From positions 37,069,001-37,133,000 of the forward strand of contig NC_080573.1 in the NCBI RefSeq assembly GCF_029962835.1: a stretch of DNA of 64,000 nt, written 5' to 3'. The notes beneath the pieces are model-generated. The model saw nothing but the letters and a program-made list of their open reading frames with translations, searched no databases and had not been told where the DNA came from. The translations under genes were made by a program, and so were the position numbers. The stretch comes from Magnolia sinica (taxonomy: Eukaryota > Streptophyta > Magnoliopsida > Magnoliales > Magnoliaceae). This document shows positions 1 to 64,000 of the stretch, piece by piece; position 1 is the stretch's first letter; the number at the start of each line of letters is the position of its first letter.

Positions 1-400
1 CAAATCTCAAGTAAACCACACCATAGGAAAACATTGGTTTTTGAACACACCATTGAAAACTTCCTAGTGCCATTGTAATGTTTATTTGCCATCCAACCTA
101 TTAACTAGGTCACGAAGAGATGGATGAATGGAAAACATAAGCTTAATCTAAAACTTTTGTACCCCTAGAAAGTTTTTAATAGTGGGGGTTCAGTCACCAC
201 TATTTCCTGTGGTATGTTCCACATGAGATTTGTGCCTGCTTTTAGGCTCAAGCCCTAAAATGATCCAGAAAAGTGGATGGACGGCGTGGATAAAACCTAT
301 ACATCATTGCTACTGGCTACTAACGGGCAGACTGCCAAAGCCTCGGGGAAGCTAGTTAGGCCCCACCATGATGCTGGTGGGAAATTCACCCCATTTATCT
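1..400. mobile_element. MITE fragment of family M1, cut by the window edge
   Basis: The stretch has the phrase order of a non-coding repeat family seen again near 43440-43880, 62230-62690 and 62760-63120. It reads as a warning-like series of short blocks: a 'gtttatttgccatccaacc' block, a 'cctgtggtatgttccac' block and an 'atggacggcgtggat' block. The better preserved copy at 62230-62690 has long inverted ends, so the family is probably a fold-back MITE. The superfamily is not assigned. No gene is seen here or in the following bases up to about 785. Confidence 0.55.
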
Positions 401-785
401 ATTTTGCCCGATTATGTTAGGACATGGGCCTAAAAATCAGGTAGATTCAAAATTCAAGTGTGTTGTACCATAGGAAAAGGTGAGATTGAATGTCTACTTG
501 GAAATATTCAAAGCCAGAAAAGTTTTAGATCAGGCTAATATTTCATGTTTTTAGATCATCCAGTAAGAATGCCTAGACCTGTACATGAGTTGAACCGAGT
601 TGAGCTTATCTCGGCTCAGTCCTCGAGCCTATCTGGCCAGCTCGACTCAATTCGATCAACAACTCGGGCAGTTTGAGACGAGTTTGAGCCTGTGCGGCAT
701 TTTTTCGAACATGTAAAATGCATCTTCAATTTCTCAAATAATGCAAAACAGTAACAAATTTTTACAGGTATTTCATCAAACAGTT

Positions 786-1007
786 GGAGCGCAGCATCAA
801 AATCAAACACCTAGTGAGCTACACCCTGATCCATAGCTCAAGTGGTAGACTGAGTGAAAGATACCTTGTTTCAACATAAAGGTCTGGGTATCAATTCCCT
901 AGTGGGGGTGGCTAACAGTGAAGTGTGAACTAACAGTGGGTGTACTAACAAGCTAACTGAAAAATAAAAATAAAAATAAACACCCGGAGAGCAGCATCAA
1001 AATCAAA
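786..1007 (+). mobile_element. tRNA-derived SINE with target-site duplications
   Basis: The body (about 808-985) begins with a tRNA-like Pol III promoter. An A box (TAGCTCAAGTGG, 835-846) is followed by a B-box-like GGTATCAATTCCC near 887. The tail is A-rich with AAAATA units. A 22-bp duplication with one mismatch flanks it at 786-807 and 986-1007, which marks retroposition by a LINE-type mechanism. A tail piece of a similar SINE (GGCTAACAGTGAAGTGT) recurs near 23101, inside an LTR copy. Confidence 0.75.
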
Positions 1008-1017
1008 ATAACCCAGT

Positions 1018-1215
1018 CCCCAAGCTGATTCGATCTGAGTCGGTTCGAGTTGAGGTTCGTTCCGAGTCAAGTCGAGCTCAGGCAAGCTCAAACTAAATTT
1101 TTTCGAACTCCAAAAACCAGCTCGACTCAGTTCGAATCCAATTTCGAGCCAATGCGAGTTGAGCTTTTTCCAAGTCGAATCCAGCGTGCTGACCCAGATA
1201 ACCCGACTCATCCAA
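1018..1215. repeat. Degenerate GAGTC/CTCGA-rich low-complexity tract
   Basis: The sequence is a run of loose 5-6 base words such as GAGTC, GAGTT, CTCGA and GCTCA, with no coding signature. Similar tracts lie at 580-680, 24230-24380, 47240-47640 and 47740-47950. Open frames through them exist only because the words avoid stop codons on one strand. Confidence 0.6.
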
Positions 1216-1697
1216 TGACTTACGAACAGTATGAATGACATATAAAAATCACGGTGGACCCGGGAAGCTTTCAAGAACAGGCATTTCCCTACTAACTTTT
1301 TCCGTGTCGGCCCACTTCAGTTTTGGATCTGTTTCATTTTTGGTATCATGTCCTAACAATATCGGGCAAAATGGATGGATGGGATGGATTTCTCGAAAAT
1401 ACCGCGGTGGGCCCTACCTAGCTTTCCGTGGAAAGCCTCTGTGAGGGCATGGAAGCATCAGCTTCTTCCTTTGACTTTCAGAGTTGTATGTGAATCATTG
1501 ACTGTCAGAATGACAGCTCATCCTCCCATATCTTCACATGGCCCCACTTGCATATTGAACTCCATCCTTGCTCTTTAAGCATTCATCATTCAATTGCTTC
1601 GATTGCAGCTGTTGAATCTTTCTGAGTTTGTTTAAACCTCTGCAATTTCCGTTTGTTCAGTAGTTTAGACCATTTAATCACGGATCTGACCTTCGAA
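1216..1697 (+). other. Upstream region of the FLS2-like gene
   Basis: Non-coding sequence leads into the receptor-kinase start codon. I see no strong TATA box in the expected place. The part from about 1560 is C/T-rich, as plant leaders often are. The first in-frame ATG that gives a good signal peptide is at 1698, so the 5' UTR and promoter probably lie here. Confidence 0.4.
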
Positions 1698-6110
<4,413 letters not shown>

Positions 6111-6188
6111 TCAGACGACTAAGCTCGCGGTGGGACTTGTAACAGATGTTCAGGAACTTAAGATGAAACCATGTAGGTTACTGTTCTA

Positions 6189-6505
6189 GATTTGAATATT
6201 TTGTGAGGTAATTGCAGGATTGTCTGAGTTTTATATGAACTTGCATTAAGCTGAATGTATTGATATATGAAACACTTCATACTTGAAAAGAAGATTTGAA
6301 TATTTTGTGAGGCAATTACAGGATTTTCTGAGTTTTGTACGAACTTGCATTTAGCTGAATGTATTGATATGTGAAACTCTTCATACTTGAAAAGAAGATT
6401 TGAATATTTTGTGAGGCAATTGCAGGATTGTCTAAGTTTTTTCTGTGAACTTGAATTTAGCTGAATGTATTTATATATGAAACTCTTCATACGTGAAGAG
6501 AAAAC
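6189..6505 (+). repeat. 104-bp tandem repeat, three copies
   Basis: Units start at 6189, 6293 and 6397 with GATTTGAATATTTTGTGAGG, exactly 104 bases apart. They differ by a few substitutions and small changes. The array lies 79 bases past the FLS2-like stop codon, so it probably falls in the 3' UTR or just beyond it. No open frame of note runs through it. Confidence 0.9.
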
Positions 6506-6919
6506 CCATGATAATATGATGTGTTGGACTGTCGTGGTGGGTCCCACCACGATGGCCCATGGCCCCAAAATTGTAGTTGGACGATAGAGAGGCCGATTCA
6601 AGCTGTGGTTCCACAAGCATGCCAAAGATCTGGACTACCGAACCATGGGCCCCACTTTTCACAATTAAAAGAGAATTAATTGATAACATATGACATCAAA
6701 GCCATCCAAGAGGTGGGTCCTAAAGTGAAAATCAGGCAGGTTCTATTACAATAACAAGATGTACATGGAAGACACATTACAAACACCTATGGTCATCACT
6801 TGAAATCATGTAACTTGGACAGAAGACCATCATCCCTGCCCTTCATTTTGTTGTACCAGTATCAACCGTCCAAATCTAATTGGGACCCATCATCCAGTGG
6901 ACAACATAGAAAGCCAATG

Positions 6920-6926
6920 TTGAACT
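6920..6926 (-). terminator. Plant snRNA 3'-box-like element of the U2 gene
   Basis: On the minus strand, AGTTCAA lies just after the 3' end of the U2 sequence. It fits the AGTNNAA core of the plant U-snRNA 3'-end signal. Position and orientation are right; the upstream CA part is less certain. Confidence 0.55.
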
Positions 6927-6933
6927 AATTTGG

Positions 6934-7129
6934 TAGGGGTGTGCCAGGCTCGTGCAGTAGTGTAACACGTGAGCAACAGATGAGGGTCCCAGCAGCAAGC
7001 TACTGTGGTGGGCCCTCCCCCAAAAGAAATTAATTTAATATCATTTGACCCAATGGGCCACGTATCAGATATTAAACTGATAAGAACAGATACTACACTT
7101 GATCTTAGCCAAAAGGCCGAGAAAGGTAT
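6934..7129 (-). ncRNA. U2: U2 spliceosomal snRNA
   Basis: Read on the minus strand from 7129, the sequence opens ATACCTTTCTCGGCCTTTTG and continues through the canonical U2 5' half. It includes the branch-site-pairing GUAGUA (7091-7096) and the stem-loop IIa sequence. An Sm-like site (AATTTCTTTTGG) follows, then stem-loops III and IV, ending near CACCCCTACC. The length of about 196 nt is normal for plant U2. Stem IIb looks weakened: the TGGGCC arm faces GGGTCA rather than GGCCCA, giving one mismatch and one wobble. The gene is therefore either a divergent expressed variant or an early pseudogene. U2 pairs with the intron branch point in the nuclear spliceosome. Confidence 0.92.
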
Positions 7130-7154
7130 GCTTTCTCACTCATCTCAAGCCCTC

Positions 7155-7207
7155 TTTTATACATGTATTCTCTCAAAACTCATTCCTGGCTTCATTCAAT
7201 GTGGGAA
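7155..7207 (-). promoter_or_regulatory. Pol II-type snRNA promoter: USE and TATA
   Basis: Upstream of U2 on the minus strand, TATAAAA occupies 7161-7155 (-32 to -26). An upstream sequence element, TTCCCACATTG, occupies 7207-7197 and matches 9 of 11 positions of RTCCCACATCG. The gap between the two is 35 bases. In plants a spacing of about four helical turns marks Pol II snRNA genes, while Pol III genes have about ten bases less, so this fits Pol II. Confidence 0.8.
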
Positions 7208-7209
7208 TA

Positions 7210-10200
7210 TCAACTCTTCATTTCTTCCCATTGGTTTGAAATGGAAATGCTTGGGCTGAGCTTTTTTAAATGTTATCTTATGATGTTGAGCCATTGAAAA
7301 TGCAAATTGCATGTGGCCCAAAAAGCCCAGAAAGGTATGATGCTCTACATGTGATAAATGATAATGTTTCTTTTCAATGTGGACCCCCATCTCACATACT
7401 TGGGCTCTCATACCAGCCTTGATTTCTAGATCTACAACTAAAATTTAAGCCTATTTAATAATTGGGCCAGTCTCAGGCTTCATTTAAAAGAGGCATTCAT
7501 AGGCCCATCTTGATTGAATGTTGTGGCTGAAAAGTGAAACCTCATTTATGGGGCAGCTATTGCTGTGGGCCAAACTCCTGACTGGGATGGCCTAGCCCAA
7601 TCAATATGTCTGTGATAAGACTTCCTTATCTAAGTCAATGTAAAATATGATTTTAATGATTGACAATAAGATTACAAAATGGACCACTAATTTTATGTCA
7701 CTGTACTTATATTGTTATATTGTAATTACAGTTATGCAACTATTAATACTCTAATTACAGTCCTAACCTAAAAATTTTATAATGGGCGGACCAACAGCCC
7801 CCTCCCATGAGTTTCAGTAGTAGAGGAAGGACACCTTGTTTTGGACACCTTGTTTTATTTTGGGAATTTCCCAAAAAAAAAAAAAAAAACGATCTAATTA
7901 ATATAGAATTTAAGTTTCGGTACTTTTTTTTTCAAAAAACTACTTCATTAATGGATATAATTATCATTCCACTACTTTCCATTACATTTCTTTTATTATT
8001 GGTTATGTGGGCCCTATTGTGATGTTTATGTAAAATTCACCTTACAACCAGGTGCATCATCTCATGTTAGGCCAAGAGCCTAAAAATCCCTGGCATCCAT
8101 GATTCAAGTGGACCTCATGATTAGAAACAGTGTACAGGGCAATGATTACCCTTAAAAGTGTTTTCCTTAGTATGGCCCATCTAAATCATGAATGGGCCTA
8201 ATTTTATGCGGCAGGCCTAAATTTTGATGTGGCATCTAATAGTTGAAGTGGATTTTATATAATCATCATGATAGAACTTGTGAAAATCAAGGGTACACAT
8301 CTCTCCCAAGTGTATTCTTTGGGGTGACCCACCTGAATTAAAAGTCATCTAATGATTGGAGTGGACTTTGCATACATATCATGGTGGGCCCCGTCAAAAA
8401 TCAAGTCCTAAAGTCCTTGTATAGAGAGATTATATGGGATGCCGCTCTTGATTTTGACAGGCCAATCATGATGTTTTTGTAAAATCCATTCAGAGCATTA
8501 AATATTCCCATATTAGGCCTACATGAAAAACTATGGCTAACTTGTGATTTTGGTTGGCCACACCAAAGGAAACAGTTAGAAAGAGAAGTGCGCCCTTGAT
8601 TTTTTACGGGGCCCAACGAGGTAATTAAATGAAATCTACTACAACCATTAGCTTTTACACAAAATTTTAAGCATGTGGACCAAAAGTCACATCCATTTTT
8701 TGTGATTCATGTTAAACACACTAATGGAAACAGTTTGGAGGGTGAGCATTTTTCTATATACTATTTTCAATCATGTGGCCACTCAATTTACAAATGGAGC
8801 CAATTTTTGGGCCCTTAGCCTTACATAGGTTAACTCACTTGGTGGTTGGGATGGATTTACATAAAGATCATTGTGGAGCTCACCTGAGCCACCAACCCAT
8901 TTGCTTGCACAGGTGGCCAAAGGCAGTGGAATGATAATTATATTGATTAATGAGGTAGTTTTTTTAAAACCTCTTTGAAAAAAGTACCTAAATGTAAATT
9001 CTATATTAATTAGATATTTTTTTATATAAAATTCTCTAATGTAAATATATTTTATAAAATGTTTTATAAATGAACTTTTGCAATTTTAAAATTTCCCAAT
9101 TTCTTTTACCGAACATCCAAATGCATGATTTTAAAAAACAAAAACAAAAACAAAACAAAACAAAGAAGCTCATCAAGTGCTTAACAATACTAGAACCCTT
9201 GCTCCATTTTAAACTTCAAACTTAAAAATATTATATAATTGGCTAAACAATTAAAACTCTATAATTTTAAAAGAAAAGCTTCTTTCTTCTTTATTTCTTT
9301 CTTTCTTTCTTTTTTCTTTTTTTTTTTGAGAAATCCATTAAACATAATTTCTTTAGATAAAAATGGTTGTATTCGAAAAGTCCAATCACGAAATTTAAAA
9401 ATAGAAAATGGTGCTATGGATTACTGATATAGCGAGAAAATGGCAGAAAATTTCAGTAGAGACATCCCTTTACATGAGAAATACTTGAGAATGAAAGATT
9501 TAAGAGAGGTAAAAAATAATATTATACACCCACTATTCGATTATCTGTATATGTTGCTTAAGAAATTATAAATTTTAACTATTTTAATTAAGAATTTTTA
9601 TGGGAAAAAATCCTCAAAAATTTTTGTATATTACCAATTATTGGAAGTGCTTTTATGGGGAAGATAAATTGTTTAAACATTTTCGTTTTAGTTTTTTCTC
9701 TAAAAAGTGGTGAATCAAGACTAATGAAGCCCACAAACTACATGTCTCACGTTCAACCCATCCAATAGATGTGATAGACCACACCATGATTGGAAGGATA
9801 AAAATCTAGCATACAATAATAAAATGGTGGATTCATTTTTAGTTAGTGTAAGCATCATGGTGGATTTCTGACTTAAGGAAGGGCGCAATGAGGACGATCA
9901 TCTTCTTCCTTGAATAATAAACACCTTGAATCCATGCCCTCTTAAATTCACAAGAGAAATTTCTTGAATTCATGAGAGAAAATTTAGAGATTTTTTGTTG
10001 AAAAGCTATCTAAATAAATGAATTTGTATGCTTAAATACTCTTAAACAAACCCTAAGATACAATTAGCAAAGACCTAAACAAATAAGGAAACAAAACTCA
10101 ATAAACATACAAATTTATGTCGTCCGTTGATCGGATCGTCGATTGATCAAAATGGCAAAAAAACGTCTAAAGACTAAAGCCCATAAAATTGTATTTATTT

Positions 10201-11818
10201 CGATTGATCAATTCGAACGGTCAATCAATTGAACTAAGCAAAAGCTTGCACCTAAATCCGAATTTATATCGATCGATCGACTCGATCAACTTCAATTAAT
10301 TGAACTATGTTGAGATTTTGTTAATTTCCATTTTGACTCTTCTGGTCCATTTGTGATAAAACATGCTTGCTCTATGTTCTACATCAATTTCACATGTTAG
10401 ACGAATTGAATGTCATGCATATACCACTATTGGTACTCAGTTTGTTTTATGTGTGCAATGTGTTCAGGCATGCCAGAATTGATATAGCAGCTCGATTCAA
10501 ACCGAACAAGTTTGACCCCAAGCGTCAAAAAAAGCAGATACGTCTAATATGAACTTATATAATCAGAATCTGATGAGATCAGTTGCTTACTCAGTCACTT
10601 GCAGGATATTTATGATGATCATATGATTGTCGAAGGGTGAGGTTATTCTTCCGAGAATGGGTTGTGTCTTGCCTTTCACAAGAAATGACTTTTCAATATA
10701 CCAATGCAATCAAACAAAAGGAAAAACTCACAATCGGTCACTAAAAGCAACTATAAGATTACATCTCTTGAAAGAACTACTTATTGTAATTTCTAGCAAT
10801 TTCGATGGGTAAATTTTTTTTCTGATTATTTAATCATAACCAATCATCAAGTGGGTCATTTTAACCATTTAAAACAATATTTGTGACAATATGTCCGCTG
10901 GATCACCAATCCAAACCATGAATCATTGATCCAAACTATCTAAATTGAATAGTAACTTATTAATATTCAAATCTACTATTAAAATTAGATCTAATAGATG
11001 TATTATCGATATCTTAAGAATTCTCCATTGGACCACTTGATGTTTTTATAAACAACCATTTACTATGTTCCTATATACAATATTAACAATGCCATATAAA
11101 AATCTTGACTTAAACAAGGAGAAAAAGATGAGTAATTCTTGAACTGTTAATTTCAGCATATTTTGTGGACCCTAACAAATTATACTAGCTTCATATTTCA
11201 TAACTCTAGTAGATCTTCAATACCATAATTTTAAATTATTTTAGCATAGGTAAAATCGTAAAAACTATCCAAATGTATTATAACCTTACATTCGAGCATG
11301 GCCCCATAATATTATACACATATTTTTTTACCTTGAAATTATTTTTCTCATGATCTTTGTAATAAAAGCTTCATTTTGATATAATGATTGGACATAAAAA
11401 CTTTTGGTATGGCATACACAATCGTGGCGTGTACACACTTGATTAATACACCCTACTTCACATGAACACATGTGTATAATCTTTGGTGCACCACCACGTC
11501 TACGAACACTTGTGATTTCATTACAAGTAATCATAGTCATTTTGATCAAGAAGTCATTTTTACAATAGGGCATAAGATATAAACAATCTAATCATGTGCT
11601 TAGATTAAGAAGACTGTACCTGTGGGACCCACATCTCCATGGCACGTATGCACATATTGTTTGCACCCTCATCTACCATAAAATCTCTCGCCATTAATAT
11701 GAGAGTTACATATACTTAACTTGTGTTTATCACATGTTACATATGCATGTGTATTAATGTAAGAGAGCTTTGACTCATCTATTTAAGGCATGTCAAACCA
11801 CTTCTTATAAGCACTCAC
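7210..11818. other. AT-rich intergenic stretch without a recognised gene
   Basis: I find no supported coding region on either strand. There are poly-A and poly-T runs (7867-7890, 9310-9327) and several stretches of degenerate TGGGCC-containing repeat text (8030-8900, 9720-9880). The rest is A/T-rich sequence. The open frames here are short, compositionally biased and without recognisable motifs. Confidence 0.5.
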
Positions 11819-14199
11819 TAAGGGCGTATTCGAATTTTCAGTGGCTATATAAATACCCGTGAAATGAGTAATTATTACCATTTCACCTGTTTGAAAATCA
11901 TTTGAAAATTTACCATACTTTTTACCTCGAAAACTGGTTTAAAAGAGTTATTTTAAATTTTTGGACCCCAAGGTGATGTATATGATAAATTCATTCCGTC
12001 CAGTCGTTTTAACACAATATTTTTAAGGCATGAGCCGAAAAATGAGGCAGATTGAACACTCAAATGGCCTACACCAAAAGAAACAGTGGGCCTGAGAGAT
12101 TTTTAATGGTAAGTGTTTGATTCACTTTTTCTAGTGGCGTGGTCCACTTGAGCTTTTAATATGCCTCTTTTTTGGCTAATGCCATAAATTCATCAGGCAT
12201 AATAGATTAACGGTGTGGATAAGCGATACGCATCATGGTGGGACCCACAAATACGTTATGGCGTTCTTGTTACGCCCCAAACCTGAAAATCGAATTCACA
12301 GGAATCCCGATCGTCGAATCCGGTGCCGACAGCCTCCTTAGTACCCCATTCTCGGCTCCCAGCGTCCATACGCCAGATTCCGATCCTGGGATCCTACAAG
12401 GAAGGTTTTTTTTTGTTTAACTCGCAATAAGCATAACCACAAGATTACTCAATTCACAAAGGCAACATCATCATCACATATCCACTAATATAATCAGTTG
12501 AGTACAATGCTGGAAGGAAATACATAAATAAAAACCAAACCCCAGAAGACCGCCGCACGCTCCAAGCTCAACATTGCTGCAACCTAACATCACCTGCACG
12601 CATCTATCGTGCATAAGCTTATATAAAGTTTAGAGGGTGGTGTAAGTGTGTGCACAAAGTAAGTGCCAAGCATTCCATATCAGAGTAATCAAGTTAAGCG
12701 GAAGTACTGACAAGTCCATGGATCATACAATATCAGGGTACACAACACAAATCAACTATGCAAATGAGGAGTCAAAGTGAGCCAAATATTAGATGTCGAG
12801 GATACAATATCATAAATTACACAATATTGAAAGTACTGGTAATCCATAAATTGTATAATGTCGAAATAAGCAGAAATACTGACAAGAGCATGAATTATCA
12901 TAGTAAACAGAATATTGACAAGATCATAAATCATACGATAATAGAGTAAGCGAAAATACGGACAAGTTCATGAGTCAATCAATGTCAGAATATGCAATGT
13001 AGAACAACTATGCAAATAAGGAATCATAGATAGCCAAATATCAGATGCAGAGGATGTAATACAATATACATTCCTGATGAGTAACACAAATAGCGTCAGC
13101 CGTACCTAGACTATATAAATGCAGGGACACAATAACCCAAAATGTTGTATGCCGCGAATGTCATGCAATATGCAGTGCAAATGGAATGACCATACTAGAG
13201 TGTGAAGTCGAGATGATAGTACGTAGTATCGCAGGCTATGGGGTCCATCACAAGGGACTTCTATCCAAACCAGTCCCATACCTAAATTTGGATAGTCAGA
13301 CTCAATGTGGTAAACTCCTGATCTTAGGTTAGTCGCGCGCCCCAACCGAAATCCTAGCCATTGCGAGGGCACACGTAACAAATAGTTGCATATCACCAAC
13401 CCGAGTGGATAGTGAATGAATGAATGCATGAATGAGTATGCAACTCTTGCTCACTAAATCCACATATCAGTACAGTTCCTCTCTGGGATCATCACCGGGG
13501 TCTATTACACTACGCCAGCTTACCGCCCCTATCCGAGCGCACAACTGGGTAAGTGGAAGAGACCTCACTATTCGCCTGCCAATATCAGGCCCGGCTCGTC
13601 GATAGCGGACCTATTCCTCAAGCTGGTCAAACTCAACCTAGATATTGTCCCCTCACTCAGGCGAGTAAGGTCACACCCCCTCCCAACCGACCACGATACA
13701 GTGGGAGATGCGGCCTACTGGTATACAGCCCTTATACGCTCATATATATCCACTCGGTCTCGACGTTGGGGCGTCTCCTGGCCACGGAGGTTTAGGGATT
13801 CTTACCCAAGGACATCTATGGCGCCCGTATGCTAGAACCAAACATTTTCTGTGTCCCATTTGGCCATCCATGATACGCCTGTGGAGGCTACGACCCTGGT
13901 GTCGCTAGGGCGTATAGTAATCATAATGCGAGATGCATGAGTCATACAATCCAGTCATGCATCAATCCTGTGCATACTGCATGCTCAAGTGAGATAACCT
14001 CCGCCTATCAGGGAGTCTCATAACAACGTGCTCAATGACATATACAATGATCAACCACATCTCATAAAAACATGCAGATGATACATATGGGCATGCATCA
14101 TAATGCTATGCTGTCACATACTCATAATCGGTATCAATAACCGGCATCGACAATCGACCTCGACAATGTGGACATTTAATCGACATTGCCCCCAAAGAA

Positions 14200-15760
14200 T
14201 GACCCACATAGATCCTAACATATAGTGGACCCATGACCTCACTCAAGAGCTTAATACACATCACAATGGGCCTTTCACAGGCCTAACATACATCACAATG
14301 GCTCCATAGCCTAGCCCTCAAACACACCACAATGGGCTTCGTACAATCATAATGGACCGCGTCATATGGGGGTAATACGCATCACATGGGTCACAATGGG
14401 CCATGCCCATGGGCCTTTATACATCATAGTGGGCCTCAACCCACGGGCAGAATATACATCACAATCGGAATCCACAATCGGCCACGATGATTGGCCTTGA
14501 TCGATAATCGGCCAATCGACTACAACAATCATAATCAGTAGTCGATAATCAGAATCAGCAAATCAGTCACGTCAATCAGAATCGATCAATAATCAGCCTC
14601 GTTGATTGGTCGAACATGGCCTATGGGAAGGTCACAATAAGGACATTCAACCAACATTGCTCCCAAGTAATGGCCCATGTAGAGTCAAACATAAGGTGGG
14701 CCCAAATATCCAACAGGTGGCCTCAAATAGTCATCACAGGTGAGCCTTACACATGCAGCACGTGGGCCTACACATCACGGTGGGTCGATACATTGGTCCG
14801 CACCATTAGCCTAATATGTACATCACGGTGGGTCGCATCATTGGGCCGCATCAATGGGCGTCAATCCAACAAGTGAGCCGCATCAATGAGCCGCACTAAT
14901 GGGACTCATGCACATCAAGTGGGTTACATCAATGAGCCACACAAATGCACAATAGGTAGACCCGGCACATGCAGCAGATGAGCCCCACCAGATGGTTAGT
15001 GTGGATATATAATGCATACATCTAGTGGGTCACACATCCCACGGACAGTGTGAATAAAACATACATCGAGGCTGGCCCTATATGACCTGGACGGTTAGGG
15101 TGGAACATATGAGGTGGGCTCCGCTCACAGGTTCCAAATACATTACAATGGGCCTTACCAAATGGGCTTTGAATACATCTCAATGGGCCTCAACCCATGG
15201 GCCCTGATATATATCATAATGGGGTGCCTGCCTTAGATGGCGTGGATAAAAATACATCATGGTGCATCCCATCTAAATAGTTGGATTGTATGGATATAAA
15301 AACATATATATCATGTGGGATCCATGTGTACAACGGATGCATCAAGGTGGGCCTCACACAGATGGATTGCATGGAACGAAATACATATGTCACACGGGTT
15401 CCACATCCCACGGCCAGAGATTGAGTGGTGAGGATAAATAAATACATCGTGCTGGCCCACACTGCATATAGACGGTATGCTGATTCAACACATAATATCA
15501 TATAGTAAGGAGGGCCCCACCGTCCAGTAGTTGCTGGACGATGTGAATAAGGAGTGCATGCATCAAGATGGGCACCTCGAATGGACCACAAAATACATCA
15601 AAGTGGGCCCAACAAATGGGTTACAAAATACATCAAAGTGGGCCTCATAACATGGGCCTCCTATACATTAAGGTGGGCCCCACTGAACGGCCACAATAAA
15701 TCAAGATGGGCCCCCATACATGGTCATACATACATCAAATGGGCCACACCAAATAAAAGT
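14200..15760. repeat. Degenerate 'acatca(c)aatgggcc' array inside element A
   Basis: Dozens of loose copies of a roughly 18-30 bp phrase, such as ACATCACAATGGGCC or ACATCAAGTGGGCC, follow one another. Element B has a much shorter counterpart at about 26440-26860. Expansion of this array appears to account for much of the size difference between A and B. No coding sense is apparent. Confidence 0.7.
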
Positions 15761-16219
15761 GGTGATAATGATTTCCACCATTTAAGTTCCTAATGTCCAC
15801 CATAACATATGTTTCCCATCCAACATGTTCATAAATTAACGTAATGATAGATGAAGTGGAACAAATATTAGCTTAATAGGAAACTCCCATGGCCCCTCAG
15901 AAATTTTGAACGGTGGAAGTCATTGTCCCCTACCTTGAATGGTGGGGTCCACTTAAACTTTAGATCTAACTTATTTATTTATTTTATTTTTTTTAGTCTC
16001 AAGCCTGTTAAGACAAGCTTGCCAAATGGTTGGACGGTTTGGATGCAACACATGCATCAAGGGCGGGGTCCACATGAGCTATGGATCTGACTCATTATTT
16101 AGCTCATGCCTTGAAATGAGCTTTCAAGATGGATGGATAGCTTGGATGCAACACATGCATTATGGTGGGTCCCATGAAGGCCCACAATCATGTACATATA
16201 CTATAATATAATATAAAAT

Positions 16220-16220
16220 C

Positions 16221-16263
<43 letters not shown>

Positions 16264-16275
16264 GCACACACACAT
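16220..16275. repeat. (TA)n followed by (CA)n microsatellite
   Basis: Pure TA dinucleotides pass directly into CA dinucleotides within element A. Confidence 0.9.
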
Positions 16276-17422
16276 CAGCCCCACATGTGGGGTGGTCCCA
16301 CCGTCCAGATGTGGATGGTGTAAGTAAAACACATACATCACTGGTGGGTTCCACGTGGGGCCCACCATAATGTTTAAATGTCGTCCAACCTGTTAATAGG
16401 GTCACACGATCATGGGACCCACTACAATATTTACTTGCATCCAATCTATTAATAAAGTCATATGGGCCAAGGGCCCACTGTAATGTTTACTTGCCATACA
16501 ACCTGTTTACAAGGTCACGTGTGCCAGAGGAGGGCTCACTGGACTGGGGCCCACTGCACTGTTTATTTGCCATCCAACTGTTCCTAAAGTCACGTGGACC
16601 AGGCCGGTCACGTGGACCAGGGGGGTAGGGCCCACCATAATGTTTATTTACGTCCAAACCTGGTCCGGTCGCGTGGACCAGGGGCGTCCACTGGAATGTT
16701 TATTTGCTACCTAAACCGTTCATAGGGTTACGGTTAGGGGGCCCACAGTGATGTGGTCCACAGATCTAGCCCACCCATTATGTGTGCCCACTGGACTGAC
16801 GGTCCAGACCAAATTTCGACAACATCCAAAACTCATGTAGGCCCCACCAAGTGATTTTATATGTTTTGGCATGTCTTCACATGATTTTAAATGGTGTAGC
16901 CCACCTGAGTTCCATATAAGGCTGATTTTTGGGGTGGACACGTGGTATGAGGGGACCCATCAAATGCATGGTGTTGATGGCCGAAATGCATCAAGGTGGG
17001 GCCCACGGCTGGGGCCGTGAGGCCTGCCTTGTCCGCCCGTCCGCTAGCGCCGCAGGCAGCGCCTGCGCGTGTTTCTGACAGCAGCAGCAGCGCTGCTGCT
17101 CGTTGCATTTTTTTTAATTTTATGTTTTTCTCTAGTTTTTGGTATATGGGGCCCGCATCAGTAAGATCCACTCCAGCCATTGGTCCCTGTGGCTCGATAC
17201 AAACCCGTAGAGTCTAATACTGAGCTAATTTTTTATATACAGGAGCACCAGGGAGTAAATCGAAGGTAGGAACATTATTTCCTATACTATGGCCCGCCAG
17301 GAAATCAGATCAACCTTATTTTTTGGTTCAACGCCTAAAATGATCTGAGGAAGAGTATGGATGACCTGGATTATATAAAAACATCAAGGTGGGGCCTGCA
17401 TGAGTGGCCCACCCAAAAAGAA

Positions 17423-17424
<2 letters not shown>

Positions 17425-17468
<44 letters not shown>
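17425..17468. repeat. (TA)n microsatellite
   Basis: About 22 uninterrupted TA units lie within element A. The matching part of element B near 28300 has a poly-T run instead. Confidence 0.9.
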
Positions 17469-17472
<4 letters not shown>

Positions 17473-17755
17473 AGCCGTCAGTACACAAGCATGTCAATAC
17501 ACACACTCCATGTTAGACGCACCCCATTCCCATTCACTTCCAGCGTCCAGAGACGCTGGACGGCATGGATTAATAGGGACATCATGGTGGGTCTCACATG
17601 CACATGACTCACCTGTTTGGACCACCAAATATTTATGTTTTTCTTCCATCCGGGCTCGCTCATGGGGTGGATGCCGTAGATTCAACACATTCATCCGATG
17701 GGTCCCACATGCAATATGATTCATGGTGGGCCACACATCACACAAGAAAAAAAAT

Positions 17756-17793
<38 letters not shown>

Positions 17794-18550
17794 CACCCAC
17801 CAATCGGCCTTCTTCTTAGACTTTCTTCCTCCATCAACGCATCCTAGAGATCCAAAGGGTGTGATTCAACGGTCGAGATTGATTTCGGAGGGTTGAGATG
17901 AGAGTTAGAAAGGTGGGCCACACTAGCTCCTCTCATGGAGCCATGGACGTTGGGTGCTCCATGGGGTGTTGTTTGAAAATGGAGAGAGGAAATGAGAGGG
18001 AGAGAGGGGTGATGGGAGAGGAGTGATGTAAGGGTGTATTTGTGTAAGAGATAGAGTTGACTTTTAAGGGTTGCTTTGTACTTAGGGATGGGATAGATTA
18101 ATGAGTGTACTTTGACAATTGAAGTGATTGATGTGATGAATTTTCTAGGGATTGCAACGCGCAGCATTTTTCCTTGAACTGAACGCGGGCCCACATCACC
18201 TACCCTGGGTACCGGCTCGACGCGTAATACGCGGCATCAGAACCGCGGCGATGGTGCGGTTGTAATGATGTAAGTCTCGGGTCGAGCCGACTCAGACCAA
18301 TAAGATCTGGTCTCAGGATCGCGCGTAGACGCTGTTCATAAATCGCGAGTCGCCGAAATTTGACCGGGAGGATTGCAAATGCATACAGAACGGTACGGGC
18401 TAGGATACGGGTCTTACAGTTCTTGATTTTTGTGTCAAAAATGCATGTCATCAAATTAAACATCAGAAAAAGTGGAGTAAATATAGGGGAAATAATTATT
18501 ACATATTTTATGGTATTTTTCTGTGAATTGAAAAATCAAACAAGCCCTGA

Positions 18551-20648
18551 GAGAGAGAGGGGAGAAGAGAGAGGGAGTTAGAGATGAAGGTGTAATTGAC
18601 AATCCTCATTGTCTATCTGCTTCAAGCACTAAAGTATGTACCTTAATATTTTTTGAACGAACCTGATCTTACATACATCAAGTGGACTCCACCATCAATC
18701 TAGATGTATAACATGGATTGTTCCTAAAAGTGAATATATGTATTTTAGAATCTAACTTTAGACATCTCTTATGAAATATATAAAATCATCACGTGATCAT
18801 ATGGTAGGCCGCACATGCCAAGAATACCCTTTAAAGTGGGCTCCACACATAATTATAATTGATGTGATAAATTTAATCTTGATTTTTGGAACAAATGTTT
18901 TAAAATGTCTAGATTTATAGTATATATGATGATTTTCCATGATCATAATCTTCGGTGGGCCTCAAATAGAAATCGTGTTCACAGAATTGGCCCCATGACA
19001 AGATCATGTCTATCAGGTTAAATTATTTGTGTTTCTCATATCTTGTATTATATTATCATCCTATAAGTGGTAAATCTATCATAGGCGCTTAGTGCAAAGG
19101 TGGGCCATACATAAAATTAATTATATCTTTAAAAATCTTATTCATTAAGTATAAATATAGATTAAAGACCTTATAAATCTAGATCTAGATTATTAAAATT
19201 ATGAGAAAGATCATAATAATGATCTGAACCGTTAAATCGATGATTAGGTCCAATCCAACTATTGATTAAAGGTTTAATAAACCAATTAAGGGATCATATT
19301 TAAGAAAATTAAAATTTTACTTGATCTAATGTTAGATTGGATCATCTGATCAAAGATCAATCAAGACCATTAGACCAAAATCGTGAACATAAAGAAATAA
19401 ATGGTCGGATCAGATGGATCTAAACATCTAATTGTCTTCAAGGTAGATATTGATCATAAGTCAAATTTAACAAAGATTAATACCTTTGATCTATGGTTAG
19501 AAATATAGTAAATGGACTATCTACGACTCAGATCTAAGAAATTGAAGACTTAATTGACCGATTTAATGGATTAATATAACAATCTTAAAATCTTACTCAT
19601 TTTTACAAGTGTTTTAAGAAAATAGACACTAAGTAAGAAATAAATTAACTTGATGCTTGTATTCTAAAAAATGAAACTTTCTATGAATTATAGACTTAAG
19701 TACAGTCATCAGATATATGAATAAATGATCAAAAAATCAAAATGGTCAAATAAGGAATGGACGTTATGAGTAAGTAGTTACCATCACGGATGAATTTTTT
19801 CGCATACATTGCATAACATTACATACTTACTTTTACTTAACTTTTATAATACATTAATATCTGTTTAAGTATGCCACTATCTTGCATTTAATATGTCATT
19901 CTCAGAACACTAGATAAGTCAGAGATAAAATTATCCCTTAAATTCTCGGGCAGAGTTCCCAATGGAACCCGAGTTGGTACTAATAGGGCCTCCTCCTTGA
20001 ACTAGGTCGAAGCTGGGGAAGAAATTTGGCCATCTCTAGAGTGAGCTACTCATTGCCAGACTATACAGTTACACACAGTACATGAGATACCTCAAGCTAG
20101 CGTTCGCATAGGATATAAGTAAACTCTTACATGTGTTGCGCTCGTATAGATCTTGGTTGGATGGGTGTTGGCAGGCCGGACGTTGTGGGGTATGACCCTG
20201 GTTGTTCACTAAAGAAATTGTTTATGTGATAATGTCGTATACTAAGATTTTTATATATGCACTTGTATCATACCTATGTTGTGAATCATGCGTACAACTA
20301 CTTGCTGAAATATTAGCTCATTTTGTTGTTAAGAAAATCAACAAGGATAGGAAAATGAACTGGAGTCTCCACGTGTAGAGTAATGACTTTGAAAGACATG
20401 CTCTTGAAAATTTGCTCTGAGAATAAAGAATTTTTCATTTTATATTTATTTCTTTTAAATAATGATGTATAAACTTATATTAGATATCAGCCAATAGATA
20501 ATTGATACTTTTGATTAGATATATGGTGATTAATTAAGTTTATTATTTGTGATTATTATTATGTTTATTATCCCTTTCCCATCGAGTCACACCCTCGACT
20601 CGGTGACTGAGTCAAGCGAACTTAGGTTTCCCGAGCCAGGGTGTGACA
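18551..20648. other. Gene-free stretch ending in an LTR-like terminus
   Basis: No gene is supported. The last 80 bases, ending in GAGCCAGGGTGTGACA at 20648, look like an LTR end. On the other strand they read TGTCACACCCTGGCTC, close in style to the heads of elements A and B. I could not find the partner end or a clear 5-bp duplication, so the element is left undelimited. The region before it is AT-rich. Confidence 0.4.
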
Positions 20649-21342
20649 TCAATATTGAATAAAAGATAAATCCAGCATATAAGCGTAAATTTGAATAACA
20701 ACTAAGAACTATAGCTAAGCATTACCGCTAGTAGATTATCGCTACTCCTTGGATAACTTGAAATAAATCAAATTGATAGATTTGATTTGGTTTGACTGGT
20801 ATGAGATTCTTATTCTATTGATTTTGTTTTGTAATTTATACATTTCTTTGAAAGTGCATGGTAGGATACCATGGCTATGCATGAAAGCTTGGCGGGGCTA
20901 AGGAATGAATGGCCATATCCCAAAAGGGCATGATTAGGACTAATTAAAATATTACCAATTAAATCCACAGTTACTTAAACTAATATGAAAATTTAAACTA
21001 AGGCAATTAACTTTAAGGCTTCCAAGCGAATAGAGAGTCCAATCACATAGAGTACACAAGATATACCAATTAGACAACTGGTCTATAAATGATAGTGTAC
21101 ATGCATGTGGGATGTGCTAACTATTCTAATTTTAGCATTTATTTAATCATGTATTCATATAATTCAACTAAACAATCACATAAGCATAATTATAAATGTG
21201 ATCAATTTCAAACATAAGCATGTATAGTGGTTTGATTTTCCTTCTATACTCTCGGCTGATGCACTCTCCTTGAGTGTACCGGTATTCACTATCGAAGGTT
21301 TTTAATTAAGTTCACCTTTAACCTATAAAAGCATATACTCTT
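20649..21342. other. Intergenic stretch, nothing recognised
   Basis: AT-rich sequence with no coding frame, RNA gene or paired repeat ends that I can support. Confidence 0.4.
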
Positions 21343-21596
21343 TCCTGAAGCCTACACAAGGAATTACCCACTTACTCATCCATGTCGGTGGCCTTTTCAA
21401 GAACTTACCACATATATACCCGTATCGGTGGCCTACATAAGGACTTACCCATGTACACATCCATGTCGATGGCTTACATAAGGACTTACCACGTACACAT
21501 GCATGTTGGCGGCCTACACAAAGATTTACCCACATACACACCTGTGTCGATGGCCTATACAAGGACTTGCACATGTACACACCCGTGTTGATGGCG
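21343..21596. repeat. 40-41 bp minisatellite, about six units
   Basis: Units of the type 'TCGRTGGCCTACAYAAGGAC' plus about 20 more bases follow head to tail and are 40 or 41 bases long. The mixed unit length is not a multiple of three, so the cysteine-rich open frames across it on either strand are artefacts. Confidence 0.85.
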
Positions 21597-21708
21597 ATAT
21601 GGTCCTATAGAAGCACTTACGCAAGTTTAGGTTACAAACTCTACATTCAATCCTAGATAAGGGAGTGTGAACTCTTACAATTTGATAACTTACTTGTTGG
21701 ATTGAACT

Positions 21709-21995
21709 TGTAAGGCCCGTATCCTAGTTTGTGCCATTCCGTATGCTTCCGCACTCCCGGTCGAATTCTGGCAACCCTCGACCTGCATCCGATGTTTGGG
21801 CGCGATTCTAAGCTGAGGCCTACATACCGAAGTCGGCTCGACCCGAAACTTATACCTTAGCAACCGCACTGTCACCACGGTTCCAACACCGCGACTCACT
21901 CACCGATCCGATACCCAGGCTAGAAGATGTGGACCCACGTTCATTTCAAGGAAAATGCCACGCATTGCGAATTTCGAGAAAATCTCTATAATATA
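21709..21995 (-). mobile_element. Terminal piece of the A/B LTR family, reversed
   Basis: TGTAAGGCCCGTATCCTAG is the complement of the A/B right end. Similarity runs for about 287 bp, covering the 'TTTGACCGG', 'CGAGCCGA' and 'GCGTGG' blocks, and stops exactly where a second copy begins at 21996. No left part is found directly behind it. Confidence 0.7.
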
Positions 21996-23560
21996 TGTAA
22001 GCCCCATGTCCTAGTCCATACCGTTCCTTTAGCTTCCGCGGTCCTTCCGGTCGAATTTCGACAACCTTCGCACCATAACTGACATTTGCGTGAAATCCTA
22101 AGCCAGGTCGACGTCGGCTCGATCCAAAACCTATATCTTGGTGACCGCGCCGTCACCGCGGTTCCAACGCTGCAACTTGCACACCGAACCGATACCTAAG
22201 CAAGAAGATGTCGATCTACGTTTATTCTGAAGAAACACCACGCGTTGTGAATTTTGAGAAAATCTCTATGATATATCCCATCAATCAATGTCAAGTACAA
22301 GCCTTACCTCAAGTACAACAACCCATTCCTCTTTTTCTCATTTTCAACCACAACCATCTCTCTTTCCCACCAATTTCAAACTAAGTCATACCTCTCATCA
22401 CCCTTTCTTACAACCACCACTCCACCCATCCCTTCATCCATTATTTCTATCTCTCCCTCTCATTCTCTAGCAATTTTACAAATCTCATGAGAGCTCCAAT
22501 ATCCAAGCTCTCTCCCAAATAACAAGTGTGGCCCACCCTCTCATCTCTCATCCACACCATCAATCTTCCATCAACCTCCATCAAAAAGCAAGCTAAGGAG
22601 TATTGGAGTCTAAGGGAGCAAGGAGGAGGCCTAGAGGTGGGTGATCCACCGTTGATTTTAATTTTTGGGCCCACTTCTTGGTGGGACCCATTTTGATGAA
22701 TGTAACATATCCATGGAGGGCCCATAGTGGCGGGGTCCCTCCACTCCACCGATCTCTCTCTATTTCTCTCACTCACTCCCCCTCTCTCTCTTTTCATTGT
22801 GATGATGTGGATCCTACTAATATGTGTTATATCTACCCCGTCCATCAACATCAGACGGTGTGGCCCACCCTAATGTAGGTAATGATCCACACCATCCACT
22901 GTTTAGATGGACCCAAGACACCTTTATAAATATTATATAATATATATATAATATAATATATATTGTATATATATAATATAAGATATATGTTATATATTTA
23001 TATATATGCAGGTGGGCCACGTACATGTGGGGCCCACCATGATGCTGAGTGCACCCATGCCGTCCAGCGTCTAGAGACGCCGGACGTGAGTAAAGGCGTG
23101 GCTAACAGTGAAGTGTAAACAGGCACGGGTGTGTACAGAAAAAAGAAAAAAAAAGAAGAAAAAGTATAGCTTTTGGGGTAGACTGCTCATGCAGGCCCCA
23201 CCTTGATATATGGGTCCAATCCACGCCGTCCATTCCATTCCCCACGTGTTTTTAGGCGTTGAGTAGAAATTTGACGCTAATCCAATTCTCAGGAGGGCCA
23301 TACCATAGGGAATAGTAAGGTATACCATTAAAACACACCTTGAAGCTTCTATTCGCCCAAAACAGGCCGCATATTAGACTACATTTGGTCGGTCTTGAAC
23401 CGTAGAATCCAATGGCTGAAGTGGATTCATTAGATGTGGGCCCTACAAGGGAAAAACCACAAAATCTCCCTTAAAAAAAAAAAAAAAAACTCAACAGCAG
23501 CGCTGCTGCTGCTGCTACTGACAGCAGGTGCAGGCCGCTCCTGACATGTAACACCAGACT
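21996..23560 (-). mobile_element. Truncated A/B-family LTR copy C, reversed
   Basis: It starts TGTAAGCCCCATGTCCTAG on the plus strand, the complement of the family's right end. It then runs backward through the blocks seen at 17040-18194 in A and 27520-29239 in B: a CT-rich block, a TCCAGCGTC...GACGC block, and the CAGCAGCAGCGCTGCTG block near 23500. The left two thirds of the family are missing. A tail piece resembling the SINE at 786-1007 (GGCTAACAGTGAAGTGT) lies inside it near 23101. Together with the piece at 21709-21995 this is either nesting or a duplicated end. Confidence 0.75.
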
Positions 23561-24594
23561 GGTGCCACATAGCACCAAATTAGTTCTAGCTATATTTTCA
23601 TTTTAAAAAAAATACTTCAAATATCTTAGAAAATCTTTTTATACATTTTCTATCTATTATGAAATGTCATATGTCATCTTTCCATCAGCTCTTCTTGAAA
23701 TGGCTAGAAATAGGATACAACAATCACATGAGCTCTACAATGCTAAACCTTACTACCTTTTAAAAAATAGGTGATGGTCTCCATGCATGGTTCAACAATA
23801 GACACCTTGTGTTTCAACATTGAAGTCATGCGTGTGAGTAGTAAGCTAGGTGCATGTGAAAAAGGGGGGTGGGAGGGGCATCTCTCCAAAAGTTCGTTTC
23901 GTACAGTCATTAGTTGGTAAAATACAAATTTTTGAAAACTTTTGCAGTAAAATTTCATATATTTTACTTTTAAACTTAATTAGATATAATACACATACAT
24001 GCACATACATCATATGCTAAATATGGCCAGGATGACCACCACCCGACCCATTGGTACCAGGTGGTTGGCTTCTCTAAGCCTAGCCCTAGATTAGCCTACT
24101 GGCTAAGGACTTGGGCTCAAGGCCCATAATCCAATACCATGTATAAGTGGGGTTCGGTCAACCTTTGGGTCGCTCGGCTAACTTAGTCCCAGAGCAGCAA
24201 AAATTTATGGGAGTAGAATGGCCCAACCCAACCATGGTTTTAAGACTCAAATGAGTCCCATGTGACTTACCGAGTTGACTCAAACTCAGTCAAGTCAGAC
24301 CCGATGCCATCAGTAATAATGAGTCACCCCCAACTCAGCCGAGTCATGACTGTACTTAAGACCAGATGAGTCGAACTGAGTTGTGGAACCTTCAAATTCA
24401 TGAACCAAACCTTTGCTTGCTCCTGTTAGAATGCAGGGTAAGACTGTCAATATGTTGGGCTGGGCTAATTTGAAATTTTGGTTTTACTAGGCCATGCCTA
24501 GGCCCAGTTGGAGAGTACTAATGTGTGGATTGCAAATGCAACATGAGTAGATGTTCCCTCTAAAACCAAACGCAAAAGTGCCTGTGCCTAGACC
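23561..24594. other. Intergenic stretch without a gene
   Basis: No supported coding frame. It contains a degenerate GAGTC/CTCAG tract at 24230-24380 of the same kind as the one near 1018. The rest is ordinary A/T-rich sequence. Confidence 0.45.
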
Positions 24595-25162
24595 TGTAAT
24601 GACCCGGGAAATTTTGTGCTTATCTTTTCCTAGGTAGTTGTTTTTGGGGTAATTAGCGCTATACTCGATTGCTTGTGAAATTCGCATCAATTACTTTAAA
24701 CTCGATCTGCATGACTCAAAACGTGTAGATTAGTTAGCGCTATGTTACTCTGAAATCTGAGATCCATCGCTAAATCCAATTGTTCTGGAGAATTTTTGGA
24801 AGATCTAGATCGGACCTGGACTGCGCGTCGGAAGTCCGATAGCGATGATCTTAGGCTGTTGCGGTCGCTATGTTAGGCTTGACCATCACCTCAAAAATCA
24901 AATCCATGTGATGTTCTGGGTCGATTTGATTGAGTTTGGAGTGAAGAGTGTGAGAACGATTGGATATTTATTAAGCTTTTATGAAATCTGAGTCGTGTCG
25001 CTTGCAAGATGATTTTAAGCAATTTGACCGTTGGATTCTGACCCAATTTCACCCTCTGATCAGGGAAGGTGGCCCAGGCATATCCTTGTGCTTGTGGACC
25101 TGATCGAGATTTCGTGACCGTTGATTTGAGTGTGGTCCGCCACGGCTGATCTAAAGAGCCGG

Positions 25163-27146
25163 TGTCACGCCCCGAACTCGGAAACCGGGCTCACAAAATT
25201 CCCGATCGCCGAATCCGGCGCCGACAGCCTCCGTAGAACCCCATTTTCGGATCCCGGCACCCATTCACCAGGTTCCGATCCTGGAATACTACAAGGAGGA
25301 TTTCAAGTCATCAGTCTGATTCATAATGAGCATAACAAAAGCATAACCCACAAACAATAACCACAAGAACACCACCACAAAATCCACTAAGATCAAAAAC
25401 TTTTGAGTACAATGCGATAGAAAAGGAAAATACAATGTGATAAAAGAAACAAAACTCCAGAAGCTCGTCTGCACGGTCCAACTACGGCGAGACTATGGCT
25501 GCGTCTGGCGTCACCTGCACGCATCAATCGTGCATAAGCTTATGGAAAGCTTAGAGGGTGGTGTAAGTATGTGCGCAATATAAACGTACTCAAATGCAAG
25601 GTCAGAGTGATGTGGAAACATGGTAATGAGCACATGAATGCAATCAGCCGTACCAAGGCTATGCGGTGCAAGATATGAATGCCATCGGCCAAAAACACGG
25701 CCATGCGATGTGAAATGCAACTCAAGCATGCCAATCCTCAACATGTATCAGTACAGTTCTCATCCAGGATAATCACCGGGGTTCAATACACTCCAAATGG
25801 CACTGTCGCTCTCCTAGCCGCAGATCCAAATGAGCGTAAGAAACCTCACTATCCGCCCGACCAATAGTCACTGCCAATACCTATCCGGCACGTCGAAACC
25901 TGACCCATTCGGAGCTGGTCAAACTCAACCTAGTATTGCCCCCTACCCTCGGGCGAGTAAGGCCACACTCCTTTCCAACCGACCACGACACGGTGGGAGA
26001 CACGGCCTCCTGGTATTCGGCCCTCATGCGGTCGTATATCCACTCGGTCTCGACGTTGGAGTCATCCTCTGGTACCATCGGGTTTAGGGACTTTCACCCA
26101 GGGACATCTATAGTGCCCGTATGCTAGAACCAAACATTTTCCGGTATCCAACCCAGCCATCCACGATGTGTCTGTGGAGGCTATGGCCCTGATGTCGCTA
26201 GGGCATATAGTAACTACAATCACACAAATGCAAGTGCATGAGTCACACTATCACTCATGCAACAATCCTGTATATACCATGCACTTATATGAGGCAACTC
26301 CGCCTATCGGGGAGCCCTAAACAGTCTATCCAAAGGTGTATGCTATGATCGGTCATCCTCACATCGGCATACATATGATGCGAATGATCATGAATCATGG
26401 ATCTATACTAAACATGTATAAAGAGATGAGCTCTAGGTATAATGGAGATGACCCTATACGGCCTACTTACCATAATTATGGGCCTATCGGTGGGCCTTAG
26501 GGAGAGTTATAATGCGGACATTTAACCAACATTATCGATTCAATGTGGACATCAAACCAACATTGCTCCCAAGGAATGGCCTTCCATAAATCACACATTG
26601 TAATGGGCCTTTTATACATCTAATTGGGCCTTGACCCAAGGACCCAAGTACATCAAATGGGCTACATAACATGAGCCCCATATCTATATCAAGGTGGGCC
26701 TTAATGGGCCTCATAATGTGGGCCTAATACAAATCAAGGTGGGCCTCAACAAGGACCACTAATGCATGAAAATGGGCCTCCATAATGGGCCTTAAATTAT
26801 CTCCACAATAGTTGGGCCGTTGGATGAAACACATACATTATGATGGAGCCCACACTAATAGAGAGTGCGGTTGACAATACTTACCTAAGTGGGGCCCACC
26901 AAAATGCTCATTTTCCACCCAGCTTAAGACCCAACATAATGTTTCTTTTCCACCCAACTAAGGTCCAACACAATGTTTATTTTCTACCCCAACTGTTCAT
27001 AAAATTACGTGGACCAAGGTAGGGCCCATTGTAATATTTATTTGTCACCCAACCGTTCAAAGGGTCTTATGGTACTGGGGTAGGGCCCACTGGACTGGGG
27101 AGCTGTGTACACAGCCAGGGAAGCCCATGGTAATGCATGTTTATAA

Positions 27147-27194
<48 letters not shown>

Positions 27195-29497
27195 TATTAT
27201 AATAACTATTATTATATTCACATGGACAGGGGGTCCACTGGGAGGTGGTCCCCAAATCCAGTCCACTCATTATGTGGGTCCCATCTAGCTAACGGTCCAG
27301 CCCAGGTTTCAACAACATCCAAAACTCAGGTAGGCCCCACCAACTAATTTTATATATTTAGGCATGTCTTCCCAGGATTTTAAATGATGTGACTCACCGG
27401 AGTTCCATATACAGCTAAATTTTGGGGTGGACGGTGGAACTGTGGGGACCCATCAAATTGACGGTTTGGATGGGAAAAATGCATCAAGGTGGGGCCCACA
27501 GCTGGGGCCGTGAGCCCCAGCCAGTCCGTCCGCTCGTCACTCAGCAGCAGCGCTGCTGCTGCTTTTTAAAAAAAAAAAAAATTTATTATTATATATTTTT
27601 TTTGTTTTGGGGTCCACCGAGATGTGATTCACAATCCAGCCCATTCATTGTGTGTGTCCCACAATTTTAAGGGTCCAAATCAAGTTTCACTTGCATCCAA
27701 AACTCAGGTAGGCCCCACCAACGATTTTATATGTTTTAGGCATGTCTTCACATGATTTTAAATGGTATGGCCCGCCTGAGGTCCGTTTATGGCTGATTTT
27801 TGGAGTGGACGTATGGGCTGAGGGGACCTATCAAATGGACGGTGTTGATGGTTGAAAACACCAAGGTGGGGCCCACAGCTGGGGCCGTGAGCCCCAGCAC
27901 TTCCGTCCGTCAGCGGCCACCATGGTGACGCTGCTGCTGCCTCCCTTTGTCCCTTTTTTTTTTTTTTTTAAAAAATAATTTTTTTGTGGATTTTCTATTG
28001 TAGGGCCCACATCAGTCCGATCTGACCCAGCCATAGGATTCTACGACTCATGATCGACGAAATGAGACCAATATGCAATGTATTGTTGGCGAATGGAAGA
28101 GTCAAAGTGGGTTTCAATGGTGATACGTCTATCCCTTACGGTACGGCCCGCTTGAGAACTGGATTGGTTCCAAATTTTAGCTCAACGTCTAAAATGATCC
28201 AAGGAAGAGGATAGACGGATTGGATCAAATATCTGAATCAAGGTGGGGCCTATGTGAATGGTCCACCCTACAAGTAGCTTTTTCCCTTCCTCTTTTTTTT
28301 TTTTTTTTTTTTTGCTAGTACACATCCACGTTAGTGCACATGCCTCACTTGCCAACGTCCAGCGTCCCCTGGACGCTGGACGACACACTTAAACACATTG
28401 CTATGGTGGGTCCCACGTAGATGTGGCCCACCATCATATATGCATCTAATATATATTATATTATATATATGATACATATTATATTATATATATGTATTAT
28501 ATAAAATATAACATATATGTATATACATATATATATCTTTAAAAAAATGCATTGGGCCATCCAAACAATGGATGGTGTGGATCATCACCTGTAATGGAGT
28601 GGGCCACACCGTCTGATGTAGATGGACGGGGTAGATGTAACACATATTGGTGGGATCCACACCATTGTAGAGAAAGAGAGAAAGAGAGAGATAGAGGGAG
28701 GTATACGGTGAGATAGAGGAACCCCGCCACTATGGGCCCTCTTGATTTAAATCACATACATCCAAATGGGTCCCACCAACAAGTGGGCCCTAAAATTTAA
28801 ATTAATGAAAAATCACCCACCTTATCTTCCTTCTTCTTGGTCTCTTAGACTCCAATGCCCCTCAGCTTCAACTTTGATGGAGGATGATGGACGCTTGATG
28901 GTGAGGATGAGAGATGGAAGGGTGTAGATGGATGATGGAAGGTGGACCACACTTGAGAGGGAGAGGAGGCTTGGACGTTTGGGGCTTGGGGTTGCTTGGA
29001 GAGATATGAGAAAATGAGAGAGAAAATGAGAGGATGGGAGTGATATGAGGTGATGGAGTGATGGGTGTAATTAATGGGGCATGGGTTTGTTTGAAAAGTG
29101 AGTAAAGGAGGGATGGGTGAAGAGAGAGAGAGAGTTGACTTTGTGAAGAGAGAGGTATGGGTTGTTGTACTTGAGATAAGGTTGCATTTAATGATGATTG
29201 ATGGGACTTATTGTGTAGAGATTCCCTCGAAATCCGCAACGCGCGGTGTTTCTTCGGAATAAACGCTGATCGGCATCTTCTTACCTGAGTATCGGTTCGG
29301 TGCGCAAGTCACGGCGTTGGAACCGCGGCGACGACGCGATCGTCAAGACATAAGTTTCAGATCGAGCCGACGTCGGTGCGCGGGACCTGGCTTAGGATCG
29401 TGCGCAAACACCGAATTCGGTGCGAAGGTTGCCGAAATTTGACCGGAAGGACCGCGGAAGCCAACGGAATGGTACGGATTAGGACACGGGTCTTACA
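25163..29497 (+). mobile_element. Very long solo-LTR-like element B, 4.3 kb
   Basis: It starts TGTCACGCCCCGAACTCGG and ends GGGTCTTACA. An exact 5-bp duplication GCCGG (25158-25162 and 29498-29502) flanks it within element D. Head, middle and tail match element A block by block, for example the 'GTGCATAAGCTTAT' block and the 'TATCCACTCGGTCTCGACGT' block. It lacks most of A's degenerate array. Two copies of a GGGGCCGTGAGCCCCAG-bearing unit (about 27480-27550 and 27860-27910) show internal duplication. It inserted after element D. No coding region is seen. Confidence 0.8.
27149..27191. repeat. (TA)n microsatellite
   Basis: About 21 TA units followed by TTA-rich sequence, inside element B. Confidence 0.9.
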
Positions 29498-32037
29498 GCC
29501 GGTCGGTATGAAAACTCAGCCTGACCTAGATCCATGGTCAGTGAGCTTAAGTCCGACCTTTCGTGGTATTTGGCCCACCAGAAGTGCTTCGTTGGATCGA
29601 GAGAGGCTTACTTTGGTTATAACCTAAGTATACCTTTGCCCTGGGGTTATTTTCATCAAAGATAGGCCTATTTATAGTCCTTAAACCCTAGCTCTCTTTT
29701 CCATACGAATCTTCTCTAACCCTAGCTTGGAAAGAGAGTAGGAAAAGAGAGAAAAAGTGAGAGAGAAGTTTGGTGAATCATCTTAGATTCTTTCCGGTTC
29801 TTCTTCATCCTTGAACCTTCACTTTGAATCGTTATTCTGACGATTCTGAGTTCATCTTGGGGTAAGTTAACCTAACCCTAATCTGTGTTAGAGCTTAGAT
29901 TAGTCTTAGTATTGTTGTATCTCATTTCTATCCTTGTTTTAGGGTATTCTATCGCCGTTGACGAAGACAACTCGTCTAAATCAGTTCGGTGTTTCTTTTC
30001 TGGCTTAAGGTGCGGACTTTAAGTGTATAGGTTATGGTTTTCAAGGCTTTCAATGCCAGTTAATGATTTATTCTTGTTATGGATGAGATTTCACATGCCA
30101 AATGTTGTGTTTATGTTGCGTTCCTGATTTGCATGTATTATATTGAGATTTGTGTATTCTATGTGTATGTATAAAGTACCGTATACGTATAAAATATGCA
30201 CTTGTGTTTGCCATGATTATTTGTCATGTATGTATGCTAGATGTATGTGCGACAACTCCTTGGTGAAAGGAATTGTCCAAATGCTTGTATTTCAAAATGC
30301 GTCATGTGTGTTGTTTTATGTATTCTAAGTGTTTGTAGAAATGCCTGAATGATCTAAAGTGTAACTCATTACACTACTTGTGGGCGTTGAGAAGTGATTC
30401 TCAACACTCCTATTGATGTGTATAATTTCCTCCATGTTAGTTACATTCCTTGTTATTTAATTTCAAGCATTGCTTATGCTTTCATTTATGTTAAGTTGAT
30501 ATTCTTCAAATGCTTGAGTACCACATGATTGAAGTTGTTGTTCTATTACTATTCTACATTTAATGCGAATATCTGTCGTAGTGTAATGTGTTTGGGACTA
30601 TGAATAGTCCAGGAAATCGGTAGTCTGCCTTAAGGATTGTGGCTGAGATTGCTTTCGCCACGTAGGACGTATTAGACGAACACGAGTCGTATTAGAGTTG
30701 TCGGCAGTGGTTTGGCCATGCGGAGTGTTTGCGCACTCTATGTCGTTCAACTCAAAATGCGCTCGTGCCAGTCGAATTCGTCAAGTAACCCGATTGTCCG
30801 ATGTATGTTCACCATATATGGACGCTACTGCTTGAATCTAGGGTACCAGACTTACCAGTGAAATCCTATTAACCTTGGTACCTTGATCCGCAAAGACTCA
30901 TGAGCCGGACGTAGTGGTATAGGACACCATGGTCGTGCTGTCGGCCTACGCTGGGGTGACGAGCCTCCCCATAGTGACCAGTGAGCAACTGAACTCGTGA
31001 GCCGATTATGGTGGTATGGGACACTATATTCGTGCTGTCGGCCTACATTGATTGGTGACGAGCCCTTTGTAGTGACCTCGAGCATGCCTGGATACCGCAT
31101 TGAGGTGACGAGCCTTGGTGTAGTAACGAAGGTATGAAAGGCGTGCATTGATTGGTGATGAGCCCTTTGCTACGACCTACAACCATATGATTATATGAGA
31201 AGCCTAGGATTGACGACCCTAGATTGGATCACTGTTTGGATGGTGATATGAGGAAGGTACTTTAGCTTCCCAATCCTGCTGTATGAAAAGGACTAATAAC
31301 AACTTGGTAATCATATCCATGCATCGCATTTGCATGTGCTTTGTAGATGTGGCGCACTTTGAGGTGGTGTCATGCGTAACGTAAGATGAAGACGCTGAGG
31401 GTGTACGCGTGAGGGCACGCATCATTTTGCATACATCCTTGCATTAACAAGAGTACTTAGGATTTATTTAATTGTTCTACTTTATCATTACTGCTTGATT
31501 AAACTGATAACATGTTAACCAGTGCCTTATTGTTCCACTGAGTTGATCACTCACTCCCACGTTCTGGGGCGGTGTTAAACACCCACCAGACTGTCTTAGG
31601 TTCTGATGTTACAGATGTGGATGCGACTTCTGAGGCAGAGCGGGAGATGGATGGTGATGAGGCTGCTTTCTCTTATATGCAGTTTTCAGATGGGTTCTAG
31701 CGAGCTTGTTCTGATGCGCAGGACCCTGGGATTATTTTTGAGATTTAAATGATGTAATCTTGATACTTATAATTTTAATAATAACACTTTCATCACGACC
31801 TGGTTTGTGTATGTACTTCAGGGATTCACACTTGTACACATGTAATTCTATAAGTCTTCCGCTTGCTTTATTCACTTATCCTTGAATTATATGTGTTTTG
31901 GCTTAATCTATTCCATGTTTTATGCACTAATACAGTCAACATACATCCATTATTAAATATGTTGCATAAGTGATGTTTTGGAACTTGGGAGCTGAGTTAT
32001 GCTCGACCCCCGAATTTCAGGGCGTTACAGGACCACT

Positions 32038-32367
32038 GGTCAGAATCTATGTGGGGCCCACATAAATGCCCATGAAAGATCTACTCTGTTCATAAGTTTC
32101 TCAAGATCAAAATAGTATAGGAGTTATGTAAAAATATGCAGATCCAAAACTTAGGTGGGCCACACCACATGAAAGATCCAAAACTTCAGCTCCAAGTAGG
32201 TTTCAATAGTGAATGTGTTCTTCTCTGACTGTTTCATATGGTGTGGTCCACCTGAATTTTGGATTTGCATGTTTTTTAGGACCCCCATCCTATTTTGATC
32301 TTAAGAGATTGATGGGTAGGGTGGATTTCCCACATAAATCTCTGTGGGCCCCACATAGATCCCGACC
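32038..32367. mobile_element. MITE with long inverted ends next to element D
   Basis: GGTCAGAATCTATGTGGGGC at the left faces the complement of the right end, GGTCGGGATCTATGTGGGGC. Inverted similarity continues inward to AAGATCAAAATAG, about 80 bases per arm. Exact outer limits and the duplication are unclear because the left edge falls within a few bases of the end of element D. Confidence 0.6.
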
Positions 32368-33892
32368 ACAGGAACTTCATGTGCGCGGGGTCACAGGATA
32401 TTTGAGTCCCTTAAGGCCTATTTGGGCAAATGGATTACGGTGTATTAAAGGGTATTAGGTGAGATAGGATTGTCAAATCCCACTGACCCTACCCCCCTGC
32501 GTGTTTGGGTGGCGTCGACTGTAGGAACTCGATCGTCCTTCGCTGTATTCACTGGAGATATGGAGGGATTGCGAAATCCCTCCTTGGATTCGATGTCGGC
32601 TCTCTCACATCGAGCCCATCCACAGCGATTTCACAGGCCATCGTATGGACAACCAATGGGATTTCTCAATCCCTAGCATTGGCGGGAGAGAGGGTATGGC
32701 GGGAGAGATGATAGGGCAGAGGTTTTTGGCTCGAAATCACTACTCTATAGATGGATGCATGTTCGTCACCCGAGCTTGCTGGGTAGAGAGGTATTGCAAT
32801 TATCCGCTACCATGGAAGTGGCTGTGAGGTAGGTGTTCCCAAAATCGATGTCCAGATTCTGTATGATCTTGTAAGAGGGAGGGATTAGGTAGAACGTGCA
32901 TCCTATAGCTTGATCTCCCACAAATACTCACCAGCCAACAGGGCTTCTGAGATCATTCTCTCAGGGTTTTCTCCCATTTATTTCGTATTTGAATGGTGAG
33001 GCCCCAATAGGCGCACGTTGTGGGTGATCAGGTATTGAGGATGAAAATTGTCTATATGGCCCTCTCACGAAAGTGGTTTGTGTATACAATCTTAATCACT
33101 TCTTTTCTTGGTTTGCTGGGTAGAGCTGTGGCTGGCGGGATTTCGACGTTGTGGTATTCTCCTACTTCGCAATCCAGGTTTTTCATAATTTTCATCTTCA
33201 ATGATTAAAGTGTGATGATGTATTGATTTTTTCCTTATCCTGTTTATCTATTTCCTAAGGTTTTCAAATAATGGATGGTATTTAGGCAACCATTTTTAGG
33301 ATGGTATTATCCCTTTTCATAATACCATAAAAGACATGCCATTAGTAATTTCATTCACTTTGGGGCAAATTTCTCTGGGCAAATCTGGGTATACAAATCC
33401 CCTTGGGTTTCAATTTGTTTGCATATGCTGAAGAGTTTAACTGTTCAGTTTCATGTTTACAAAAATCGATTAGCCTATAATTGAAATTTGCATAGTATTT
33501 TACATGGTAACAGTCTTTCTACCTGTAGATCAGCTTCTGTAGTTGGTGTACGTTATTCGTATAAAATGATTTCATACGTTGCGGGTTCACCAATGCCCAG
33601 ATCTGTTTGGATGTGTTTATATTTATAGGCTGCATAGGGCATTTCAAACTACTTTATTCCTTCTCTCATTTTGCTTGGAAGAAACTGTTATTCAGCATTC
33701 ATCACTGTTTATACATTCTCATAAAAATGACCAGAAATATTGCTGGATCAGTGTGTGTGCATAATTTTTGTGCATGTGTGGACCTAAAATATCATGGTTC
33801 ACTGAATCATAGGCCTGATTTTTATAAAATGAACAACTACATGTCACTTAATCATAGGCCCCATCAGTTTTCTGATTTTTTTGGTGAGAGCA

Positions 33893-34210
33893 TCTGGCTG
33901 TGAATGGGATTAATGCCCTTATTACAATCTAATGGTACACTGCTGCAACTGCTCTAATGAAAGGGCCCACCCAGAATATCCAATGTTCACCCCAAGCATG
34001 GCCCTTGTTGAAGATGATTAACTTTCAAGACTCCTGGCTGAGGTTGATGCCAGATCCAGTGATGGGGATTGTAGCCAAGTGCACCAGGAACACTGCAATC
34101 CCAATTGGAAGTGGTGCAAGGATAGGCATATGAGAATCTATGCCATTTCTGTTGGCATCAGTAGCAGAGAAGACAGTGTAAACAAGCACAAAGGTGCCAA
34201 TAACCTCTGC
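33893..34210 (-). pseudogene. PIP1-type aquaporin C-terminal fragment
   Basis: Read on the minus strand, this gives [19 protein letters not shown], then [31 protein letters not shown], a damaged stretch, [15 protein letters not shown] and VYH-stop-IVIRA. These are the conserved helix 4 to C-terminus segments of plasma-membrane PIP aquaporins; the ending resembles PIP1. The second NPA motif is broken by an extra base, the segment after it is scrambled, and a CAG has become TAG. The block reads from the NPA region into HAWGEHW with no intron. As I recall, plant PIP genes have an intron near there, so a processed origin is possible. It lies inside the 10-kb Harbinger element and is either a captured or an inserted host fragment. 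Confidence 0.85.
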
Positions 34211-34254
34211 ACATCAACCATCTCCCTTGCATTATCCATGGTTGATGTGCAGAG
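34205..34254. repeat. Perfect 17-bp inverted repeat
   Basis: CTCTGCACATCAACCAT (34205-34221) and its exact complement ATGGTTGATGTGCAGAG (34238-34254) are 16 bases apart. It sits at the upstream break of the aquaporin fragment. It may be a template-switch scar rather than a functional hairpin. Confidence 0.8.
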
Positions 34255-34576
34255 CAGCCATAAAAATTTTGCATGAGATCTTCTTGAGTTCACACACTTA
34301 TTTGCTGGAAAAACACCATCTTGAAATTGCTTATCACAAATGAAGATCCTTTGGTAGCAGTACATAGATACAACAAATGTCAGGACTAGATTATCCTATT
34401 ACCAAGGACCTTTGTGACAATTTTAATGGACTGTTAGACAAAACTTGACAAACTTGTTACATTGAGTCACTAATCTCTTTGCTCCCTCTGTTTTAGTAAT
34501 TGCATTCATTTCTTTATTAATCTATCTGTATTGAAGAATTCATGGAAGATGAGAATTAAATCTTTTAACACTATGC

Positions 34577-34805
34577 TAGCATGTCTTAGAGAAATCTATA
34601 GTGAAACCATCAGGGTTGAGGGCTTTGTCCCCATTCATTGAAAACCCAGCCTCTTTAATCTCCTCCCTATTGGAAGCCCTTTCTAAACAGTTGGCTTTCT
34701 CAAACAGGATGGACTAGAAATCTAGGTCTTTGATGATGGGTCTCAAGAAATCTTCCTCAGAATAAGGATCATGGTAGAAATTGACAAACTACCTTGTTCA
34801 CCTCC
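34577..34805 (-). mobile_element. L1-type LINE reverse-transcriptase fragment
   Basis: The minus strand reads FYHDPYSEEDF, then further on REEIKEAGFSMNGDKALNPDG and FTIDFSKTC. This is the 'FSMNGDKAPGPDGFT' signature at the start of plant L1 reverse transcriptases. One internal stop codon follows the KDLDF segment. Only about 75 residues remain, so it is a dead fragment inside the Harbinger element. Confidence 0.75.
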
Positions 34806-34809
34806 CTCT

Positions 34810-37280
34810 GGCCCCCAAGATTTGCACTATATATATATTTTTTTGGCCCCCAAGATTTTAGAATGAGTGTATGTAAAGCATGTAATCTAAATAAGGAATG
34901 TACCTTGTCATGTCAAGGAAAAACCTTCTACATTTCCCTTTATAGACATTGATTCCCTGTATCCAAACATGGCCTTAAGGTTACTTGGGATTGGGTTCCA
35001 TTTTTGAAGAAAAAACATGCAAACATCTTAATACTTAGAGAAGAATGATGCAAAATAGCAGTATGATCCAATTTTCGAGCTGGAACCTGGTGGAAATGCT
35101 GCAATAGGACCTAGAATTTCAAACTGGAACCTGATGGAAATGCAGCAGTAGGATCCAAATTGAAAAAATGGATCCTAGTGGAAACCTTGAAAGCTATGAT
35201 ATTAAACTCCATACCATTGTGACATTATTAAGCTCTGGAAAACCAAGTCTCATAAATATTAGCAATAGTATAACAGTTTTTTTTTTTTTTTAATGGTCAA
35301 ATACACACACACACACACTCACATCTATGCACCAGATGGGTTGTAGAACCCATTGATGGCCTATGGTCTAATTGAAGCTATGCCCCCTGATAGAGTGGAA
35401 TGGAGGAATAGGATTCACGTAGCTGACTTTAGATGATGATGATGAGCTCCAACATCAATTGTCACCTTGTCAACTATTATACGTATTTCTATCAGAGGCA
35501 ATAATGGTAAGTCAAGATGGCATCGTTTGTTGTTGGTTGGGCATCAAAAACTCAAATGAAGCTGAAGCTAGAGATTTGTGTAACTGTGTTATTGCCTCTG
35601 CCTCTTCATGTTGTCCTTCTCGACTGAGGTGATTGCTGATGGGGATTCTGCTAATGTATTCAAGTGGGCTTTCTTCACCATTGTGGAGATTTTCTGCTAA
35701 AAATCCATATAATAGTTTGTGCATTCTCTGAATGCATGCATGCCTGGGTTTACTTCCAATTAAATACTATTGTTTCCCTTTTATAGTTTGAAACTCATGC
35801 ACAGATTTAGACCATTGAAGATAGTTGGATCCATTTAATTTGACCAAAGTTACTTGGACCTGAATATCTGATGGATTAATATCCATAACCTTACTGTCAA
35901 CTATTTCCTGCATAATAGAATGGATAAATTAATTTGATACAATAAACATGCAACTTATGGTGGAAGTCCTCTCGAAAAACTTCCAATAGAAACGAGCTTT
36001 CAATGGGCTGCCAGAAACCCCCATTTGAAAATGGGTTGTTGATGAGATGCTGGAAGCACTCGATCGAAAAAACTGGTTTGTTTTTTGTGTTTCTCAGTAT
36101 GGTTATTCATTTAAAAAAAATAAAATTGGACTACAGGTCTAGCTAGCTCTTTCAAATGATGGCGGTATGATTCTTTTGCTTTGGGTACCAATGAAATGTC
36201 AATGCAAAACAGATATAATGACCTTAACATCACATTTTGCTTGTTTTGTTGTTGTTGCTGCTGTTGTTTATTTGAATTTCTTCTTCTTGTTGAAAAGTGT
36301 TGTTTCTTTATACCTTTGATTTCATGGATATGATGATGAAATGAACATGCAGGACAGAGAAGATTTTCTTGTTTGTTCGTTTATTCTTTGCTAGACAAAC
36401 AATAGTGCAGTGTCACCATTTGGTTGAGAAGGCCCTGAATAGATGACCTTTTGTTGAAGATTGTGTTCTGGTTAATAAACACTCGGCCATGTTTGCATGT
36501 ACAAGTGAATTGAATTGCTATGTTTCCTAATATTTCATAATGATGGAAAAGTCTTCCAACTCTTATTAGGACCCTTTCAAGTCCTAACTTTAGAATTAAT
36601 GAATCTATACATTCCGTTATTTCAACTTTATTTTTATAGCTGATTGCAACTCAAATCTAGGGGGCATCCAAACACATTACAATTGCACAATGCTGCTTTT
36701 TTCTTTTTTCTTTTAGTTCTGCTTTTTTTTCTTTGACAATGGTATTGCCATTTGTTTTATGTGGGTCCAAAGTCGACTTGGCAGAAAACCCATTTCATAT
36801 TGTCCTCATTGAGAGTTCCAACTGAGTTTCTTTTGAGTTTTACTGGATTCATCCATTTTTTTCCGTATATTTTCTAGATTACACTCTTATCTCCTATAAT
36901 TTTTAATGATTTATAGTTTATTAATAATTTCTTTTAATCTAAAAATGATATCTAAATCTCTGATTTTTCTTCTCAAGTCTTAAGTTATGCTACCCAACTT
37001 GGTGGACATTATTAGTATGCTCTAAATAGATCCATGAGACATTCTATAACTCAGATTAGTTAGTTGATTTGTCAGCCTCATTTCACTCCACTGAAGTATT
37101 TTTTGGGCGCATTTGGGTGACTCTCAAATTGTATTTGCAATTAGTTCCAAATTCTGATTTCCTTGGCTTTCAAATAGGGGTTCTAGGCTTGAAATTTATA
37201 GTTGGGTTTGGAAGAAATGTTACCTGATCACATACTAGGTTGTTGACAAGGTATATCAACTTTATTTTCTACTTTAGGAG
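34810..37280. other. 5' non-transposase part of the Harbinger element
   Basis: No recognised gene. It holds a (CA)n run at 35303-35320, and a possible small MITE near 36485-36690 with a CCATGTTTGCATG left end and a GCATCCAAACAC right part. The polypyrimidine track and AG just before 37281 suggest that the transposase leader contains an intron. A 70-residue minus-strand frame at 35512-35724 has a protein-like composition, but I recognise no family. Confidence 0.4.
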
Positions 37281-38653
37281 ATGGATAGCGATGATGAAGA
37301 TGAAGTAGCCGAGACCATGGTGGTACAAGCTGTGGCTGCATGCATAGCTGCTGTTGGTGAATATTGTCGTCACTATATGTTAAGAGAACCGGCGCGTCAA
37401 GGGGATGACGAGAGGGCAAGGTTTATAAACTCAATCGTGCATGCAAGTGACAATAATTATTTTACGCAGTTGAAGATGAGACAGCAATGTTTCTTCTCAT
37501 TATGTAAAGTACTGCGCGACAGAATGTACCTACGCGATACTCGACACATTAGTCTTGAGGAGTAAGTAGTGATCTTCCTCCATACCATAAGACATAACGT
37601 GCGTAATCGTGTGATAGGACACAGATTCATACATTTAGGCGAAACGGTAAGTCGTCACTTTCTTCGTGTCATTAATGCGATAGTGTCCTTGTACCCTAAT
37701 TTTGTGAAGCAGGCGGGTACTGAGACCCCCTTGGAGATTCAATCGAATCCTTACTGGCAAACATATTTTCAGGTAACATTCTCGTCAGGGGATGCCATTT
37801 TCTATTTTGATTTTGGAAGAAGCTAATATTTGTCATATTACTTATATGTGAAATTCGATGTCATCGACGATAGGATTGTGTTGGTGCAATAGATGGGACG
37901 CATATTCCCGCTCATGTGGAATCATCACAACATCCAAGCTTTCGTAACCGAAAGGGTATCGTGTCTCAGAATGTACTTGCTGCTTGTTCTTTTAACATGA
38001 CATTCTTATACGTGCTAGCTGGATGGGAGGGTTCCGCTTCGGATGCACGGGTCCTACATAACACGCTGACCTGAAGTGATGATCCACTAATTGTACCAAA
38101 CGGTAATTGTTTCTTTAGAAATAACATACAACATTCTTCACCCTAAACATCATTCTCAACACACTAACCCCCATGACCCTAACTTTTACGCAATGTAGGA
38201 AAATATTTCGTCGTCGACGCAAGATACGCTCACTCACATGGGTTCATGACGCCTTATCGCGGTGTTCAATATCACTTGCACGAATATCGAACCAGGAGAG
38301 CACCCATGAACAAGAAGAAGCTGTTCAATTACCGACACGCACAATTGCGAAACGCAGTTGAACGTTGTTTTGGAGTAATGAAGGCACGGTTTCCTATCTT
38401 GAAGACAACTGCGCAATATCAATTTGAAACTCAGGTGAAGATTGTAGTAGCATATTGTACACTACATAATTTCATTGGCCAAGAAGACGAAACTGGACAA
38501 GATTTGAAGGATGCTGGTATAACTGTGGGGGATGCAGAGAGCAATCCTACACCAAATGAGGTATTAACAAGGGATGAGCGCCAGTGGCTAGTGCATGCGA
38601 CACAACAAGAGAAATCGGCGTGGATCGATGTTCGAGATCAGATTACGGAGTGA
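37281..38653 (+). pseudogene. PIF/Harbinger transposase (HARBI1-type), two stops
   Basis: This DDE transposase would cut the element's ends and insert it at TTA/TAA sites. Three exons splice cleanly: 37281-37772, 37874-38102 and 38199-38653, giving 391 residues, the normal family length. The N-terminal part has FFSLCKVLRDRMYLRDTRHI and VSRHFLRVINAIV, the helix-turn-helix region. The catalytic triad is visible as D in GAIDGTHIP, D in GSASDARVLHNTL and E in NAVERCFGVMK. Two in-frame stop codons interrupt it: TAA at 37563-37565, where relatives have Gln, and TGA at 38072-38074. Everything else is in frame, so it decayed recently. The Myb partner gene follows on the same strand. Confidence 0.9.
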
Positions 38654-38735
38654 GTGTGGACCGACGTGCAAACAAATAGTAGGACTACATAGGGTCCTTT
38701 TATTTTAAAGATACATTAACTGATGTGATTGGCAA

Positions 38736-38769
<34 letters not shown>

Positions 38770-38960
38770 GAGAGAAGACAGTCGAGATGAAGTCTGTCAT
38801 TTTTTGACGTACATATTTGCTCGATACGATTAATTGCTCTTTCAGTAATACATAGTTGCTAGTATAATATTGAACTTCATTATTGTGTAAGTTGGTTTTT
38901 AATTATTTGTTAATCCACGCAATAGGTGACATGTCTGACTATTTTATAAGAGCTACATAA

Positions 38961-40112
38961 ACTCCGACACAGTCCCCAATTAGAACTCTAGTTCTACCGA
39001 CAAGACGCTCTCCACGTGAGAAGACTGTTAAATCGCTTGCTGAGCTGCTATCATGCACGGCAAAAATCAAATGGACCCGGGCCATGGATCAAATATTATT
39101 TGACGCTTTGCTTAAACAGATATCTCTAGGCCGAAAAGCAAATAACGGTTTTAAGAATGAGGTATATAATGAAGCCGCTGCAAAGGTGTCGTGGAAGACG
39201 CAAATTACGGTGAACTGGCAAAACATTCAAAACCGAATGCGGTATCACAAGCGTGAGTACAACGATCTGAAGGACATGCTGGCCGCAAGTGGTTTTGGTT
39301 GGGACAGCGAGCGTGTGGTAGTAACCGCACCCGACGAGGTCTGAGATGAGTACCTGAAGGTAATCATTGCGTACAACCCCTTATATTGCAAATCAGGATT
39401 GTATCAAATATGTTTACTAAACTAATATCTTTCTTGATTGTAGTCGCATCCAAGAGCAGAAAGGTTACGCGGAAAGCAGATTGAGCGAATGGACGATTTA
39501 GCGACGATTGTTGGTTCGGACCATGCAACAGGCCGCTACGCTCAGGGAAGCAGAAACATGGCTGCGTCTTCCTCTCATATTTAGTGAGATTTGAATGACG
39601 CTTGGACTAAGCTGGACGATGAGATGGATGTACCTATCGATCTTTTCGAGGATCATCTCGAATATTCACCCGGGAATTATGACTTTTCAAATGATTCTCA
39701 TCAGGCAACTGAAAATCGTTCATTCCACAGCACTCCCAACCGAGCGATTGACTCTGAGAGTAGTCGTGGTGGGAGTGCGTCTACGAAACGGATGCGTGCT
39801 GCTCATCCCTGTGATGCCCTTGCCAGTTCCCTGGATGGTTTGGCAGAGGCAATGCGAAACTTTGGACTTGGGAAAGAGATGAACCGCACTAGTAAAGTGC
39901 TAGATGTCCTCGAAGAGGTTCAGGGACTATCCAACACAGAGTTTATAGAGGATGGTCAGATGCTGACTCAGGATAAGCAGCTAGCATCTTTTTTCGTAAG
40001 TCTTTACAGAGAGCGGAGGGCCGAGTGGTTGAAAAAAACTTTGTCTGATATGAATGGAGGGATTGGTGGTCTTCTTGATGGATTAAAATACGGTTATTAT
40101 GCATCGAAATAA
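38961..40112 (+). pseudogene. Harbinger Myb/SANT-like accessory protein, broken
   Basis: PIF/Harbinger elements encode a second protein with a Myb/SANT-like domain that helps the transposase bind DNA and enter the nucleus. Here exon 1 carries KIKWTRAMDQILFDALLKQ, NWQNIQNRMRYHKREYNDL and GFGWDSERVVVTAPDEV, a good match to the Myb/SANT-like plant family. An intron is likely at 39359-39441 (GTAATC...TGTAG), and exon 2 begins SHPRAERLRGKQIERMDDLA. Two problems are seen: TGA for the expected Trp codon after APDEV (39342-39344), and a stop plus frame change near 39583-39590. The 173-residue tail (39591-40112) is open, acidic and Ser-rich, ending in a conserved-looking helical part. The start is uncertain. 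Confidence 0.82.
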
Positions 40113-40365
40113 GAATTCCTATTTGGTGGTTTTGTAATAACTATATACTGATTTGTGGGGGAACAGTTTTTTTTTTGGGGGATGTATGTTTATCCGTGTT
40201 AAATGTTGGTTGGATACCTAGCCATTATACCATTCTACTTGCGTTTACATATTTATGATGTTGCTTAAATGCCATTTTATCAATCTATCATCTTTACATG
40301 CTTTCATTCTATGAATATTATAACATGCATTTTCTCTTATCCTCGTCATATTTATGTGAATGCAG

Positions 40366-40737
40366 ATGGATAACAGTAAATACTATGTTGTAATCAATGG
40401 ACGACGATCAGGGATATATATATCCTAGGATGAGGTACGACTGCATGTGGAGGGATTTGGCAATGCCAGACATCGATCATTCAAAACATTCCAAGATGCG
40501 ACCGCATGGTGGAATGCAAACTATGCAAGTTCAAGTAGTGGATTAATTAACAGGCGATGTGGTGAGGTACATTCACCTATAGATGCTCGGAATTCTATCT
40601 GAGAAATTACAGGATCCATGGTGTGCAAGAGTAAACAAACAGATGATGCCACCCTGAAAGTCGGGGAAGTGGTGGCAGCATTAGTAGTTGCAATCTTGGT
40701 TTTATTCTTCATATTATATATAATAATTAAGCTGTAG
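40366..40737 (+). pseudogene. RNase H1 hybrid-binding-like domain plus membrane tail
   Basis: A single frame of 124 codons starts at an ATG directly after a good splice acceptor (TGTGAATGCAG). Residues 6-50 read KYYVVINGRRSGIYIS, then DEVRLHVEGFGNARHRSFKTF and TAWWNANY. This fits the small RNase H1 N-terminal hybrid-binding fold (viroplasmin-like, also in caulimovirus P6), which binds RNA/DNA hybrids. The C-terminus has about 20 hydrophobic residues (from VVAALVVAILVLFF to IIIKL), a likely tail anchor. Two in-frame stops occur: TAG at 40426-40428, in the slot of the conserved Trp, and TGA at 40600-40602. The sequence reads through otherwise. No nuclease domain follows. A further exon reading AIDVCLEGNDHINFDTGEF may lie near 41059. 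Its role in the transposon is unknown. Confidence 0.7.
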
Positions 40738-40739
40738 TT

Positions 40740-42452
40740 ATGGATGGTGTTGTACCACTTACTGTTTAAATTTTGGTAGACAGTAGATAACTTATCCTCG
40801 AACACTTTGATATGGCATGTATAACTGCATCTTAACTTAAAATCTCATTATATGTAGATTTGAATGTAAATTGTGATAGAATTGCATGCATTCACCATTT
40901 CTTTTATCCATATCTCCCTTAATCTCCATTAGTATGAAGTTCGTTATAAATGAAGTCCAGCCTCTTGAACCTAGTTGAACTAAGGGCCAGGTATGACTAC
41001 TTGAAACCCGGATTGGATTACTGTATCATTTCCTAAGTAACGTGTTTTTGTGTGTAGGCGATAGATGTTTGCTTAGAGGGCAACGACCACATCAATTTTG
41101 ACACAGGTGAATTTAACAATGAGTAGTAATGCCCGTTGCAAATAGGCAATCGTCTCCTTTTGTGTAGTCATAATGTACTTACATCAGTCGAGCATGAACG
41201 GGTAAATCTCAGCATTTTGGTAGAAGTATGTGAAAGTACATTTGACTAAGAGTATGGTGTTCTCTTCCTTGCATTATCAATACGGACAGGTACTGAGTCT
41301 ACACATTGGCATCATGAGTTTTTGTTTAGTACCTATTTATATTACATTCATTTTCGTATTAAACTCTTTACAGGTTCACCTAAGGGTTTTTATCCATACC
41401 TACAGTATGCAATGGTTTAGAAGACAATCCAGTTGCCAATGAGACTGCCCCTCCTTATTATGATGTTAGACATGTGAATTTGTTGTTGTTTTGGTGCTGA
41501 GGAACGGGTTTCATTTAGATGTTCCCGATTCTATCCTTTTTTTTTAAATGTTTATATTTTATTTTGTTTCTACCTTTTATTTATTTTGTTCGCCGTTTGC
41601 ATGCATCGTAGACCATTCAATTTCTGTTTTATTTTGAACTGTACATTCTGTGTGCAAGTCTGTTTGATTATCTTATGTGGTTGGCAGATTTCATATGAAA
41701 GATGTTTTCATACAACGGTTTAGTTTACTGATAATGTGTTGATTGGGTGGAGAATCTAAGCCGTTGAATTGGTAGAATAACCCATTGAAATCACCTGGTG
41801 AAGAAGCTGAAACAATATATTCATTAGAAGGGCCACATCGATTACCCAAAAGTTTCGATGGTGTAGATAACGTGATCAATGGATCATCCAGTTTTCTCAT
41901 TTTATTTTAGGGGAGCATTTGATACTTGAGACTTTTCTCATTGTACAATGCTCGAGCACTAATGTTTTGGTTTTCGGTTTGTATGAGTGGGCCTTTGGTT
42001 CAGTGATCTAAAGCATTTAAACTATGGGGTCCACCATGAATAGATTATACACCAAAGATCTGAGCCATAAAATTTATGGATCCACCATGATATCCACCGT
42101 TTTGGATCCGTGATATCCACCGTCTTGGACTTTTTATCATGTAGTGCATGGGCCACCCAAAGTGTAGCCCGTGATATCCACCGTTCTAGAACCGTTGAAC
42201 AGTGGCTTTATTTGTACAAAACTGAAATTTGAAGAATAGTGTACAATCTCGCAAACATCATTCTAGTGGGCATAACGGTTTCTAGAAGCAATTCCTGAGT
42301 TTTCCAAACAGCATGGGTGTTGTGGGATGGTTGCAATACCACAACACCCAAATAGAACCGTAACTGGTCATGGGATTGGCGTCTACACCCAAACCATCCG
42401 ACCATCCACTGACAGCATTAAATGCGTCTGACAAGCTAATTTTATACACCTC
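40740..42452. other. 3' part of the Harbinger element
   Basis: Beyond the third reading frame I see no firm gene. A possible exon (splice acceptor TGTGTAG, then 22 codons to a stop) lies at about 41059-41127. From about 42000 the text resembles the dispersed 'ATATCCACCG' repeat language. The right inverted end begins at 42453. Confidence 0.4.
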
Positions 42453-42488
42453 AATACACCGTAATCCATTTGCCCAAACAGGCCCTTA

Positions 42489-44528
42489 GGGGTCGTTTGG
42501 CACTGTGGATTGGAGGAGATTGACAATCCCCAGGTTGTTTAGCACCATAAAGTAATTAGGGGTTGGCAATCCCCTCAATCTAGGGGTTTGCAATCCAAGA
42601 TCCAACCTTAAATTGCCTTTTTAAAACAGCTTAACGGTAGGAAATCCAACCGTTTGAAGATTTTCTTTAAAAACCTATATTCGCATACAACCAAGTAAAG
42701 TCTCTCTCATTCATCTTCAAAAAAAAACTGTGACCATTACCACAACTCTCCGGTACCGCGAAAGTTGCTACTATATGGCCGCTAGAGTGCAGAAGTTCTG
42801 CCGGAAGGTTGGTGCGTCGTTGCTAATATTGAAGGAGACAGACCTGTTTTCGTTGAAGGAGATAGAACAATAAAAGGTTGGTTTATATTTTAATGTTTTC
42901 TTTAAATGAATTGCAATTTATTATTTGGATGGCCTACTAAAAAGGTTATGCAAAATCTGTTCCGACTATGTGATGACTTGTCAAAATTTATCCGTATGAC
43001 CAAAAATTATACTAATTTAGGCTTAACATGGGCCACACCAAATTAAACGGTGAATTGAGGGACAAGAATACTTTATTTATATGTCCCACCATAATGGTTA
43101 TATGGACGGTATAATCCAGCCATTATATGGCCCATTAAAATTTAAGAGTTGAGAAAAAAATTTAGGAGTAAATATCATTCAAGTGGGTCATATGAACGAA
43201 AACAAATTCAATCATTATAATTACTTTTACACACTGTTTCTAACTGTGTGATCAACTTGAACTATCAATGGCCCTAAAATTTAGGTCCTAAGCCTAAAAT
43301 AGGATAACTCATATTATAGTCGGAGTGGATTTCCAACTATCATTAAGGAACCAGAAGAACTTTGTTTTTGGCAATAAAAATGAAGTTGGCAACATCCCTG
43401 TAAAGCCACCAGCGTTATTCATGCAGCCCTGTGCATTCTTTAAAATACAATGTAGGGCCACCATCATTCATGCATATTATCCCCTCCGTCCATCTATTTT
43501 ATCAGATACTTTTAGTGGGTTTGCCTAAAAATAAAGCATATAAAAAAACCAAGTGAACCACACCATTGAAAAAAGTGTTAATTGAACATCTACTATTGAA
43601 AAGTTACTGGGGGCCATAGAAGTTTTAGATCAAGTTGATAATTGTGTTTTCACTTCATCTATGTCCATGTGATCTTAAGAACAGGTTGGATGACAAATAA
43701 ACATCATTGGAGGCCTTGTAAAGGTTTCAACCATGGAAATTAATATTTCCACTGTTTCCTGTGGTATGTTCCACTTGAGCTTTGTATATGCTTCAATTTT
43801 TGGCTCAACTCCTAAAATTATATGGAAAAAAAGGATGAACGGCATGGATAAACCACACGCATTGATGGTGGGCCCAACGGAGTTTACTCTGGTTTAAAAG
43901 GAAACCCTGAGGTTTAAAAGGAAAACCACTAACAACTATTAAATTACGAACACACCCTCGAGTTTCCCATCTAGTTGCATAGAGAGAACCTCGACCGTCC
44001 ATTTAGCTTTGTTAGTTTGGCAATTTGGATTTTTATAACTTTAAAAATATTTCATATTTAATAGTCTTTATCATTTTATTTATTAACGTGGGTGCACATA
44101 TGTTTTGTAATTTTTATAGTGTGTATTTAGACCACCCGAAATTAGATAAGATATGTTTATCTTAACACATGACAATGGTGAAATTTAGTGGGCCCACTTT
44201 TCTGGCCCACCAGAAGTTTGGAAGTACTTCTTTTTTTTCCAATGTGTATATTTTGATGGGCTTGTTATCATAATTATTTATGTTGTAGTATATTTTAATC
44301 ACTTTGGGTATTTTAAATAATTTACTTGGTTTCCTTGAATATTCATGCAAATATACCACAAAATTTGAGGGGATTTCAAATCCACACTCCCAAACACAAA
44401 TTTTACAATCCAGGGGGGTTCCAAATCCAAGGTGTCAAACAGAAACAAGGGGTTTTGAATCCAGGGGGTTGGCAATCCAAGGGGTTCCGAATCCAGGGGG
44501 TTTCAAATCCACGCTCCCAAACAGGCCC
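42489..44528. mobile_element. Non-autonomous Harbinger-like element, 2.04 kb
   Basis: The left end GGGGTCGTTTGGCACTGTGG faces the complement of the right end, GGGCCTGTTTGGGAGCGTGG, and both continue with ATT. TTA flanks it at 42486-42488 and 44529-44531; the left TTA is shared with the 10-kb element. Sub-terminal repeats of AATCCAGGGGG and GGCAATCC type are clustered at 44370-44515 and near 42530-42600. No transposase is present. A fold-back MITE copy lies inside at about 43440-43880. Confidence 0.78.
43440..43880. mobile_element. M1 family MITE copy inside the 2-kb element
   Basis: Contains the family blocks in order: a 'CCGTCCATCTATTTTATCAG' block, a 'CCACACCATTGAAAA' block, the 'TTGGATGACAAATAAACATC' block, the 'CCTGTGGTATGTTCCACTTG' block and a 'GAACGGCATGGATAAACC' end. 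The same order appears at 1-400 and 62230-62690. The limits are approximate. Confidence 0.6.
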
Positions 44529-44535
44529 TTATGTC

Positions 44536-45066
44536 GGACGCGGATTCCCTAGAAAAGCCTTTCGCAGGAACTATCTGCGACGGGAAGTTAGGTGAGACCC
44601 GCCATGATATTTATGAAAAATCCACCACATCGATCAGTTTTGCAAGATCGTTTTAGATCATGGGCCTAAAAATAATCTAAATCCAAAACTCAAGTGAGTC
44701 ATACATCAGGTAATCGTGTGTAGGTAAATTCCTATCGTTTAAACCTTCCTAGAGTCCATTATGTTGTTTATATATCATCCATACCATTCATAAATTAATT
44801 ACTACTAGGATTAACTGAAAACATAAAAATTATTCTGATTCAAATCTTCTGTGGCCCCACATGTGTTTAAACGGTGGACATTCAATCCTATGTTGTGTGG
44901 GGCATATGAGATTTGGATTTCCGTTATTTATGATCCCATGTCCTAACATGATCTTGAAAAACTGATGGACGTGTTGGATTTCCCAAAAACATCACGGTGG
45001 GTCCTACATGACTTCCAGTCGTCGCAAAAAGCTCCTGCGAAAGGCTTTTGCAGGAAATCCGCGTCC
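44536..45066. mobile_element. Mutator-like MITE, 531 bp, 9-bp duplication
   Basis: Inverted ends of about 50 bp open with GGACGCGGATT and contain AAAAGCCTTTCGCAGGA in both arms. An exact 9-bp duplication, CCTTATGTC, occupies 44527-44535 and 45067-45075, the hallmark of Mutator-superfamily insertion. Its left duplication includes the last two bases and the TTA of the neighbouring Harbinger-like element, so this MITE arrived later. Confidence 0.85.
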
Positions 45067-45397
45067 CCTTATGTCCTCGTGATAATTGCACCCGGCTTCC
45101 AAGTCATGTAAAATGTCTCAAAAGTTAAAACTTCCTTGCTACAAATGGGATATGAACACAAGATCCAGACCACTCATCCAAAAGCCCCATCATGGATGGC
45201 CACAGATCAAAATCAAATTATTCATATGACAAATCCCAACCTCTCATCAAAATGACTTGAATAACGTTAACCAGTGGTAGAAATCATCTTAACCGTCCCT
45301 AATTTCTCTTCAAATCAAGTATTTAAGATTGCTGCTGGACCACTGTTCATTCACAGTGGGGCCCACCGGATCACTGGTCCCCATTTCGTACACATCT

Positions 45398-45575
45398 GCC
45401 ACGTGGCCACTGCACGACAATTTCATTTCCACCGTTCACTTATGGTGCACGCATTCATTGACACGTGGAGCACGAGTTTGACTAAAATGGCACCTATATA
45501 ATAGGTTTTGAAACTTCAACGGCTCTGAAAACCCGGGTCTAACATCTAAATAAATCTGTCTCAGTGGACACGTGT
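45398..45575 (+). promoter_or_regulatory. TATA box and three ACGTG (G-box/ABRE) cores
   Basis: CCACGTGG at 45399-45406, ACACGTGG at 45461-45468 and ACACGTGT at 45568-45575 are palindromic or near-palindromic ACGT elements bound by bZIP (ABA-response) and bHLH (including PIF) factors. CTATATAATA at 45494-45503 is a good TATA box. A start at about 45530 would place the third core just inside the leader. The candidate ATG is at 45729. Confidence 0.55.
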
Positions 45576-45728
45576 CAAGCCCAGATTGATTCACGGCTAG
45601 AATTCTGCCCTCAGACTTTCAAATGCCTTTTTCTTTGTTTTCTCCACACTTTCATTTCTTGTATTATTAAAATAAATAATAAATAATAATCATCATTAAA
45701 ACCATCATTAGTAGAGAGAAAAGAAATA

Positions 45729-48700
45729 TGTCAGATCGAGAGACAGCTCCAACGGCCCCTCAACAGGAGAAAGCAGCCCAAAGGGTCCCGCAAGATCCAA
45801 CGGAGGTAATCTTTCTAGATCTTATCTCTTTTGGTAGAAACCTCTCCATTGTATGAACTTAGATCCAACTCCTTTGACTGCATATGGGGCAGATCGGACT
45901 ATGGATCTGAACCGTCCACCTACTGGAACCTATCATAGATGTTCTATGATTCTTCAAACTCGATAATTTCAGCAATCCGAGATGTCAAATTGGTAGGAGA
46001 GAAGAAATTGTTGATTTGTATCGTTTAGATGGCTAGGATTACTTGATCCGTGTGGGTTCTGAATCATAGACCATCCATGTTAGGGTCCACTAGGTGAACG
46101 GGTCTGATCGACCATCTCCCTCCAGCCACATGTACGGTGGAAAGAGATTCTATATTAATATGATGAAGATGTCTCTATCATATCATTTCCTTTAATACAA
46201 ATCAAATCTTCCATTACCCCGTTGTTTTGGTTCTAATGTTCCTAACTTTTGAAGCATGGATCTTTCTTGTCTAACGACATGTTTTTAATAGTATCTTGCA
46301 TTGAGATATACTGAGGGAGATTCGCGGCATACATACCAATTTGACACGTGTGATGATATCAGGGCCACTCATCTGATGAGGCCCACTTTGAATATGGCCA
46401 GCATGAAATGAAACCAGTTCAGATATCAGCTGCTTACATCGTTATGGCAAATTTAGACCTTTGGTCATCATTTTCCTAACCAAACAATTTTTCCACATTT
46501 GTGGACCACCTGATAAACGGACTTGCTTTATTTTTTGGCCATCCAATGCACTCAATGGGCTGCACCTGATGAATGGTCCAGATCTGGAACTGAATCTGTC
46601 GTAAGCCATGAATCACCTTAAATTCTCTAATGCAATTGGGTCTTGATTAATGGCATCCATTGATTATTGTAGTCAATCAAAGCCTCAATCATCTTTTTAA
46701 TTTATTTATAGTATCTGAAATGTTACGGTCTCTCCTTTAAGAAAAAGGGCTGATTGCACTTTCACATCCCACGTGGAAATGAATCAAACGTGTGTAAACG
46801 ATCCATAGGACACCATGGATGTGTGGATTCGCTCGTGTTTAAAATATGATAATCATCTGGGCCATAGATCATCAGTGTCATTGTCGTCGTCAATCATATA
46901 TTATATCCTCAATTAAATTATAGGTTTTTAATTCTTTGATCATGAAATTTCACTCTATGACATACCATATTTTCGGTTAAATTATAAGTTTTTAATTTAT
47001 TTCTTACTTTCTTCTCTCACATTTTATTGGACCTTTCATCATTTGGGGCGTAAATAATTATGGACTTTGAGCCATTGAACAATTTATCTAAATCATTCAT
47101 TTCTTATGTAAAGGTGTGGCTCACCTGATTATCATATAACCTAGGTTTTGTTATATGACATTCACATGGTTTCAATAGTCCCATAATGATTTAGCTATTT
47201 ATGCTATTTTACTGATTACCCTGGAGTTCAAAGTTCAAAAGATTGAAAACCTGACTCAAGCTTGATGTCTAGCCGAGTTAGTGGGGTCAACTCAAAGACT
47301 CAACATAGTCATAAATCCACTAGACTCAACTTGATATTTTAATAATTAAATTTTATAGTATTTAATATATTTAAAATCACTGAAAAATAGAGTTGGGCAT
47401 CAATTCAAGTTAGATCAAGTTAGGGCTGGCCCGAATCGACTCGATCTTAAAATAGACCTGACCTAAACTCAACTTAAGTTGGTATCGAGTCCGGCATGCT
47501 TGATCCAATCCAAGTTCAAGTCTGGCCTGGACTAACCTAGACTGAGTCCAACCCGGTCACAGGTACCAAGTCGGGTCAAGTCAACACTGAGTCGAATTGG
47601 GTGCGGCAAGTATCCGCAGGCTGAAATCACAGTTCAAAACCTAGGTGCACTTGTCGGAATTGTAGCCTCTCCATCAACTACACGGCATCTTAGATCTGAA
47701 ACATCAAATCTATTTTTTTTTTAATGTATGAGTTTGCTTTCAAATCGAGTCAAGTCAGTACCAAGTTGTATTTTGGGTCGGGTTATTGGGTAACTCGAAC
47801 TTAACTCGGTTTGAATTCAACTTAGATGAAGTCTACTCAATTTGGATGGAGTAACAAACACGGTTCAGGTCAAGTCGAGTCTGTACAAGTCGGACGAACT
47901 GGGTCCGCTGAGTCAAGTCGTCCCGTGCCCAACTCTATTGAAAATCCTTAAAGTGATTAAAACACCCTAAATAAAACATAACTGCACTTTATGGCGCGTT
48001 GGCATCTTGTTCTTGCTTAGATAGACGAGGTAGCTCCGACTCGATCAGATTTCATCAGGACTTGAAAAGGATTTAAGTCGAATTGACTTGAATTCGAGAT
48101 CCAATCCATCCATCGGTGCAGATGTTCAAGGTCATCTGCATGGTACGACTCATGGACGGCTTGGATCCTGTGTGGTGTGTGTACCGAGTCACGGTGTTTA
48201 TGACTCGGAAGAACTCAACTCAGTACTGAGTTGAGTCATGTGTTTTTTAAAATAAAAACTATGTTTGAAATACTATTTTCCCACTTTGATGTTTGAGTGT
48301 TGATTAAGGAAAGAATTGGGTGCTTAGTCCTTAATCTAATTTACTAATCAACCACCCTACCACACCCACAATTTACATGTTGTATGTATAAGAGATGTGG
48401 ACCGTTCATCTGTTGGAACTAAGCCATGGGTGGGCCATACCCCACAAATCACAATAGCCACATATGATCATAACTCCCAATTAGAGGATCTTTTTATCTT
48501 TTTAACGTAGACCACGGTCGGGCTTTTTTAACTATCAGTGACCATCAAATTTCTCCAACCGATGGCTAGGATTATTCATTACTCAATTGATAACGTTTTT
48601 AGATATGGACCATCCAAATTAGGATTCTGCAGCCAATGGCACGGATCGAATGCATGCGGCCCGCATGTACACAGATAAGAGAGCTTGATAAGAAACTTGG

Positions 48701-48853
48701 ATAAAGTGATAGCACAGAATTCGAGCGTGGTACTGTTTGGATGCACCACCGATTGTGATAACGCTCACTCATGTGCACTTAAAGCTTTACAAATCTACTA
48801 AAATCATGATTCATAAAATTTCAAAATTGACCCAAATTTTACTACACTTTCAA

Positions 48854-48888
<35 letters not shown>

Positions 48889-49073
48889 TACTATTATTAT
48901 TATCCCTAAGTTGCAATTAATGTGAGTTGTTTTCTTCCAGTTGTTTGGACGTGTCAGCCATGATGAACTATGTGATACCTTGCATGAGAAAATCCAAACC
49001 ATTGATGGAGAGACGGAGGATGATCTTTTCTCGATTTCTGGCACAGATTCTGACTTTCCAGAGCCACCCAAGT
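45729..49073 (+). CDS. Candidate small two-exon gene, product not recognised
   Basis: Exon 1 (45729-45806) begins at an ATG after an A/T-rich leader and encodes 26 residues rich in Gln, Pro, Glu and Ala (MSDRETAPTAPQQEKAAQRV on). A GTAATC donor follows in phase 0. A good acceptor (TTTTCTTCCAG, ending about 48940) opens exon 2, which reads LFGRVSHDELCDTLHEKIQ, then TIDGETEDDLFSISGTDSDF and PEPPK, with TGA at 49071-49073. The whole is about 70 acidic, polar residues with no membrane segment. The stop overlaps a possible donor (AAGTGAGG), so more exons could exist, but I found none downstream. The LFGR motif and acidic Ser/Asp style faintly recall reticulon N-termini, yet no reticulon domain is seen. 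Support comes from the promoter elements and the splice phase. Confidence 0.45.
47240..47950. repeat. Degenerate GAGTC/CTCAA-rich tracts in the long intron
   Basis: Two dense tracts (47240-47640 and 47740-47950) of loosely repeated 5-6 base words (GTCAAGT, CTCGA, ACCGAGT) lie within the presumed 3.1-kb intron. The remaining intron sequence contains no frame I would call coding. Confidence 0.55.
48858..48905. repeat. (TTA)n microsatellite
   Basis: About 14 TTA/TAT units lie about 40 bases before the exon 2 acceptor of the candidate gene. Confidence 0.85.
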
Positions 49074-50256
49074 GAGGATTTCTTTTGTATTTGATTAAGA
49101 TTAATTAAATTATGAATTCTTTATAGATCTCATCTTCTCTTGTTGTTGTTTGTTAGCTTGTAAAGATATTAGAAAATGTATGAAATCTCCATTGGACCCA
49201 TGGATTACTTGTGGGCAACCACTAATGTGTGGTTTCTACACATGTTTTCTTCTTAATCCCTCTTTCAGCTTTATTTTTTGAAATTATCTTTTGAAATTCA
49301 TCTTTAGAATTTTAATTCAAATTGGTATTAGGAAAAGATATCGAAGGACATCAGTATGTCACTTCTTCATCCAAACTCCTCAATTCATCCCTTTATAAAA
49401 ATAATAAATAAATAAATAAATAAATAGGGAATGATACCTTGTTCCATCCCAATCCAAAAACAAGAGTTTTCAGGGAGAGAGGGAAGAGTGATAAATACAT
49501 TTTTATTCATTAGGCCTCCCATTGGATGATCAAGTCATTTATCATTTATCATAATCTGGGAGCCATTTTAACTATAAAATAAGAAGGGTGATAAGATCCT
49601 CTCTTCTCCCATAGTGGTTAGGCAAAGCGGACCGTTGGACAAACTATCTATCTTCGGTTTTGTTTAGAGGTTCCAAAGATCATGTAATCCTGTTAGGTCT
49701 TGCAAGTCCACCCATATGGAACGTCTTTCAATCTCATCTCTTATGGACTAGCCCACTTCGCTTTATTTATAATTTAATTGCATTCTAATTATATATGGAT
49801 GATGTTTAATTAATGAATAGATCTAACAAAGTTAATGAATAGATCTAACAAAGTTAACTTTGGGAGGAGATTAATATGAACATTTTTGAAAAAACAAAAT
49901 GGCTTTTTATCTTAACGAGAGAGCAAATTGGATTAACACCTATTTTTAAAGGTGGATTACTGTTTTTAATTACTGAATAAGGTAATATGATGCAGAACAG
50001 GTTGTCGACGATTGCATGGACTATTAAATGTACGGTATAGCTGATGCCTATAAATTTGGGGCTGGTTATCGGATTTGTGTTGGGGACAAGAGATCCCTCC
50101 TCGACCACACACACAACAATATTAGAATTAAAAGAAAGAATAAAAAAAGGCAAACCACACCACAGATTTGTGTGCTTCCTTTACGGTAAGTTCATGGATT
50201 CACACTAATCTACTATGCTTAAAGGCAAAAAATAAAGTGGCTCTCGATATAATAAC

Positions 50257-50300
<44 letters not shown>

Positions 50301-51358
50301 ACAAAATATAATTATCCAAAATGAACTAAGGTTTACATAAAACTCTATGTGAAATTATGAAATTATCCTTTGGTCTGAGGTTGCGGTCATGCCCTCGGAC
50401 CCCCAAGCAACGGAGCGCTGCCCCCCTGCAACTCCCAGTGAGCATAGTGCAGAGCTCGACCTACGAAAGTGATGATTAGATGAACAGTACACATTTGATG
50501 ATCAAGCTCAATAAATCCCAACAATTTGCACATATAATGTCTTTGAAAAACTTACCATGAGCTCTACATCTAGGCCATTCAACCAAGTCTCATTGGCCCC
50601 AAACAGCTTCCCAAAATTCAATTATTTATTAGATTAAATTCAAGTGCCGAGTATTTTTTTTTTTAAAAAAAAAAAACTCATTATTTTTATTAATTTACTA
50701 TTTTATGGGTACGAGAGTCTAGTGGTCCAATATCATTATTTTAATTGTCTAAGAATTGTTTATAAGTTTGATAGGATTATAGTCTTTTACTAATTCTAGA
50801 AACTTTACTATTTTAGTAAACCTTACAAAATTCAATATAGTTAGTCGAGACTTAGTGGGAATAAAGTCCAGGGCCTCTTTCCTTTCCCGGAGAATTTTAG
50901 TGGGGTTTTATATCTTCAGAACAGAGGAAGCTGTCCTCATATTGTGGTTATTTTCCTTTCAACTCCAACTTAAAAAGTATTGCAGTTGCATTTTAGAGTC
51001 GTGTTTCTTTTTTATGAATGCCAAGGAAATCACAATTTGGTTGGTTCCACTTGAACAGGCTAGTATAGTGCATCCAAACACGCCCAAACAATATTTGATA
51101 GTGAATCCAAACACGCCCAAACAGTCCATGACTTGACCGCAAGTGCACCATTGGTTCCACTTCATTAGACTACTAATTGCAATTCAATTTGATAGTGCAT
51201 CCAAACACACCCTAAAGTAAGTTTGATGAACCGTTGAAGCCCCACCCACACGTATTTGCAAGTGAAATGTAGAGACCAAGGAATCATTAAAAAGATGGAA
51301 GCCCACTTAATACAGCTTCTGTTCTTTTTCTGCACACATGCCAAACACCAAGTGCATC
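49074..51358. other. Gene-free stretch
   Basis: No coding region is supported. It contains an (AAAT)n-like run near 49400-49425, a short direct duplication (AATGAATAGATCTAACAAAGTTAA type) near 49813-49858, a (CT)n tract at 50261-50299, and GTTTGG/CCAAAC-type MITE ends at 51070-51215 with CATCCAAACACGCCCAAAC twice. Confidence 0.45.
50261..50299. repeat. (CT)n microsatellite
   Basis: About 19 uninterrupted CT units. Confidence 0.9.
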
Positions 51359-51540
51359 AAGTAGGTGGGAAGCTTGGGTCCTTACTCTTGCCCGGGTGGT
51401 AGACTCCCAGGAGTTTCAACTCCCGGTCAAGGGTTCGATTACCCATAGGTGGTGAAATTCCACCAGCGTGAGTGTGTGGGGGTGTGTGTGCGTGTGTAAT
51501 TATTTTTTATTTTTAAAAAAAAAAAAAGTAGGTGGGAAGC
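51359..51540 (+). mobile_element. tRNA-derived SINE with 15-bp target duplication
   Basis: The duplication AAGTAGGTGGGAAGC is exact at 51359-51373 and 51526-51540. The body (51374-51525) has an A-box-like GCCCGGGTGGTAGAC and a perfect B box within AGGGTTCGATTACCC. It then has a GTGTGTGTGCGTGTGTAATT tail and an A run. With an intact B box and exact flanks it looks young. It differs in sequence from the SINE at 786-1007. Confidence 0.88.
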
Positions 51541-52539
51541 CCTGCAAATCATGATTTGATTTGCAGTATTCCCAAACGGTCCATAAAAAATCAGAAATTT
51601 AGATAGAAAGGGACAGCTAAGCCCATGAAATAGTATATGTATCTACCAAACTAACGGTGATTAAAGAACCATTAACGTATTTTCAAAGCCAACCTTTTAA
51701 AATACCATTTGGAGTTGGGATTTGAATATTATGAAAATCAATAATGAGCACATGATTAGTGGGGAACAGAAAAACGATCTGTTCCTGAACATTTAGTGAG
51801 ATATGCTCGAATTGTGGCGAACAATTGCTTATGATTAATTCCTGAAAATTATCGATGTTTATGATTAATTCCCGAAAATTAGTGACGAAAAACATCAATC
51901 AATGTCTGTGTTTCAAATTTCAAATCCTTGACCAAAGGGTCTTCCGTTTGAATACCTATGGCCCACAGTTCTATGATCCAGACTGTTGATCCAATGAAAA
52001 TCATAACCTTTGATTGGTGGTCTCCAAATTTATGGTCCAGATTCAACTGAAAAGAGGTTAACAATTGGATGGCTATCATATTCCTACCAAGGATATTTTT
52101 GGGGTGCGGTGGATTTGCGTTTGGGACACATCAGGTCAATGATCTGGATCACTGAACCAAGGGCCCACAAGGAGAAACAAAGGACTCAAAGAATCCATAT
52201 TTGTTTATTTCAAATGGGAATACAGAAATAACGATTAGAAAAACATTGCGAATGGATGAATAGGAATATAGTATTGAGGTATGAATGATGGATAGAGAAA
52301 GGAGAATAGAAAAATATCAGAACATAGCCAATAGCAATACTGAATTTTCAGCTTGTGGATAGAATAGGAGCATAGAAAAATCAGAACAGTGGACATTAGC
52401 CATGTTGAGATGGGTCCACCTCTGACATCAATCTCTTTCTAACTTCCAACATCAAAAAAGAAGAATTTGAGAGAGAGAGCTGTCTCCAACAACATATATG
52501 AATGGCTCCTATTAAGAATGTTATCAATTTCTTTGGTTG

Positions 52540-52870
<331 letters not shown>

Positions 52871-52915
52871 CTCCCTCATCTGCCCATAAACATCAAAACC
52901 TGCCCAGACCAATAA

Positions 52916-55900
52916 TTTCAAAGAACCCAGCTAAGGCTACTTGTGCGAGTGAGATTAGAATCCATCAATCCAATCCACAGGCATGGACATGCATTCAATC
53001 CTACCTGTTCATCAGGCAACTCTGTGGTGAATCTACAATGGCCAAAAACAGGATGATCAGCCCATCAGGCGAGCCACATACACATGGACACTTGAAGAAA
53101 GATTGATTAGTAGTCCACATTCAACACATCAGCTCACCCAACCTGAAAGGTGGGGCCTTATTTCTCAGCCAGTTTAATCACACAGTCAGACCCACCCAAT
53201 GGACAGCCAGATCTAACTCACGTGCCAGATGGCACGTACGCCCCACTAGTAGGATAAGAATCCTACTTGCTCAAGTACACTTACACAATTCTCAACATGG
53301 AATCATACCCAACATGTTTCATCCATATATTCAGCATCAAAGTAAGTAAAAATAATAGAGAAAAAAGAAAGAAAAGAACAAGGAAGACTCATCGTCAGAG
53401 GTCGTTTTCTTACCATCCAAGGAAGGTGGGCAATGGAATCTTTGATGGGGTGATGCCATGTCTATCCCCCATGAAAATGTCTAAGAAGATGTCCCTCCAT
53501 CAGCACATTATATTAGTTAAAAATGGTCATGTCTTGATAAAAATGAGTCTGTCTTCTTTTGCTCCTGCCTACTTGGACACATACAATCCTGTCCACCAAA
53601 AAAAGAACAGATACAACCCTGCAACACCAACCAACCCTATGAAGATGATCAAAATCAAGCACCAACAATGGAAAAGGATCTTGTTGTATTTAAGGAAATC
53701 ATAACAGATTAAGGATATATTATGTTAATATGAATGCAAATCACGCGCCGTTTGATTGTTTTACATAGGCGGTCCACTGAGTGCAGATCCAACCGCCCAT
53801 GTGAACCGATCAAAAGACTGCATCAGCACTTTCTTTTATGCCACACATGCGCATCTGGGATTAGCAGGTAATAAAGCAAGAGAAAAGAGCTGTAGATACA
53901 ACAATGATAATGCGGCAATGTTTGTATTATCATGACCGGATGGTGTTGTCAGGTCCATGTTTACGTCGGGCACATGCAGTGAATATGGAGAAGATCTAAT
54001 GGAACCCACATTTCCTAATCTTTTAATAAGAACTGGTCCATATGCACTGGCTGATTGGCAACAAAGGCGAGTCCCCAACTGTGAAAAGAATCAGAAGATA
54101 AATGAATCCCCATGAGCCATGTCGGCTTGGTGGACCCCGCAATGAAAATGGCATCCAAAATTCAATTGGTGGTCCAGAAGCTTTATTTGAATGTGCGCGG
54201 GACCAATGCCCACTTAGAAAAAAGTTTGATAAGAAACAGAAAGGGATGGTTTGAGGAGAGGAAAGCCACAGAATGGAGATATCGAGACTGTTCATCCGTT
54301 GGGCCCCACTTTTAATGTTCCCTAGATTAAAAAATAGGACAATCTGCTTCTCAGGTAGGTCACGCTTATAAGAATGCCACATGTGAATACATCCACACCA
54401 ATATGTTTTCAATAGAAAAATGTCTTAATAGAATCCAAATGTATCCATAATGGGGAGTCTACCGTATATAATATCCAAAGCATTCATACATAATAAATGC
54501 ATCAAAATTTTTTGCTATTGTGGTGTCGGTGTTGGGTCAATGTCTAAACAACAACCAAAGAGAAAATATAATATCTCACCATTTCCTGCATTTTTTTTTT
54601 AAGGTAGGCCATGTTCGGTTGCAGACTATTGAATTAAATTGCAATAATCAGTTTGATATAGAGAGACCACATTGTAGTTACCTAGTAATTTGTATTATTT
54701 AGTCTTCAAATTGTGGTTACAGAATAAAATTGCAATTTGGAGCTTAGCTAATGCTGATTTGGTCGTTCCAGCTTTATTGAACTAAATATCGCAATTGAAT
54801 TAGATAGTGCATCGAAAAGTTGACATAAGAATGTGTTCCGGTTGGTTTTATAGAGTAAGGATGTTAACAGCTGTTTTGAAAGTGTTTGGTGAAAGAGTCG
54901 CTTTCAGATAGCATGATTGCTGCTTATGACAGAGCGAAAAGTTTCCATCACAGTGAAAATGGAAAAAAAAAAAAAAAAAAATCATGTAACAAGGTATCAA
55001 CAAAAGAGAGGATTGCTACTTGCAGGTGCCCATCTGCCAAGTGCCAAACAGAAGTGGTGGCCCACATGCCAAAATGGCAAAATCTAGGCCGCCAACAGGC
55101 GGGCCCCATGGTTCATGTGCCCTAACTCCAAAATTAGGCCAGTCCACTTGCAAGGTCTGCAGCGCTTTTCCAGAGAAGTGGATATTTAGTGAAGGATAGC
55201 TATTGTCCACATTCAATGTAGATGGCCAGCCCACCAAATAAGTGGGCAGGTCTGAATTATGTACTAGTGCATGCTCCTTGTGGGGCCCACCTGATAAATG
55301 GCAAAGATTTTACACACTTGGGCATTGGTGTATGGCACTGACAGATGCGCATCTGCAAGCAATTTCTTTGAAAAATAAGCAATGATTGCGAAAAGAAAAT
55401 GCTCATATATCATGAAACAGCTACAGTATTTTTACAGTTGCTCAATTCAGCAAGAACACCAAATAAAGAATCGCTGTGATGGGCAATTTCATCTATCCAA
55501 ACAGACTCAATGCGTTGCCGAACGAGGAGTTTGGCAACATCATGAACAGTTACACCACAAATTCTGAACCAATTTGAAAACAATCATAGGCTATCGTTCT
55601 GTGGATATGTACACATTACAATCTTGCCTCTGGATCCATCAGGATATCTTGGCCAGTGAAGTGGACATATCACCATGGAACGAGTGTTTCAGATGTTCCA
55701 ATCAGAACAGCAGCGGCATCAAGCTTTTGCAGGATTTGGGGAAGTGTTTAGTTGAATTTTCCAAAGGAGGGATATGAGCATGAACGGTACAGATTATCTG
55801 GGGCTAACCTGTAAATAAAAAAAAAAAGAACTTGAATTAATCGAGCGGTCCACACTTACATCCCGAAAAAATGTAAGAAAAAAATCAGATCAAACCAAAG

Positions 55901-56650
55901 TTATAGAAGATACAGTGGGAATTCATTGAACAATTGAACAAAGAAGAGGATCTCCAACTGGCTAGAATTTAGATTCTTATGCCTGTCCTTTTCTTATCCC
56001 CAACCCACCTTCATTTGACATCGAAAGATATCCATAAAACAGAATCATTTCCATAGTAAAATGACCAAAATGCCCTCCACATTTGAAATTCTCATGAAGC
56101 ATTCACCAATGATTTTAGAAGAAAAGCTTCTTCTTGAAAAATCAAGGTTGTTTACATTTCTCCTAAAAGCAGGATTGGGTGTGCCATGGGTAATTTGGGG
56201 CATTGGGCCAACACAACCGAGATTTAATGGGTCAGCACTTCGTCACCTTTGCCGCCCCAAATGCAGTTGAGATAAGAACAGAAAGGTCATGTACTTAACT
56301 CAACCATGACTTGACGTTAACACATCCTGTCGGCTTTGGAAACTGTAAACCCACAAATGTCGTCTTAACACATCAAATAATTAACTTCAGAGAGACTCCA
56401 TTCTACTTGTAAATTCAAGAATGAAATGCCCATTTCTAAAAGAGCAATATTTCCATGGTGATAAAAGGGGACTAATAATAAATAAATAAATAATATTACG
56501 ATAGCTTTGTATTGTCATTAGACAAGGTCTTGTCATCGTTTTTTTTTCAAGAATTCAGTGATCCTTCAAAAAAAAGGCTAGCTTTCATGAACGGAAACAC
56601 AGTAACACGTGCGTCCAACACCGAATTGTTATTTACACCCTCTATTCTTG
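52916..56650. other. Gene-free stretch upstream of the PIF 3' end
   Basis: Nothing convincing is coded here. A plus-strand frame at 53267-53704 (145 residues, Lys/Arg-rich) has no recognised domain and sits in A-rich sequence. Around 54600-54810 the repeated words GCAATTTGGA and ATTGAATTA, in both orientations, suggest a decayed MITE. A 55574-55777 frame is also unrecognised. Confidence 0.4.
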
Positions 56651-56699
56651 ATAAATATACTCTTCTTTTTTTTCCTTTTGGTTGAATAGTACAAAAGAT

Positions 56700-56862
56700 G
56701 GACATTTTATTGCAAAAAAAAAAAAAAAAAAAATAGAAGAAAAAAAAAAGGTGGATGATAATATTTTTTTTAAAAAAAATTTATTGCAAAAAAATTAGAA
56801 GAAAAAAAAAAGGTGGATGATAATTTATTTTTTTTGTTAAAGAGAAAAAAAAAAAAAAAAAA
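56700..56862. repeat. A-rich duplicated segment
   Basis: The words TTATTGCAAAAAAA and AAAGGTGGATGATAAT occur twice, about 75 bases apart, within poly-A and poly-T runs. This lies just beyond the PIF stop codon (56904), probably in or after its 3' UTR. Confidence 0.75.
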
Positions 56863-56903
56863 GTGGTAGAAATAGTGGAAAAGCAGTACTTGGGATGTTT
56901 TCA

Positions 56904-59111
56904 TTAAACCAATTCATGCCAAACCATACCCAGATTGCCATTTTGAATATTGTCGGACAGAACTCCATTGCAAGGTCCACCACTACTACTAGGCGGTGCC
57001 ATCATCTGACTATGTGGCATTGCCTGAGTTCCATACGTAAATAAATTCATCGCCTGAAAGATAATCAAGAGAATAATCATGAAAATTACTCAGAAAACCA
57101 AAACAGAAGTGCAAAACAAGGTTTGATGATCTGGACCTGAGGTGTCGTTTGCATGGGATGGAAGCCGATGTAACGTGCATATGATTCTGGAATGCTGGCA
57201 TTCTGCATCTGGTTCTGAAAATTAACAGGATTTAAGACCGGAGATGGGCACATTGGGGGCTGGTTTGCTGCAAGCGTTGAGACGATAGATTGATCAACTA
57301 GTGGGACTCTTGGTAACTGTACCGGGCCATGAATTGAAGGCAAAGTAGCATGGCCCATTCCCATGCCCATACGTGATAAATAATGCTGGACACCCGGAAA
57401 CATCATCGGCGCCATGCCACTTCCCATCCACATTATCTGTGACACGAAAAGAATTATTGAGGCAATCTAGCATGTTAAAAGCCCATTTGGATGTCTGCCA
57501 AAATCAGGATTTCGCTACCCTTATTCAAAGAAACCAATCTACAGTGCGTTTTGGATGGAGCGGATGTGCCATTTGCAAATCGCAAATGGTCCACTTGAGA
57601 TTTTGGGTGGAAGGCATCCAGTCCGCTGCTTTTGTACCGCCCAAAAAAAGGAGGCAAAAACAAATGCAAACATGGTTACAAGTTGAGCGGTTCTCATACC
57701 TGGACCTGTAATTGAAGTGACTTCAAGTACTCAATCGCCTCATCCAGCATCGATGCTTTGTCTGACTAAACAATTAGAATTTAAATTATTACTCTAGTAG
57801 TTGAAATAATGAGCTTATTGGCAATCTACAGAACACACTGCATGGGCCCACATGCTTGCATGTTCAGATGATCCAAGTGGCCTGTCTGGTGGGTACCATT
57901 GAGTACGGTCCACAATCCAAAAACCACAACCATGCAGCATCTTAATCTTTGAAATTTTCCAGCTGAATTTGGACCATTGACTAGCTTTGTTTCAAGCGTA
58001 TGTTTGAATCCTATTTACCAGATTGTCACAACCAATAAATAGGATTCAAAAAATCACAACCATGCAACATCTTAATTGTTGAAATTTTCCAGCTGAATTT
58101 GGACCATTGACTAGCTTTGTTTCAAGCGTATGTTTGAATCCTATTTACTGGATTGTCAGGATCATCAACCGTCATGATTTTAGCCCATGCATAGTAATGC
58201 CCACCAGACGGACTGCTTAAATCATCCAAAAAAGCAGCAATTTGGGAACCTTCCAATGACATATGATTGGGTCTTCTTAGTGTGGAAGGAGAAGGTAGAA
58301 TACCTTGTTACAGTGAGGTATGAGCTCTTGAAGTGCTTTCATCTTTTCATTGATTCTATCCCTCCGTCTCTGCATCAGGAAGATCAATTGTAAGATGCTT
58401 ATGCATGGTTGCAAAGTTAGAGATGGTTGTAAGATTCCTCGAAACCTACCCTTTCTGAAAGATTGTGGACCTCAGCTGCACGGCTTCTCCGGGCAGATGC
58501 AGATCGCTGAGGTGGCTTGTTTGCCTCTGCTGATTCATACTCAGCCTCCTGCACATTTTCAGTGATTTCATTCTCAACATGAAAATCCGAGATATATATG
58601 AACATGCCCATCTTTTTTAGATACAGAACAGAAGAGCCCTGCTCTCCCCACATGTGCCGGTGCAGCATGTTTGAGGAGAACCGGGATAGCTCATCGGGCT
58701 GGGTTGGGTTGGGGGTCAACCTGAGTCTGAACCGACCTCAAGAGGACCCAACCTGCAACCTGCAACCTGACCTGACCTGACCTGAATTCCAACTTGAGGC
58801 TCCCAACACAAATCCATGTTATTATTCAAAACCCAACCTAATCCAACTTGAATTTGCTCAACCCAAACCCAACCCAATTTCAAATCTGATTGGAGTTTTC
58901 CAACCCTAACCAAAACCAAGGACCCTAAAAACCCAACCCAGGCCAACCCGAACCCAAGTTGCAGCCTAGCGGGCCCACCAGTTGATCAAACTACATTTAG
59001 AACATGCCCAAAATTTGAATTCCTAATCTTGCAAATGTCCATCTCATTTCTCATTCTTCATCCGTGTCCTTACACAACTTCAAAATGATGTAGTGATATT
59101 TATTTGTTATC

Positions 59112-59159
<48 letters not shown>

Positions 59160-60113
59160 GCTAACCTCGCTCTGGCACTCAGATTCTTCGGCATCTCTGC
59201 CCTTCCTCTTATGACTATGGTTGCTAGCAGTTTCTTTGGCCATTCTTCCCAAACTACCCCCAGACCTGCCAGAAGATGAAGTAACAGTTGGCTCGAGTGT
59301 GTCTGTCTGCCCCCTCTCATTCTGCAAAAACGTCTTCCGCACATCCTCCTTGACAGCCCCAGCAAAGACATCTTTACCACCAACACCGCTGCTCGAAGCA
59401 CGGCTCAAATCGGCCTCATTCTGAACATGATTACTGCCACAATGGCTCGACCCAATTGTCATGATCGACGAATCTCCCACCTCTCCTTGAATTACATTGC
59501 TCGGTCCTTTTTCTCCAAATGGTACATTTGGCGGGCCCAAACCAGCCTTGATTGGCCTTGAGAAATGCGAAAAGTTGACAATTTGACCACCATTCAAACC
59601 AGGAGTTTGCAGGGCCGAATTGTTTCCTTGCGATCTGGGAGGGGGCATCACATTTTCTACAAATTGCAGATTATTGTACTGTTTAATAACAGGTTGAGAT
59701 CTTGCAGCACCACTCATGACAAAGACATTAGTTTCTTCACCAGTATCGAATTTTGGTTCTCTCACCCCTTCTGTGGGGACCTCCTTGCTCAACTTATCAG
59801 CACCGATTGAATCCACAGTCGGCATTTCATAGAAGAAGTCAGAGCAGAACTCCTTTTCTAGAGATTCATCGAGTGGGTACTGGAGCCACGAGGCAGTCTC
59901 ATCTTCTTGAATAAAACTGCTTGGATTCCCCAAAGACCCACCACCTTTTATTGGTTGATCGGGTCTATGAACTTGTTTCGATTCGTTAGAAGTGGGCATT
60001 GGCTTTCGTTGTGTTTGGCTGTTCAAGACCACCTGTCCATTCCGCCATAAAAGCTCTACCAGTCCATGGTCAGGCCTATAAGACCAAGATCGATTAATTC
60101 ATGAAAGAAAAAG

Positions 60114-60190
<77 letters not shown>

Positions 60191-60520
60191 CATGCAAATT
60201 GAAGGGGAGAAAAGATAAATATCAAGAAACCAGTGTACTGTTTGGATGTGCCCCAAATCACCTTTTGATCCAACATCCATGGTCATGGCAATTAATGTCC
60301 GAAAACGGCACATGCCATTGGCAAAAAGAGGGGAAAAAAGAACACGCAAACGACCCAAATAGCTATCAAAACAGAATGAAATTGGAGGGAAAAAAAAAAA
60401 AACAGGAGAGAGTTGAATTGATACTAACCCCATGGATTTCTTCTGATTTGAAATGGGGAGGAGCTCTGAAGAAGGCCTGGAGTTGTCGTCTGTATTCCAA
60501 TCAGGAACGCAGTGATTCAT
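56904..60520 (-). CDS. PIF4: Phytochrome-interacting bHLH factor, PIF4/PIF5-like
   Basis: A nuclear transcription factor of the PIF group, which binds G-boxes and promotes growth in darkness and warmth until active phytochrome B removes it. Seven coding exons join in frame: 60429-60520, 59166-60075, 58450-58548, 58304-58369, 57700-57765, 57137-57436 and 56904-57053, giving 560 residues and a TAA stop. The start ATG at 60518-60520 gives [13 protein letters not shown]. The phyB-binding APB motif reads [16 protein letters not shown] (about residues 35-50). The bHLH (about 358-412) reads [19 protein letters not shown], then [11 protein letters not shown] and [20 protein letters not shown]. The His-Glu-Arg set needed for G-box contact is present. 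Length and the N-terminus fit PIF4 relatives better than PIF3. Splice sites are GT-AG, and GTCCAG after exon 6 is weak. No damage is seen. Confidence 0.93.
57921..58160. repeat. 130-bp tandem duplication inside a PIF intron
   Basis: Copies starting near 57921 and 58051 share TTGAAATTTTCCAGCTGAAT and the sequence beyond it with only a few differences. They lie within the intron between the fourth and fifth coding exons (57766-58303). The low divergence suggests a recent duplication. Confidence 0.9.
59115..59158. repeat. (GA)n tract next to a PIF splice donor
   Basis: About 21 GA units (CT in the transcript) lie only seven bases inside the second coding intron, after the donor at 59164-59165. 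Confidence 0.9.
60117..60187. repeat. (GA)n tract in the first coding intron of PIF
   Basis: About 35 GA units (CT-rich in the transcript) lie 40 bases upstream of the exon 2 acceptor of the PIF gene. They extend the polypyrimidine region in the sense strand. Confidence 0.9.
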
Positions 60521-60855
60521 CGTAATATGAAGAATTTGCTTTTCACAAAAACACAAAAGGCAGAAAAGGAAAAAGGAAGGAAGAATTCAGCTTTGAATCC
60601 ACAACAGCTCTAGACAAAATCTACAAGATCACAAATCATGATTAAAAAAGACTTAATCCTCACTTAAAGAAGCTAACTTTAATGCTTAGAACAGTGAAAG
60701 AAGATCATACCACCAAACCCACATTTTTAAAAAAAATGAAAAATGAAAAACAATGGAAAGATAAAAGATGAAATAAAATTCCAACATCCATTTTTAGACC
60801 ATTTTGCATCTATAAATCAAACAAGTAAAAAAAAAAAATGGCCAACCAAAATTTC

Positions 60856-60896
<41 letters not shown>

Positions 60897-60966
60897 CCAA
60901 TAGCTAGAAAAGCTAGTAACTCCATCACAAAGAAATCAAAAAACAGGAAACCTCAAAGGAAAAAAG

Positions 60967-61027
<61 letters not shown>

Positions 61028-61839
61028 TCTCTCTCTCTCTCTCTGTGTGTTCCCTGAGCTAAAAAGAAAACCCCACATCAGAATTGCCAAAAAACACAAA
61101 CAAAAGAAGAGGAAGAAGAAGAAGAATTTCCCAGAACTCACCTAAAAACTATACTTTCCAACTAAACCAACTAAACGAATTAAAAAAATAAATAAATAAA
61201 TAAAATAAAAAATCTACAAACTACAAAAAAATTACAAGCTCATCTGAAGCATAAGTTCCAAATACCCCAGAAAATTTCAAAATGCAGAAAATAAAATAAA
61301 TAAATAAATAAGACTAACAGAAACTGAGAAACAAAACAACCAGACAAAAGCACCAATTTCCATAAAACCCACATGCAAACCTACAAAAACTCAAGAAAAC
61401 TAGAAACTAAAAACATCACAAATTTTCAAAACACCCACCTGAAAAGGAACAGAAAACCAACATCAAATACTCCAAAAGAAAATTTTAAAAAGAAAAAAGA
61501 AAAAGAAAAACCTGAATAGCACGACAAACCCAACAGCAATCAGAAGCAAAAAGTTGTGGTAATCCACCAATACAAGAACCCAAATTACTCAAATAAAAAA
61601 ACCAAAAAAATAAAAAAAACAAAATTAACCAATTGAATTTATAAAACAGCCCATCTCAAAAAGAAAATAAAACAGAAAACATAAAACCTACATCTAGAAA
61701 ATCACAATTTCCATGCAATCCTTCTCTTCAAAACAAAAACAAAAAACACAGAAAATAAAAAAAAATAAAAAAAAAAACAAGGAACCATCTAGAATCTCAA
61801 TTAAAAATTAACAGCAAAAAAACCAAAATGAATAAAAAT

Positions 61840-61874
<35 letters not shown>

Positions 61875-62090
61875 CAAAGCAGCAGCTAAAAACAAGCATA
61901 ATTTCCATACTCTCCCACCCACCATGAAAGAGAAAACAAAAAATATATATATATAGAAATAGAAAAAAAAAAAAAACCAACCTGATGTTTTTGAAGCTTT
62001 GATTTCCCAAAAGAGAAAAGGAATCTTTAAGAGATTTTCTCCAGACCTCTGCTCTGTTCTGCTCTGCTCTGCTATCACACTCTCTCACTC
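60521..62090 (-). promoter_or_regulatory. PIF 5' leader with a probable leader intron
   Basis: The sense strand near 62090-61981 is C/T-rich and ends in AACATCAG/GTTGG, a plausible donor. An acceptor-like TTTGTCTAG occurs near 60610, about 90 bases before the start codon. The implied leader intron is about 1.4 kb, A/T-rich, with CT or GA microsatellites at 60860-60893, 60972-61020 and 61843-61872. The transcription start is not identified directly. Confidence 0.5.
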
Positions 62091-62229
62091 TCTCTCTCTC
62101 AATCCTAAAAGAGTGTAAGAAGTCGTGGGGGTCTGAGATTTGACTCGTGTGCTTTTAACCATGGTTAGATTCGACAACCCCACAGGACATCTACAGTGGC
62201 CCACTATCACCTCCAATCTCTTTCGCCTG

Positions 62230-62690
62230 GCGGTTCTATCGAACGATCTGTGGGGGCCAGCATGATTTATATTTTTTATCCACTCCGTCCATCCATTTTG
62301 AGAGATCATTTTAAGTTGCCAACCCAAAAAAGAGGCAGATTGAATGCTCAATTGGACCACACCAAAAGAAGCAGTGGGGATTGAAATCTTACTGTTGAAA
62401 ACCTTCTAGGGCCCACCTTAATGTTTATTTGTCATCCAACCTGTTCATAAGGTCTGATAGACCGGAAGTAACAACATAAATACTAACTTTGATTCAAAAC
62501 TTGTGCCCTGGAAAGTTTTCAACAGTAACCTTTCAATCCCCATTTGCTTCCTGATCTGTGGTACACTTGAGCCTCCAATCTGCCTACTTTTTTGGGTTCA
62601 TGCTCAAAAGGGATCTATCAAAATGGATGAACGGCCTAGATAAAACATAAATATTACGGTGGGCCCCACAGATCCTGTAATGAACCGTCC
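62230..62690. mobile_element. M1 family fold-back MITE, best preserved copy
   Basis: The left GATCTGTGGGGGCC (62245) and the right GGGCCCCACAGATC (to 62674) are inverted copies. Complementarity continues outward through GGCGGTTC / GAACCGTCC and inward through ATCCATTTTGA / TCAAAATGGAT. A clear flanking duplication was not found. The element is non-coding and lies about 140 bases upstream of the probable PIF transcription start. Confidence 0.65.
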
Positions 62691-62759
62691 GTCTCTACTT
62701 ATGTCGTGGCCGGGGTAATCCGCGCCCCTTTCAACCTAATTCAGGTGGGCGTGGCTTCG

Positions 62760-63120
62760 GTGGATCCCTAACTGTGGGGACATATTGATGTATGTGTCTT
62801 ACATTCGCACCATTCATCCGTTTTGACGACTCATTTGATCCTGCCTTATGTGGGCAAACGGCTGTAACATCAACCATTAAAGTCTTTTTGTTAGCCATTC
62901 ATTTGTTGATAATATCAAAGAAATGAAGAGACCACACAAATATTAGCTTAATCCAAAACTTTTTTAGTGCATGAGAAGTTTTAATGGTCAATCACTGCTA
63001 TATCTCATGGTGTGGTTCACTTAAGATTTAAATCTGTTTCATTTATGAGATCATGCCTTAAATGAGCTTTCAAAACATATGGACGGCATAGATATAAGTA
63101 TTGATCCACCAACCTGGGTT
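62760..63120. mobile_element. M1-related MITE copy, degraded
   Basis: Shares the family's block order with the neighbouring copy: 'CATTCATCCGTTTTGA', then 'GCCATTCATTTGTTGAT', 'AGCTTAATCCAAAACTTTT', 'ATGGTGTGGTTCACTTAAG' and 'ATGGACGGCATAGAT'. The ends are not well defined. The stretch from 63120 to 63530 is similar repeat text with no gene. Confidence 0.5.
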
Positions 63121-63532
63121 GACCTGGGACCTTCCTAAGCTGCGCTCAATTAAGATGCAGGAAGGTTGCTGTAGGCCTACCATGATGACTTAATGACATC
63201 TCCTCTAACAACCATACTACTAGCCTATTTTAGCCTTGGGTTCAAAAAACAGTCCAATCCATGGCATGTGCCATATGAGTGGAACATGTGAACTGTGTTG
63301 TATATATACCATTCATCCACTGAAAATGAAACATCCACCCATGATGTAATCACAACCGGCCATTTCAAAGCTTATGTGGGGCTCCATGTTTCGGCATTCT
63401 AGCTTGTGTGGTCCACTCAGGTTATGAATCAGCCTGATTTTTTAGCCATGTATAAACATGGATGGTGTCGTGAGGGGTGGGGATTGGGTACTATACTCAC
63501 TAGGTCCTAGTTGGAGACGGAGGGTCCCTTGA

Positions 63533-63938
63533 GGGGGTGCTTGGCATTTGACGCGTGTGTATTAAATGGGGTTAGGTGGGATAGAAATGCATTTGGTCCC
63601 ATGCAATTCCATCAGCATTAGGTGGGACGGAGTTGCATTTAATTCTAAGAAATTGCATTTGGTCTCATGCAAGGTTTCTATGAATTTTGAAATCCACTAC
63701 ACATATGGGCCCCACATCAATGCATGCGTTTATTCATGTCATTCATCCATATACGCCGTTAACATATGGCATTCTATTTATACATGTGTACGAGTGAACG
63801 ACATCCGTTGTGAATTTAGTCAATGGATTACAATTTCATAGTCCACCAAACATTATTTTACTTAATTTAGAGTCTTCCCATGGTAAAAATTTTATCCCAA
63901 ACATGGTATTAGATAGGTACAATAGACCAAACATGCCC
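63533..63938. mobile_element. Tourist-like MITE with TGA duplication
   Basis: The left end GGGGGTGCTTGGCATTTG faces the complement of the right end, GGGCATGTTTGGTCTATTG. TGA flanks both sides (63530-63532, 63939-63941). Size is 406 bp with no coding capacity. The inverted ends are short and imperfect, so the call is moderate. Confidence 0.5.
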
Positions 63939-64000
63939 TGAGGGGTTGTGGGGCCCATCGTGATATATGTGTTTTATCTACTCTTGCCAATCCATTTTGA

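Follow-up and report, generated by a model that had tools for sequence, protein, structure and literature searches.

A third reading frame with a hybrid-binding domain and a hydrophobic tail behind the two standard genes of a decayed Magnolia PIF/Harbinger transposon

Does a decayed PIF/Harbinger transposon in the 64-kb stretch of Magnolia sinica DNA that we analysed (the window, for short) preserve the remains of a third gene? PIF/Harbinger elements and Tourist MITEs are widespread DNA transposons. According to the available text of PMC4482050, most candidate autonomous PIF/Harbinger elements have two genes, and their target duplication is TWA. The first-pass annotation of this DNA had described one frame of 124 codons, here called ORF3, on the coding strand of such a transposon, and had proposed that this lineage gained a third protein. 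We treat that proposal as a hypothesis, whose main rival is the capture of ORF3 as a passenger. If it is true, a third gene with a membrane-anchored, nucleic-acid-binding domain would add a novel type of accessory protein to PIF/Harbinger, and ORF3 could be tested as a means of self-protection from silencing. If ORF3 is a passenger, it would be an example of gene capture and would show how a dead copy can resemble a new system.

The Harbinger context on which the question depends proved sound. A DDE transposase of the DDE_Tnp_4/HARBI1 type and a second gene with a Myb/SANT domain are both present upstream of ORF3 on the same strand, the order on the plus strand being transposase, then Myb/SANT gene, then ORF3 (Table 1). 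The transposase consists of three exons and two introns, with the phase kept across the GT/AG introns. A search of a protein database returned numerous relatives of the transposase, with 926 of 2800 candidates at E <= 0.001. The closest are from Magnolia sinica, the best of them matching at 67% over 99% of the length, while the Magnolia sinica model P0010 matches at 78% over 56%. Among the best 120 of the 926 relatives, the Magnolia sinica models P0010, P0011 and P0073 contain both a transposase and a Myb part. In a comparison of a Magnolia transposase with viral contigs, none of 16 stretches was confirmed.

Table 1. Coordinates of the genes, candidate element ends and aquaporin fragment (positions in the window)
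Feature	Position	Strand	Details
Candidate left terminal inverted repeat	32414..32455	+	AGGCCTATTTGGGCAAATGG...; TTA at 32411-32413 just before
Aquaporin fragment (MIP, PF00230)	33938-34258	-	E 2.6e-23, model positions 119-219
Rival left end, other terminal family	37105..37164	+	GGGCGCATTTGGGTG...; TTT flanks
Transposase exon 1	37281..37772	+	In-frame stop at codon 95; reading frame, phase and GT/AG sites from sequence, and homology
Transposase exon 2	37874..38102	+	Start of DDE_Tnp_4 (PF13359), E 5.4e-9; stop at codon 231 of joined frame
Transposase exon 3	38199..38653	+	End of DDE_Tnp_4 (PF13359), E 1.6e-15
Myb/SANT exon 1	38931..39359	+	Myb_DNA-bind_3 (PF12776), E 3.3e-19; stops at codons 10 and 138
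Myb/SANT exon 2	39444..40112	+	Stops at codons 190 and 191 of joined frame; TAA end
ORF3 (third frame)	40366..40737	+	RNase H1 N-terminal/hybrid-binding domain, residues 5-48; C-terminal hydrophobic segment, residues 103-121
Candidate right terminal inverted repeat	42444..42485	-	GGGCCTGTTTGGGCAAATGG... on the minus strand; TTA at 42486-42488 after

The copy has decayed in all three genes, with in-frame stops at 2 of 391 transposase codons, 4 of 365 Myb codons and 2 of 123 ORF3 codons. Since the homologous stretches of the transposase and of the Myb gene sit in the frames expected from their exons, and since the domain and tail of ORF3 lie in one frame, no frameshift is apparent. Although the numbers are small and ORF3 is known from one dead copy, this spread of stops fits a copy in which all three genes were intact on arrival.

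By gene order and intron number only, the element fits group A of PIF/Harbinger (A5 or A6). The Medicago elements of group A (A5 and A6) covered by the available text of PMC2213677 have, like the element found here, a transposase followed by a Myb-type orf1, and most of the tabulated A5/A6 core elements have two transposase introns, as here. Group A termini are also of the GG.../TTTGG kind seen in the window (PMC2213677). Two differences stand beside these likenesses in the same source: the Medicago A5/A6 elements have two genes, whereas the Magnolia copy has a third frame after orf1, and the terminus GGGCCTGTTTGG is nearer to that of MtPH-E, in which no orf1 was found, than to the A6 consensus (PMC2213677).

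Translation of ORF3 agreed with the frame as first described, giving 123 residues and a final TAG, with internal stops at codon 21 (TAG) and codon 79 (TGA), and with the motifs GRRSGIY, GF, AR, SFKTF and AWW. The Myb stop, on the same strand, lies 253 bp upstream of the frame. TGTGAATGCAG directly precedes its ATG, and the splice acceptor after which the frame was said to open is thus an acceptor-like site, by consensus alone and without an established donor. The openness of the frame is ordinary (1218 of 18180 sampled 123-codon stretches of the window have two stops or fewer).

The homology to the hybrid-binding domain of RNase H1, which the first-pass annotation had read from the motifs, was borne out by a Pfam profile search. 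The N-terminal part of ORF3 matches PF01693 over the whole model (positions 1-44 of 44) with 48.7 bits and E 9.1e-13, against a curated gathering cut-off of 21 bits, and this is the only match at E <= 0.5 in a six-frame Pfam scan of 40113-42485. The NCBIfam family RNaseH_Halikb matches residues 1-56 with E 9.9e-11 and 42 bits, far under the cut-off of 320 for that full-length family. Three RNase H1 hybrid-binding domains were matched among the sequences of the PDB (1qhk, E 8.3e-5; 3bsu, 2.3e-4; 6vrd, 3.4e-3); a fourth match, to a capsid protein (E 0.55), was set aside as chance. Using tblastn, we obtained 10 plasmid records with E values from 2e-3 to 0.8, eight of them annotated as RNase H, and one unannotated phage record (E 8e-3).

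We aligned ORF3 with the domains from seven of these 11 bacterial and phage records, to which it is 33-44% identical. As had been claimed, the first internal stop falls on the conserved Trp of PF01693: the column of codon 21 holds W in all seven aligned domains, as well as in the PDB alignments shown, and in this copy the residue is replaced by the stop. This lowers the claim that the domain would work in this copy and leaves the homology untouched. In human RNase H1, this Trp and a Phe-Lys-Lys stretch are nucleic-acid contacts. Because ORF3 reads H-R-S-F where the domain consensus has Y-K-S-F, the aromatic and basic pattern is partly kept. The YY/FY-V, G-I-Y, GF and SF columns are common to ORF3 and the N-terminal domain of RNase H1 (PF01693; 1qhk, 3bsu); RNase H1, however, has a catalytic domain, whereas ORF3 has a membrane-type tail in its place, in addition to the stop at the Trp. 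No RNase H catalytic domain was detected at E <= 0.5 in the six frames of 40113-42485, and the reading of ORF3 as a fragment of an RNase H1 gene with a catalytic domain in that interval was rejected.

The hydrophobic C-terminal segment reported for ORF3 stands out from its surroundings. The best 19-residue hydropathy mean of the frame is 3.38, in a segment that stops two residues short of the end. Of 568 other frame ends within the window, each open over 45 codons or more, none reaches this value (maximum 2.79), nor does any of the 2470 shuffles that stayed open among 20000 single-nucleotide shuffles of the tail. The first 75 residues contain no second hydrophobic segment, the best hydropathy there being 0.01. 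ORF3 therefore has one hydrophobic segment inside its last 30 residues and none earlier, which, judged from sequence, is the layout of a tail-anchored protein and would predict membrane insertion. A single-sequence AlphaFold model contains a C-terminal helix at residues 94-122, and its blocks from residue 101 on have mean pLDDT values of 91, 97 and 86. Over the whole protein the mean pLDDT is 54.6, and the domain part is poor, with 25 of 44 residues below 50; in a Foldseek search of the PDB with this model, poor as it is over the domain, none of 141 matches reached E <= 0.001.

ORF3 is best read as a tail-anchored, nucleic-acid-binding accessory gene that is dead here. We tentatively regard it as what remains of an accessory gene, the third one in a plant PIF/Harbinger family of the transposase-then-Myb type, a conclusion that falls a little short of probable. 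Passenger capture is possible, though we doubt it: this copy, or a small subfamily, would have taken up a fragment of a host or mobile gene, with hybrid-binding domain and membrane tail, that had no role in transposition. In its favour, ORF3 yielded no protein relatives from a database that includes Magnolia sinica and that gave 926 for the transposase. In one search, with 10 candidates 68-217 aa long, no match reached E <= 1; a second, with 150 candidates about 190-604 aa long, yielded nothing at E <= 10 either. These searches exclude a close annotated relative. Since they needed shared five-residue words and were judged against 5.8 billion sequences, distant hybrid-binding domains were unlikely to pass, and since short dead transposon frames are seldom annotated, the absence of relatives is weak evidence.

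Precomputed Pfam domains place PF01693 in none of the best 120 of the 926 transposase relatives, and when ORF3 was compared directly with the same 120, two weak matches emerged (E 0.29 and 0.51). The three Magnolia sinica models that join transposase and Myb (P0010, P0011 and P0073, all among these 120) do not contain the ORF3 frame. Searches with ORF3 produced 110 stretches of viral contigs and 476 of genome contigs, none of which was confirmed, and no match in PHROGs. Among the matches listed from the open PMC literature (titles and starts of abstracts), none describes a gene with a hybrid-binding domain in a Harbinger element; in that literature the terms 'Harbinger' and 'viroplasmin' co-occur in one paper, in separate contexts, and PMC13317346 does not mention Harbinger.

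Capture also draws on what surrounds the standard genes. The candidate element bounded by the two terminal inverted repeats of Table 1 is 10 kb long, and its left 4.9 kb hold an aquaporin fragment, in the orientation opposite to ORF3, as well as MITE-like termini, so passenger DNA seems to be present. The aquaporin fragment is one continuous frame broken by a stop, that is, a pseudogene piece. Captured gene pieces are usually partial, whereas ORF3 is complete: it has an ATG and a final stop, with the domain near the former and the anchor near the latter, and it lies on the coding strand of the element directly behind the Myb gene; like both standard genes, it has stops and no apparent frameshift. 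These properties argue against capture. A published case from a fungus argues for it: in the available text of PMC4289320, capE of the Pleurotus helitron helpo1.3 is a PF01693 gene described as captured. It resembles ORF3 in being a PF01693 gene in a DNA transposon, but the transposon is a helitron and the host a fungus (PMC4289320).

A further explanation, distinctly improbable in our judgement, is that ORF3 is a separate gene or part of another mobile element beside a truncated Harbinger, whose true right end lay before 40366 or is lost. Which ends belong to the element bears directly on this. As determined by BLAST, the strongest match of the region within the window is an inverted one between 32408-32455 and 42444-42491 (48 bp including flanks, 87.5%, E 2.2e-8). 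There is a TTA on either side, and read in this way the match would delimit an element of 32414-42485 with 42-bp termini that start AGGCC and GGGCC. When the window was scanned with each end, 32414 and 42485 scored 32-33 mutually, with the next match at 17 (44530) and shuffles at 14 or less, so that the only strong partner of the 42485 terminus in the window is 32414, inverted. The left end is nevertheless ambiguous, which favours a neighbouring origin, since 37105 is a rival; its own family offers no matching right end nearer than 51.1 kb. Local alignment of 36500-37290 with the right flank scored 11.7, while 50 shuffles had a mean of 13.2 and a highest score of 16.5. No inverted repeat between the two thus rises above shuffles, which counts against 37105 as partner of a right end there.

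Between 31 and 44 kb, a strict PIF-type right-end pattern has two matches, 34963-34977 and 42474-42488, while the strict left-end pattern failed to pick up either of the candidate left ends (32414 and 37105). A tolerant pattern, which required TWA next to a consensus match of 7 or more out of 9 bases, found the same two right ends over this interval and recovered the left end at 32414. With either pattern, the interval 40113-42480 between the Myb gene and 42485 is free of PIF-type right ends beside TWA. For this reason ORF3 is most likely internal to the element, and the nearest right end downstream of the Myb gene most likely comes after ORF3. For a neighbouring origin it can be said that the right end at 42485 sits 1.7 kb behind ORF3, that the left partner of this end may come from a different copy, and that a right end decayed below 7 of 9 bases or without TWA would escape the search. 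Dropping the TWA rule brought up weak right-type matches at 40493 (7 of 9, inside ORF3), 42359 and 42400. Against it, no frame of 40113-42485 holds another Pfam domain at E <= 0.5, and neither a reverse transcriptase nor a movement protein was found in 32414-37279 and 40113-42485; the nearest retroelement-like match is to copia-gag near 35.8 kb (E 0.025; 14.8 bits, the cut-off being 24.1). We therefore infer that ORF3 probably lies inside one element.

The extent of that element may be read in two ways, either as a 10-kb element with insertions or as a 5-kb element whose left end has been lost, and ORF3 is internal in both layouts if 42485 is the right end. The further PIF-type right end at 34963-34977 consists of CCAAACATGGCC followed by TTA. 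The end at 34974 is to some degree similar to the left end at 32414, scoring 19.5 over 64 bases compared to 38.0 for the 32414/42485 pair under the same scheme with longer flanks, and 32414-34974 could be a separate element holding the aquaporin fragment. On the other side, the TTA at 42486 is followed by GGGGTCGTTTGGCAC (42486-42503), a sequence with 9 of 9 consensus bases that resembles the left terminus of a further PIF-type element.

A chance origin, in which a random frame would resemble the domain and an AT-rich stretch would read as hydrophobic, is negligible and was rejected, for although frames with so few stops are common, the Pfam match, the three RNase H1 sequences of the PDB and a tail hydropathy above all control frame ends and open shuffles speak against it.

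What might an accessory gene of this kind have done? Its intact product would have had 123 residues. The hybrid-binding domain at its N-terminus would lie on the cytosolic or nucleoplasmic side, followed by a polar linker and then by a membrane anchor so close to the C-terminus that hardly any residues come after it; such a tail-anchored protein would most likely reside in the ER or nuclear envelope. Since it has no catalytic domain, it could bind RNA/DNA hybrid, perhaps dsRNA, without cutting it. Whether a translated product would bind nucleic acid at all seems to us evenly balanced. The available text of PMC7657459 reports tight binding of RNA/DNA hybrid and weak binding of dsRNA for the human domain, a preference for dsRNA for the yeast domain, and, for the conserved Drosophila domain alone, binding of hybrid with undetectable dsRNA binding. 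The behaviour of the Drosophila domain counts against a dsRNA role for ORF3.

An ORF3 product might retain at a membrane the R-loops or transcripts of its own element, or dsRNA formed from those transcripts. Duplexes held there could be protected from silencing, or transposition complexes could be kept at the nuclear envelope; because the duplexes at hand would be R-loops and the dsRNA that feeds silencing, anti-silencing or tethering is the most sensible guess. The full proposal, in which a magnoliid PIF/Harbinger lineage carries a tail-anchored hybrid- or dsRNA-binder that holds transcripts or R-loops of its element at the ER or nuclear envelope, shielding the element from RNA-directed silencing or tethering it for transposition, is unlikely as it stands, and a specifically anti-silencing role for ORF3 is quite unlikely.

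Parts of this arrangement have counterparts elsewhere. Accessory genes in DNA transposons, as presented in the available text of PMC12730594, include those of TET/JBP Harbinger elements in rust fungi, of SET-domain HarbingerS in Phytophthora, and of VANDAL (MuDR) elements, which regulate their own silencing. Like ORF3, these are extra genes in DNA transposons, some of them self-regulating; their domains and hosts differ from those of ORF3, and that text makes no mention of a hybrid-binding domain (PMC12730594). In sunflower, Athila LTR retrotransposons have additional ORFs with transmembrane segments (PMC11728184), which makes them, like the element with ORF3, plant mobile elements with a membrane-type protein. 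In Athila, however, the element is a retrotransposon and the helix lies in the middle of the protein, whereas the helix of ORF3 is C-terminal, and a hybrid-binding domain is not mentioned in the available text (PMC11728184).

The caulimovirus protein P6/TAV (viroplasmin) is much longer than ORF3, and we know of no C-terminal anchor in it. It is the namesake of the Pfam family and carries the PF01693 domain, internally at 138-184 rather than N-terminally as in ORF3 (PMC7102451, available text), and works like RNase H1 according to the title of that paper. Other caulimovirus domains were absent at E <= 0.5 from the six frames of 32414-37279 and 40113-42485, and a caulimovirus insertion was rejected for lack of any other virus domain in these two intervals.

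The window also contains other repeats. Termini of a second PIF/Tourist-like family (GGGYGYGTTTGGATG...CAAATTGAATTGCAATTAG), to which the rival left end belongs, occur at 5178, 36486-36680, 37105, 51213 and 54606-54817. Two pairs of these termini could be MITEs of about 200 bp, and in the candidate pair at 36.5 kb the matches are weak, with scores of 18-25 compared to shuffles of up to 16. Long diverged repeats lie at 12268-18419 and 25163-29498, and also at 21709-23543; among the matches listed, their direct copies are about 62-81% identical, and an inverted copy pairs 21996-23488 with 29497-27954 (71% over 1586 columns). When 12200-18500 was scanned in six frames, no Pfam domain reached E <= 0.001. 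Local direct repeats, again among the matches listed, are found at 6188-6502 and 57916-58158, with units of ~104 bp (89-90%) and with two 113-bp copies 130 bp apart (94%), respectively.
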